A stretch of 64,000 bases of DNA from Punctularia strigosozonata HHB-11173 SS5. Its lineage: Eukaryota; Basidiomycota; Agaricomycetes; Corticiales; Punctulariaceae. A model generated the notes under the pieces. It was not told the DNA's origin. It worked only from the letters and a program-made list of their open reading frames with translations, and did not search any database. Positions within the stretch are counted from its first letter, which is position 1. Each line of letters starts with the position of its first letter. Shown here in pieces: positions 1 to 64,000 of this stretch. Made by a program: the position numbers and the translations under genes. Location of the stretch: positions 560,268 to 624,267 of the forward strand of contig NW_006767447.1 of the NCBI RefSeq assembly GCF_000264995.1. Reading direction: 5' to 3'.

Positions 1-299
1 CAAAGGGGTGCGGAGCAAATGCGAAGCGCTCGGCCGATCCTGCCGTCATGCATTGACTTTGTCTCACGGTCATCAGGCCAGTCCCACGCATAGACTTTCC
101 ACTCTGACCGAGGTCAGCTGGGACCGAAACCACTGGGAACACGCGCGGTCGGAGTTGTCGCGGGTTCCCACACAGCCTTTTGCTCCCAACCCCCGTCAGG
201 CCCCTTCCCTCCCCTTGTCGCTCCCAGCTCATGATCCACAACTGAACCCTCCACCTTACCCTACCACACCGCTCGTAATCGCCTTCCGAAAAAAAAAAT

Positions 300-1903
300 A
301 TGCCGGGAACACATCTCCTCCCGCCCAACTTGCTCAAGCTCTTCCAGCCGCGCCCACCTTTGCCCTACGCGCGGCCCGTCGACAGGGACATCGACCGCGT
401 CCGGTCGAAGCACGTGGACGGCGTCGCCGCGCTGCTTTCGCGGCTGCAGGAGGAGTCGCTCAACGCCCAGAACGAGGGGAAGGACTTGGAGGAGGGCGAG
501 GAGCCCACGTTCACGCACGCGGAGGAGGTGAAGCGCCAGATCTTGAGGGAGGAGAAGAAGAAGGCGAAGACGGACGAGTTCAAGGCTGCGAAAGAGTCTT
601 GTGCGTTTTTTTTTCTTTCTCATTCATTCATTCTATAATCACATCGCCGTGCACACCTTGTTTCGTCTCAAAAAACCCGGACTGATGGCTCGATGTGATG
701 CAGACAAACCCCAGGAAGACCCGGAGGCGGTGGGAGACCCGTACAAAACGCTGTTTATCGCCCGTTTGGTACGCTCCTCCGCCCCTCTCCGTCCCCGTCC
801 CCGGTACCTTCACACTGACGTTTTTTTTTTCACTCTCGTTTGTAGCATAAATCCGCGACGGAGAGCGACCTGCGACGAGAATTCGAGAGCTACGGCACGA
901 TCGAGCGGGTAAGGATAGTCCGCGATAAGAACGGCCGCTCACGGGGCTACGCGTTCATCGTCTACGAGCGCGAGCGCGACATGAAAGGTTAACCTTCCTC
1001 TTCCCCTGCACGCGAGGGTAAGGCCGCTGACCCCAAAGGGACTATGTGTATTCCAAATCCTTTTGGTATGCATGTTTTCTTCTTTCTGTTTTTTTTTCCT
1101 TCTGCTTGTAGCGGCCTACAAGGACTCGGACGGGCTGCACATCATGGGCAAGCGGATCATGGTCGACGTCGAACGCGGGCGCACCGTGCGCGGCTGGAAG
1201 CCTCGACGACTCGGAGGCGGACTCGGAGGCCGGCCGAAACCGGTGGAGGCGGCGCCGGCGCCCTTCGCGGCACCGGGAGGACGGGGAGGGTTCAGGGGAG
1301 GTATGGGCGGAGGTCGGGGAGGCTTCCGTGGAGGCGGAGGGGGCGGGTTCCGGGGCGGGTTCGGCGGCGGCGGGGACCGGTTCGGCGACAGGGGCGGAGG
1401 AGGAGGAGGGTTCGGAGGCGACCGCGGTGGGTTCCGTGGAGGTCGCGGTGGAGGAGGAGGATTCGGCGGCGGGCCCGGACGAGACGACTTTGGCGGCGGC
1501 GGAGGAGGAGGAGGCAGAGGAGGGTTTGGCGGAGGCGGAGGCGGATTCCGGTACGTCATTTTTTCTTCTTCTTCTGGTGGTGTCTAGACCGACCGCTGAT
1601 CTTCATTATTGCAGAGGAGGTCGCGGCGGCGGCATCGGCTATCAAGGCGGCGGGTTCAACGACCGCGGACCCTCGAACGGGTTCCAATCAAACGGGCCGC
1701 CGCCTGGCTACGGAGCGCCTGTCAATCAGGGGCCGCCAGGGCCGGCAGGGTATGGAGGAGGGCCTCCTGGAGGCCCAGGTGGGTATGGTCCGCCCGGAGG
1801 AGGATATGGCGGCGGCCGCGACGGATACGGAGGCGGACCGCCCGATCTCAAGAGGGGGCCCGGCGGGTTCGACGACCGAGACGCCAAGCGGCCGAGATAC
1901 TAG
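300..1903 (+). CDS. snRNP70/SNP1: U1 small nuclear ribonucleoprotein 70 kDa (U1-70K)
   Basis: Core protein of the U1 snRNP, which recognises 5' splice sites in the nucleus. Five exons join in phase (300-600, 704-768, 846-987, 1112-1550, 1615-1903) to give 411 residues. The N-terminus carries the U1-70K leader, including [17 protein letters not shown] just before the RRM. RNP2 (LFIARL) lies at residues 117-122 and RNP1 (RGYAFIVY) at 155-162. After the RRM comes the family's conserved [17 protein letters not shown] stretch, then a long Gly/Arg/Phe-rich RGG-type tail that replaces the RS/RD-rich tail of animal proteins. The tail is very GC-rich, so it throws long open frames on both strands that are not genes. 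The ATG at 300 gives the expected N-terminus. Identification is secure. Confidence 0.95.
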
Positions 1904-2131
1904 GGGAGACGCTTTCGACGTGATTATTCCTGCGCAAGAGGGTGGATCTGGTGGGTCACGCGCGACGCTGACTTGACGTACGCAGCGTTGCGTGTCCTGG
2001 ACGGGCTCTCTCACTCAGCGCGTATGCGGCCGCGCAGGCACGTTTTGTACGCAAGAAAACGGGGACGGGTCAAGGTTTTTTTTTTTTTTACCGCATACCG
2101 CGATCGCTGCGGCTCGCGTGGTTGTGATTTG

Positions 2132-2133
2132 CT

Positions 2134-2169
<36 letters not shown>

Positions 2170-2175
2170 TTTTTC
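2132..2175. repeat. CT microsatellite
   Basis: A run of CT dinucleotides with one A interruption, downstream of the U1-70K stop codon and probably in its 3' UTR. No gene is seen between 1904 and 2430. Confidence 0.8.
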
Positions 2176-2429
2176 TCTGCTCGCCCCGTTTCCACGTTAT
2201 CTTTGCGTAAGTATGTACCTGTCTGTGTGTGTGTCCGAAGACGGCTTGGTTGACGGGTAAGCTATGTTCTTGAGGGAGGATCGAGTGTGCGAGTGTGACT
2301 GTGCCACCGCCTGGGTGATCAGCTGTGCAATGATGGGACCAGAAGCGCGATGTCATGATCTGCGGTGGGTGCGTTGAATCTGTGCCGCAGGGCTCGGCTC
2401 GCCTGCCCGAAACGCGTCGTGGATTTTTT

Positions 2430-2615
2430 TTAAATAATTTTTGGTCGGAATGGGATTTTGATTTCGTCGTTGGATCCGAAGGCCCGGAAAGGAAGGCGGC
2501 AGGCCTTCTTCGTCTTCTGGGCGATTAGAATCCGAGCCCAGCGCGCCTCGGCCCTGGCCCGCTCGTCGTGGCAGAGCTTTTGATGAAACTCTCTGGGGTG
2601 GACGCGGACGGTCCG
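2430..2615 (-). CDS. Candidate terminal exon of an unrecognised gene
   Basis: On the minus strand a strong 3' splice site (TGAC branch-like motif, long pyrimidine run, CCAG ending at 2616) is followed by an open frame of about 60 codons to a TAA. It is rich in Arg, Lys, Glu and Ala and contains HPREFHQKLCHDERARAEAR. A GTGAGC donor lies about 80 bp upstream, but the exon before it does not join in a phase I could resolve. No family is recognised. It could instead be chance coding potential in GC-rich 3' flank. Confidence 0.3.
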   Translation of the reverse strand, partial: RTVRVHPREFHQKLCHDERARAEARWARILIAQKTKKACRLPFRAFGSNDEIKIPFRPKII

Positions 2616-3679
2616 CTGGCGGGAGAGAAAAAAACAGTCATGGGTGTGGTATGGTGTGGGAAGCAGCTGATGCTCACGCCCGCCGTGACTTCGCCGCCTG
2701 CCAGCTGAGCTTCGGGCTCCTCCAGGTGGGATTAATTCGTCCAGCGATGGTTGGCGCGCACGCCGATACATAGGCCTGCACATCCCGTCCGCCCCCGGGC
2801 GACGTGGACAGGCTTCGGCCCAAGGCCTATAACATCGCATCGACCTTATTCGGCGCTACCCGCAAGGCCCGTGAAAGCCTGATCGTCGGCGTCTCTACGA
2901 GGGCGCTAAACGGGAAACCGTGACGGAATGGGGGCCACCTGCCGATTCCGGTTTAGACTGTGCAAACGACGTGCGATCAATGATGCCGCGCCTTCCCATG
3001 GCGACACCTGGCGACGACTCGGAAGGGACGAGCCCGTGCCTAGTCACCGCTAAGCCCCCAAGCTTATCGTCCGTCTTGTTCACGAACGCTCCCTCGGACG
3101 CTCGCAAGCCGCCGGCGACGCCAGGGCGACGACACCCATGATCGGGGCTGCGTCCTAACCTCAATTTGCCCCTCGACCGTTTCGCGAGCGTAGGCCTGAA
3201 CCGGACCGCCACTGGTGAGAGAGCGTTCCCGGTACGCGGACTCCTTCGCGTCCTGATAAGCTTCCCTGGCGATCGCTCCGAGCCCCCGAAGCCTCCCCCA
3301 CCCGCTTGCTTCTCTCAACCAGCCGTCCGACCCAGAAGAACCACAACACGGCCACGGCCATCGACCGCGCGCGTCACCCGGTGTCGTGCTCAGGGTTTCA
3401 TTCGGTCTGGCGCTTTTTTGGAGCGACGCTGCCGTCACGGCCCGGGACTGTTTCACTTTCGCATATCAACTGCCAGATCCATCCTTCGATCGGGCAAGAG
3501 CACGAGTCGGTCGCCCCTTCGCCTCGCCTCCACTTCCTTCTTTCCTTCTTCCGACACCGACCGCGACGCGACTTTTTATATTACCTTTTGTAATTCCGAA
3601 CCTTCTCTCGCTCCCCTCTCCATCCACTCTGGCCATCTCCGCCTCCCGCCCCGGCGCGTCGTCTCGCGGGTCTCCAGCC
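2616..3679. other. GC-rich intergenic / homeobox upstream region
   Basis: No supportable gene. Several open frames on both strands have the composition of CpG-rich DNA and no recognisable motif. The last few hundred bases, pyrimidine-rich around 3480-3660, are probably the 5' leader and promoter of the homeobox gene that starts at 3680. Confidence 0.5.
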
Positions 3680-5466
3680 ATGCAGGGTGAGTCTCTGCCC
3701 CGCGCTTTCCGACGCGCGTCAGACCCCCCGCGTTCCCGCATGTCTCACTTATTTCCACTCTCCGCCTGCTCGGACACCTCACAGTTGCCAATCCCCAGCA
3801 GACGGCGCCGCGGCCACCGCCTCTACGCGTCGACCTGCGCCGCTCCTTAAGAACGGCCGCGGACCCGTCCTCCCCCTCCCCCTCCCCCGCCCCGGCCTCG
3901 GACGCGTACCCGAGCCCGCTCACCGCGACGTCCGCCACCACCGCCACCACCGCGCACACCGACGCCGACGCCGACGACCTGGATCCTTCTTCCTCCTACC
4001 GCCTCGCCCGCGAGTCCGAGACGGGCCCGTCCCGCCACCGGCGCGGACGCTCCTCGACCGCGTCCGGCTCGAGCTCGCCCGTGCTCGAGAAGCAGCAGAA
4101 GGGCGAGAAGCGGAAGCGGTCCCGCGTCACGCCCGAACAGCTCGCGCACCTCGAACGCTTCTTCGCGGCGGACCGCAGCCCGACGGCCGCGCGCCGGAAG
4201 GAGATCAGCGACCTGCTCGGCATGCAGGAGCGCCAGACCCAGATCTGGTTCCAGAACCGGTGCGTTCCCTTCAACCGCCGTGTCGGGTCAAGGTGGTGGC
4301 TAAGCGAGGTGGGGGTTTTGTCCCACTTTTTACTGTTTTTAGGCGAGCGAAGGCCAAGTCGCTGGATGGCAAGCCTCCGGCGTCCGTCACCCCGCCCGAC
4401 ACGCCACCCGCGCTCGCGTCCGGGTACGAGCCCGACTTGCACTACATACTACACGAAGACCAAGGTCGGTCACCCAGCTCGTCCGCTCTCTCTCTCGCGT
4501 GTTTCCCGTTTCTCACTCCGCGGTTCACAAAAAAAAGACATCACCATCATCCCGTGCCACTCGCTGACGATCGGCACCTGGCGCCGCATCTCCACCCCCG
4601 AGTCCAACCGGCGCGACCTCGTCGCCTACCTCTGCGAGGCCAAGTCGTGCCTCACCTGGTTCATCCGCTCGGCCGGGTTCGGCTTCAAGATGGAGATCGC
4701 CTTCGACTCGGTCCTCAACGCCGCCTTCGCGAACACGACCCCCGGCCGCGGCGTCGCCTCCTTCGCGCTCTCCCGCCCGCCCGCGTTCTTCATGGAGACG
4801 ACGGCGGCGATCGACTCGGACACGCCCGCGGCGCGCACGTGGAAGCGCTGCGCGGACTGGACCGAGGACCGCCAGGCGACGCGCGCGCTCACGCACGAGC
4901 TCGCCGGGCCCGCGATGCAGCTCGCGCACATCCTCCGCAACTTCGAGGCGAGCGCGCACGGCGCCGAGGTGCGCCTCACCGCGCCGCCCGCCTACGCCTA
5001 CGCCGCGCCGCCGTCGCCCGCGTCATCCGAGCGCAGCCTTTTCGCTCCGTACGCCCAGCAACAGCAACAGCAGCCGCAACAGCAACAGCAACGGCACCAC
5101 GTGTCCTCATCGCACCGCCTCGACCCGATGCTCGCCCGCTACAGCGCCGCGTCTTACCCGCCGGATCTTCAGCTAGGACCGCACGCGATGCCGCCGCCGC
5201 CGCCGCTCTCCCCCTACGCCGTCGTCGAGGCCGACCGGCGCAGCACGCCGTCCGTGTCCCCCGTCGCCGGCTACTTTGACCCGCGCGTGTCCGCCACGCC
5301 CGCGCCCTACCCGCCGCCGCCGCCCTCGCCCGTCTATCCCTCCTCCACCTCGTCCTCCTCCTACGGGGGCGCGGTGCCGTCGCCTGCGCTCATCTCCGGC
5401 ATGCCGGGTTTGCCGTACCATGCCCATACGCATCGTCTTCCGGAGAGCGGGCCGCGCTTGAGCTGA
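3680..5466 (+). CDS. Homeodomain transcription factor, Phx1/Hoy1-like
   Basis: Sequence-specific DNA-binding regulator. Four exons join in phase (3680-3686, 3785-4259, 4343-4464, 4538-5466) for 510 residues. The first exon is only 7 bases (ATGCAGG); its GTGAGT donor and the CACAG acceptor restore the long frame exactly. The homeodomain spans about residues 111-170, with the recognition helix IWFQNRRAKAK across the second intron. About 60 residues later comes a conserved block (DITIIPCHSLTIGTWRRIS, then a Trp-rich section) found beside homeodomains in the fungal Phx1/Hoy1/Hom group. A polyglutamine/proline-rich tail follows. The third intron ends in an A-rich AAAAG acceptor, weak but phase-perfect. 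Relatives act in starvation response or fruiting development; the role here is inferred. Confidence 0.88.
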
Positions 5467-7401
5467 GATCCGTGCCGATTTCTTCTTCTAGGACTTGGCG
5501 CTTCGCGCGGTGCGATGAAGGCACTCGCCGACTCGCCCCTCCGTCTCTACTCTCTTCCAAAAAAACAAAAAAGGAGCGCAAAGCTTGCGCCCTTCCCACC
5601 GCACCCACCTCGTTTTCCTCAATCGCTCGCTCGCTCGCCGTTGTGCCATATATATATTTCATTCCCGCGCCCAAAGTCGGCTCTTAATCGTTTTTTCGCC
5701 GCGCGGAAAACCCTCTCGTCTCGCAGCAGGACTCTTACCTTCTGTCCGAGAGGGGGGGGGAATAGGAAGGACGGACGCGAGCTTGGGGGGGGCCGCACTC
5801 CTCGCCCGCGTCGGCTTTCTCCGCGCCTGCCTTGTGCCATCATAATAATAATGTTGTCATACGCCCGGTACCCATCTCTCTCTCTCCGCCCCTAGTATGT
5901 ATCGCCAAACGGCTTCGACCACCCCCTGCAACAACCAGCACCCTCGCCTAATCGACTCCGGGGAGCTCTGGACGCGCCCGGCAAACGCGAAGACTGCTCC
6001 CCCCACCCCTTATTTCTGGCTAAAATGCTGCCCAACACTTTCTCTCCACGCAATTTTACGCACACCACCTTTTTTTTTCATAAGTCGCCGCATCGCTCGT
6101 CCGATCCTGTAGCAATAGATACATTTTTCCCCGTTACTTCTCTCTCTCTCTTTCTCTCTCTCAAACTCGGTTCACGAGCCTGCCTGTTCTGTCTCCTGTT
6201 CTATAGATCCACACACTCACCGCAATCTATCGCTTATTAACAGCCCGGTCCCCGTCTATATTCCGGACTTTTTTTAATTAAACGAAGTAGTGCGGGGGTC
6301 CGCGCAAACGCGCAACGTGTGTCGCGGAAGCAGACGGAAGAGGTAACGCTAAGCCTAACAAACGTTGCCCGCATATGAGTATAGAGTTTATCGCTAAGAT
6401 GGGCTTGCGGTGACGTAAACGTCGCGGAGCAAGGTGGCGCGCCTATCGAGTCCCGAAAAGGAAAATACAGACTGGGAGAGCGGAACGTTTTTTATTATTA
6501 TCTTACATATCCCCATTACGTTATTCGGACGCTGATTAGTTTTCCTGATAAGCGGTGCGAAGCAAAGCGGTGCTCGGAAGTGGGGGGCGTTCGATCGGGG
6601 GAACCGAGTGGGGCTCTCTCTCTCGACTCCTCTCTCTCTCCTGGCTCGCCGGGCTGCCGACGGGTGGCCGATTGATCCAATCACAGGAACCGTCATGCCG
6701 CCGTGGGTACCGTACCCCCATCCATGATCCGTCCCCATCCAGCCAGTCAACAAACGGGCGAGCCGCGGACCAATCCGGCTCCCGGTTATGCGCAGCGGTA
6801 TGCACGAGCGCGATCTCGATTCCCCTGACTTGCGAGACCATCGGACGCGTGTTCGAACGTTGGGGGGTGGGGACCCGTTGTTGTTGGTGACCCCCACGTC
6901 AAGGAGTAACAGGGAATTTTTCCAAAGAAAAAAAAATTGCGTGCACCAAAGGGGGGATGACGCGAATATTTATTATTGGCGACCGCGTCCAATTGCGAGG
7001 AAGGCGCGCGACGGTCTTTTGTTTGTTTGGGGGGGTATGTATACATCGTTAAATCTGGCTTCCCACACGCACACACGGGGTCGTCGGATTAAAACCCGGA
7101 CCAGGACCTGCGAACCAATCCCATCGCGCGGAGGGTCGAAGGGGGCGCGGGCCGATCCGGGTGCCCAGGTGTGGAAGGTGCGCGGCGCGGCAGTCAATCG
7201 CCGGCGAGTACGTATATATGCAGTGTGTGGGGTTATAGCCTCCTTGGTACGCGGTACCGCCGCGCGCGCGGGCACGATAACCAACTCCCCAAGTGTGGGA
7301 CGCGAACGGAGGACGAGGGGGGTCACGTTGGAACGTTATGGCGTGTGTCCGCGTTACCACTACTTACGCGACTTCGGCCCTCTTGGGGTGGAGGCGCGGG
7401 C
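5467..7401. other. Intergenic, no supportable gene
   Basis: Contains CT-rich and A-rich tracts, probably the 3' UTR of the homeobox gene (to about 6290), and the convergent 3' flank of TIM13. Open frames at 6394-6897 and 6788-7456 lack motifs, introns or plausible composition. I see no tRNA. Confidence 0.5.
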
Positions 7402-8112
7402 TCAGAGCGAAGAGGAGCCCGATTCGAATCGTTCCTTGGAGATCCGTGCCGTGTAGGTTTTGCTGACGACGGTGACTGGGAAGAGAAAGCAAAGATATCT
7501 GTTTAGTCCTACGCGGGGCTAGCGGTTTGTATGGCGTTATAAACGCCAAGAACGAACGGGTCTTGTGCTCACAGGCTTCCATGTACCGGTCGAAGCAGCG
7601 TGATAGGCAGGTCTACACCGAGAGACGTCGCGTTAGCATGGGTTGTTGCTATCACCGCGGATGAGAGAGCACTGTATCGGCGCGTGTGGGAGAGGATAGG
7701 CAGGTGTGGAGATGCCCGAGCGTGCGGATCGTGCAAATGGTGATGGAGGGCCAAGGAATACCCACCTCTTCGGAGCTTGAGAGGGAAGTACCAGGCTTGG
7801 TGACGCACTTCATGAAGCACTTGTCGTTCGCTTTCTGCGAGCGGCCGGTCCGAGTGTCAGCTGCAAGGGGCGGGTCACGGCGTTTCGCGTTCGACGTACG
7901 TTCATGAGCTCCTGAGCGTTTGCGAGCGCGAGCTCGCTCTTGATCCGCTCTTTGACGGCGTCCGCGCGAGCGGCCACCTCTGGGAAAACCGGACGGGTCA
8001 GCAAGAGTGCGTCCGTGGCAACGGCTGGGATGGCGCTAGAAGGGGCGCGGACTGTACCGGACTGTGATGGCGTCGAAGAGGATCCGAGCGAGGAACCGAA
8101 TATGCTGGACAT
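7402..8112 (-). CDS. TIM13: Mitochondrial intermembrane-space chaperone Tim13
   Basis: Small Tim chaperone that, with Tim8, escorts hydrophobic precursors across the mitochondrial intermembrane space. Five short minus-strand exons (8112-8058, 7979-7900, 7834-7766, 7612-7573, 7475-7402) join in phase for 105 residues, the normal family size. The twin CX3C motifs CFMKC and CLSRC are separated by TKPGTSLSSSEE, the family's signature. The protein starts MSSIFGSS and ends near SKTYTARISKERF, as in fungal Tim13. The first intron has a clear CTGAC branch point before its CCCAG acceptor. The gene is split so finely that no single open frame reveals it. It is divergent from COX10. Confidence 0.93.
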
Positions 8113-8349
8113 CGCTGGCGAGAAACGGGACGGAGGAGAGGAGGAGAGGAGGAGAGGAGGACCGGCGAACTCTGCTCTGCGTTTGCGTCAGTCGCCGCCG
8201 AAGGGCCGACGCGCCCAATGGTCGCGCAAAATACGCGCACGTGACGTGTCCCTCTCTTTGCCCGGTGGTCCCGTTTTGCGCACAGGAGGTATGCTACATT
8301 GCTGGTTTGATATCGTAGCGATGCTAATTCTTCCGTTCGCAGGAAAATT
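8113..8349. promoter_or_regulatory. Shared divergent promoter of TIM13 and COX10
   Basis: A 237-bp gap between the two start codons must hold both promoters. Both products act in mitochondrial biogenesis, so co-regulation is plausible. No TATA box stands out. Confidence 0.6.
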
Positions 8350-9630
8350 ATGGAGCGAATAACGCTGCCTGTGTGCAGGAACTGCTCGAGACTCTACGGG
8401 ATTTCCGGCTCAAGGCGATCCGCCTCGACCCTTGCCCGCGCGCAGAGCACCTCCTTCACCTCCTTCTTCTTCCCCAATCGCCAATGGGACGCCAAACCAA
8501 ACGCACAACGCCGGCACGTCCAGCCGCTGGTCACCGAGGCCGCCCTGCAATCCCTCCACTCCCCGGCGACGCCGTCCGCCGCCGCCGCCTCCTTCAAGCG
8601 CCTCGAGCCGCTCTCGCCCTCGCAGACGCTCAAGATCTACGCCCAGCTCTCCAAATCGCGCCTCACCACGCTCGTCACGCTCACCGCCATGGCCGGCGTC
8701 GCGCTCTCCCCGCTCCCCGCCAGCGTCCCCGCGCTCATCGCGACCGCCGCCGGCACCGCGCTCTGCGCCGCCTCCGCCAACACCCTCAACCAGCTGCAGG
8801 AGGTCCCCTTCGACGCCCAGATGGCCCGCACGCGCAACCGGCCCCTCGTCCGCCGCGCGATCACGCCCGTCCACGCCGCCGCCTTCGGCGCCTTCACGGG
8901 CCTCGCCGGCCCCGCCATCCTCTGGGCCGTCAGCCCGATGGCCGCCGCGCTCGGCGCCGCGAACATCGCGCTCTACGCCGGCGCGTACACCTGGCTCAAG
9001 CGCAAGAGCGTCGCGAACACCTGGGTCGGCGCCGTCGTCGGCGGCCTCCCGCCGCTCATCGGCTGGGCCGCGTGCGGCGGCCAGCTCCTCCCGTCCGCGT
9101 CCTACCCGCCCCACCTCTTCCTCCCCTCCTTCCTCGTCTCCTCCGCGCCGACGGCGGTCGACCTCGCGCTGGTCGATAACGCGCTCGCGCCCGCCGCGCT
9201 CTTCCTCCTCCTCTACTCGTGGCAGTTCCCCCATTTCAACTCGTTCGCGCACCTCGTGCGCGGGTCGTACGCGCAGGCGGGCTACCGCATGCTCTCCGTC
9301 CTCAACCCGGAGAAGAACGCGCTCGTCGCGCTCCGGCACGCGGCCGCGCTCGTCCCCGTCTGTGGCATCCTCTTCCCGCTCTCGGGGCTCACGACGTGGA
9401 CGTTCGGGCTCGTGAGCATCGTGCCGAACGCGATCTGCGTCCGCGCCGCGTGGAGGTTCTGGCGGACGGGCACGGAGAAGGATGCGCGCAAGTTATGGCA
9501 TCACGAGCTGTGGTACTTGCCCGTCATCCTCGGCTTGATGATGTTCTTCAAGCAGGGCATGGAGTGGGGACGGTGGCTGGGGTTTACCAAGAGCAAACAG
9601 GAGGAAGAGTCGGTTGCGTCCGCCGCGTGA
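8350..9630 (+). CDS. COX10: Protoheme IX farnesyltransferase (heme O synthase)
   Basis: UbiA-family prenyltransferase of the inner mitochondrial membrane that adds farnesyl to heme B, giving heme O for cytochrome c oxidase. Single exon of 426 residues. The N-terminus is rich in Arg/Ser/Thr and low in acid, a mitochondrial targeting signal, and includes FFFPNRQWDAKPNAQ. The prenyl-diphosphate-binding motif NQLQEVPFDAQMARTRNRP lies at residues 147-165. The second motif, YSWQFPHFNSFAHLVRGSY, begins at residue 289, and several hydrophobic helices lie around both. Length and motif order match fungal Cox10. It is the last gene of the GC-rich core block. Confidence 0.95.
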   Translation: MERITLPVCRNCSRLYGISGSRRSASTLARAQSTSFTSFFFPNRQWDAKPNAQRRHVQPLVTEAALQSLHSPATPSAAAASFKRLEPLSPSQTLKIYAQLSKSRLTTLVTLTAMAGVALSPLPASVPALIATAAGTALCAASANTLNQLQEVPFDAQMARTRNRPLVRRAITPVHAAAFGAFTGLAGPAILWAVSPMAAALGAANIALYAGAYTWLKRKSVANTWVGAVVGGLPPLIGWAACGGQLLPSASYPPHLFLPSFLVSSAPTAVDLALVDNALAPAALFLLLYSWQFPHFNSFAHLVRGSYAQAGYRMLSVLNPEKNALVALRHAAALVPVCGILFPLSGLTTWTFGLVSIVPNAICVRAAWRFWRTGTEKDARKLWHHELWYLPVILGLMMFFKQGMEWGRWLGFTKSKQEEESVASAA

Positions 9631-9752
9631 CCTGACTGGCCACATACCACACGTCTCGCTGCTGTCGTTCTCTGCTCAGAAATGCAATACTTCTTCTATA
9701 TACTCGCATGGCGACCCTCACCCTAACTATATACCACAACGCGAGAAGGTGT

Positions 9753-11417
9753 TCAGGACAGGATATCGACCGTGGTGACCCTACGAAGTTTATCCAGGTC
9801 CCCGGGATCCATGACGCAGGGGTTCTTTACGGCCAGCTCCACCATAACGTCGAACGTCTCATATCTCCCAATGAGCACGTCTTCGCAATCGGGAACTAGC
9901 GAATACCTCGTCCCGAACATGCCCAAGTGCAGGGCTAGCTGTCGAAGTTTCGGGAAGAGCATCATATCGGGTGAGGGCGGGACGAAAAGGAGGGGGAGGA
10001 CGTCTTCGCAGGTTTCGGGGCTCGTCAGATGGACCTGGGTGGCGGCCCCGCAGCGCTCGAGGAACTGCGTGATAGGCAGTGGATCCGAGTTCTCGTGTTC
10101 GTATCGGAGGTCTGCCGTCACGGTGGTGAGGCGATCGAGGTTCAGATTGCGAAAGACCCTGAGCATGGCTCTCCAGTCCTGAACGATGTTCAGATGGAGC
10201 AAGTGAGACCGCGAGCGGTACGGCCCCGGTCCATCATCTTTTGCGGGGTATGCGGTGAGAGCTTGATGATGCGAATCGAATGCGATCGAGAAGTCCAAGA
10301 TCGACGCGGAGGGGCCTTCGTCTTGGCATGTGCAGTGACTGTCCAGGAAGGAAAGCAACGGATTGATGTCCCAAAGCTGGTCGTCTGACTCCTCCTCGGA
10401 CTCGAGGCCAATGGACAGAGCTGCGGTGGACGGCACGTCGAGGCCACTGAGCAGATAACATATGTGCGGGCCGGGTCCATACAGTTCCAGACTGGTAAGT
10501 TGTCGCATGGTCGCTTTCTCTTCGCACTCGGCCATGTGTTCCGGATACTCGTCCCCGTAGCACGACAACGACATTCTCACCAAGAGATGACGCAGGGAGG
10601 TCATCGCTCGAAGAGCCGTGACAAAATCCCTGCCTGTAGGAAAGGATTGGATGGCGAGGAAGTTGAGCTCGAGGCTGGTTAAGCCTTGAACGAGGGAAGC
10701 GTGTTGCAGCGTTCGCCATTTGATGGCTACAGCCTGGAGATTAAGACGGCGCAGCTTGGGGGCGGACAATCCCAGGAAGTCGTCTGGAAGCCAAGGTTCG
10801 GCCAGTATGTTCCCGTGAATAGTACAGTCCGCGAGGAGTGGGGCTGGACACGAAAGACGACTCTCGTGGGTGGACGACTGAGGTAGGGATATATTCAGGC
10901 TCCGTACGCGAGGGAATTCGCCTAGGGCACGCAATAGGGGAGCTTCAGACTTGCAATTCCGTGACGAATATATTGAAATTGGCGCGTTCTTTGACCTCGA
11001 CAGAAACTTCTTGGTGAGCCCGAGCGTGCCACGTGGCACGACCGTCCAGAGAGCAGCACAGTCGAGAGCGACGTATCGCCAATGACGGCATACATGAGAG
11101 AAGCGATGACTGGCTGGAAAGAATGGAGCAGACCCTGCTGTGGGCAAACAGTGGCGAAAGATCGAAGCCAGCACTTCGAGAGGAAGCCGGTAGACAGGAG
11201 CGAGCTGGTTACGGCGCTCCCGGAGCAGGCGCAGGCGTTCGTGCAGTGAAATGATCTGTTCCAGAACGGTTATAATTTCCTTGTCAATGGTTTTCCGTAT
11301 GTAGGCGTTGATTTGCTGTCGGGCATGATGACGTGCAGGGCGTGCATCTGTCTCACTGGTATGAACGAGGCCAGCAACAGCGTGAGTTGACGAAACCGGG
11401 TGAACGCCACAACGCAC
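9753..11417 (-). CDS. F-box-like protein
   Basis: Probable substrate-recognition subunit of an SCF-type ubiquitin ligase. Single exon of 554 residues. A coiled-coil-like segment (residues 45-70) is followed by the F-box-like domain (about 76-125) with LAPVYRLPLEVLASIFRHC and SHVCRHWRYVALDCAALW. The remaining 400 residues are Leu-rich and irregular, like the degenerate repeats of Agaricomycete F-box proteins. The start is the first ATG of the open frame; a start nearer the coiled coil is possible. The gene is convergent with COX10, with about 120 bp between stops. The family is greatly expanded in mushrooms, so the target cannot be guessed. Confidence 0.85.
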   Translation of the reverse strand: MRCGVHPVSSTHAVAGLVHTSETDARPARHHARQQINAYIRKTIDKEIITVLEQIISLHERLRLLRERRNQLAPVYRLPLEVLASIFRHCLPTAGSAPFFPASHRFSHVCRHWRYVALDCAALWTVVPRGTLGLTKKFLSRSKNAPISIYSSRNCKSEAPLLRALGEFPRVRSLNISLPQSSTHESRLSCPAPLLADCTIHGNILAEPWLPDDFLGLSAPKLRRLNLQAVAIKWRTLQHASLVQGLTSLELNFLAIQSFPTGRDFVTALRAMTSLRHLLVRMSLSCYGDEYPEHMAECEEKATMRQLTSLELYGPGPHICYLLSGLDVPSTAALSIGLESEEESDDQLWDINPLLSFLDSHCTCQDEGPSASILDFSIAFDSHHQALTAYPAKDDGPGPYRSRSHLLHLNIVQDWRAMLRVFRNLNLDRLTTVTADLRYEHENSDPLPITQFLERCGAATQVHLTSPETCEDVLPLLFVPPSPDMMLFPKLRQLALHLGMFGTRYSLVPDCEDVLIGRYETFDVMVELAVKNPCVMDPGDLDKLRRVTTVDILS

Positions 11418-12303
11418 CGCAACAGGCTAATCATAATTGCACGTCCTCGATTCTCAATCGCTAGTACAGTAACAAGCAGCTGTATTCGTCGGGAAGGAGC
11501 TTGTCAAAGCATCACGTGACGGTAGTTTTGCATATCGGTCTTGACACCTCAGTCACCAGGGGGTGATTGAGGTGCGTGCGGCGGGCCACGAGCTGACCGG
11601 CGCGACGATCACAAGTCAGATCAACTCATCCAACCCTTTTCATCCGGCCTGGTTCTCAGTCTCAGCTTACTCACACCAGCGCCTGGCCAAATGGGTGTTG
11701 AATGGATCTATCTGCGTCGGTCCAGCATCCAATCTCGCAGCTGATTCGCCGTGCCAGCTATCCTTAGATGTTCGACAAGGATGCTAGACGTCGAACACAG
11801 GCACCCGCATGGTATAAATACGGCTCCTCCGATGCACTCGCCGGAAAAGCGGATGATTGTGGAGTTATACGCATACGTATGAGGTCAACCCAGCAAGTCG
11901 CAGAGTCAAGCAAGCTCGCTCACACGACGTTTCGGGCTTCAAGCCTGAACCGACAAAGCCTACTGTCATCTGGACCTGCCATTGGACTTGTCGTTTCTCG
12001 GACTGGGCTGGACGAGAAGATCATAATGTACATCTCCGACATCTGTTTTCTCTGGTACTTCATGCTGTTGTATCTCCTTGCGAGGTTACCGGGGATAGGA
12101 CCAGGCCTTCGGCCCTGATACGGATCTGGTGAAATACCAACGGTTCTCCAACGGTCTTGCTAAGCAAGTAGCTCAGCAAGACACTATTCGGCGTATACGT
12201 AGCGACCGCCGTGACCCGTTCATCCGGCCGAAGTCGATATGTATACTCGACGCACGGGCTACAGGAATTTCCAGACATTCTGCTTTGCAGTTCACATCCT
12301 AAC
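11418..12303. other. Intergenic, no supportable gene
   Basis: Only short open frames without motifs. It presumably holds the promoters of the F-box gene (leftward) and the SDR (rightward). Composition is near 50 percent GC, lower than the core block. Confidence 0.5.
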
Positions 12304-13334
12304 ATGGCACCTGTCGTTTATCTCGTCTCCGGAGCTAACCGCGGCATTGGTGAGTCTGGGCACGTAAGGCTCCCCTCGCGACGACGTGTATGCTGATGTT
12401 GAACAAGGTTTGGGTATCGTCGCCGCTCTGGTGGCTCGCGACGACGTCGCGGTCTTCGCCGGCGTGCGCGACCTATCATCCGCGGACGCGCTCAAAGATC
12501 TGGGAGCACAACATCCCGGGAAACTGCACGTCGTGCAGCTCGTTTCTGCCGACAAGCCGAACAACGAGCGCGCCATTAGTGAGATCAAGGACAAAGTCGG
12601 ACGCGCCTCGATGCGGTCATCGCTAACGCTGGTAGGCGGGGATTTACGAGCCTTTGTTACAATCACTCACGGAAGACGGCGCGCAGGTATCCTGACTTGG
12701 GCCGGCCCGAGCGCCGAAGCGCCCGCTTCTGAAGTTTCGCGTCATTTCGAGGTGAGCCGAGATGTTGGACAGGTCTTACGCCACGGGCAAGGGGCGTTCT
12801 GTAGGTCAACTCGATCGGACCTCTGGTGCTATTCCAGGCGGCCTTTCCCCTCCTGAAAGCCAGCACCGCGGATCCCACATCATATCCTCCATAGCGGGGA
12901 GCATCGCGAGGGGAACCGAGGTCCCCTTAGGTTTCCTCCCGTACGGAATGTCGAACGCCGCCGTCAACTACCTCTCGAAGAGATTACACGTCGAGTACGC
13001 CAGCGACGGGCTAGGCGAGTGGCCAGCCGTCCGGTCTTCTCACCAAGGTTGACGTAAACGCTGTTGCTCCGCAGTGTCCTTCTCCATCGCACCTGGTCCC
13101 GTCATGACAGACCTGTGTGAGTAGTATCACGATGAACGTTTCAATGGACGAACGTTGATCGCACGTCGCGCAGTCACTGGTGCTGGGGCCCTCATCGATT
13201 CCAAATCGGTTTCGCCTGATGTCCTATCCGCAGACGAGGTGGGACGACGGATCGCTAAGCTGGTCGAAGAAGCGAAGCGCGACGATGCTGGCGGGCAGTT
13301 TCTGGATCATAGCGGCAAGAAATGCCAGTGGTGA
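12304..13334 (+). pseudogene. Short-chain dehydrogenase/reductase, frameshifted
   Basis: NAD(P)-dependent SDR. The Rossmann start VYLVSGANRGIGLGIVAAL, then LDAVIANAGI, SSIAGS, YGMSNAAVNYLSKRL (YxxxK-type catalytic site) and IAPGPVMTDL are all recognisable. Exons: 12304-12349, 12408-12631, 12687-12751, 12805-13014, 13075-13116, 13174-13334. Two frame breaks interrupt it: near 12603-12611, just before LDAVIANA, and between about 12870 and 12890, just before HIISSIAGS. No splice site explains them, so this is a young pseudogene or the sequence has errors. The intron at 13015-13074 uses a GC donor (G/GCGAGT) that keeps phase. The YxxxK region is intact, so decay is recent. Confidence 0.75.
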
Positions 13335-13684
13335 GCTTTGTCAGTTTTTTGGTATGATGGTGTTGGTACGATTGTGAAGCGTGTCATGAGCTGGGAATAT
13401 GCATGTCATCGCGATCCATCACAATGTCGGTGACGGATCTCATCCTCAACTCATCCCATAAACTGGAACTGCCTAGTCCAAGTCACCGAGGCTGACGTGC
13501 TGACGGCTGCAATGTTGAGCATCTTGGCCAAATCCCCTCTAATGGGCGCTTCCTTCCCTACTGTGCGTACTCACGATTGGCGCCTATGTTGAATAGTTTT
13601 GCCTCTAGGTATGCAGCACGGCTCTCGCATGATCCATCTCTGCCTTCCCATCCCGTTTCTATGCAACTCAACCCCATCTCCGGA

Positions 13685-15363
13685 ATGTCTACACTTCTTG
13701 TATCCTCGTCGCTTGGAAAGCGCCATCGCAGTCCCAACGGCCAATTTCCCGAAGGAGAACGATCCGGAAAGCGCTCGAGAGATGAACTGGTAGACCTGCA
13801 AGCGAAAGTCAAGGATGAACCGAAAGACATCAAGTGTAATCTTTTCGGTGTGGAGCAAGGCTAATCGTCTGATCGAATGCCGTCTTGCTCATGATCACGC
13901 ACTGTCAGACGGTCTCTGGGAAGATCCCACCTACGAATCCATTCCCGGCGCGGATCCCCATCACCGTTCAGCATACCTTGGGCCGGATGCTGTCGGAGTG
14001 AAGCCGGACGTAGATGCCGAAGATGGGGAGCTCGCGATTCAATTTCAGTGTAATCACATAGAATACACGCGATGCTCAAACTGACCTCCAACATAGCTAG
14101 CCGACGTACGAAGGAAGAGATCCTCAATGCCCTCTCGCATTGTTGTAACCAAACCCGAGTCTCCTTTGTGAGCATACCCACCTCTCGTCATCTCTCCTCT
14201 TCAATTGTGGCACTAAATCGAATATAGATCTATATGCACAGAACCTTGCTGTCGCTCTTAGTACAGAAGTTAGCGCGTTCCAAGACGATGAAACGACTGA
14301 TGCCAAGCTTGTCAAGTACGTGTTTCCTCCTCTATATATGCGCCTTCTATGACACGAGGGAAGATAGGCATCTACTTCAGGTTAAGGAGTACAGCCAAGA
14401 GAGTGACTCGCAATACCTCCTCTTTTGCCTAGTTCATTATCATCGATTCCAAACGTGGCTGTTGTCTGTGCGTACATAATGGACATCTTCGTCGACCAGG
14501 TACTGAATTCGAACCGACTTTAGTTGAGCTTTCAACTTGGGCTCGGACAGCTCTCATCAAGGCTTCGGCCACTGAGGACGAACTTCAAGTCATTCGCCGC
14601 ATATCCACCGTAATCAGATCCCAAGAGTGGCATAGGGCCGTAAACGCGCTTCGTGAAAACGAGGCGGACTCCTTCCTCAACTTGCTCCAAGAGGTGCGCT
14701 TCTCCACACACAATCACTGAGTGATGCCGGCCCCATGTTTGCGCAAGTTTTTGTATCGCTCCGGACCGTTCTCTCACATTGATAATGTGAATGAGGGGTG
14801 AGACAGTACGGTCGGCTTCATCAGCTCACGAAAACCGTCGAGCTGCTTGGCACGCTGTCGACTGCACGAGTGGCGTACGTGCAGCGCAGCAACCGGCTGT
14901 TCCGCTACCGGGACCTCGTCGGCAATATACCTACCTACCTACCTACCGCGTGTCCCGATTACTCTGACCTTCGGCGGACTGTTTGCGAGATGCTTCGTAC
15001 ACTTTCTGACGAGAGCGGCGTCATACCGTCATCCCTCTTATGAGGACCGGCCCGTGGTATTGAAACGCTTACGCATATTCGATGATACCTTCAATCCCGA
15101 AGCCCGTCAGAAGGTCAGCATTCGACTGTTGCTGTGTAGATCCTTCGTTTGCTTATGCTCGTGATGCGCACGCCAGATGCTTTGTCGAGAGGCACTTGCA
15201 TGGTGTCAGCTCCGGCATCCGTGTATCGTTCCATTCCTCGGATTGTTTCAAGATTGCGATCTAAGAGGTACCGCGTGCATGATATCTCCTTGTATGCGGG
15301 GTGGAACTCTCTCCACACATGCAGAGCTGTGATGACACGTACCTCCTCGAGTTTGAGCGAGCG
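13685..15363 (+). pseudogene. Agaricomycete-type protein kinase, broken
   Basis: Remnants of a cytosolic protein kinase of the Tyr-kinase-like kind common in mushrooms. In order: a basic start (MSTLLVSSSLGKRHRSP, 13685); a regulatory helical part (STWARTALIKASATEDELQ and ENEADSFLNLLQE, to about 14695); the linker DLRRTVCEMLRTLSDESGV (about 14960-15020); RPVVLKRLRIFDDTF; and the N-lobe CREALAWCQLRHPCIVPFLG followed by CMISPCMRGG (15178-15310). The reading frame changes between pieces, the linker meets a stop, and there is no C-lobe with HRD or DFG. A CCTA-tailed repeat (14818-14947) sits between the regulatory part and the kinase domain. Joining of the earliest exons to this gene is inferred. 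Confidence 0.6.
14818..14947 (+). mobile_element. CCTA-tailed short repeat, copy A
   Basis: About 130 bp sharing a core (GCAGCAACCGG-TGTTCCGCTA--GGGACC) with copy B at 19,842 and ending in four CCTA-type units after AATATA. The shared core, tandem tetranucleotide tail and lack of coding capacity suggest the 3' end of a SINE or LINE. It lies inside the broken kinase gene. Confidence 0.6.
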
Positions 15364-15382
15364 TACATCCGCACGTACAATC

Positions 15383-16170
15383 ATGACAGATTACGCAACA
15401 CGGCACAAGGTCTACAAAAGCGGCCTCCGGGAATGGGCGCGAATGGTCAACATGTCAGGCCGACTGAGCGGCTCACAGGATCCAGCAACGCCGCAGCTCA
15501 TGCAGCAGCACGCGCACTCAATCGTGCAGCAGATGCGCGCCGCCGGTCTGCAGGAGGTGCTCATCGCGCTCATGAAACGGCATCTAACCCAGTTGCAGCA
15601 GAGCCAGCAGCAGCGGGCGCAATTTCGGAAGGAACTCAATGGCCAAGGTATGCCTCAACAGCCCCAACAGCCCAACTCCTCCATCCTCATTGCGCCTCAG
15701 CAACCACATTTTGGGCAGCCGCCGTGCCAAGCGATCATGCCGCCGTCGCAGCTTCAAGTACAGAACGCGGTCAAGATCGTGCAGAATTTCAAGTAAGATG
15801 TCATCGCCAACTGGGAACCAGCTAGGGTCCAGAAGCTGATCCTACTGGACGAGCAGAGTCTGGAATATAATCAAGTGTGTGAGCAGCTCCTCCGCATTGC
15901 CAGCTACCTGGACCCTAAACTGCCGTGGATCGCTGTCATTCTGAAGGATGAGCTCACTCTTCGCAAGCTGGTTGCCATTGTGAGTATGTTCCTACGTTCT
16001 AGTTTTCCCCGCAACGATTGAATCATGCTCGCGTAGATTCTCCTCGCACAACAGCAGAAGGTTATAATTTCCTCTGCAACGCCGAAGTACGATATCGACC
16101 TCAACACCGTGAAGTCGATGATATCGCAGGCTCAGACTGTTATCAAGCTGGCCAACACGGACAGCAGTGT
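15383..16170 (+). pseudogene. Glutamine-rich protein fragment, broken
   Basis: A Q-rich frame (HLTQLQQSQQQRAQFRKEL, then Gln/Pro repeats) runs from about 15383 to a TAA at 15794. The same frame continues after the stop with KLILLDEQSLEYNQVCEQLL and SYLDPKLPWIAVILKDELTL. A GTGAGT intron near 15980 follows, then LAQQQKVIISSATPKYDIDL (from about 16037). The continued similarity of style across the TAA suggests one gene with an in-frame stop. I do not recognise the family; composition resembles transcription co-activators. The context of neighbouring broken genes supports a pseudogene. Confidence 0.5.
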
Positions 16171-16604
16171 AGCGCGCATATTGCATGTATACGGCTGGAT
16201 ACGCGAGCGGGACGTTCCTCGATCATAGCAGCAACAAGTGTGAGCGATAGTCTTCGTGTATTTCTTGGGATGTGTAGTTGTCCTTGGGATGCCTCAGGAG
16301 GATCGTACTGGTAGTGACTGCACCACATGAACAGTAGCTTCAATCCAAGCTCCTTGTTGCGATGTGTCACCAAGATCTTATAGCGCCCACTTGACTCAAA
16401 CGACGTTCGCGCCCTGATAGCAAGGCGTTCATTGTATTCACTCCGCACGTGGTTTCCAAACAATTGTCATCATCACGACCGAGCGGGAATCCATACGATC
16501 GTATTTCATTCGTTTCATAAAGGTAGATTGTTTAGTGACGCAACATCTACACGACTTTGTGCATATCCTCATCGCCGTCCATTCACGTGGCTGCAGCTGA
16601 TCAT
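16171..16604. other. Intergenic, no gene seen
   Basis: Between the end of the Q-rich remnant and the stop of the minus-strand SDR. Only short frames without motifs. Confidence 0.5.
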
Positions 16605-17702
16605 TCATACCAGAATGGCCCCACCGTCGACGTGAAGAGTTTCCCCTGTGACATACGAACACCTCTGGTTGCGACCTGTCAGCACACGCGTATCGATGAA
16701 GATCGCAGATTCATACCAGCAAGTACAGATAAGCGTCAACCACCTGGGAGAGGAGATGCAAGACGCGGTCAGATTGATTCGTCGCAAAACAACTCGGGAC
16801 GCACCTCATCAGCATCGGCAACGTGCTTCACCGGAAGCACCGCTGTCTCGCGGTCAACCAGAGCCTTGAGCTCCTCCGCCGGCAGCTGGTTCAAGAGCTG
16901 CGCGATGTCGTATCACGGATTAGTGGTGAATATCTAACTCGAGATCGCTCCTCACCTCCGTGATGACCAAGCCCGGGCTGACGACGTTAACTCTGATCGG
17001 CGCGATCTCAACCGCCAGTCCCTTCGTGAAACGCTCGGTGGCGCCACCAACGGCGGTTACTAGCGCCCATCCCTTCGGCGGCTTTCGGGTGGCCAAGCCG
17101 ATCGTGAATGTGATGGAGGAGTCTGAGTTCTTGGGCATACGCGGGGTAGCGTACTTCCCGGCGTAAATGGGACCCGTGGTCCGCGTTGCGAATACATCTA
17201 TATCACGTGAGGGAGAGATGAACGATTCACTCGACATGCATGCAAGAGATCAAGACCGACCATGAATGTTGGCCAAATCCTGATCAGGATAGCCTAGCGG
17301 GAGGTTGTCTCCCGCCGTCCAGACTGCCGAGTGTATCAGTGCCAAACGCTCAGCGAAGGGATGAAGATGTGGAGGTCCCTACCCAAATGGTCGAACTCGG
17401 GCAACGCTTCGAAGAACTCCTTGCTGGCGCTTTCGCCGGCCCTGGCGTCGTATACGCGACCTTCCACAGACTGACCAGTGCCGAGGTCCGAAAGTTTCTT
17501 CGCGGCCGCGGCGACCCTTCCCTTATTCGAAGAGGAGACTATCACGGAGGCCCCAGCATACAAAGCGGCCTTGGCGACTGCCAACCCTTCAAGTGACCCG
17601 TTAGCATATCTGCATGCAGTGGACTAAGACTCGGTGGAACTTACCGATACCACTGGTACCACCGACGATGACGATGCGTTTGCCTTGAAGTTTGTCCTGC
17701 AT
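16605..17702 (-). CDS. Short-chain dehydrogenase/reductase, intact
   Basis: NAD(P)-dependent SDR of about 227 residues. Six exons join in phase (17702-17645, 17586-17383, 17197-16956, 16897-16805, 16743-16717, 16664-16605). Residues 7-21 form the Rossmann start with GGTSGIG at 14-20. Later blocks are GGATERFTKGLAVEIAPIRV and NVVSPGLVITE, then the usual C-terminus VTGETLHVDGGAILV. The classical YxxxK pair is not evident: the position reads RKPPKGWALV, as in an atypical SDR group that has GKGW there. The stretch before GSITF-like SSITFTIG is shorter than usual, so part of the core may be missing. Substrate unknown. Confidence 0.78.
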
Positions 17703-18835
17703 ATCGTGTAACAACAGGGATCTTATTGAGGGTAAAGGAGATGAGACCGGTCTTTTATCCAAACACATGAGATGCTCACCTCATCTCGATTGGTCATGGA
17801 TTGGTGAGACGCGATTGTCGGCAAGGAAGATGCACATCCTGAGATGAAATGAGAGTAGCACCTAGAGCGTCGAAGCCCGTGAGCAGCATCGCGGGTGCGT
17901 CGAATGAACACTAAGAAGTCCGCGAATATAGCAGCGCGTTTGTGTCCCCAAGCGGCGACGTCTGTGCGCACAGGATCCGATAGGACATGGGTGGGTCCAT
18001 GGGATGCCGGCACCATACGACTGATCGCTACTTCGTAGCCACTTATTGCACGAGCTTGCGACTGCTTCGCCTCGTGTACGTCCTGGTAAAACAGAAGCCC
18101 CTTGAATACCAGTTCCCTCACTCGATGATATGTCACCGTGCATACCGTTCGCCGTCATAGAAGCAACCCCGGGGCCCGAATGGCATGGTAACTCAAAAGT
18201 GCATCTTGCTTCCTTCACCCCCCCTTGCAATTACCCTATTGCGCGGTACCCACGAGCCTTCACCGAACATTGGCAGGTACGCCATATGCATTCGTCACGC
18301 GTCCTCAAAGTTCACGGTCCCGGCCCAGCTTCGCTGATATCTGCTCAGCTGCTCGAGCGAAGAGTGCACTGAGCAGTTGCTCTCCATGATGCGGCTATCC
18401 TGCTAATATCCCCGAGGAGTATCTATATCACGGCATATGTGAGCCAAAAATGGTTTACTCACCTGCGGTCATGATAACCATGGACGGAAAGTTGAGGTAT
18501 CGTCAATAACCTTGGAGATGGTACGCGGGGGATTGCGTGTCGAGCAAAACTCGCCCTAACGGCACGCCCAGCCGTTCAACCCACCGCCTGTAGATCAGGA
18601 AAGCGTCGATTCCACGTCTGCGTACTCATAGCGTGCTGATTGATATGCAGAGATCATCCTCGTTATGTTCGAGCCGACTTGGTGATCCCGTTTCGTGCAG
18701 GACACCTGAGGATAATCTCCCAGCGAGTTGTCGTCGCCTTTTAAGCTCCGCCCGTCCTTCCCACGCACATCCTACAAAACAACACCCTCAGGCTTGCTCG
18801 GGCTCAAACGTTTGGCACTCAGAAGCTAGCATTAG
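17703..18835. other. Intergenic, no supportable gene
   Basis: Open frames on both strands are short and without motifs. It includes the presumed promoter of the minus-strand SDR. Confidence 0.5.
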
Positions 18836-18905
18836 CGGTTAGTTTTAGGTTTTAGTTTTAGAGGTTAGTGTTAGAGGGTTAGCGTTAGAGGTTAGGACAG
18901 GTTAT
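18836..18905 (+). repeat. Telomere-like TTAG-rich minisatellite
   Basis: About 70 bp of imperfect units built on GGTTAG / GTTAGAG / TTAGGGTTAG-like words. The fungal telomere repeat is TTAGGG, so this may be an old interstitial telomeric stretch or a chance satellite. Confidence 0.55.
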
Positions 18906-18959
18906 AGTGGTGTGCCTTCGCGAGGCGTTCAAGTCAGTGAAGCGGAGACTCAATTACCA

Positions 18960-19635
18960 TGGCCGTTGATTCGGAGTCGAAAAGGATGGAGACGCTTCGA
19001 AAAGGCGACGACTCGCTGGGAGATTCACCTCAAGTGCCCCCTTTGCGTTCCCGGTGCCTTCTACCTCTGCCTCTGCCCTCCCCGCGGCCTCCGCCCATAC
19101 TGCTCCCGAGCCAACCATGGATGCTTCACTGGAAGATACACCTTCCGCGTCCCAGGACGACACGCTGCCTTCCCCCTCGACTCTTCATCGTTGCGCATCC
19201 TCGTCTGCCGTTTCGGAGTCGACGAGTGCTACGAAACGTAAAGGGAAGGCGAAGGCTACAGAGCCCAAGTCCTCGATCGCCGATACTGCACCTTCTCCGA
19301 GCGCTATGAATGAGGCCAGGCTCCTCCACCCAGGCGATGCAGCAGCTAAAGCATCTGTTCCCATACTTCTGCACGACCTCACGATCGCAACACGGTTGAC
19401 TGATGCTCATGGGGAGATCGCCGCGCTGTGCGGTGAGATCGTGAACTATACTCAAATCCTCGACGACGTCAAGACTGCGATACCTTCCTCCTCCCGCTCC
19501 TTGCCCACCGATTCTTCCCCAGATCTCGCTAGTGTATTGCCTCTCCATGCCGATCCACGACTGTTGCCGGACGTTGCGTGTTGTTATGCCCGGGTGTGCC
19601 GTTCGCTGTACGTCGTGCGGGGCCGTTTCGTGTGA
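18960..19635 (+). CDS. Unrecognised Ser/Ala-rich ORF
   Basis: An open frame at 19054-19635 (193 codons) is Ser/Pro/Ala/Asp-rich, then carries a basic patch KRKGKAKATEP and a helical segment (LLHDLTIATRLTDAHGEIAA). An ATG at 18960 opens another frame, so the true start is unknown. It lies between the telomere-like satellite and copy B of the CCTA-tailed repeat. It could be a host orphan, or a short protein of a mobile element, as the repeat starts 207 bp after its stop. No function can be given. Confidence 0.35.
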
Positions 19636-19841
19636 TCCTTTCCCCCCCACCCCCATTTTGTTTTTCCCTACAAGGGTTTTTTGCTGAGGGGTGGGTGGGT
19701 TTTTATTGCACTATCGGAAGTCCCTGTACTGACACGCGACGACGGCTGAAGTGGGCGGCCGCTAGGTAGTGTGTTGCACATAGTAGCACATACATGTACC
19801 TGGTTTACCTGCGCCAGTGCTGAAGCGGCGTGTCGGCTGTA

Positions 19842-19962
19842 TAACAGCTCACGGGGGCCGTGGATGCACTGTGTGCGCCAAGCCGCGCGTATTGACGTGC
19901 GGTGCAGCAACCGGTTGTTCCGCTATTGGGACCGCGCCGGAAATATACCTACCTACCTACCC
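19842..19962 (+). mobile_element. CCTA-tailed short repeat, copy B
   Basis: Aligns to copy A over CAGCTCACG, the GCAGCAACCGG core and the ending GGAAATATA(CCTA)n. It lies in the same orientation as the other two copies. Its last 14 bases before the tail (GCGCCGGAAATATA) are identical to those of copy C at 34,489. Confidence 0.6.
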
Positions 19963-20609
19963 GACTCAGATGCTGTTTCTCGCGACTCATCTTGTTTCGA
20001 GGAATCGAGTAACAAGACATCAACATCTCGTTGAAAAGTAAGCCAGGTTGAAGACACTATAGGCTATAGCTGGTGGTGACGTCGCTAAGCAGGAACGGCC
20101 CACATAGTTTCATGGTCCCAGCCCACGCACCGATCCACTGCATCCGCCTACCATTTGATGAAAAGGAAATTCCCTCAAATCCCATGCATTTCTTCCCAAA
20201 GCTCTTGGAAGGACCATCTGCGCGCGCGCTTATGCTGTTAGCAGAACGTAGTTGCATGCTTTGCTTGGACTGTCCGATGACTCGAATGGAGCCTTCGTTC
20301 GCCATCGCATGACAGCGAGTCCGCATTTCACGGGCGACGACGATCGTTGAACTCGAACAGAGGATTCGCCGATGGATGATATCCGATTGATTATCTGGCT
20401 CGTAGGCGTAACCCAAGCAAAGCCGCGGTGTTCAGCGGAATGTAGTGCCTTATATGTATGTCAATCCCTGAGCTCGATGATGCAGCGTATTACTGATACT
20501 CGACCAGCGAGTGGACTGGTGGGTCCGTTGCTAGTGGGTCATACATTATAAGAACATGCGTCGTCCGTCAGGGAGTCTCGCAACAGCTCCCCATCCCAAG
20601 TTTGCAACC
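19963..20609. other. Intergenic, upstream of alcohol dehydrogenase
   Basis: No motif-bearing frame. Holds the presumed promoter of the ADH gene starting at 20610. Confidence 0.5.
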
Positions 20610-22110
20610 ATGTCCTCAGTCGAATTCAAGGGCTACGCCGTCACCGACGCTAATGCCTGGGTATGTCCATTCCCGCGTTCACCCGTTACGACCTCTGTCG
20701 CTCACTATCCTCATGCCAATCAACCTTCAGAGTACCTTTAATGTTATAAACTTCGAACCCAAGAAGTTCGAAGAGACTGACGTCGAACTGACTATCACAC
20801 ACTGCGGGTGAGCGTCTCTACATGCCACTCAACTTCGATCGCAGATATTAAACGATATATGTCTTGCAGCGTCTGCGGATCTGACCTCCACACGGTTACA
20901 TCTGGGTAGGTGACTCTCTCGTCAATCTACACTCGCTGACCCCTTTACCCCCTTTCTTCAGATGGGGAGCGTTACAGACCCCTATGATCCCTGGGTATGT
21001 GTCCGATTTACACGCATGTCATAGACGACCTATCAGCTCACGCGGGTTTGACAGGCACGAAATCGTCGGCACGGTTACTCGGGTCGGATCGCAAGTGAAG
21101 GGCTTCAAGATCGGCGATAGGGCCGGCATTGGCGCCCAGATCGGCTCCTGCTACAGTTGCCGCCTTTGCAAGAACGAGAACGAGAACTATTGCGGGAAGC
21201 CGATCTGGACGTACAACGGCCAATACCCGGATGGGATCCGCACCCAGGGCGGCTACGCCAGCGCCATTCGTGCCCACGAACAGTTTGTGTTCCCCATCCC
21301 CGACGCGCTGGAATCGCAATACGCCGCTAGCATGATGTGCGGCGGGCTGACCATGTACTCGCCACTCAAGCGGTTCAACGCTGGTCCCGGAAAGAAAGTG
21401 GGCATCATCGGCATTGGTGGTTTGGTAAGATGATCTTTTTGGCGAAGCTGATGTCGTGGCTGGGGACTGATCCTTTCTCTGTCCACTCTTTTAGGGACAT
21501 TACGGCGTAATTTTCGCCAAGGCGATGGGGGCCGAAGTGTACGCCTTCACCCACGGTACGCGCAAGGTGGATGATATAAAGAAGATGGGGGCTGATCATG
21601 TTGTCGTCACGGACTCGGTGAGAACTCTTCCGACTTGCAGCTGCCAGATCATAGGGTCGCTGACGTCCACCTTCTAGGAGGGCCGCTTCGCAAAGGATCT
21701 GGAGAAGACAATCGACCTTATCATATGCACCATCGACAACTTCGATAGCATGCCGCTCAGCGCTTACCTGAGCACGCTCGGGATCCACGGACAGTTCGTC
21801 ATCGTCGGGATCCCGGACAAACCGGCTTTGAACATCACCGCATGGGACTTCAACCCGAACGGATGCTTCGTCGGAGGCACTCGCATCGGCAGCAAAGTGG
21901 AGGCCATCGAGATGCTGCAGCTTGCCGCTGACAAGAGTATCCAGCCATGGTACGTCTTGTCTTCGCGATGCCAATATCCAGTCGCGAGCTAAGAGGTGTA
22001 TGGCTTGTAGGATTGAGGTGCTGCCTATGAGCCAGGCTCAGACAGCCCTAGAACGGCTGAAGAAGAGCGACGTTCGCTATCGGTTCGTGCTCAAGCAAGA
22101 CCTCGCTTGA
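20610..22110 (+). CDS. Zinc-dependent NADP alcohol dehydrogenase, ADH6/CAD-like
   Basis: Medium-chain cytosolic dehydrogenase that reduces aromatic and aliphatic aldehydes to alcohols with NADPH in this family. Eight in-phase exons (20610-20660, 20731-20807, 20870-20905, 20962-20994, 21055-21424, 21495-21617, 21678-21949, 22011-22110) give 353 residues. Catalytic zinc ligands are C45 (CGVCGSDLHT), H67 and E68 (GHEIVG). The structural zinc site is C98, C101, C104 and C112. The nucleotide-binding GIGGLGHYG follows, split by intron 5. No breaks were seen. Its neighbours are tandem AKRs and SDRs, consistent with carbonyl metabolism. Substrate preference (cinnamyl-type or other) is inferred from family resemblance. 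Confidence 0.92.
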
Positions 22111-22366
22111 TGTGCATTCGCATCGGAGCCATAACGTATTGTACTTGATACACGATATAAAAAGCCATACATACACAATAACTATCGCGATCTTTCTTGT
22201 TTTGAGTCGTCAAGTCAGGGTGATCTCGTCGCCTTGACCTGAACTGCGATACCATACCAGAGGAGCGTCCTGGAGACGTGCATCGCAGATTCACCACGAT
22301 CCCATCCTCTTCATGTACTAATCAAGCGCTCTATATCCATAACACCGTCGCCACTAGGGCATGGAC

Positions 22367-23869
22367 TTAGGCATGGCCAATGATGGCCCTCGGAGTATAC
22401 GGCTCCTCGAGGTATTTGATCTCGTCTTCCGTCAGTTTGATATCGACGGCCGCTAGAGGTATCCAACATCAGCTACCCTGTACGAACAATCGTGAGGGGC
22501 GCAGTTACTCACCAATGAGCTCCTCGAGGTTCTGGACGCTCGTGGTGCCAAAGATCGGCGCAGTTACGCCCTCCTGTTGCATGGACCACGCGGCCGCGAC
22601 CTGCGCCATGCTGATCTCGCGCTTCTTTGAAATCTCTTCGACACTAGATATGGCATTAGGCAATGAGCGAACATCGTATTGCAGGCAGAAACCCAAGCGA
22701 AGCGAGGACGAAATGCTTACCGAGCGACGACGACTTCAGTTGATCCACCGAGGTACCTGCTAGCGCTCGTGTCCGCAGAGTTTCGTTTCGTCTGCTCGCC
22801 GAGCGGACGCGCTACGATCCCCCGGGCGAGCGGGCTCCACGGAATGATGCCGACCCCGAAATGCTGTCATGTTTTTTGGTCAGCACTCAACATGTTCTTC
22901 CTCACGAGTACGGGATAGCGATACCGCTGGGAAGCAGGAAAGGGAGGCTGACCTTCAGAGTGGGGAACATCTCGCGCTCCTCCTCACGGTAAATGAGCGA
23001 GTGGTGATTCTGCATCGAGATGAAGGGCGTGAGGTTGTGGCTGATTGCGTAGTCTGCCACCAAATCCAGTCATTGAGAGCACTTGGGGCGAAATTTCCGC
23101 GTGGACAACTCACTCTGCATGACGTGGAACTGCCATGCCCAGCACGAAGACATGCCGATGTAGCGAACGTAGCCAGCTTTGACAACGTCGTGCAGCGCCT
23201 GCATCGTTTCTTCGATTGGGGTGTCGGGGTCGAAGCGATGACATTGAAGGAGGTCGATGTATTCAAGCTGTAGGCGCTTGAGCGAATGTTTGACGGAGTC
23301 AAAGATGTGCTATTGGAAAGATCGTCAGGCAAGATCGTTGTGCATATTAGCAGGCACATGTACCTTGCGCGACAATCCATGCTGGTTGACATAACCCTGC
23401 TTGTCGGTCTCCGCAGTAGAGAGCATGAACGTGCGCTCGCCCGGGGTGCGGGCCACGGGGGCGAACACCTTCGTCATCACCACAATCTCATCCCGCGGCA
23501 GCTTGAGCTCCTTGATGGCCTTGCCGAGGATGATCTCGGACTCGCCATTCGAGTAGACGTTCGCGGTGTCGAAGGCGTTGATGCCGGCGTCGTAGGCAAG
23601 TTTGATGTGCTGAATGGCCTCCGATTCGGGGAGGACCCATGACATCCAGTCGGCCGAACCTGCGATATGGCATCTATACCTGAGATCGTCTCAGGTCTGT
23701 ACCTTGGCGGCGGCATACCATAAGACATGCAGCCCAGAATGATCTTCGACACCTTCAGACCGGACTTGCCTAGGCGAACTGTGAGTGTAAGTTGTGTTAG
23801 ACGTCATCCTGGTGGCGAGCGAACGATGGATTTACCATAGGACATCTTCTTCGTGACGATGTTGGCCAT
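22367..23869 (-). CDS. Aldo-keto reductase 1 (tandem pair)
   Basis: NADPH-dependent AKR of the yeast aryl-alcohol-dehydrogenase / versiconal-hemiacetal-acetate-reductase type. Eight in-phase exons (23869-23836, 23778-23719, 23659-23364, 23309-23114, 23053-22953, 22863-22721, 22643-22513, 22452-22367) give 348 residues. The catalytic tetrad is complete: D62 and Y67 in [11 protein letters not shown]95 in VMTKVF, H154 in LLQCHRFDP. The N-terminal [20 protein letters not shown] and the late NADP-binding region (GTTSVQNLEELIG) are typical. Every exon equals in length its counterpart in AKR 2, so the two arose by tandem duplication. It is convergent with the ADH gene. Confidence 0.93.
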
Positions 23870-24753
23870 CTTGTCGTTGTCTCTACTGCTGGGTGAGACT
23901 GTGGTGCCTTCAATCGTGCCAATGGATTATAAACCTGTCCGACCCATCTACGGTTTACTGCTTCCAGCAACGTTTGTGGGTCGATTGCTCAGTCCAGTCA
24001 ACACACCCAGTCCATCCAGTTCGATGCTGTTATCAACCTGGATCCTCAGCCGTCATGGTCTATCCCCAGCGGGGGCGTCATCCAGATGCGCATCGTCGTA
24101 GAGTTTGCTGGTCGTGTCGGAGATGTTCGACATTGTGTATCGCCGCCATCAAAATTTCGAACTCCGCCAGACTCTTCGTTGCGCCGTTTCTCGTCCCGCG
24201 CCGGTCATCGCCCTACTTTGTTGATCCATTGCAGGCCCCATTAATAGAAAGAAGGACATGGATAAAGATGAAATAGAGATTGTCGTTGTATTCCGTCAAC
24301 GTGTCGGTGCGCGTCGCGCGGCTGGGCGTCAATGCGCTTCCGGTTTTTGAAGTCCGCTCGGCTATTGTCCTGCCGCGCATCGGCAGCTCATCACAGCGTG
24401 ACTCTGCTCGAGGTAGCATTGCTCGAGTTTCAGCAAATTAATTCCCTTGCTAATGCGTGGAACATGTTCAGATATGTACTATAAGCTCCCAGAGCAAGAA
24501 CAAACCGAAACGGTGTGGTAGATGTTGAGATATCAAAATTCTGACGATTCGGCGGGAGTGACGAAGTGAGGGTGTCATATAGTATAGAAATACATTGCTG
24601 TGTGATATCTTCTCTTTACTGGCACTCGTACGTAGGGTCACGACCAACATGGACCTGACAACCCACGTAATCCTACACAGGCTCGTCGCCCGCCTACGCA
24701 TCCACGTCTGTTCGCGTTCGTGCTGCCGACGACTTCGCAGGCATGTAGGCTCC
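23870..24753. other. Intergenic between the two AKR genes
   Basis: Promoter of AKR 1 and 3' flank of AKR 2. Reading leftward, a TTTATAATCC word near 23,925-23,935 could be a TATA box about 60 bp above the AKR 1 start. No gene seen. Confidence 0.5.
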
Positions 24754-26356
24754 TTACGCATGTCCGATGACGCTCCTCGTCGTGTAAGGCTCTTCGAGGT
24801 ATTTGACCTCTTCCTCCGTCAGTTTGATGTCGACAGCCGCTACACAGCGTTGATCCGTCAGCATCGCATACCCAACGGCGAGGATCGAGGTAGCGATCAT
24901 AGCTAGGAGGCGAGGAGAAAGTACTGACCAATGAGCTCCTCGAGGTTCTTGATGCTTGTCGAACCTATAATGGGCGCAGTAACGCCCTCCTTCTGCATCG
25001 ACCACGCGGCCGCGACCTGCGCCATGCTGATCCCGCGCTTCTTCGCGATCTCTTCGACCCTGAGGAACGAAGAAACGTATATCAGCCATCCTGCCAATGA
25101 TCACAAGCATGGATCATAAAAAAACAGAGCAGTATAAGGCAGGGGCAACTCGAAGACGAAGGCGATGGTTGAGTATATACAAAGGAGATCAAGGACAAAG
25201 ATGCGAGACGGGCTTCCGGCTCACCTCGACACGATGGCCTCCGTGCTTCCGCCGAGGTACTGGTGGATGGTCGCGTCTGACGTGTGCCGCTTAGTCTGCT
25301 CACCGAGCGGACGCGTGACCAATCCTCGCGCGAGCGGGCTCCACGGGATGATTCCAACGCCGAAATGCTATCCGGTATCCCATATTAACTAGCATGTATG
25401 CGTCGGGGATAAGGAGTGATCACAAACCTTCAGGGTGGGGAACATCTCGCGCTCCTCCTCGCGGTAGATGACCGAGTGATGGTTTTGCATCGAGATGAAG
25501 GGAGTGAGGTGGTTCGCGATCGCGTAGTCTGCCCAGCCGAATCAGACCAGAGCGTTTCGGGCGGAATTCGCATGGAATACTCACTTTGCATGACGCTGAA
25601 TTGCCAAGCCCAGCACGATGACATGCCGATGTAGCGCACGTAACCCGCCTTGACGACGTCGTGCAGCGCCTGCATCGTCTCCTCGATCGGCGTGTCGGGA
25701 TCGAAGCGATGGCATTGGAGGACGTCGATGTAGTCGAGTTGCAGGCGTTCGAGAGACCGCTTGACCGAGTCGAATATATGCTACCACAAACACCATCAAC
25801 ACTCGATCCCATTGCGCATATAGGGAGTAAAAAGACGTCGTACTCACCTTGCGCGACAGCCCGTGCTGATTGACGTACCCCCGCTGATCGACCTCCGCAC
25901 TGCTGACGCCAAACAGGCGTTCGCTCGGGCTATGGGCGACGGTGAAGAAGACCTTCGTCAACACCACGATCTCGTCCCGCGGAAGCTTGAGCTCCTTGAT
26001 GGCCTTGCCAAGGATGATCTCCGACTCCCCATTGGAATAGACGTTTGCGGTGTCGAAGGCGTTGATGCCGGCGTCGTAGGCGAGCTTGATGTGCTTGATA
26101 CCCTCCGCTTCCGGAAGGACCCACGGCTGCCAATCGGGGGTGCCTGCGAGATGGTCAGTGATTTGGGCGTGCATATATGACTGCGGCGTCGGCGTACCGT
26201 AGGACATGCATCCCAGGATGATCTTAGAAACCTTGAGCCCGGAGTTACCCAGACGAACTGCGCACCATAATATTCGCGTTAGATATGATTTGCGGATGGA
26301 AGCGACCGAGTGGTGTTTTTACCGTACGGCATTTTCTTCGTCACAGGGGTCGACAT
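24754..26356 (-). CDS. Aldo-keto reductase 2 (tandem pair)
   Basis: Paralogue of AKR 1, same family and role. Exons 26356-26323, 26257-26198, 26143-25848, 25780-25585, 25528-25428, 25367-25225, 25059-24929 and 24839-24754 join in phase for 348 residues. The tetrad blocks [16 protein letters not shown] and LQCHRFDP are intact. Differences from AKR 1 concentrate around the substrate loop after LPRDEIVV ([15 protein letters not shown] here against FAPVARTPGERTFML), so the pair may differ in substrate. A remnant of a third member, sharing the DQRGYV word of AKR 2, lies in the inverted-repeat arms. Confidence 0.93.
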
Positions 26357-26423
26357 CGCGGGCTTGCTCGATGGTTGCGGTAAGAAGATGAGGGCGTGTG
26401 ATATCTTCTGACATCCGGGCCGG

Positions 26424-26434
26424 GGTATATATAC
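26424..26434 (-). promoter_or_regulatory. TATA box of AKR 2
   Basis: TATATATA core about 70 bp upstream of the AKR 2 start codon, within a GC-rich flank; a good TATA candidate by position. Confidence 0.55.
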
Positions 26435-27014
26435 AAATGAAGTTGCCACGACCCATTTGCGACGTCCTGGTTTGATATCGTTCGTGGGTCGACCTTCCGT
26501 TTGTTCAGTCAGCAGTCCGCTGTACGAAGCTTCTCCCGGAGCCCTCTTCCATGATTAGCAGCGTGTGTGTGGTCATCTGAACGAGGTTGTATATTCGTAA
26601 GGTCAACGGTGACGTCCAAATGTATGTGGCAGTGGGCACGCATGCCCTCTCGCAGGGCCGTTGCCGTTCGAAGAGCCTCGAGTCAACTGCGACAGTCACA
26701 TCTGCTACTTACTCACTTTTGGAGGAACTGATTGTACCTCGAGGTGCATTCCGCGAAGTTTCCCGGAAACTAGTCCGTATAAAGGGAAGAATCCCGATTG
26801 CAAATGTTGCAAATGACATCGGATGTATGTGACCTTACTACACTAGCCTCCCTCCTGACTTCCCGATAAACTAACATTCAGACACTACCAGCATGCTTTT
26901 CTAGGCTCCAAGAAGTGAACACTGAAAGGAGAGGGTCCAAGCAAGCCGACGTACATTACGTCCGTACCGGAGAGCTTTTCAAGTTCTCCGACGTCCTGAA
27001 AGACCCGGAACAAA
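26435..27014. other. Intergenic, no gene seen
   Basis: AKR 2 upstream region and flank of an F-box remnant. No supportable frame. Confidence 0.5.
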
Positions 27015-27335
27015 TTACACATGCAGGGCTAGCTCTTCGCTTGATTCAAGAAGCGCTCGCAGAGGGACGGAAAGGTCCTTGATCGGCGAAAGGTCGAGCA
27101 AGCGAATCCGTCGGAGGGAAGGGAGCAAACAGCGCTCGTGCGCCCTTACAGGATCCGGGACAAGGAGGGAAACGACTGAGGAGCACATCTTGGGGCCCCC
27201 GAGCTGAAGTTCGGACACGTTCTTGCAGAGGCAGAGCAAGGGCTTGGTATCACACAAAGGGAATCCGATTAAAGAGCCAAATTCAAGAACGTCAACTGGG
27301 CCATGAGCCATGCACGGAGGCATGCGGGAGCCCAC
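27015..27335 (-). pseudogene. F-box protein C-terminal fragment
   Basis: A 106-codon frame resembling only the end of the local F-box proteins: LCKNVSELQLGG followed by LLPSLRRIRLLDLSPI, as in the C-terminal leucine-rich parts of the genes at 9,753 and 38,996. No F-box domain is found upstream. Probably a truncated relic. Confidence 0.45.
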
Positions 27336-27601
27336 ACAGGAAGAAAAGGGTGATTCGAATTACCAGGGTACAAATATTACCTGAGGTATACGTAGAGAAG
27401 CTTCCTCCACGGTTTGGATCGAGGAGCGCAATTTATGAGGAGAGTCGAATCGACGAAAGATACACTGTCTATAGAAATTCATTCACATCTTTGATACATA
27501 AGAGAGGTTTGATTTTTTGATGTTATGTACGACGGCGGGTCGGCGAGGGAACAGTAGTTTGGGGACTCGGAGGAGGTTGGCCAAAGGGGGCTCGAGGGAG
27601 C

Positions 27602-28640
27602 AAGTGAAGACAGGATACAGGTGCACTCTGTATCCCGCCGCCACTCGCCCCGTTACATCAAAGGAGTGTGTATGCATCGCGAGAGTACGCGCGTGCGGAA
27701 GGTATCATGTCCAGGCCGAGAGGTGCCTATCAAGGCGGGTATAACGGGCCCTCGACTCCAAGCGCCTCAAAGCGAGCGTTGAGGGCAGGAGCCGGGGTAT
27801 TGGGGTATCGGGGCCCGTGGGGTCGCAGCCGTGGGTCAGGCGGGTGCGGTCGCGTGTCTCCGAGGGACGAGGTCGGAGAGAGAGGCGAGCGTCTGGAGGA
27901 TTGGGAGGCCGCGGTGGAACGGCGTCCACGGTCGAAGCGTCTTCCTGCCCGAAGAGCGTCGAGACCGACCAGAGGCGGGAGGCGTAAGGCGGGCGGTTGC
28001 TAGAGGAGAACCGCGAAGTGCCGTACGAGCGCCGATGAGATGGGCTGACCAGGCCCTGGCGCAGCGCGAGTGCTGAAGAGGGGCTCCAAGGACTCGGGCG
28101 GGCGTCCTGCTACAGAAGCCAATGTAGGTTGCAGAGGCGTGGCTCGGATGAGCGTGCATGCGCGGGCGCGGGCATGTCGAGAGGTATATAGCGAGGTCGA
28201 CTGCCGAAAGAGGGCCAAAAGAAGGCCGGAATCCCCTCAAGACGGACACGGAGGGCTGGTGAGCCCATCGGCGTCGACATGCAATCGCAAGAGCCTCGGA
28301 ACGGTTGCGATACTAGGAGGAGAGTAACCGTCCTCGAGAGCCGGCAGAGGCAGACCGAGAGGGAAGAGGGCGAGACCAGGGGCAGCTGGAGTTGGCGCCG
28401 GACCAGGACAGAGGATCCAATCCTGAGTTATCGAGGGAGAAGAATGTAGGTGATGACCGAAGCCGTGGATGAGTGACCCGCCGTCGAAGTGTGTTATATG
28501 GAAAAAGTCAAAGATTTAGAGCGAAATGAGACGAGAAAATCCGATGCCATGAGAACGCAGGATTATAATGGAGTGGGATGGCGGATGCGATACGGATGGG
28601 AAGAGAAGATTGATATCCTGCGTAGGACGCGATAAACACA
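27602..28640. other. Left-arm conserved segment without a clear gene
   Basis: Matches right-arm 57,440-58,427 in inverted orientation. It is GC-rich with overlapping open frames on both strands in both arms, but none has a recognisable motif and the frames are not equally maintained. Confidence 0.45.
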
Positions 28641-28727
28641 TCTAGATGATTTCGAGAGTCAGTCCCGCGATCGGAGGTTGATGTCGTCGGCGCTGCTCAC
28701 CTGATTGAAGGCGAAGCGCGCATACAA

Positions 28728-29408
28728 CTAGAAGTGGTGGAAACGAGGACGGAAGACCTTGCCGAGCAGCTCGCGCATGGGATAGATCTTCGGGCCGAGG
28801 GCACGCCGAACAGCTCCTCGACGCTTCGACTTCGACTGGATAGGGCATACGATGATGCCTTCCTCGATCGGGTGGATAGGTTGCTCGCCATCCTGAGTCA
28901 CAAACCATGAGGCGCGCACGAAGGGGATCTGCTTGGGTATGGAGGCGGTACGTGTTTCTTCCTCCTCGTCCTCCTCGGAGATGGTGGAGAGGGGTTCAGG
29001 GGTGCGGACGACCTCTTCCGGAGTAGAAAGGGTCTCCAAAGCCGAGCTGGAAGGTGCCTTTGCCGATAGTCCGCGCAACTGAGCGAGAAGCGAGTTGGAG
29101 AGCGAGTCGAAGTCCTCGGTAGTAGACACCCCAGAGACGGAAGCGAGAGACTTGTCGTCAGAGAAGGAGTTTGACGGTACAACGAACATGTGCGATACGT
29201 TGGCGACAGGCCTCGGAACCACTATAGGAGCCCCGTCGAGGTCGGTATAGACGGCGAGCCGAGACTTTGGACGACGATTGCAGTTGATTCCCTTGGAGCA
29301 GTAAGGAACGCCGTTACAGCTCAGAAGAACTTCGGTGGTGGAGGAAGTCCGAGAGCAGATACAGTCGGTCTTGTAGACCATATTCATAGGCTGCCTGGAG
29401 TAGAGCAT
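28728..29408 (-). CDS. Orphan protein, left-arm copy (226 aa)
   Basis: Uninterrupted frame starting MLYSRQPMNMVYKTDCIC and ending KVFRPRFHHF. No family recognised. Residues 1-90 hold five cysteines in the right copy and one more here (LLSC), the middle is Ser/Pro/Glu-rich with an acidic run, and the end is basic (QSKSKRRGAVRRALG). Against the right-arm copy (56673-57356) the first 90 residues differ at about one position, while the central linker has most substitutions plus a length change. Both frames stay open, which argues for a real protein. A TATAAAAT word sits about 100 bp upstream in both copies (29507-29514 here, minus strand). The frame extends upstream of the chosen ATG, but the TATA box lies in that extension. 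Confidence 0.6.
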   Translation of the reverse strand: MLYSRQPMNMVYKTDCICSRTSSTTEVLLSCNGVPYCSKGINCNRRPKSRLAVYTDLDGAPIVVPRPVANVSHMFVVPSNSFSDDKSLASVSGVSTTEDFDSLSNSLLAQLRGLSAKAPSSSALETLSTPEEVVRTPEPLSTISEEDEEEETRTASIPKQIPFVRASWFVTQDGEQPIHPIEEGIIVCPIQSKSKRRGAVRRALGPKIYPMRELLGKVFRPRFHHF

Positions 29409-30485
29409 GGTAAGGATTGGAGGGACAACTATGGCTGGGCTGTAAGCGGTAGCTGATAGGGATCGAGGACAACCGGAGTTGGTTCCTTTCACGCAGAGGT
29501 GAGCATATTTTATACTCCATCGCAGGCGGAAAGATCGTATTCGCGGATGGCGGATGAAGGGAGGAGGGTTCGGATGGCGGATGGGAGGCGGGATGGCGTA
29601 GGTGGACGGAGCAGCTACAAAAAAGACATCCGCGGGCGACCTGACTGCGGCATGTGTGGGAATATCTCCACGTGGCCATCCAGCGCGATTCATCGACAGG
29701 CTAAGTACCAAGGCGCGTCTCGGATGAAAGGTCCGCGTTTGCGACTCAAAGGAGCGTTACACAAGTCCCCTGGCTGAAAGGTCACTAAAAGCCACTTCGA
29801 ATTGCCTTTGTAGGTAAGAAAAATGCGGGTGATCCATGCGATTCCTCCGTGTCCCCGACCAAGTGACCGCGTCTCATCAAGCCCGTGGATGATACACCGG
29901 CCAGAGGTTTGTTCTAGTCAAAAGCTCAACTACAAAGGGCGGTCGAGGACTAGATGAGATATTACCGAGGTTTTGCCGATGCAACAGAGTTTGATCGACA
30001 CCAGATCTGGTGGTCGAACGTTGGCCAGCAAGAATCGCGTCCCTCTTCGTTTGAGGAAGCGACTGAGGATGGAGCTCGGGACGTTCCACTGACGTTGGCA
30101 ATCAATGGGTCGCCGTTGGGCTCGGGAATGCCGATCGCACCGCTTTGTCCGGATACAAAAGCAGGTCAATATTTTCACAGGTAAGATTGATAAGGGCAAG
30201 CTGAAACCTGAAGAACAGCTTGACGATTATCGAGATATAAGCGGGGAAGAAGCTCACCGACGACAATCACGTTCCCTTTTGCCCCTCCAGTGACGTCCTG
30301 GCTCCCCCGTGCCAGAGATTGAGGACCTAATCCGCCAATCCCCAGGCGTCGGTATGCATGTCTGTCCAGAAGGTAAAGAACGTGTCATCGAACTTTCGAG
30401 AATGAACATGAACACATGTTCTCCGAAGCGGACTTGTGCTATATGCTAAGCAGATGCCGTTAACCACGACCTTACGCCATTTGTC

Positions 30486-30551
30486 TCGATGCAGAATCGC
30501 CGGTCGCTCATCTATCGGAAGGAAGAGCGCGGGATGTTCCCTGTGCTGAAG
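30486..30551 (+). pseudogene. Aldo-keto reductase exon remnant, left arm
   Basis: Encodes SMQNRRSLIYRKEERGMFPV, matching exon 5 of AKR 1/2 ([20 protein letters not shown]) and followed by a GTGAGT donor just as there. The rest of the gene is missing in this arm; more of it survives in the right arm at 50,138-50,480. Confidence 0.75.
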
Positions 30552-30948
30552 GTGAGTGCACACATGATTATCTGCATACAAAGAACTGACGGAACGCAAT
30601 GAAAGCACCTCCGCGTGGGCATATTTTCACGGAGCCCTCTTGCTCGCGCGCTCGTCGCGCGTCCTCTGAACGAGGAGACCAAGAGAAAGGAGGTGTATCC
30701 TGGGATGACACCGTAGCTACGGGGTCTGGATAATCAATCTGTCAGGGCCCGAAACAACACTCTGGCCATAACCCTGAGATAGTGACAATTACGGCTAGTG
30801 TATGGGACACGCTAATTAACGTCATAGTATAGGTGATACTGAGTGGATATCAGATTGCGAGAGCACTACCATGCATCGGGAATGAGATAACCTTGCATGC
30901 ATATGCATGACGCGAAATTTGTGGCGCGAGCTCGAGACCTTGAGAACG

Positions 30949-31292
30949 TCCCAGATCAGAAATCGCAGCTAATTTCCAGACGGCCCTTTAGGCTTCATCC
31001 TACGATGGTCATCAGCATTCTGAACCAATGACATGAAAACACAGGCACTAGCCTCCGCCGGCTCCTCCTAAGCACAGATTAGCAAGCGTAGAGGCAGGAT
31101 TACAATCATGCAACATACCCAGATATCGCAGCTAATTTCCAGTCGGCCCTTTAGATCGCGGCGGCGACGGCAATCTACGATGGTCATCAGCATGCTGAAC
31201 CAATGACATGGAACCACAGGCACTAGCCTCCTCCGTCACCTCCTAAGCACAGATTAGAAGGCGTAGAGGCAGGATTACAATCATGCAACATA
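30949..31292 (-). repeat. Local tandem duplication of the lysozyme-like gene's 3' end
   Basis: Two units of about 170 bp (about 30,949-31,117 and 31,118-31,292) share AATCGCAGCTAATTTCCAG, ATGGTCATCAGCAT and AGGATTACAATCATGCAACA. Each unit carries a copy of the last exon with its acceptor. The right arm has only one unit. Confidence 0.75.
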
Positions 31293-32579
31293 CCACCACC
31301 TCCATAGTCTCCACCGTCATCTCCACCGTAATCGCCGCCATCGTCACCTCCGTAATCACCTCCATCGTCGTCTCCGTAGTCGCCTCCATCGTCGTCTCCG
31401 TAGTCGCCTCCATCGTCGTCTCCGTAGTCGCCCCCATCGTCATCGCCATCGTCGAACTCTCCGTCCTCATCCACGTAGTCATACTGCCAAGAAAAGCAAA
31501 GAATGAGTATCACGATCGAGTTCCTGATATACGCAGTCGCACCCCTCCGTCATCATCTAGATCGTCGACTGCAAAGAACCGTGAGTTGATGGATTATGAC
31601 GAATAGAACTGGGAAGGGTATCGCACTGAGGTCAAGGTAGTCATCTTCGTCGTCGTCTTCATCGCCGTCGGGGTCGCCATTCTCAACATCCTGGCGGATC
31701 TTCGTTGCGCGATCCGCGGCCTCGTTGTAACTATAAGTGCACGCAGTCAAGTTTCGGACCGAGACCGTCAGGCGATGGTCACTGACCGATCAGGGTAAGC
31801 AGAACGTTGGGTCTTCTGGGCTACACCGCTTCAATTAAGCAAGAAAGATGGGACTGAAGGCGGAGAGCCTTACCAATGTCGCCCGGGGCAAGCGAGGGAT
31901 CCTTGTTATAAACTTTCATCGCCTGCATGATCGGATGATGAGACACCAGGGCCAATATTATTTCGTCGTACTACGAACCTGATCAAGGAATGCATTCGTC
32001 GCGTATGTCGGGTCTTGCACCTGGGCGGCAGTGCCCCAGCCCTGTGAGGGTCTTTGCTGGAAAACACCTACATGAGGCGTGAGCGACAGCTAAGCGTCAA
32101 CCAAAATGAGATCGTCATACCAAGGCTGTCGCTATCTCCAAAATTCAGGTTGTCTAAAGAGAGGATAGCGATTGGTCAACGTTCTGTTGATGAACGAATG
32201 TCGATCGCGTACTGATATGACTCTCGACCTGAGAATCATTCAGAAACGAATTAAAATGAACACATGTCGATCGCATACCCATGCCGTCTCAAAGGCAGCT
32301 TGCAGAACTGATTCCGGAACGCCGCGCTGCACTCCGATCTGGTTACTAACAGAAAGAAAGTATCACAATACAATTATCACAGAAGTGTCGCACGGAGAAC
32401 TCACATCAAAGACGCGATGGACGGGTCATAGGTTCTAACATATGGACCTGAGTCAGAAGGGACTCGCGACATGAACATTGTACATACGACGGGATTTTGT
32501 TCTGACGCTTGTGCACCGACGAAGGTAGGGCTTGTGCGCCGATAGACACGAGAAGGACGACGAGAGGATATAAGCGCAT
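31223..32579 (-). CDS. Lysozyme-like protein with acidic tail, left copy
   Basis: Inverted paralogue of the gene at 48240-49629, with the same exon order and splice sites. After a signal-peptide-like first exon (ATG at 32579), the core reads AWVES, then NNLNFGDSDSLGVFQQRPSQ and GWGTAAQVQDPTYATNAFLD, ending QRSAYPDRYNEAADR. The pattern of a helix Glu-Ser followed by G-x-LG-x-x-Q resembles the lysozyme/lytic-transglycosylase fold and an actinobacterial protein type I know by its GDRDSLG-x-FQQRPSQGWGT signature; that match is from memory. Here the signature Arg is Ser (GDSDSLG). The C-terminal tail repeats GDYGDDDG from a 24-bp minisatellite (about 31,330-31,440). Joining exon 1 to exon 2 is one base out of phase in both copies. 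Confidence 0.65.
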
Positions 32580-33632
32580 GTTGCACACTCCGGAGTCCGG
32601 TTGCTGTGAAAGAGGCGGGCGCTGGGTTTACAACGATCCAGGATGCTCAGCCTTTATACGCGCACACCTTGTGCTCTTACTCGCTGGAACTGTTTGCAGA
32701 TCCTGACTAATTCCACTATCGCCCGGGTATCCGGGTGTTGTCTACTATCCGGGTGTTGTCTACCATCACCGGTGCATGCTCCATGAAACGAGCCGCCTTT
32801 ATTCGATGGCAGTTGGCATATGTCCGAGTGATCGTCGTGGGAGGTGCATCCGACATGGTTCGGACGGTGTTGTTGAGCGTATGAGGTCGACTGTGATTGC
32901 CGATGAGCATGCGATACCACTGCGACATAGCACAAGCATAGACCTTGTGAGCGGTGGGAGTTGTGGATACCGGATAATCGGAACACCATACCAGCAAGGC
33001 ACCATCTCACAAGCCGTCCAACATCTCGTGCATCATTCCAGCGAAAGTGGGGTCAGTGGGTGATCATCTCATGCATAGGTATCCGCGCAGTTCATCGCTG
33101 GAAGTGCAGAAACGCAAGGTTGCCAATACACACATCAAACGGCGCTAGATAACAATGAAGGGTACGTTGAGCGGGTTAAGGTATCAGCGAAAACTTGGTA
33201 CATACCTACAGTGTTGTGTTTTTCCAGTGGCAATGCTAAGGCAAAATTGCACGTCAAGGCACAAATTAGCCATGCCGACGCCAAACCGACGTTCAAGGAT
33301 TCTCCGAGGCTCGTGGTGCCTGAGTCCGAGGCCATTTGATCACGAGAAGGGCTTGGCGCTCGTCATCCGCTTCGAAATGACTGGGTATCGTAGTTTCGGG
33401 CCTGTTGGACGAACTGGAGTAAGGCGTGAATGAGTCCCACTTGGGTTATTGCAATAATGAGCTGAATTTGCGCGACGAACGGGCAGCCAACAGTGCTTCA
33501 GGTCGAGCAAAGCTGTGTGGAGACCAGTGAGACGAGGTATGCTTGCTCTCTGGTCTTCTCGAGGCTCGGGCGGAGTAGATATGTCAAACAGTCCAAGTTA
33601 TTTTTAGAATGTGGGAAAACACTCCCTAACAA
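32580..33632. other. Left-arm intergenic, mirrored in right arm
   Basis: Corresponds to right-arm 47,190-48,239. Short frames appear on both strands in both arms but carry different small indels (for example about 16 bp near right-arm 47,530), so coding is unlikely. Confidence 0.5.
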
Positions 33633-33916
33633 GGCTCGGCTAGTTCTACACGTAGCGCTGTACCTGATTTAGATCCATCAGCGTACATGAAAGATCATGA
33701 TGTCCGGCCACCCGTGAACGCTCAACGGGTAGGCCATACTCACAAGTAAGCGCCACTCCAAAAAAAAAAAAAAAGATCATGATGTCGGTGGAAGTACTGA
33801 CATGTCCACTAGGATACACCATCTGTGACTTGCGCCATTATCTTCGGTACCGGTTCGAGGAAGAGACGTACACGACTGTTCGTTGGAATGCACGTAGGCG
33901 CTTCAAAGTTTACTCT
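33633..33916. mobile_element. Left-arm-specific insertion of about 284 bp
   Basis: Absent from the right arm, where the flanks CACTCCCTA and AACATTGACAG are directly joined. AACA occurs at both ends and may be a 4-bp target duplication. No coding capacity. A second, smaller insertion lies inside it. Confidence 0.55.
33690..33786 (+). mobile_element. Retroposed hairpin sequence with poly-A and 15-bp target duplication
   Basis: The word AAAGATCATGATGTC occurs at 33690-33704 and again at 33772-33786. Between them lie 55 bp followed by 15 A residues that run into the second copy. The 55 bp can fold: GGCCACCCGT pairs with ACGGGTAGGCC around a 9-base loop. Long direct flanks and a poly-A tail are the marks of LINE-driven retroposition. 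The source RNA is not recognised. Confidence 0.7.
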
Positions 33917-34342
33917 GAACATTGACAGATGCACGGCGTCCTTCGTTCCTTGAGTTGGATCGGAGTATGATTGATTGTCAGCAAGCAGTTACGTTCGACC
34001 TCGTAGTCATCGGCAAACACGGAAGGCCGTTGGGTATCATCTGCTCCTGTAGTCATCTGAGATCCCCACATCTGACCTCCTCATCCTCTCCTGACATGGT
34101 CATCAGGTGCGCGATACCTGCACATCAAGACGTGCAGATTGACGTACGGTGAAGTCAATGCCGGGCTTTAGTCAGCGTAGTTGGATGATCAAAGCATGGC
34201 CGAACGGCAGAGTATGCACCATTCGCAAGTGATCGAGATGCAACCGGATTGCCAGGGACATGCTGTTACAACGAGCGCCACGGCGAGCTCCGTGAAGAAC
34301 CAGTACCGTACACTCGCTGCGAACACAATCACAGTCATTGTC

Positions 34343-35122
34343 TTATCCTCCATTGCAATCGCGCTCGGTAACATCACCTGACTGCCCCGCTCTCTTCTCC
34401 ACCTGACCAGTATCTCCAGGCTTCAGGTCTGCATTCACCTGCGAGCTCCGTAGTTCCGTGTTGTTCCCCATTTGTGATATCACTTCTTGCGCCGGAAATA
34501 TACCTACCTACCTACCTACATCAGCGACCTCCCGCCCGACGCGATAGAACGTCAGCACGGAGATAGTCTCCACCCCCACGACACCGAGCATGAACCACAG
34601 CGCCGCCGCTCTCCCTTCATACTCGTCGAAGCCGCGGCTACTTTTCTTCTCCACGCTGCTCTCCACGCTAGAGACGGTAGCGATGCCGACGGCGTATCCG
34701 AGCTGGAACGCGCCGTTGTAGATGGCACCGACGGTGCCCGCCATGCGCGACGGCGTCGTGCGGAAGATGGCGATATTCGTGTGCGTGAACGTGAGCATCG
34801 CCCCTGTGGCGCCAACCACGAAAGCAGAAAAGACGAACGGCCAGTAGGCATTCGGGCTCGATGCCAACGCAAGGAGGATCGTTGCGACGATCAGTAAAGC
34901 CTCGCCCGTGAGGATGATCCACTTCGGTTCGATTATGCGCGCCAGAGGACCGGTGCAGCTGACAACGGATGCGACGATGCCGACAGGCAGAAAATGGATA
35001 GCGCTGACGATCGCGCTCCAGTCAAACACGGCTTGGAATAGATTCGTGTAGATCGTGAAGACGGCAGTGAACCAGAAATGGGGAAGGAGGGCGACGCCGA
35101 ACAGGACCGAGAAGTTCTTGTT
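34343..35122 (-). pseudogene. MFS transporter 3' half, left-arm copy
   Basis: Inverted duplicate of the last part of MFS transporter 1 (46,055-46,803). The frame is open from KNFSVLFGVALLPHFWFTAV to YRVGREVAD and then ends early, because a 30-bp CCTA-tailed insertion (34489-34518) supplies a TAG. The promoter, start and first seven or so helices are absent, because the arm boundary cuts the coding exon at 35,122. It cannot make a transporter. Confidence 0.85.
34489..34518 (+). mobile_element. CCTA-tailed repeat, copy C (30-bp 5'-truncated)
   Basis: GCGCCGGAAATATA followed by four CCTA units interrupts a sequence that is continuous in the right arm (near 46,660). It equals the 3' end of copy B. 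This is the shape of a severely 5'-truncated retroposition product. Confidence 0.7.
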
Positions 35123-35232
35123 GTGGGAACATCTGCACGTGTGTGACCGTGCCTTTGCTTTGTCCTTTTTGCGCAACGATGCATCGTCGCGCCAAACGAG
35201 CTTAGCCTTTAGCTAGTAAACTTCAGGGGTCA

Positions 35233-35690
35233 TCATACCTGGTCAACGTGATCCATCTGCCCGACGTCAGCTTCACGAACAACGCGGATGGTTTCGCAAC
35301 AAACTACGGAAACAGGCTCTAGTAAGATGCTAGCTAAAGAAACCCACGACTCTTTCGTCGTCCAAGTATGCGGAGTATGTAGGTTGCCCCCTCCCTGCGA
35401 CTCAGAAACGGCGCGCAAGCTACTCATTATGTTCTGCTCCTCTTCTTTCCATTCGTACGACACTACGACTCTGTCCGACTCACAGTATTTGCACAATTTC
35501 TGCGCGACCCAAGCATCCAAGTGCTTGTCCGTCAAAATCAAGGACATTTTTGCGTCATCTTCTAGAGCAGATCCCTCTACAGATGGGGACAGACGAGGAA
35601 CTTCAAGTATATTTCTCAGAGAACGGGGAGCAGAGGCTGAGATGAGGCTGGGATCTATGCCGGTGACACGAGCTGATGGCACTGAAACCT
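35233..35690 (-). pseudogene. F-box protein C-terminal fragment
   Basis: The frame contains SASAPRSLRNI and then KMSLILTDKHLDAWVAQKLC ending SDRVVVSYE. This follows the closing pattern of the F-box gene at 38,996 (LPALRRIYLKF, ALTLVLVGHRCL, PDRVIVLE). No F-box domain is present; the fragment abuts the left arm's inner edge. Confidence 0.45.
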
Positions 35691-36318
35691 ATGGTCAGTC
35701 CCTCATACTAGATGTGTTACCTTCGTAGCTTTTACAACGCCTTGTATGTAGCTGATTGCGTGTTCTTTGCGAGCACCAGCATCTCCATCTCGTCGCGAAT
35801 GTCAACTCTTCCTCAAGCGAGGAACCCGGCGCTTACGCTCTCCTACCCGATCCTTTCAGACCATTCAGGCTCGGTCCACTCAACTTGCCTCACCTGTGTG
35901 ACACCTTTATAACGTTGATGTGGTGCGCAGACCATGAACTCACAAGCTTTTTTGCACCTTACCGGTTTTCTACCCTCTCAAAGCTCTTAGCCCATCCCAC
36001 CACGTGCTGTTCAAAGCAAGCATACATGCTCCTAGCTGGGTTGCTGTCGCTTCGCAAGTCAAACCGTTTCCTGGTTCGTAATCCGTCATCCTTCGTTACA
36101 TTCACTGAGCGTCCTTCACCTTACAAACCGAGACCCAAACGTCATGTACGCGGTGATTATGAGTAGAGAGCGGTTACACGCTTCAAGTTCTGTTATAGCC
36201 GATCCCCCGAAATAAGACGAGTGTGAGCCATACAACGCCGTCCAGTACGCATTCATCAATAACATGACAAACAGCATCGTACAAACAGCATTGTCCTTTA
36301 CGACGATTGTCGTTCGGA
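35691..36318. other. Intergenic, no gene seen
   Basis: Short frames only; downstream flank of the hydrolase gene. Confidence 0.5.
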
Positions 36319-37355
36319 CTACGACAGGAATGCAGCAATGACCCGCAAATATCGTTCGTGCTCTTCCAGATGGGGGGTATGACTCGAGTTTACAAACTGA
36401 GTCCAACTAACGCTAGGAATGGAGGTGAAGAAAGGTTGGATTGTAAAATCTTGAGCTTCGTCGTATTTGCCATTGATGAGCAGAGTAGGGGCGGCGATAT
36501 TGGCGAGGCCTTCTTCGACAGAGTAGTCCTTTAGGACGCCCGTGATGTAAAATTGTGCGGTCCCGCGCCTGAACATCAACTTTCGTGAGCAAGAGTATCT
36601 AGTATACCATGAATAAGGAGATGGTGCTTACATCGTAGCACAGACCGTAGGATCATTGCCAAGCTCCGCGAATGTACTGCCAAGTTCCTTAGGCATCGGG
36701 TCCAGGCGGCATACGTGACGACGATGATACTCAGCAACAGCTGCCTGATACTCCTCAGAGTCAGTCGTGTCGTCTTCTTCGTGGATTCGTAGCGTGTCTT
36801 GAAGTTCTTGCGGTAGGCCTGAGCGGAGCTCGGAAACCGATTGCTGCCACAGCTTCATGCTCGTCGGCGAGTTGGCGATGATGAGTCGCTTCAATCCCTC
36901 CGGACGGCCGATCGCATGCCGAGCTCCAAGCATTCCGCCCCACGAATGACCTAAAATAGCATAGTCGTCCTGGATACCGATCTCGATGATGAGATTTCGT
37001 AGCTCATCGAGGAAAAGCGACTCTGTCCAGAAGGACTTGTCGTCTTTGAGCTCGGGCAGGTGCGTGCTGTTTCCGTTGCCGATTTGATCGTAGAAGATGA
37101 CGGGCATTGAATGCGTGATAGATAGCTCGCTGACTGGAAGCAGGTATTGATGCACGGCTCCTACGATTACGCGTTCAATCGGATCTCGATCACGGTACAC
37201 GAAGAAACCGCACCTGGACCGTCGTGTATGACAATCAACGGACGATGCACGGCGGTGGTGACATCCCCGTACATCTTGTACCACGTCTGGCATGGTTTGC
37301 CAGCACCTGCGGGATTGAAGTTGACCCAACCTTCTACAAAAGACGGCGAGGCCAT
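36319..37355 (-). CDS. Proline iminopeptidase-type alpha/beta hydrolase (S33)
   Basis: Serine hydrolase that, in its family, removes N-terminal proline or hydrolyses related amides. Three exons (37355-37214, 37160-36632, 36568-36319) join in phase for 306 residues. The oxyanion-site motif is HDGPG at residues 44-48 (HGGPG in most relatives). YDQIGNGNS (71-79) is the typical second block. The nucleophile is S120 in GHSWGGMLG. The acid lies in INGKYDEAQD and the His in SSHTPHLEEHERYL near the C-terminus, so the triad looks complete. Fungal relatives also include enzymes acting on small amides, so the substrate is uncertain. Confidence 0.88.
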
Positions 37356-38995
37356 GGTGTGTCGACCGTTCCGCTCACGAAGGGAGCCTTATCTTCAAGA
37401 CAGAGCAGCCAAAAAGGTCCGTGGTCTAGACATGAAACTCGGTATCAGTAGTTAAAGCGTGCAACACTTTCCAACTTACTCCTCTCACCTTGCTTGCCAA
37501 GAGCGCCGTCCGCAGGTTGCTCAGAGACTCCTGATATAGTATACAGCGGGGCGTGGGTGGAGTCCCGAAATTGAATGTGGCATGTGAAAGCGACAGCCAG
37601 TGAAGAACGACTGTGTGAACGCGGGGTGTAGGTTCGATCCAACCACTCTCCCTTGGCCTGTAACGACACTGAGTTTCCGCTGCGCTGGGTGCTCATGTGC
37701 AGCAGCGCCAGTGCACTAGCCGTGGTCACGATACCGAAGTACATAGCCTCCCGCACATTGCGCGGAAGTCGTTGTGGTTTGCCAAGAAGCACTCACAGCC
37801 ATGCTGACACTCGACCGATCCAAGCGGTGCCGGGTTTCCGGAATATGGTGGAGGAATGCTAGATAGGAACATGTGCGTTGACTATTTCGTCCAGACTTAC
37901 GTCGTTAGACGTCTTTGCTACTATGAAACTGAATGCAAATAGAAACAATGCCCGGGAGAGCGGAGCCTTGGGCTGCGGCTGCTAAGGAACGCCATCGATA
38001 TGTTCCCGGACGAGGTTGTCTACTACCGGGAGAGATAACTTAGCAGTGGCATGAAAGAACGTGGTCGGCGTCAGTTCCCAGATGGAGCGGTACTCGGCGT
38101 GTCTGGCGACGCGATTGAAATGAAGCGCTTCCGTTGATCTAGTGCAGATCGGTCTGTAAGGTCAACCTAGAACCGAGACAACGTTATAAACATAAACTTC
38201 ACGGGGAAGCTGCGGCCGTCTTCCACTTTTTCACGTGGGTAGATGGCAGATGATAGCGAGTGCAGGGAAAGGAGGGGGATCGGACGGGAACGCACTGTAT
38301 TTGCAAGGTGCTAAAAGTGGGCAAAGATGTCCGCGGAGAGCCCTGCCAAAACATGCACTGCATAGTCAAGAAGAGCCCCGCTCCACTTTGCCCGTGCTAC
38401 AAACTCTTATGAGTGCGAAGCGACGGCCAATCCCCACGAATCTTTCGATCGATGTTGAACAGAGGCTGTGTCGTGGTACGGTATGTTATCACCGGTACGG
38501 TCCCGAAAGCGAACCATCGGGAGCCTCGTCGCATGTTCGGTTTGGCACATCAATGGGGTAATCCCAGTCGCCGAGACACTTGCGAACATTGCCCCTGAGC
38601 ATATGGTATACTGCTTCGCTCAACGCCTTGGATTTTCCCCTAACTATTTTGCTTTCACTGTCTTGACAAGGTGTTCGGCTCCGTAGGTTGCTCCCGCAGA
38701 ACCCGTGGCCGCTTGTCCTACCGAGAAAAAAAGCAGTCATGATTCCGGCCTCTGTACCCGCGTGATCTGAGGTAAACTAGATGGTTCATGAACTCGGACA
38801 GCATGATGAGAATAACTTTGGCACGACTTACCTGCTGATATATAGTTCTCGCCTCTCCAAAAGCTAGTCTGAAACTCGAATATGAGTTCGTTCAACGATC
38901 CTGTATGGACATCAGAATCTTGGATGTACACAGTCCCATGTGAAAGACATTGCTGACATCGGCGTACAGACCCGGAAGTCAAGGTCGTGCATAAG
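37356..38995. other. Intergenic, no supportable gene
   Basis: About 1.6 kb with only short frames (for example 38235-38561) lacking motifs or consistent splice sites. Confidence 0.5.
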
Positions 38996-40714
38996 TCAAC
39001 TACTTCCGATCCCCTCCTCCAGTACTATCACTCTGTCTGGACCGCCAAATGCGCGAACATCATCTAGATTCTGTGACTCCAAGCATCTATGGCCGACTAA
39101 GACCAGGGTCAACGCGTCACGATCCCCGTCTACCAGGAGATCTCGGAAAGCGGTCATCAGCTTTTCCGAGGGATTAAAGACGAATTTCAGATATATTCGT
39201 CGCAGAGCGGGGAGCAGAGTGCGACCAAGGCGGGTAAAACCTGAGACAAGCGTATGAATGAGCGTCTCGCATGTGTGAGAGCCTTCGATCCAGATCTCAG
39301 ATACATTGGTACACGCGCGGAGAATAGGATCGAGGTCGCCCAAGTCGAGTTGTTTCGTGAACGCTATTTCCAGCACTTCGACCTGCTCGAGAGACATCCC
39401 GTAGTGGATGGCTTGAAGGGTCATGGCAGTCCACATCGAAGTGAAACGCAACTCGAGAATGGCTGGCGCGTTGGGAAAGGGGGTCGCATAGGCGGAGAGC
39501 TGCGGCTTACTGGTGCTGCCGAGGAGGGTTAGCAGGGGATGGTGTTCGAAATACTTTAGCCGTCGCATGGAGGTGTTCTCGTCCTCGGATGTGCGCTGAT
39601 GCGCGAGGAATTCTGCCAGGATATTTGGGTCGCATGAAGATGATTGGGCATCGAGGAGAACGATGGTTATTGAGGTAGTGGGAGTAACCCTGATATGGCC
39701 GAGAAGAACGCATATATACGAACCCGTGCCACACATATCAAGGATGTCAAGCTGCGTCAAAGCAGCAACGTCTGCGAATATTCCCATCGGGGCCGACCGG
39801 ACGAGTCCCCCGTCAGTATGTATTCGAAGGGTTTTCAGGGAAGGCATCGATGCAAGAGCCAATGCCAGATTGCGCCCACTAGGAAGCGATCTGGAAGAGA
39901 TGCCCAGTAGCTCAAGGTGGGTTAGATTGCCAACGAGTGAGGCGCAACGCATCGCCTCCCAATCGAGCAAAACGTCGTTGAGATGAAGACGGCGGAGGCG
40001 AGGGGCGATTGAGCCTAAGAAGCCTCTGTGGATATGTACTGGCCGGGAGGAGTCGTGGCCGCGGATCCAACAGAACTCGAGAAGCGGGGCGGGACGGGAG
40101 AGATAACCTCCACTGAGGGTGTCGAACTGGGGGTATTCTTTGTAGTGAAGATGAAGACGTTGCGCACGATCCAAGTGTCGTACGGCGGCCCCGACGGCAT
40201 CTGCGTGAGGCTTATGTAGCCCGAACCAACGCATCGATAACCACACGGAGAGCGCAGTACCCTTCGACCTCGACAAGAACGCCTCAGTGAGCTGTAGGTT
40301 CCTTCGAGGCACTTCTGACCATAACGCGGGATTTTCAAGCGCAACGAAATGCCAACGCCGACATACGTGACTGAAGACGTGACTGGATGGGAATTGCAGC
40401 TGCCCCTCGTAGAAGTTGGTCAAGTGGTGAGAGAAGATCGACGACAACAATTCTTCGGGCAGGCGGGAGACGGGCGCGAGTTCGTTCCGGGTCTCTCGAA
40501 GATGGCGAATCCGCTCTTGTAAAGCGTGGAGATCGTCATATAGGCCTTTGAGCTCGTAGTCGATCCAGTTTCGCCTTTCGCTAGCGGACTGCAACGATCC
40601 GGATCGCGGAGCTGGGCTGAATGGGGAATCAGAGACCGGCCTCGACAGGATCCGGAAATCCACACCTGTTTGCTTGCACGGACATTCGAGCAACGAGGTG
40701 ACGGTTGGATGCAA
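38996..40714 (-). CDS. F-box-like protein
   Basis: Probable SCF ubiquitin-ligase adaptor. Single exon of 572 residues. A coiled-coil segment (about 55-78, LYDDLHALQERIRHLRE) precedes the F-box-like domain (about 80-131) with LAPVSRLPEELLSSIFSHHL and SHVFSHVCRRWHFVALENPA. The rest is leucine-rich with repeat-like units (LTHLELLGISSRSLPSGRNL). The same layout occurs in the gene at 9,753 and the broken copy at 54,544, so these are paralogues. It lies in the loop between the inverted arms. Confidence 0.85.
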   Translation of the reverse strand: MHPTVTSLLECPCKQTGVDFRILSRPVSDSPFSPAPRSGSLQSASERRNWIDYELKGLYDDLHALQERIRHLRETRNELAPVSRLPEELLSSIFSHHLTNFYEGQLQFPSSHVFSHVCRRWHFVALENPALWSEVPRRNLQLTEAFLSRSKGTALSVWLSMRWFGLHKPHADAVGAAVRHLDRAQRLHLHYKEYPQFDTLSGGYLSRPAPLLEFCWIRGHDSSRPVHIHRGFLGSIAPRLRRLHLNDVLLDWEAMRCASLVGNLTHLELLGISSRSLPSGRNLALALASMPSLKTLRIHTDGGLVRSAPMGIFADVAALTQLDILDMCGTGSYICVLLGHIRVTPTTSITIVLLDAQSSSCDPNILAEFLAHQRTSEDENTSMRRLKYFEHHPLLTLLGSTSKPQLSAYATPFPNAPAILELRFTSMWTAMTLQAIHYGMSLEQVEVLEIAFTKQLDLGDLDPILRACTNVSEIWIEGSHTCETLIHTLVSGFTRLGRTLLPALRRIYLKFVFNPSEKLMTAFRDLLVDGDRDALTLVLVGHRCLESQNLDDVRAFGGPDRVIVLEEGIGSS

Positions 40715-40996
40715 GAGAGAAACATGACGCCATCAGATCACCGCTTCATCCGTTCCCGCACGTGCGATGTCCGACTACCAGTACTTTACTTGCGACACCC
40801 ATAGTAATGGTATCCACCTCTGAAATCCCGACGAAGAGCTGAAAGGTATCGTTGAGCATCGATGATAGTACGTATACATACGAGACGGGGATATAGCATA
40901 GAAAACGCTCGTCATCATCACAGTAGTCGTTAAATATAGTATGCCGTCCGATCGCGATGTTCAAATGCACATAATACACCTTTCCTCGCAAGCTCC

Positions 40997-42633
40997 TCAC
41001 CGATATCCTTGATAGCTCTCGTAGCTCGGGGGCGTGCTCGCCGCGGGTGCGCCCGCGATCGACGCCCTCACCGCCGCGTACGGGTCCGCATACTGCATCG
41101 TCCGGCTCACCGCGGGCGCCTCCGCCGTCGGACTGCTGATGCCGGCGCCGGCGCCGTACCCGCTCGGCGCGGGGTCGGAGAACGCGCCGTACGCGTCCAT
41201 GCTCGGCCGGGGGAGCACGGGCGGCGCGTCGGACGAGGCGTACGTGTACCGGTTCCGGTCGTTGAACGGCGAGGTGGGCGAGTCCGAGTTGTCGAGCGTC
41301 GGCCGACGGCCGGCGGGCGGGATCTGGTGGTACTGCGACTCCTCGTCGTCGAACTCGTCCTCGTGGTCGGAGGGCATGACGGGTGGTTGGAAAGGCGGGT
41401 CGCGCGGGCGGACGGCGGCGCCCGAGCGCCAGTCTCTGACGGTGAGCGCGAGCGTACCACCCCATGAGACTGAGCACAAGAGGTTAACGTGGAGGATGCA
41501 GTGGGTGCGAGTGAAAGGGCTCACCGAATGCGAGCCAGAGGAAGATGGCGGCGGCCTTCTTGGTGTTACACCAGCCGCCGAGCGCGTTTTTGAAGGAGTC
41601 GCCCAGCTTTTCGTGAGGGTCTTTGTCGGCGTTCTTGCATCCCGGTTCAGTCCACGCGGAGATCGTCACGATGAACCTATTCAGAAAAGGTACCTTGTCA
41701 GCCTTTCCTTCGGTACGTCCCAGACAATGAATGACCACGCACGCAATCAGCAGAGCAAAAGTGATCCCCGTGCCAGTCAGGATGAACTGGACACGAATTT
41801 CCTTCATGGCGCGTGCCAGCCTGGCCCCCTTGTCGTATTTCTCATACATGACGGGTACGAGGAGCATGAAGAGGGCCAGGAACATTCCCGATATTGTGAC
41901 AAACAGAGTAAATCCGGATAGGCCGGCTAGACGAAGACCATAGTCAGCATGCATGCGCGGTTAGGTAGAACAGTACGGTATAGGGTGATAGGTTGGTAGC
42001 GGTATACACTCACAGACGCCTATTCCCCAGTGGGACTGAAACGCGGCAACGCTGGCAAAGCAGCACATGGCCAGGAAGTTGAAGAAAGTTTGAGCAGTAT
42101 GTAATATGATGGTTGGTTTTGAGACGATCATCTGTACGAGAAACGCGTCGGAAGGTCAGCGCGTTCCATCCAAATCGGTATGCAAGCGAATGCAAGGGAA
42201 AAACGGGGAGGGAAAAAAGCGATGATGCACATAAAGCCATCCCACAAACACGAGCGGTACGAGCAGCAAGAGGAGAAGCAATCCATCGTCTGGGGCCATG
42301 CGCAGTCGCGCGTCGGGGAGAGGGAGAACATGAACCGTAGCGGATTACGTAACCGGCGGCCTGCGTACGCAAATACGCACGGCGAATCAACGGCTTGGGC
42401 AGAGCTATATCCGCCAACCAAGAGGCAGGCACGCCAACCGAAGTGTGTAGTGACAGGAAGGAGAGCAACGAGTAAGACAGTGGAACCGGGTAACGCACAT
42501 CATCGTCGAACCCAACAGCTCCATGCCCATTTCCTATGCCCCCGCTCGCGTTCGTTGGTAACGGCGCAGGTATATGGCTCTTCGGCGGTAAAACCTTGTT
42601 GAAGGCAGTCGATACGTAGTCTATTATCGCCAT
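40997..42633 (-). CDS. MARVEL-type four-helix membrane protein
   Basis: Integral membrane protein, probably of the cell cortex. Four exons (42633-42499, 42131-42014, 41926-41525, 41469-40997) join in phase for 375 residues. Four hydrophobic segments are visible: TIILHTAQTFFNFLAMCC, LSGFTLFVTISGMFLALFML, FILTGTGITFALLIACVVI, and AAAIFLWLAFVSWGGTLAL, the last split by intron 3. A conserved cysteine pair flanks the loop before helix 4 (EPGC, GWCNTKK). The 120-residue cytosolic tail is rich in Pro/Ser/Tyr and acidic patches. The layout matches fungal MARVEL-domain proteins. Divergent from pICln. Confidence 0.82.
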
Positions 42634-42979
42634 ATCGCGAGGACCGTTCGAGCTCCGTCGAGATAAAGCGATAGGTTGCAAGAACGACTCGATCAAAGTC
42701 GTCCGGTCGTCCCGAACGTTATTGTGGACGTAGAGGCGTGCGTTGAGGGAGTTTACAGATGCAGTAGGCAAGCGCAGGCAGGTCGTGAGCGGGTTTAAAG
42801 GCGCAACGTTGGATAGTGCGGTGTTTCTGGAGCGCAAGGCGATGTCACCGGCGGGAACTGCGCAGGATGCAGGACTTCGGTGCACGTGACGCGCAGTAGG
42901 AGCGCGCCAAGTGAGCAATAAGTAGTGCCGCGTCTTTTGAGTTCTTTTCTCTTGATCTAAAACAATCCGTCTGGATAAA
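42634..42979. promoter_or_regulatory. Shared divergent promoter of MARVEL gene and pICln
   Basis: 346 bp between the two start codons; must contain both promoters. No TATA box stands out. Confidence 0.5.
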
Positions 42980-44035
42980 ATGCCTGCGGTTACGCTCATC
43001 ACCGCCGTTCCTAACCATGTGTCGCCAGAAGAGCATCGTACCATCGTGGGCGCGACCCCGAGCTCGTTCAGCGACATTCCGCCCGTCTTGCGGCACAAGG
43101 AGGAGAACGTGAAGGTCGCGCTTGAACCGCCCGTTGAGGGCTTCGGAGAGGCGGATGCCGCCTCGGGAACGCTTTACGTTATCGAGAGGTTAGATTGGCT
43201 TAGGTTCTGCTGCGCAATTCGGGTCGTAACGCATACATTCACTGCGTAGCGCGTTGACGTTCATGTCGTCGACCGGAAAGGGCTTCCAGGTGTTATACCC
43301 TTCAATAACCTTACACGCCGTGTCGCGCGCGGAAGCCGGTCCGTCGATATACTGTCAGCTGGACGAATCAGTCGATCAACCGAACGGAAGTGGAGAAGAC
43401 GACGACGATTTCGCGATGCGCGAGTTGAGCATCATACCACAAAACGCCAACTCTCGTACGTCCACGCCCTCCTTCATTTCATGACCGATCCAACTTGACC
43501 TAGACCGATCGTTCAGTTGAGCCGATATTCGAGGCCCTCTCGCTTTGCGCATCCCTCCACCCCGACCCGAATGCGGACGACGACGACGACATGGGCGACG
43601 ACAACGCGTTCATCGACCCCGACGTCAACGGCTTCGAGCCCTTCACCGGCACCGAAGGTTCGTGAGTATCGTCCCCTTCGTCGATCACTCGCTCACTCGA
43701 TCTCACGTTTTGCAGAGCAAGAGCTATCCGAAGTCGGCAGAGTGCGTAGCGACTTCGTCAACGATAATCGTTACGCGCCTTACTAGCTCCACCTTGCCTG
43801 TCCTCTCATTCCGGGTATATGCGCTCGCTTGCTGCCCCCCCGCCTCTATGTCCGTATGCTTTACTTTCGACGTGCATCCGTTCAGGCCGCTTTGGACTAC
43901 CTCGAGAGCATCATCGTGAATCCGTACGAGAAACAGGTGGAAATTGGGGAAGGCGAAGACGGTCAATTCGCCGACGCCGAGGAGCCGGAAGCGACGAAGT
44001 CCACGGCGGACGACAAGCCCGCTGCTTCGTCGTGA
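42980..44035 (+). CDS. pICln, methylosome chaperone (Voldacs domain)
   Basis: Assembly chaperone that binds Sm proteins and the arginine methyltransferase PRMT5 during snRNP formation. Five exons (42980-43188, 43250-43455, 43517-43657, 43716-43741, 43886-44035) join in phase for 243 residues. The PH-like Voldacs domain shows GTLYVIESALTFMSSTGKGF and LYPSITLHAVSR. Acidic runs (GEDDDDF, NADDDDDMGDDNAF) and a C-terminal EEQELSEVGR plus helix are typical. One exon is only 26 bases. Its functional link to the U1-70K gene 41 kb away is shared pathway only. Confidence 0.88.
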
Positions 44036-44958
44036 CCGACCCTAAAAGTAGATCGAGACCCTGTACGTGCTCCTGTACGCCAGAGAACGAATGTAAAATC
44101 GCTCCAGTTTCAGGTCGTTACTTGTCCGCTCATACGAGAGGGAATTCACTTGACGAAACCCTGGATTCCATCCGCTCGCCGTTCCGATCCCGCCGCAAAG
44201 AAGGAAAAAAGAGAGAAAGGGGGGATTGCCCGCTCTGCTTTTTTCACCGAATTTTTCTGTGTTTTATGTGAACACGCTGTACACGGTGAAGTTTTTCACG
44301 AACCTCGCCTCTCACGTCGTTCATCCCCGATGCCATGCCGGTACGCAGATATCGGGCTCCTTGCCGAGTAGAACAAGTCAACCTCCTCCCGAGCGATGTC
44401 AAGATCTTCGGCGTAGGATAGCGTCTTGCGTCGCGTCTTCATCGTTCGTTGCACCTCTCGATGGTCTCAGGGCGACCGAGACGATGAATGAATGAACATT
44501 CGCGTACTATTTCTGTGGGCCACTCCAATTCATCTCGCCATCGTGATTTTCATTCCCATGCTTTCACAAACGGTGGTGAACGATTAGCTTCGATCAAGTG
44601 GGGTGAGATGAAGACTACTAGTGGGTCATAGAAGTTGCAGCTTACTCATGACAAGCCTCGTGCTTGACTCTAAAAGAAACTTAGATTGAGTCAGTGGAGT
44701 TCAAGCTAACAAGAGTCACGGTTATATCCAGACGAGTCCCGGTACCGCCTCGTGCCGTTAGGATCCTCCGTGCCGGGAATGTGTTGGGGGTGACGCGTAC
44801 CTCCGCTGGGGTTAACTACCCGCCCTTGCACTCATTCCACCCTCAACCCAGCCCTGCGAAATGAGCAGGTGTATATGAACACAGGGTGCGTACCATCCAT
44901 CGACCACATCCTTACTATCTCTCTACTTCATCTTTTAACAACAATCCCTCGCTCCTTC
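44036..44958. other. Intergenic, no gene seen
   Basis: 3' flank of pICln and promoter region of MFS transporter 1. No supportable frame. Confidence 0.5.
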
Positions 44959-46803
44959 ATGACAGATAGCGTAGCTCGCTCTCCCCCAGCGTCCCTGCTC
45001 GACGGAAACCTGCAGGACGAAATATCTGGCACTAGAAGATATGCGCTGCTTGCCGTCTTCTGCTTGGCTCAGTTTTTGGATTCGTTCAACAACTCGTCGC
45101 TGTTTTCAGCTCTCCCGACACTCATTGTCCAACTGCATATGTCGGAATCCGAGTCTACGTGGCTCATCAGCGCCTACCAACTCACCTTTGCCAGCTTCCT
45201 GCTCGTGGTAAGCCATGTTTTAATATACGAACCCTTTATTTCACTCACAGGTCCGATAGAGTGGGAGAATCGCCGACGTGTACAATCCGAGTACGATCAT
45301 TCATTACCGACCGCTGAGACCAACACAGTCATGCTGACAACCGCATTCCATAGAGGTGTCGTTCATCATGGGGATCTCCTGCGTTGGATTCATATGCATT
45401 GGAGCTGGCTTCCTTCGATCCAAGATCGTTCTCATTGTCCTACGAGCCTTATGTGGCATAGCAGCGTGCTTGACGATCCCGTCCGCCCTAACGCTGCTCG
45501 TCAATATCTTCATCGAACCCACCGAGCAAGCACGGGCTATCGGGATATTCGGTGGCTGCGGCGCCGTTGGCAACGGTGAACATCGTTGCGCTCGATGTCT
45601 GAACGAGGCTTACCAGCTTGCCAGTGCTCGGGCTCATCATTGGTGCCATCTTTGTCCAGTTCACCTCATGGCCATGGGTCTTCTGGTTTGCAGCCATCGT
45701 CGCTCTCCCGCTCGCGGGGATGTGCGTGTTTCTCATACCGAAGCAAGAGCCTCGCCCAGGAGAAGAAGCCCTGTCTCGATCAGTCAAGTTCAAGACGATT
45801 GACAGTATTGGCGTCTCGGTGCTCACAGGTGAGCAGTTTTCCATCTCAGCCCTGCGTAACCGAGCCTGATAATTTCCTGAAAGCTGCACTCATTCTTCTC
45901 ATTTTTGGCGTCACCTCCGGTACTTCCTCCGGGTGGGGTTCTGCTACCGTCCTTGCGCCATTGATCATATCTGTCTTCCTCGTCACCGGCTTTCTCTACT
46001 ATGAGACACGCATCCCGTCAGAGAGAGCGGCCGTTCCCCCATCGATATGGTTCTACAAGAACTTCTCGGTCCTGTTCGGCGTCGCCCTCCTTCCCCATTT
46101 CTGGTTCACTGCCGTCTTCACGATCTACACGAATCTATTCCAAGCCGTGTTTGACTGGAGCGCAATCGTCAGCGCTATCCATTTTCTGCCTGTCGGCATC
46201 GTCGCATCCGTTGTCAGCTGCACCGGTCCTCTGGCGCGCATAATCGAACCGAAGTGGATCATCCTCACGGGCGAGGCTTTACTGATCGTCGCAACGATCC
46301 TCCTTGCGTTGGCATCGAGCCCGAATGCCTACTGGCCGTTCGTCTTTCCTGCCTTCGTGGTTGGCGCCACAGGGGCGATGCTCGCGTTCACGCACACGAA
46401 TATCGCCATCTTCCGCACGACGCCGTCGCGCATGGCGGGCACCGTCGGCGCCATCTACAACGGCGCGCTCCAGCTCGGATCCGCCGTCGGCATCGCTACC
46501 GTCTCGAGCGTGGAGAGCAGCGTGGAGAAGAAGAGTAGCCGCGGCTTCGACGGCTATGAAGGGAGAGCGGCGGCGCTGTGGTTCATGCTCGGTGTCGTGG
46601 GGATGGAGACTATCTCCGTGCTGGCGTTCTATCGCGTCGGGCGGGAGGTCGCTGATGAAGAAGAGGTATCACAAATGGGGAACAACACGGAACTACGGAG
46701 CTCGCAGGTGAATGCAGACCTGAAGCCTGGAGATACTGGTCAGGTGGAGAAGAGAGCGGCGCAGTCAGGTGATGTTACCGAGCGCGATTGCAATGGAGGA
46801 TAA
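44959..46803 (+). CDS. MFS transporter 1, DHA2-type
   Basis: Proton-coupled exporter of the plasma membrane, drug:H+ antiporter-2 type (yeast Atr1 relatives). Five exons (44959-45207, 45260-45290, 45354-45575, 45625-45828, 45884-46803) join in phase for 541 residues, every exon matching MFS 2 in phase and the first four in length. Motif A-like SGRIADVYNP sits between helices 2 and 3. LRALCGIAACLTIPSALTLL and IFGGCGAVGN are the helix 4-5 region. The C-terminal half (from KNFSVLFGV) was copied into the left inverted arm. The start and first half lie outside the inverted repeat. Substrate unknown. Confidence 0.9.
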
Positions 46804-48239
46804 GACAGTGACTGTGATTGTGTTCGCAGCGAGTGTACGGTACTGGTTCTTCACTCGTTGTAACAGCATGTCCCTGGCAATCCGGTTGCATCTCGATCAC
46901 TTGCGAATGGTACATACTCTGCCGTTCGGCCATGCTTTGATCATCCAATTACGCTGACTAAAGCCCGGCATTGACTTCACCGTACGTCAATCTGCACGTC
47001 TTGATGATGACCATGTCAGGAGAAGATGAGGAGGTGTGGGGAGCTCAGATGACTACAGGAGCAGATACCCAACAGCCTTCCGTATTTGCCGATGACTACG
47101 AGGTCGAACGTAACTGCTTGCTGACAATCAATCTCCGATCCAACTCGCCGGCGTCAAGGAACGGAGGACGTCGTGCATCTGTCAATGTTTAGGGAGTGTT
47201 CTCCCATGTTCTAAAAATAACTTAAACTGTTTGACATACCATGGGGTCCACTCCAAGCCTCGAGAAGACCAGAGAGCAAGCATACCTCGTCTCACTGGTC
47301 TCCACACAGCTCAGCTCGACCTGAAGTACTGTTGGCTGCCCGTTCGTCGCGCAAATTCAGCTCATTATTGGAATAACCCAAGTAGACTCATTCACGCCTT
47401 ACTCCAGTTCGTCCAACAGGCCCGAAACCCGGACATTTCGAAGCGGGTGACGATCGCCAAGCCCTTCTCGTGATTAAATGGCCTCGGACTCAGGCACCAC
47501 GATCCTCGGAGAATCCCTGAACGTCCGTTTGGCATGCCAGAAATAGGCGTCGGCATGGCTAATTTGTGCCTTGACGTGCAATTTTGCCTTAGCATTACCA
47601 CTGGAAAAAAACAACACTGTAGGTATGTACCCAGTTTTCGCTGATACCTTGGCCCGCTTATTCAGCTTGACGTGCCCTTTATTGTTATCTAGCGCCGTTT
47701 GATATGTATATTGGCAACCTTGCGTTTCTGCACTTCCAACGATGAACTGCGCTGATACCTATGCATGAGATGATGACCCACTGACCTCACTTTTGCTGGA
47801 ATGATGCACGAGATGTTGGACGGCTTGTGAGATGGTGCCTTGCTGGTATGGTGTTCCGATTATCTGGTATCCACAACTCCCACCGCTCACAAGGTCTATT
47901 TTTGTGCTATGTCGCAATAGTATCGCGTGCTCATCGGCAATCGCAGTCGATCTCATACGCTCAACAACGCCATCCGAACCATGTCGGATGCACCTCCCAC
48001 GACGATCACTCGGACATATGCCAACTGCCATCGAATAACGGCGGCTCGTTTCATGGAGCATGCACCGGTGATGGTAGACAACACCCGGATACCCGGGCGA
48101 TAGTGGCATTAGTCAGGATCTGCAAACAGTGCCGGCGAGTAAGAGCACAAGGTGTGCGCGTATAAAGGCTGAGCATCCTGGATTGTTGTAAACCCAGCGC
48201 CCGCCTCTTTCACAGCAACCGGACTCCGGAGCGTGCAAC
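46804..48239. other. Right-arm intergenic, mirrored in left arm
   Basis: Matches left-arm 32,580-34,342, but without the 284-bp insertion found there. Short frames only. Confidence 0.5.
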
Positions 48240-49629
48240 ATGCGCTTATATCCTCTCGTTGTCCTTCTCGTGTCTATCGGCGCACAAGCCCTACCTTCGT
48301 CGGTGCACAAGCGTCAGAACAAGATCCCGGCGTATGTACAATGTTCATGTCGCGAGTCGCTCCGGACTCAGGTCCATATGTTAGAACCTATGACCCGGCC
48401 ATCGCGTCTTTGATGTGAGTTCTCCGTGCGACACTTCTGTGATAATTGTATTGTGATACTTTCTTTCTGTTAGTAACCAGATCGGAGTGCAGCGCGGCGT
48501 TCCGGAATCAGTCCTGCAAGCTGCCTTTGAGACGGCATGGGTATGTGATCGACAGGTGTTCAGTTTAATTCGTTTCTGAATAGATTCTCAGGTCGAGAGT
48601 CATATCAGTACGCGATCGACATTCGTTCATCAACAGAATGTTGACCAATCGCTATCCTCTCTTTAGACAACCTGAATTTTGGAGATAGAGACAGCCTTGG
48701 TATGACGATCTCATTTTGGTGACGTTTAGCTGTCGCTCACGCCTCATGTAGGTGTTTTCCAGCAAAGACCCAAATATGGCTGGGGCACTGCCGCCCAGGT
48801 GCAAGACCCGACATACGCCACGAATGCGTTCTTTGATCAGGTTTGTTGTACGACGAAATGATATTGGCGTTGGTGTCTCATCATCTGATCATGCAGGCGA
48901 TGAAAGTTTATAACAATAATCCTTCGCTTGCCCCGGGCGACATTGGTAAGGCTCTCCGCCTTCAGTCCCATCTTTCTTGCTGAATTGAAGCGGTGTAGCC
49001 CAGAAGACCCAACGTTCTGGTCACCCTGATCGGTCAGTGACCATCGCCTGACGTTCTCGGTCAGGAACTTGACTGCGTGCACCTATAGTTACAACGAGGC
49101 CGCGGATCGCGCAACGAAGATCCGCCAGGATATTCAGAATAACGACCCCGACGGCGATGAAGACGACGACGAAGATGACGACCTTGACCTCAGTGCGATA
49201 CCCTTCCCAGTTCTATTTGTCATAATCCATCAACTCACGGTTCTTTGCAGTCGACGATGAAGATGATGACGGAGGGGTGCGACTGCGTATATCAGGAACT
49301 CGATCGTGATACTCATTCTTTGCTTTTCTTGGCAGGATGACTACGTGGATGAGGACGGAGAGTACGACGATGGTGATGTTTATGGTACTGGAGCCGACGA
49401 CGGAGACGAAGATGAAGACAACGATGGAAGCGACTACGGAGACGATGGAGGTGATGACGGAGGTGACGATGGCGGTGATGACGGTGGAGATGATGGTGAT
49501 GGTGGAGACTATGAAGGAGGCGGAGGTGGTGACGGAGGTGGTATTGACACTGGAGATGGTATGTTGCATTATTGTAATCCTGCCTCTACGCTTACTAATC
49601 TGTGCTTAGGAGGTGACGGAGGAGGCTAG
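48240..49629 (+). CDS. Lysozyme-like protein with acidic tail, right copy
   Basis: Twelve small exons. Exon 1 (48240-48331) encodes a signal peptide, MRLYPLVVLLVSIGAQALPS, and a KR that may be a processing site. Exons 2-12 (48372-48414, 48474-48540, 48592-48607, 48667-48699, 48752-48840, 48897-48945, 48999-49032, 49089-49192, 49251-49276, 49336-49558, 49610-49629) join in phase. They encode FETAWVES, NNLNFGDRDSLGVFQQRP, GWGTAAQVQDPTYATNAFFD and HPDRYNEAADRATKIRQD, then about 100 residues of Asp/Gly/Glu. Glu in WVES and the GDRDSLGVFQQ block suggest a lysozyme/transglycosylase-like cell-wall hydrolase; this is inference. RPKYGWG replaces the RPSQGWG of the left copy. The exon 1-2 join is one base out of phase, so the N-terminus is uncertain. 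Confidence 0.7.
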
Positions 49630-50137
49630 TGCCTGTGTTTCCATGTCATTGGTTCAGCATGCTGATGACTATCATAGGATGCCGTCGCCGCCGCGATCTA
49701 AAGGGCCGACTGGAAATTAGCTGCGATTATTGATCTGGGACGTTCTCAAGGTCTCGAGCTCGCGCCACAAATTTCGCGTCATGCATATGCATGCAAGGTT
49801 ATCTCATTCCAGATGCATGGAGGTGTTCTCGCACTCTGATATCCACTCAGTATCACCTGTACTATGACGTTAATTAGCGTGTCTCATACACTATCCGTAA
49901 TTGTCGCTATCTCAGGGTTATGGCCAGAGTGTTGTTTCGGGCCCTGACGAATTGATTATCCAGACCCTGTAGCTACGGTGTCATCCCAGGATACACCTCC
50001 TTGCTCTTGGTTTCCTCGTTCAGAGGACGCGCGATGAGCGCGCGAGCACGAGGGCTCCGTGAAAATGTGCGCACGCTGAGGTGCTTTCATTGCGTTCCGT
50101 CAGTTCTTTGTATGCAGATAATCATGTGTGCACTCAC
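49630..50137. other. Right-arm intergenic
   Basis: Mirrors left-arm 30,560-30,960 and the single unit of the left arm's tandem duplication. No gene. Confidence 0.5.
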
Positions 50138-50480
50138 CTTCAGCACAGGGAACATCCCGCGTTCTTCCTTCCGAAAGATGAGCCACCGGCGATTCTGCAT
50201 CGAGACAGGGCGTAAGGTCGTGGTTAACGGCGTCTGCTTAGTATATAGCTGAGGTGTATTCGTGTCGATGTAATCGAGCAGCAGATGCTCCAGCCAGTGG
50301 TTCACGCATTCATATATATGCTTCATGACAGGGCAATCAGCACCCCGTACGCATTGCACCAGTAATTATATATAAGATTCAGACGACCTTTGCGCGAGAG
50401 CCTAAGATGTGTCACGTAGCCGCGCTGGTCGATCTTGTCGCAGTGAAGCATATCAAGGATCCAGTTCCAAAGCTAATACA
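50138..50480 (-). pseudogene. Aldo-keto reductase remnant, right arm
   Basis: Parts of three AKR exons in order on the minus strand: end of exon 3 (KIDQRGYVTHLRLSRK), start of exon 4 (KHIYECVNHWLEHLLLDYID) and exon 5 (SMQNRRWLIFRKEERGMFPV). Compare [14 protein letters not shown] and [19 protein letters not shown] in AKR 2. The H and most of the barrel are missing. It lies inside the duplicated arm, so a third AKR existed before the arm was duplicated. Confidence 0.75.
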
Positions 50481-51888
50481 CAATAGTCAGGTCATCTCAG
50501 CAACATGTCTCAATATTCAGTGCGATGTTCGCTCACGGCTGTGCCTCTTTATCTTGTCAAGGTGACGTGGTGGTGCCCTCCTTTAACCCGTCCATGGACG
50601 CAACGTGAAAATGCCCTGCCCGCAAGTCTCTTCGCGCTACGTGAAGCGCTTTGATGGGATACCTCAGTTACGTCGTCGAAGAGCGAGAGAACATGGAATG
50701 GTTCAATGCCGTAATGTGATGGTTTGGGGTCTGCACGCGCTCGACTCCAAGTCCTCGTCGGTAACGAGCTTCGACTCAGCGTTGCAACTCCGACTCAGCT
50801 CCGATTTTGCGCTGGCACAGGCTCCTCAATGGCGCTTTCGTTTACTGTCGACATGTCATACATGATTTGAACTCGAAACTGGCGTGATGGGATGCTTCGG
50901 TGCTTTTTCGACCTGCACATAGACGGCGGACCTGGCAAGCGAAGGACTATAGCTATACTCCATTTCATTAAGTAGTGCGCTCGCAAGCATTCAGCGTGTT
51001 CCAAGGGCGCTAACGAGATGGTCTGCCTTTTCGCAAAGTGTACTATGGTTATTTCCGATGGAGTAAAAAAGTAATCGAAGCTATCTATTGCATGCGGCGG
51101 CGGCTGCCGCTGCTGTGGGCGTGCGAGGTTTGACCATTCCCATGGTGGCACCGGAGCGGCCATCGTCTTTCTGCAAGTCCGCTTCGGAGAACATGTGTTC
51201 ATATTCATTACCGGGAGTTCGATGACGCGTTTTATACCTTCTGGTCAGACATGCATACCGACGCCTGGGGAATGGCGGATTAGGTCCTCAATATCTGGCA
51301 CGGGAGAGCCAGGACGTCACTGGAGGGGCAAAAGAGAGAGTGATTGTCGTCGGTGAGCTGCTTCCCCGCTTCTATCTCGATAATCGTCAAGCTGTTCTTC
51401 AGGTTGCAGCTTGCCCTTACCAATCTTACCTGTGGAAATATTGACCTGCTTTTGTATCCGGACAAAGCGCTGCGATCGGCATCCCCGAGCCCAACGGCGA
51501 CCCATTGATCGCCAACGTCAGTGGAACGTCCCGAGCTCCATCCTCAGGACGCGATTCTTGCTGGCCAACGCTCGAGAGCTAGTGCATCCTTATTCGAAAA
51601 TGTTTGCGTCTTTCGATCTTAGTTCGACCACCAGATCTGGTGATGATCAAACTCTGTTGCATCGGCAAAACCTCGGTAATATCTCATCTAGTCCTCGACC
51701 GCCCTTTGTAGTACTAGAACGAACCTCTGGCCGGTGTATCATCCACGGGCTTGATGAAACGCAGTCACTTGGTCGAGGACACGGAGCAATCGCATGGATC
51801 ACCCGCATTTTTTCTTACTTACAAAGACAATTCGAAGTGGCTTGGTGACCTGCAAACGCGGACCTTTCATCCGAGACGCGCCTTAGTA
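50481..51888. other. Right-arm segment without clear gene
   Basis: 50,481-51,172 is missing from the left arm; the frame at 50795-51208 (minus) has no motif. 51,172-51,888 mirrors left-arm 29,720-30,430, where short frames on both strands also lack motifs. Confidence 0.45.
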
Positions 51889-52192
51889 AGACGTCCACAG
51901 GAGTCAGAAAGACGTTATCGGCACCTTATCTGCCGCGAGAGGGCGTGGGAACAGGTCCAGAATGTTGAAATGTCGTGCTCTGATTGGTCAAAGAAGGCGA
52001 GCACCCCGCCTCGACCCTTGCTGAACTGAACCCGCACGGCTTTTTCTACCGACCCATCTATTAGATCACCGTGCCCTGGGGAACTCTTATAAGCTGGGGG
52101 GGGCCTCACCCGCGTTCCCTGGCTCTTCCCCGCTGCTCCCCCGGCTTGAATCTCCCGCTTGACGACTCTCGCGACGACCATTCGAGTTCCTC

Positions 52193-54058
52193 ATGACAGC
52201 TATCGCGCCCCTCTCGCCCGCGGCGACCCTTGTCGACGGGCGTCTGCCTGATCCCACCTCGGTCCTGAGACGCTACGTCTTGCTTATCGTCTTCTGTCTC
52301 GCGCAGTTCCTGGACGCGTTCAACAACTCGGCGCTGTTCTCCGCCATCCCGTCGCTCATCGCCACGCTTCACATGACGGAAACCGAATCTACGTGGATCA
52401 TCAGTGCATTCCAGCTCACGTTTGCTAGCTTCCTGCTTGTGGTGAGTCATGACGCTCTATTCCTGGGGCCACGCCGATTCTTATCGATGTACTGCTTTTC
52501 AGAGTGGCCGAATTGCGGACGTATACAATCCGAGTAAGCATTTTCCCTCGATCTCTCACCGTTGTGTCTTGACAACCATGCCCTACTTCCTGTAGAGGCC
52601 GCATTCATTGCTGGTATCTCAGGCCTTGGCTTCATATCCATCGGGGCTGGCTTCGTCCGCTCAAAGATTGTCCTCATCGTGCTACGTGCGCTGTGCGGCA
52701 TAGCTGGCAGCTTGACGATCCCTTCGGCATTAACTCTACTTGTCAACGTCTTCGTTGAGCCCTCTGAGCAAGCTCGAGCTATCGGAGTATTCGGTGGCTG
52801 CGGTGCCATCGGCAACGGTATGCGCAGTGTACTACTCTACCGCATCCTGACGCTAATCCTTTCGTCGATAGTGCTCGGTTTGGTCATCGGCGCCATCTTC
52901 GTTCAGTACACCTCCTGGCCCTGGGTGTTTTGGTTCGTGGCCATCGTGGCTTTACCTCTAGCTGGACTCTGCGTGTTCCTCATCCCGAAGCAAGAGGAGA
53001 GATATGGAGAGGAGCCGATGTCCTCCTCCGCCAAATTCAAGAGTCTCGACAGCGTGGGCGTCTCGCTGCTAACAGGTACTGCTTTTACGTCTCCGCGCTA
53101 TCGGACGATAGTTCTTACACATTCTTCCACAGTCTCGCTCATCCTTCTCATATTCGCCGTCACGTCTGGCTCTTCCTCTGGATGGGGCACTGCTACCGTT
53201 CTTGCGCCATTGATCATCTCCATCTTCCTCCTCGGCGGCTTCCTCTACTACGAGACGCTCATTCCGCCTGAGACCGCCGCCGTCCCGCCCTCGACCTGGT
53301 TCTTCAAGAACTTCTCCGTCCTGTTCGGCGTCGCTCTCCTCCCATACTTCTGGTGGACAACCGTCTTCACGATCTACACCAACCTTTGGCAGGCCGTCTT
53401 CGGTTGGCGCGCTATCGACAGCGCGATTCACTTCATCCCCATCGGCGTCGTCGCCTTCGCCGCGAGCTGGACCGGTCCTCTCGCCCGCATCGTGGACCCG
53501 AAGTGGATCATCCTCTCGGGCAACGTCTTGATGATCGTCGCGACCGTTCTCCTCGCGCTCGCCTCGAGCGCGCACGCCTACTGGCCGTTCGTCTTTCCCG
53601 CGTTCGTACTCGGGTCCACGGGCGCAATGCTCACGTTCACGCACACCAACATCGCCATCTTCCGCACGACGCCGTCGCGGATGGCCGGCACCGTTGGCGC
53701 CATCTTCAATGGCGCGCTCCAGCTCGGCTCGGCGGTGGGCATCGCTGCTGTCACGAGCGTCGAGAGCAGTGTCGAGGAGAAGAGCAGCCGCGGGTTCGAG
53801 GGATACGAGGGTCGCGCGGCGGCGTTTTGGTTCGTGCTCGGCATTGTCGGGTTGGAGACGATCTCGATTTTGGTGTTCTACCGCCGCGTGGGGCGGGAAG
53901 CTGTGGACGAGGAGGCGATCCAGGAAAAGAAGGACGTCGTGGATGTAGAGGAAGAAAATCGGACTCGTCAGCCGGAGTCAAGTCCCGTAGCGGAGGATGA
54001 GATTCAGATGGAGAAGGAGGCTGCGCAATCGGAGGAAGTGACCGAGCATAGGAGGTGA
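52193..54058 (+). CDS. MFS transporter 2, DHA2-type
   Basis: Intact paralogue of MFS 1. Exons 52193-52441, 52503-52533, 52596-52817, 52872-53075 and 53133-54058 join in phase for 543 residues; the first four exon lengths equal those of MFS 1. Helix regions begin RRYVLLIVFCLAQFLDAFNN; SGRIADVYNP is motif A; LCGIAGSLTIPSALTLLVNV and FGGCGAIGN follow. About twelve to fourteen hydrophobic segments and a hydrophilic Glu/Asp-rich C-terminus (about 50 residues) fit a plasma-membrane exporter of the Atr1 group. Codon third positions are more GC-rich than in MFS 1, suggesting different expression or age. Substrate unknown. Confidence 0.9.
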
Positions 54059-54543
54059 GAGCTAATCAGGACCAGCACCTGAATGCTCATACATGGGGTC
54101 TTTACTGTTCACGCTTTCGGATTAAAAGTTTGACTTCATAGATTTCTGCATCAATATTGTAGCTGTACATTGTCATACCATAGATTTCTCAGGACGACCA
54201 ATAGACGTTTACCATGATTCATGACCTTGAACTCGCTCTAATTCTACAACTTCAGCTCCCTTACGAAGGCGGACAAGAACCACGTGCCGTGCCCGACGCG
54301 AGCTGGCCCACTTCGCCCGACACCGGGTTGCTCGACGCGTCGTTTGCTCGCGCTCTCTACGTCAACGTTACTCACCTACCTCGCTGAGCATCGGAGCTTG
54401 GTCGTTGAGGACCCGTATATCTCGATGCATCAACGTGACGTACTCCGCTCTGTTTTGGCTTTGACATATACTTCGTTAACCCGTTTTCATTCTCAGGTCC
54501 CCACTAGCAGGACGAGGAAAACCGGTCTCAGCCCGCTTGATCG
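54059..54543. other. Intergenic, no gene seen
   Basis: 3' flank of MFS 2 and upstream flank of the broken F-box gene. Confidence 0.5.
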
Positions 54544-56242
54544 ATGATCTGCGTTGATGCTCCCAACACACATGTGAGTTTTGCTAAGCTACTCATCCTT
54601 CCTAATCTGCTCATGCCCACACGGATTCGCAGCAACCCCATCCATCGTGTTCGTTCGAGTTGCCCATATCTCTCATCTGGGGACAAACGACGAGATATCG
54701 ACTCAAAGATTAGCGATCTTCTTGAAGAAGTATCCTCTATCCTCGAACAAGTGCGCTCGCTCTGCGAAAATCGAAACCAACTAGCGCCGGTTGCTCGTCT
54801 ACCCTCTGAAGTTCTATCCATGATCTTCCGTGCATGCTTGCCCTGTGCAGAAGGCCGTCGTACGTTCCCGTCTAGCCATATTTTTTTCGCACGTCTGTCG
54901 ATACTGGAGGGTGATCGCGCTTGACAGCAAACCGCTTTGGTTGGACGTGCCCCGTAGGAACGTCGCACTCACCGAGATGTTCTTGGAGAGGTCGAAGCGT
55001 ACGCCGCTCTTCATCCGTGGAAAATCTTACGATCGCTGGAACCACGCATCGAACATCTTGGGTGATGCGGCGTTGTCGGTTTCCCTACGCTACTTGAACC
55101 GCACCCGCTTTCTGTTCCTGGACTGCGAAACAAGTACCGTCGCCTGCAATGTCGAGCGCCTATCTTCCCCCGCCCCGATCCTCACCGGATGTCATATATT
55201 TGCTTCTCGCTGCCACGAAGCGCGACTCCCCGCCAACTTCTTGAGTTTGCGTGCCCCTCGTCTTAGCTACCTATCCCTCGTCGACGTGTCGTTCAGCTGG
55301 CGAACCCTGCGCTTCCCTTCGTTGGTCAAGGCTTTGACGTAACTTACGCTGTACTACTTGCCTGAAGACGCCTCTCCCAGCGGAGAGGAGCTTGCCGTGG
55401 CCCCCAGGGGAATGCCTTCCTTAAAGAATCTAAGCTTTCAATCTATGTTTTCGACCGCCGGGCAGTTGCTGGGACCACTGACAGCGAACAACCTCGCCAT
55501 TTTGCCTCGATTGAAGTTGTTGTGGCTGCACGGGATGGGAGCCTACATAAGCCACCTGCTCGCTCACACCCGTGCCCCGTCCATTTCCTCGATGCACGTA
55601 AAACTCGTGGATAACGACGAACCTTGCGATCCAACCCCCCTTACGACCTATCCTCGCCGATCACGGCATTTGTCGCAGTGCCGATGTGTTGGCACGTCGC
55701 GTCGCCATCTATATGCAAAACGACGGATGCAATGTGCACGTGAACGTGGACCCAACACACGATCCTGCCCACCCGGTACTCAAACTATCTATTCCCTATC
55801 GCTGGCAGTCTGTGCTTCTTCGCGCAATACGCAGGGTGCACCTAGGAAACGTCGAGACAATCGAAATCCGGATACTACGCGGGTTGACTATGACCGACTT
55901 TTCACCGACATCCTCCGTCGCTGCGTACGTACTTCGGAGCTGGTCCTGTATGGGTCGTCCGGGTCACTGTTGCTTCTATTTAGTGCTATGGCGAGGGATT
56001 CTTGTTTATCTCCATCGCTGTGTCGTGTGCGTCTCCAACTGGAGAGGGCGTTCGATGATCATCTGTTGCATGCTTGCGAAGACCTTGCCGGCAGATATAA
56101 GTCGACGAACGTTTCGTTGAACCTTATTCTTAAGGAAGATTACTTTCTTGATGTCTCTCAGGTGCATAATCCGAAAAACATCGCTGGTATCGAATGCGTC
56201 GTGGTCGCATGTATCCGAGAGACGGCAGTGGCTTTGGAGTAG
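54544..56242 (+). pseudogene. F-box-like gene, broken
   Basis: Same layout as the F-box genes at 9,753 and 38,996: coiled coil (DLLEEVSSILEQVRSLCENR), F-box (LAPVARLPSEVLSMIFRACL), then SHVCRYWRVIALDSKPLW and leucine-rich repeats. Breaks: an extra T in a seven-T run near 54,887 shifts the frame just before SHVCRYW; a TAA at 55,340-55,342 stands where relatives have Ser or His (ALT-stop-LTLYYLPED); further frame changes lie near 55,650 and 55,860. The end still reads SLCRVRLQLERAFDDHLL. At least four breaks make sequencing error an unlikely full explanation. Confidence 0.8.
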
Positions 56243-56571
56243 TGTTGGTAGAGGCAGTGGCGAAGGTGCATGATGTTTGATGATACGCTTGATGGATACA
56301 TTGTAAGGGAGGAGAACCACTACGATACTTTCGTACGGACCCGATCTACGGTGCGGCACGTTGGAATTGGGACTATATAGCCATACTTATAGCCTCTGTC
56401 GATGAATCGCGCTGCATGACCACGTGGAGATATTCCCACACATGCCGCAGTCAGGTCGCCCGCGGATGTAGCTGCTCCGACCACCTACGCCATCCCGCGT
56501 CCCATCCGCCATCCGAACCCTCCTCCCTTCATCCGCCATCCGCGAATACGATCTTTCCGCCTGCGATGGAG

Positions 56572-56579
56572 TATAAAAT
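56572..56579 (+). promoter_or_regulatory. TATA box of orphan ORF, right copy
   Basis: TATAAAAT about 94 bp upstream of the ATG at 56673; conserved at the same place in the inverted copy. Confidence 0.6.
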
Positions 56580-56672
56580 ATGCTCACCTCTGCGTGAAAG
56601 GAACCAACTCCGGTTGTCCTCGATCCCTATCAGCTACCGCTTACAGCCATAGTTGTCCCTCCAATCCTTACC

Positions 56673-57356
56673 ATGCTCTACTCCAGGCAGCCTATGAATA
56701 TGGTCTACAAGACCGACTGTATCTGCTCTCGGACTTCCTCCACCACCGAAGTTCTTCTGAGCGTTAACGGCGTTCCTTACTGCTCCAAGGGAATCAACTG
56801 CAATCGTCGCCCAAAGTCTCGGCTCGCCGTCTATACCGACCTCGACGGGGCTCCTATAGTGGTTCCGAGGCCTGTCGCCAACGTATCGCACATGTTCGTC
56901 GTGCCGTCTAACTCCTTCTCTGACGACAAGTCTCTCGCTTCCGTCTCTGGGGTGTCTGCTCTCGAGGACTTCGACACACTCTCCAACTCGCTTCTCGCTC
57001 AGTTACGTGGACTGTCGGCCAAGGCACCTTCCAGCTCGGCTGTAGAGCCCCTTTTTACTCCGGAAGAGGTCGTCCGTGCCCCTGAACCCCTCTGCACCAT
57101 CGCCGAGGAGGACGAGGAGGACGAAGAAGAACGTGCCGCATCCGTTCCCGAGCAGATCCCCTTCGTGCGGGCTTCCTGGTTTGTAGCTCAGGACGGCGAG
57201 AAAGACCCCCACCCGCTCGACCAAGGCATCATCGTATGCTCTATCCAGTCGAAGTCGAAGCGTCGTGGAGCCGTTCGGCGTGCCCTTGGCCCGAAGATCT
57301 ATCCCATGCGCGAGCTGCTCAGCAAGGTCTTCCGCCCTCGTTTCCACCACTTCTAG
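56673..57356 (+). CDS. Orphan protein, right-arm copy (227 aa)
   Basis: Open frame of 227 codons, paralogue of 28728-29408. Starts MLYSRQPMNMVYKTDCIC, includes VPYCSKGINCNRRPKSRLAV, an acidic linker (IAEEDEEDEEERAAS) and a basic end (KSKRRGAVRRALGPKIYPMR). No signal peptide or membrane helix is evident. Conservation of the N-terminal 90 residues and the C-terminal 40 between arms, with changes packed into the linker, suggests two constrained domains joined by a flexible acidic link. The family is not recognised. Confidence 0.62.
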   Translation: MLYSRQPMNMVYKTDCICSRTSSTTEVLLSVNGVPYCSKGINCNRRPKSRLAVYTDLDGAPIVVPRPVANVSHMFVVPSNSFSDDKSLASVSGVSALEDFDTLSNSLLAQLRGLSAKAPSSSAVEPLFTPEEVVRAPEPLCTIAEEDEEDEEERAASVPEQIPFVRASWFVAQDGEKDPHPLDQGIIVCSIQSKSKRRGAVRRALGPKIYPMRELLSKVFRPRFHHF

Positions 57357-57439
57357 TTGTATGCGCGCTTCTCGTACAATCAGGTGGGCAGTGCCGACGA
57401 TATTATCCTCTGATTGCGCGACTGACCCTCGAAATCGTC

Positions 57440-58535
57440 TAGATTTAATTATTCTCTTCCCTTTCATGCGGCCCCCACCCTACCACTCCATTCCATTCCA
57501 ACTTCGTCATGGCATCGGATCTTCTCGTCTCATTTCGCTCCAAATCCTTGACTTTTTACATATAACACACTTCGACGGCGGGTCACTCATCCACGGCTTC
57601 GGTCCTCACCTACATTCTTCTCCCTCGATAATACAGGATTGGATCCTCTGTCCTGGTCCGGCGCCAACTCCAGCTGCCCCTGGTCTCGCCCTCTCCCCTC
57701 TCGGTCTGCCTCCTTCTCGCATCGCAACGGTTCCGAGGCTCTTGCGATTGCACGTCGACGCCGATGGGCTCACCAGCCCTCCGTGTCCGTCTTGAGGGGA
57801 TTCCGGCCTCCTTTTGGCCTTCTTTCGGCAGTCGACCTCGCTATATACCTCTCGACATGCCCGCGCCTGCACGCTCATTCGAGCCACGCCTCTGCAACCT
57901 GCATCGGCCTTTGTAGCAGGACACCCGCCCGAGTCCTTGGAGCCCCTCTTCAGCACTCGTGCTGCGCCAGGGCCTGGTCAGCCTATCTCATCGGCGCTCG
58001 TACGGCACTTCGCGGTTTTCCTCTAGCAACCGCCCGCCTTACGCCTCTCGCCTCTGGTCGGTCTCGACGCTCTTCGGGCAGAAAGACGCCTCGACCGTGT
58101 ACGCCGTGCCACCGCGGCCTCCCAATCCTCCAGACGCTCGCCTCTCTCTCCGACCTCGTCCCTCGGAGACACGCGACCGCACCCGCTTGACCCACGGTTG
58201 CGACCCCACGGGCCCCGATACCCAAATACCCCGGCTCCTGCCCTCAACGCTCGCTTTGAGGCGCTTGGAGTCGAGGGCCCGTTATACCCGCCTTCATAGG
58301 TACCTCTCAGCTTGGACATGATACCCTCCGCACGCGCATACTCTCGCGATGTATACACACTCCTTTGATGTAACGGGGTGAGTGGCGGCGGGATACAGAG
58401 TGCACCTGTATCCTGTCTTCACTTGCCTCTCCGGGTGCCTACATTCGGCGTCCCTCCTCCTCCTGCCATCTTTCCCGCCACCGACCCGCCGTCGTATATA
58501 ATATCAAAAACATCTGTATCAAATACGTGTTAACT
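57440..58535. other. Right-arm conserved end without clear gene
   Basis: Mirrors 27,490-28,640. Overlapping frames on the plus strand (57639-58190, 57959-58321) have no motif. Outer boundary of the inverted repeat is near 58,535. Confidence 0.45.
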
Positions 58536-59214
58536 CTGAATATGAACCATCGCATGTTTCTTTGTCGTTTGCTCGTTACAATCGCAGAAAGAAGCACGAA
58601 AGGTCTCAGTTCTGCCCAGATTCGGTGATGCCCCTACTCGTAGCCTATTCAAAATATTAGAGCATAGCGTTCGTCGTTAGCTATCAACTCTGCACGTCTA
58701 GCTGTGCTCCGTTCACGGATCTTCACTTCTTCATGGGACCCGCGTCAAACGGGGAAAACGACCATAACTTGCCTGCCTTTCATTACTAATCTCGTATTAT
58801 TCGCAGCGGTTGGCCTTGGTATTCAGGAGCTTCGTATTTCAATCGTGTCTCCGAAAGTGACGGTACTGCTCGGTCCGGGATTAATACCACCACTCCCAAA
58901 TTCCCGATTTGGTCCGATCGCGCAGTTCTGTTGCACACGGGACCGCCCCACTGGTCCTGACCTTCTTCAGCATTCATCGATTTCGCAGCACAGTCTTCTC
59001 CTGGTGGTCGAATCTATCTCAGTACGCGTAAAGGCCTAGCTGGTACTCCTCCTGAAGCTCTCGGTGAATGAAGAGTTCGGACACATCAATACGACTTGTA
59101 CCGTTCGACATCATCGGCATGCCGTGCTATAGTTCCTTACTGGACCCTCCGAGAGCTTAGGACGCCGCCCGCGCAGTAAGATCACGGTGGACCGTGTCTG
59201 TTGACCATCTGATG
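58536..59214. other. Intergenic or lost 5' part of the aminopeptidase
   Basis: No clear similarity to the N-terminal domain expected upstream of the ICP55-like exons; short frames only. Confidence 0.4.
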
Positions 59215-60370
59215 TCATTACACCTGATGTCGCCGTGAAGATTATGCGTAAAGCTGGTGCGATAAGTGGCCAGGCTCACGCGAAGTTACTTTCGCTCCTC
59301 TACCGCCTTCCGTGTCGAGTGCTTATTCATGCGGGTTAACGTCGTCGTAGACGATACGTTTCTGCCGACCTGGGATCTCGGAGCATGTCCTCGCAGCTCA
59401 CTTCGACTACAGTTGCGCTTTGCAGGGATCGCAAAGGCCGGCATACGTGCCAGTCGTAGCGTCCGGGTGAGTTGCGGATCTTTCAGGGGTTTTTTTTTCT
59501 GGACTAAGGCTCGTCATAATGCACTCCGATAGCGCTAACTCGCTCGTGATCCACTATACGACGAATAACCATCTTGTTTGCGAAGACAAGATGGTGCTCA
59601 TCGACGCGGGATGCGAATACAACGGCTACGCGTCAGACATCACGCGGACGTTTCCTGCATCGGGCGTTTTCTCGCAGCCTCAGCGCGACCTATATGTCGC
59701 GGTGCTGGCGGCACAGAAAGAACTCATTCCGTTATGTACAGAGGTGGGCACTGCTCTCCGCTTGCGGGAGCTTGTCTCATACTATGTTCCTAGGAATCTA
59801 ATCTCAGCCTGAACGATCTGCATCGTAAATCCGTCGAATTCCTGCGGAGGGAGCTCCTTCAGATCGGATTTGACATATCGATGATGTCCGGCGACATGAA
59901 CGTACTCTATCCTCACTTCCTCAGCCATCCTATAGGCATAGGTACAGTCCCTTCTACACTATCAAACTCCGAAGCTGTACTCAACGTGGGGTGATCTTAC
60001 GTCACCCAGACCTCCACAACTCGACGAATTTCGAGCGAGCAGGAAGGTTGAAGGCGGGTATGGTGGTAACAATCGAACCCGGGCTGTATGTGCCGCCGGC
60101 CGCGCAATTCCCAAAGCACTTCCATGGATTAGGCGTTCGCATCGAGGTTCGTTATCGTTCCGGTTCCTTGCTCGCTTAGACACCTCACACGTATAACAGG
60201 ACGAGGTGCTCGTGGGTCAAGAGCATGCTACCGTTCTCAGCGCGGAAGCACCCAAGGAGGTTAGTCTTGCATTCTAGCATGACTATCAGCCGAACTTATG
60301 ATACCGAACTCGATAGATCAGCGATGTAGAAGGCGCATGCCAAGGGTTGCTCGGATTCGAGCCATATTGA
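59215..60370 (+). pseudogene. ICP55/XPNPEP3-like M24B aminopeptidase, 5' part degraded
   Basis: Metallo-aminopeptidase family that trims imported mitochondrial proteins. A start piece KIMRKAGAISGQAHAK (about 59,220-59,286) is followed by unmatched sequence. From about 59,395 exons are consistent: HFDYSCALQGSQRPAYVPVV, NSLVIHYTTNNHLVCEDKMV, LIDAGCEYNGYASDITRTFP, FLSHPIGI, DLHNSTNFERAGRLKAGMVV, TIEPGLY, RIEDEVLVG, ending at TGA 60,370. All five metal ligands (two Asp, one His, two Glu) are present. The N-terminal domain (about 200 residues in relatives) is not found, so this is either a truncated relic or a gene whose 5' exons are too diverged to read. Confidence 0.7.
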
Positions 60371-60512
60371 GATGCAACAATCAGCATATAATACGATGCC
60401 GTTAATTGTTGGGAAAGGTTTGACTATCTACTCCAGCGGCCCTATTCGCGGTTGTCTACTGTGCTTGGGCATCATCAGTTCCTGTTTCTTCTGCGGAGTC
60501 ACAAACGCACAT

Positions 60513-60728
60513 TCAAGGTGGGATGCAAAACCTGACTTTGAGATTGTTGGCAGGATCGGAATCAGGCAGGCCGACAATGGCGCCGGGACATGCTACCACG
60601 CGTGGTTACGACATGGTGGCAACGACACTGTCAAACAGCGACTTACCAATATCGTCAGGCACCGGGGCAGCGAGTACTACCCCCACGGCGCCGACCAAGC
60701 ACAGAACGATGACGTTGACCAAATTCAT
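60513..60728 (-). CDS. Candidate small secreted protein (53 aa)
   Basis: Two exons (60728-60647 and 60592-60513) separated by a 54-bp intron with perfect GTAAGT and TAG ends join in phase. The product begins MNLVNVIVLCLVGAVGVVLA, a clear signal peptide with an AxA-type cleavage region. The mature part is about 32 residues: APVPDDIACPGAIVGLPDSD, then ANNLKVRFCIPP with two cysteines. The family is not recognised. Small secreted proteins of this size are common in mushrooms. Expression evidence would be decisive; chance cannot be excluded for so short a gene. Confidence 0.45.
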
Positions 60729-61238
60729 GCCGAGTAGATTACTGACGAGCGGTTCGTAGGCGAATCGGTACAGGACGACCGAACTTGCACCCCTTATTAT
60801 ACTCTACATCCCTGATCAAGCTTTGCACTCGTTGCGCATGGTACAGATTATTCTTGGGTCTGTACCGGTGCATGTTTCTGCGGGAATCCCAGCCTTACCG
60901 GCGCTCTTCCCACTGTTTGACAGGTACAGATGCGCTCGAGAACTGTGGGGACGTCTATGAGCATGTATTGATAATAGATGCGCTGGTTCCCCAAGGTCTC
61001 TTTGGGACGCGACCTCCCAAGGCTGCTGACAGGGTCTCAGGCAAGGCAAAGCGATGGGTATCTCTCGCCGGCTCATTCACCCGGAAGATGCGAAGCGCAT
61101 GGCCTACAGATTAGGGGCAATCGGTTCAAGAGTTCTTCAGATGCAGCTTACGGGAAACAATTAACAAAGGAGAGGCGGATGCTACACAGGGTACGGTGAA
61201 CCTATTCAACATGAACACTTTAGATAACCCATCAATGA

Positions 61239-62488
61239 CTACTTTGTCTCCGCAAAGGTTAACATCCCCGTTGATTCAACGACTAAGGACGATTCCTTGG
61301 CAGTCATCGGTGTGTTCATCGAGGCATTCCTCGTTGTGACAGCGGCAGTCGCGAATTGCATGCTGGTCCCAGTAACTGCGCGAGTGCCTTGCATGCTGCG
61401 CATCGTCTGCTGGGTCACCCCCTTCCCTTGCGCCACGCGAAGGACGATTATGAAGGGAGGGATGGCCTGTATCGGAGGTTTTAGCACTCATCCATCTATC
61501 GAATGCCACAGAACCCACCTCGAGCTGCCCAACAATCGGTTGGAGGATGTATGCCCCGTTGGAGTTGAGGGCGAAGGTGATGATGAACGCCAGATCAATT
61601 GCGGAGTAGAGGACGGCGGACTCAATCAGCAATGCGGAGACGGAGGTGTACAGCGAGCCGTGTTCGGGTCCCAGGTATTTGCGGACGGTTGCCCGAGTGG
61701 ACATCAGGCGAACAACGATGAGCAAGGTGATGAGCATGTTGAGGGCTACGACGAAGGAATAGTAGGTGATTGTTGTATCGTTCCCTAGGGCTGTCCATGT
61801 TGGAAGCGACAATTCGGCGAGAAGAAGGCAGGATAAAACTCAAGGAATACTACGTTGAGTTCGTCTGTCTATTTTGCCGATCTCCGACTCACCGATACTC
61901 CCGATATACAGAAGAACGGGAACAGGCATCATCCATGTCCGAAGTGTATCAGCTATAACGTATAACCGGTAGAGCTGATGCATGCCTCGTCAGTATGGTT
62001 TATTTCTATGATATCTGTGATATGATAGCGCGAACGTACCAGAAACCCATCCTGCAGCCATTGATTGAAGAAATAGCACGCCGTCGCAACCAGGTTCAGA
62101 TTCTGGGTGATTGGCACCTGCTCAGAAGCGAACACGGCGGGCCCGCCAGGATAGTTTCGATCGTCAACGAATGCCAGCTGGTTCATGAACATGGCTATTC
62201 CGTTGGCGATGGTGCTGAAGCTGAAGATAAGACCGACGAAGAGGAGTGCCGCATAAGAATATTTTGGATCTTTCTTCCGTTGCGCCCACAGCAGGGGTAC
62301 GCATTGGACGAACAAGGCCAAGTTCAGTCCTAAACGTGAAATTGTATTGATCGCTGATACAGGAAAATAGATCATGGCGCACCATATGCCACGGCGCCCA
62401 ACCCTGCACCGTTGAAGATGACCCTCTCCAAGGCTATGATGGATGCAGGTTCGTCGGGTGCGAAGCTTGATGAAGAGGAATTAGACAT
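61239..62488 (-). CDS. Seven-helix membrane protein of an Agaricomycete family
   Basis: Integral membrane protein of a family expanded in mushrooms; role unknown. Exons 62488-62383, 62329-62015, 61952-61893, 61838-61519 and 61466-61239 give 342 residues in one frame. Start ALERVIFNGAGLGAVAYG; middle NGIAMFMNQLAFVDDRNYPG and YFFNQWLQDGFL; later YYSFVVALNMLITLLIVVRL, GPEHGSLYTSVSALLIESAV and IPPFIIVLRVAQGKGVTQQT, all family features. The second intron would need an AT donor (ACAG/ATATCA) with a TTATAG acceptor; no GT donor keeps the frame. The rest is intact, so this is a rare intron, a recent splice mutation or an error. Confidence 0.75.
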
Positions 62489-64000
62489 GGTGTGTAGAAG
62501 CAAGGTCCAAGCTCCGTGGTCCGCAGTATCACTTCCAGCGAGGGCGCGCTTTTGAGCGTCATTCATCCATCCGCCGACGATATTCACCGGTCTAACCGCG
62601 GATGACAGTGAGACATGGTTACTCTTCCCGTCATTACATTCATCGTCGCAGTCAAGAAGATTCCGCATCTTATCGGAACAACTGATGCAAGTATTTTTGG
62701 GAAGGCACCAGTGGGATTGTCTGGTAGTGGGTAACCGTGCAACCTTGTGAGAGCCTTCGAGCAAGCATGCGGACAGAGATACCCTGAACCGGGACTCCAT
62801 GGGTGGGCGATGCTGCCGCAAACGCACGACCCGGAATCCTTCGACTTACGTACTGCACCTTCGATTTCCGTGGACGACGGAATAATAAGTTTCACTTCAT
62901 CGCCATGAACAGCAACTACCCCATGTCGTCCCTACTTTTGAATTCGCCTTCATGCAGAGAAAGGCACTGATTCGCACAATCACCACTTTAGACATGCCTC
63001 AACCGAAAGTTTGCGACTCGAGATGCCGACTCATGATGACAAGCATTCTATATATTCTATTTGTGCGGACGGGACAGGTACAACTGCTGCATGTCCCCTG
63101 GCTGGCATGCGACCGCGACATTTGATTCTGTATGCTCGTACACTGCAATTCGCGGTTTCCCAGGCATGTCCAGGGGTCATAGTTGTTGGAGGCCGAGTCG
63201 GAAGTCTCGCGATCACTCTTGAGCATTTGGCTGGAGCAAATAGTAGTGGTGTTTGCTCGTCGCAAACACACGAAGGATACAAGGTGAGTAAGCTAAGAAC
63301 TATATAGTGCATACTGATCTATCGATCATCTATGACTCGAGACCCCGTTCGGCCGTCCCGCGCAGGCGCTCGTACTCCGGAATCCCGACGCTCGGCACCG
63401 GATTCCAACAATAGAGACTACTCCAAGACACCTCCACAGCTTGAACGATACATCCCTGATCACGAACTGTCCTGGACATGAGCTATTACCATCATTCCTC
63501 TCTGCTTGACATACCTTGTTTCCATATTCAGGGAGGGACACAATCCTCCTTGACTGTTACGCCGGGCAAGGACTCTGCCACGGGGATAACGCATCCGCCT
63601 ATGTCCATGATCATCAAAACCTCGTTGTCATGAACGAGAAAGTGAACACGAACCACGAGGAAGAACAGATGCGCGTACGCCGCACAGGATGGAGAGAGAA
63701 AACACGAAGAGTCGAATGTTCAGCTCCATGTATGACCGCTTCGCGTGTCGAGTGGATCTCAAGAACAGCTGAGTAGGGTATGCACGACGAAGACTGCTCT
63801 GCTGTATGCCGGCAGCAACCATATAGTTCGTGAAGTTCTCACAGCATGATTAGCTCACGAGTCTCTCTGGCCAGGATGGGACATGGACCATGCGCCCAGG
63901 TTCACCACTCCGATAGTGCCCAAGTATACTTGACGTCTTTGATATGCTCGGATCTTCTGGCTCCGAAGTACCATGACCGTAGTCTATTCTGAAGTCAGCG
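62489..64000. other. No supportable gene
   Basis: Short frames on both strands (for example 63011-63307, 63516-63776) lack motifs or splice structure. Includes the promoter of the seven-helix protein. Confidence 0.5.

Follow-up and report, generated by a model that had tools for sequence, protein, structure and literature searches.

A candidate secreted GH184-type muramidase with an acidic Asp/Gly tail in the fungus Punctularia strigosozonata

The locus at 48240-49629 (+ strand) of a 64,000-nucleotide stretch of the Punctularia strigosozonata HHB-11173 SS5 genome (contig NW_006767447.1, positions 560,268 to 624,267; the whole stretch is referred to as the window) raises the question of whether a basidiomycete encodes a bacterial-type wall-cutting enzyme fused to a long acidic tail, and where such a protein came from. 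The original prediction, made from the letters alone, had described a lysozyme-like protein of actinobacterial kinship, possibly acquired from bacteria.

Analysis of the exon structure confirmed, at the level of a sequence-derived GT-AG model, that 48240-49629 reads as one spliced gene of 12 exons and 11 introns with a product of 260 amino acids, and the ATG-to-TAG span and twelve exons of the original prediction were consistent with this reading. The start ATG was located at 48240 and the stop TAG at 49627-49629. Exons 1-6 were placed at 48240-48331, 48385-48414, 48474-48540, 48592-48607, 48667-48699 and 48752-48840, and exons 7-12 at 48897-48945, 48999-49032, 49089-49192, 49251-49276, 49336-49558 and 49610-49629. 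All 11 introns were of the GT-AG type with lengths of 51-59 nt, and all 11 GT-AG pairs were preserved in a second copy of the gene at 31226-32579. Such densely spaced short introns fit a basidiomycete. The motifs AWVES and GWGTAAQ, on which the lysozyme-like claim had been built, were present and were joined in one frame by splicing; AWVES is split between W and V by the intron 48541-48591, and the spliced frame also holds NNLNFGDRDSLG|VFQQRP. Intron 8 was read as 49033-49088 (56 nt, 3' end CTATAG at 49088) because the second copy has no nearer AG, the length matches the other introns, and the resulting protein reads HPDRYNEAADRA, as in its relatives. A shorter intron 8 of 32 nt was ruled out since its AG is absent from the second copy.

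The N terminus (48240..48314, +) looked like a signal peptide when the translation was inspected by eye, as had been predicted for the exon ahead of the core, and ended in a KR pair, which we take to be a Kex2-like site. The core (about residues 31-155, a length of about 125 residues; 48385..49143, +, spliced), delimited by homology searches and alignment, was nearly neutral (pI 6.1, charge -1.1). A phmmer search of Protein Data Bank sequences gave a single match below 0.001, TtGH184 (8b2h, E=2.3e-10), followed by KsGH184 (8b2e, E=0.035). PMC10394673 describes the crystal structures of both these GH184 catalytic domains. The profile search proposed earlier gave matches of 1.7e-18 and 5.1e-16 to the GH184 crystal sequences, the latter for 8b2e, with a profile that contains bacterial rows. 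Among PHROGs, the best of six matches were a tape measure family (7.2e-27) and an endolysin family (1.4e-20). Pfam gave nothing useful for the whole protein, only a chance Drc1-Sld2 match (E 1.7) lying mostly over the acidic tail, and NCBIfam gave nothing useful for the core. Pfam holds models for lysozyme families such as GH23, GH24 and GH25, and the window protein matched none of these. An SH3-like domain was also absent, with no SH3 match in Pfam and few residues separating the KR site and the core.

Alignment placed Glu65 (48595..48597, +) with Glu41 of KsGH184, which is reported in PMC10394673 to be essential by mutation, and Asp75 (48684..48686, +) with Asp66 of KsGH184, near which the same paper places a residue with a presumed substrate-stabilising role. 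Glu65 and Asp75 were retained in the alignment of all four intact-reading genes of this genome, including the second copy, the paralogue L009 and the gene on contig C23. The Glu-Asp-FQQ pattern was found in 140 of the 141 fetched bacterial and viral loci, a set that includes some duplicates (e.g., L012 and L029), and the Glu was also visible in the single miss. Structure prediction was carried out on the Pimelobacter relative L012 (51% identical; AlphaFold2, mean pLDDT 86.9), and its model matched 8b2e (TM 0.75/0.78, E 1.3e-6) and 8b2h (E 3.9e-5), with nothing else at E<=0.001 and phi29 gp13 third at E 0.14. The fold result belongs to the relative L012, the sequence that was modelled, and a GH184 fold is a prediction for the window core. 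Taken on its sequence matches, conserved catalytic Glu and the modelled fold of L012, the core is assigned as a predicted GH184-type muramidase domain, in line with the lysozyme-type core proposed at first, and the precise family GH184 is an identification beyond that proposal.

The tail (49144..49626, +, spliced, partly repetitive) was delimited by translation and repeat search and has 105 residues (net count -53), close to the fusion of about 100 Asp/Gly/Glu residues originally described. The tail would not simply balance a basic enzyme, since the core is nearly neutral and the tail strongly acidic. Most likely, though at low confidence, it forms a disordered, extended polyanionic extension affecting solubility and the approach to charged surfaces. 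A serious rival to a functional tail, plausible but leaning towards improbable, is that it is a near-neutral by-product of minisatellite slippage and no functional module. Short-period repeats do occur at about 49421-49517, where one overlapping row is a 12-bp unit reading DGGD, and the tail length varies between the aligned window copies (51 gap columns in exon 11), as slippage would produce. Against this, three close genes share the acidic, Lys/Arg-poor composition, which the divergent C23 gene also shows in a tail of different sequence, and the first part of the tail (DLDLIDDEDDDG) shows good conservation from the window gene to L009.

An Arg-rich Cys loop, itself conserved, may come after the polyanionic extension. 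A candidate 13th exon encoding a C-terminal CRRRRDLKGRLEISCDY lies at 49678..49733 (+), and its joining requires a GC-AG intron at 49625-49677, giving a 277-aa protein ending in CRRRRDLKGRLEISCDY. The counterpart C terminus of L009, GCRRRRDLEGREIISCDFEF, has its own exon behind an intron starting with GT and ending with AG, and by eye the differences between the window and L009 counterparts fell mostly at third codon positions. A homologous exon 13 may follow behind the GC-AG intron; alternatively, the TAG at 49627 may be the true end.

Searches of the genome (33.6 Mb, 32 contigs; locus counts are lower bounds) revealed at least five domain-bearing loci on four contigs. The second copy (31226..32579, -), intact as modelled with 249 aa, kept the Glu and Asp and has GDSDS for GDRDS. 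Self-comparison showed that it lies, with an MFS reading frame, in one arm of an inverted segmental duplication (27514..35121), the other arm being broken up across 46055-58510. The arms are 87-92% identical, piecewise, and carry the muramidase gene, the MFS frame and other sequence. A further MFS frame at 52281-53898, between pieces of the second arm, was 73.5% identical to 45047-46646, and a tandem duplication (85% identical) was seen at 30957-31294, in the 3' end region of the second copy. Outside the window, L009 on C10 is an intact paralogue, L010 on C2 is a decayed one with a stop within the signal peptide (by eye), and the C23 paralogue is divergent (49% core identity); its tail of 335 residues is rich in Asp, Ser and Thr. 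The tail repeats of this divergent paralogue (L011/L028, G000 C23, about 100600-104800) are DATATDSADATATD-like and GDDAGDDLDTG-like. Given this 335-residue repeat tail, low-complexity acidic tails recur among the GH184-type genes of the genome.

Pfam matched 6 of ten neighbouring frames (three MFS, F-box, alpha/beta hydrolase and aldo-keto reductase), and two of the three MFS frames sit in the duplicated arms. Bacterial contamination of the assembly, which the bacterial type of the domain might suggest, has a practically negligible probability in view of the eleven GT-AG introns, the copies on four contigs and the matches of neighbouring frames to MFS, F-box and aldo-keto reductase families. 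The G+C content per 2-kb step was 57-67% in window positions 1-10000 and 50-59% elsewhere in the window.

Purifying selection on the core was strong against the paralogue L009: dN/dS was 0.067 for one window copy and 0.056 for the other, at a dS above 1.3, near saturation. Between the two window copies, 12 non-synonymous and 4 synonymous changes gave an omega of 0.88, and on these few changes the recent duplicates may be under looser constraint. These values bear on the idea that the domain has kept peptidoglycan binding and lost catalysis, acting as a lectin or decoy with the tail as the functional part. The omega of 0.88, the lack of a wall-binding domain and the very low values of a characterised member without one are what such a protein might show; the Glu and Asp kept in four intact-reading genes and the strong purifying selection against L009 speak the other way, and we regard this idea as very unlikely.

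The proposed kinship with actinobacteria was backed by the sequence searches, together with the modelled fold of L012 and the conserved catalytic Glu. A prokaryote scan, limited to close relatives, gave 45 candidate stretches, of which 12 were confirmed, and all 12 titles named actinobacteria. Targeted sampling of bacterial genomes was directed at actinobacteria and found the domain in 218 of the 394 genomes sampled from one actinobacterial class and in 12 of the 198 sampled from the phylum. Matches were also obtained in 185 of 72,556 plasmids and in 296 of 50,697 phage records, 254 of these 296 being phages of Streptomyces, Gordonia or Mycobacterium. Two GH184 genes are listed in a Streptomyces in PMC12199506. 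Among the sequences searched, the nearest relatives outside this genome were actinobacterial and viral-contig proteins with up to 52% identity; core identity was 52% to the nearest actinobacterial rows as against 37% to TtGH184. Between the Glu and the Ser of S-x-G-x-FQQ lie 12 residues in the fungal gene (by eye), as in 132 of the 140 bacterial and viral loci; KsGH184 and TtGH184 (by eye) have 27, a spacing shared with a single bacterial locus, Micromonospora L020. This L020 was the best non-self match of both ascomycete GH184 enzymes in the first alignment set. The viral-contig protein L051 (1492-2733) carries a GH184-type domain, followed by a short acidic D/G-rich linker and a part that resembles a VanY-type D-Ala-D-Ala peptidase.

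Three unrooted trees were generated on few columns (129). The first set took the domain from 104 of 112 loci in forward frames only, the other 8 being minus-strand matches, and consisted, once thinned, of 62 rows, to which 4 fungal and 2 PDB rows were added. The second took it from 38 of 61 bacterial loci (forward frames), of which 12 were used, with viral rows thinned from 43 to 25, and omitted the long-branch rows L021, L022, L023 and L042 and the two ascomycete rows. The third covered both strands and 141 of 141 loci, used 30 of 61 bacterial and 30 viral rows, and omitted the same rows as the second. Viral rows were drawn from 80 loci kept of 289 viral relatives and picked by similarity to the query, and the fungal sequences compared were the rows of this genome and the ascomycete KsGH184 and TtGH184. 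Results showed that the four fungal rows formed one supported group in all three trees (100/98, 100/97 and 100/96), adjoined by the viral-contig row L051 (95/70, 97/83 and 94/74); L082 and L127, on long branches, also adjoined the fungal rows, in a starred set of seven. The third tree gave long-branch warnings for L127, L082, L047 and Q5, and the trees are weakened by these long branches and the few columns.

The phylogeny with bacterial homologues proposed at the outset gave one fungal group beside L051, while the AU tests rejected no placement: all fungal rows grouped (p 0.507), the ascomycete enzymes with L020 (p 0.496) and the fungus with bacterial rows (p 0.348) were each retained. A phage rather than a bacterial donor, which the trees favoured through the sister position of L051, is not claimed, because the viral rows were chosen by similarity and the fungus-plus-bacteria placement had an AU p of 0.348. 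Since the nearest searched relatives outside the genome are actinobacterial and viral-contig proteins, a bacterial or phage origin is likely, and on these sequence comparisons an actinobacterium or one of its phages was probably the source of the domain, with duplication in the fungus afterwards. The acquisition from bacteria first suggested is likely in this wider form, and on its direction, the donor and the number of transfers the AU tests were indecisive. That the domain is instead old and vertically inherited within fungi, in one clade with the ascomycete GH184 enzymes, agrees with the retained single fungal clade (p 0.507), but the closer identity to actinobacterial rows (52% against 37% to TtGH184) and the short spacing shared with 132 of 140 loci, against 27 in the two ascomycete enzymes and L020, make it rather unlikely. 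A bolder scheme, which we consider speculative and unlikely, holds that there were at least two fungal GH184 acquisitions, the ascomycete one from a long-loop actinobacterial lineage and this family from a short-loop actinophage-type lysin or tape-measure domain, and that a DGGD polyanionic spacer ending in an Arg-rich loop bounded by two Cys was then gained, electrostatic targeting or restraint replacing the SH3 domain. The AU tests, run to look for evidence that fungi acquired the domain twice, gave none.

Returning to the enzyme itself, the gene product is, with high probability, a secreted GH184-type N-acetylmuramidase of a filamentous fungus, judging from the exon structure, homology, conserved active-site residues and purifying selection against the paralogue. 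The signal peptide would export the muramidase from the cell, and Kex2-type cleavage after KR would release the mature N terminus. Glu65 would serve as the catalytic acid and Asp75 would help to hold the substrate, and the enzyme would cleave the glycan strands in the peptidoglycan of bacteria that surround the hyphae, either in defence or to feed on them. The acidic tail might keep the muramidase soluble and set its approach to charged surfaces, which is suggested at low confidence. The window enzyme may be weak too, since KsGH184, likewise without a wall-binding domain, gave very low values. If this reading is true, it would add a second architecture, perhaps a second origin, for fungal GH184 muramidases and another instance of a eukaryote that took up a bacterial gene for wall cutting and multiplied it; a bacterial lysozyme family has been described as having entered all domains of life (PMC4241558). 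The acidic-tailed GH184 is also a direct test case for whether a polyanionic tail can replace a wall-binding domain. The GH184 family and its fungal members are already known. The literature found gives no description of the SH3-less acidic-tailed architecture, of this host group or of a closer identity to actinobacterial and phage domains, and no basidiomycete GH184 paper was among the matches listed in the literature searches (best 15 of 137, 10 of 223 and 8 of 9).

Compared with known systems, weak structural likeness was seen between the L012 model and the N-terminal domain of phi29 gp13 (3csq/3csr; TMq 0.54-0.56, E 0.14-0.41), and phi29 gp13 gave no sequence match in the phmmer or profile search of Protein Data Bank sequences. 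It is placed in a different family from GH184 in PMC10394673. The actinobacterial and actinophage relatives, annotated as peptidoglycan-binding, C40 or NlpC/P60, lysin A and tape measure proteins, share 43-52% core identity (nearest rows), the same active-site pattern and mostly the same spacing with the window protein. They differ from it in having no introns and in often lying within larger wall-active or tail proteins, and the frames inspected had no long D/G tail, L051 having its short acidic D/G linker. GH184 is a family defined in 2023, and the genera of the fungal enzymes tabulated for it (Table 5 of the paper cited next) we take to be ascomycetes. Table 5 of PMC10394673 gives reducing-sugar values for 15 fungal GH184 enzymes, 14 of which were well above KsGH184, which lacks a wall-binding domain and showed very low values of 0.05 and 0.45. 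According to the same paper, an N-terminal SH3-like domain is present in 14 of the 15 produced enzymes and absent from KsGH184 and the bacterial members, so that the window protein differs from most of these enzymes in lacking it. KsGH184 (8b2e) and TtGH184 (8b2h) are fungal like the window protein and share with it a homologous catalytic domain with the same catalytic Glu and Asp66 equivalent; the window protein is distinguished from both by its 12-residue spacing (27 in theirs), its C-terminal acidic tail and its higher identity to actinobacterial and viral-contig proteins.
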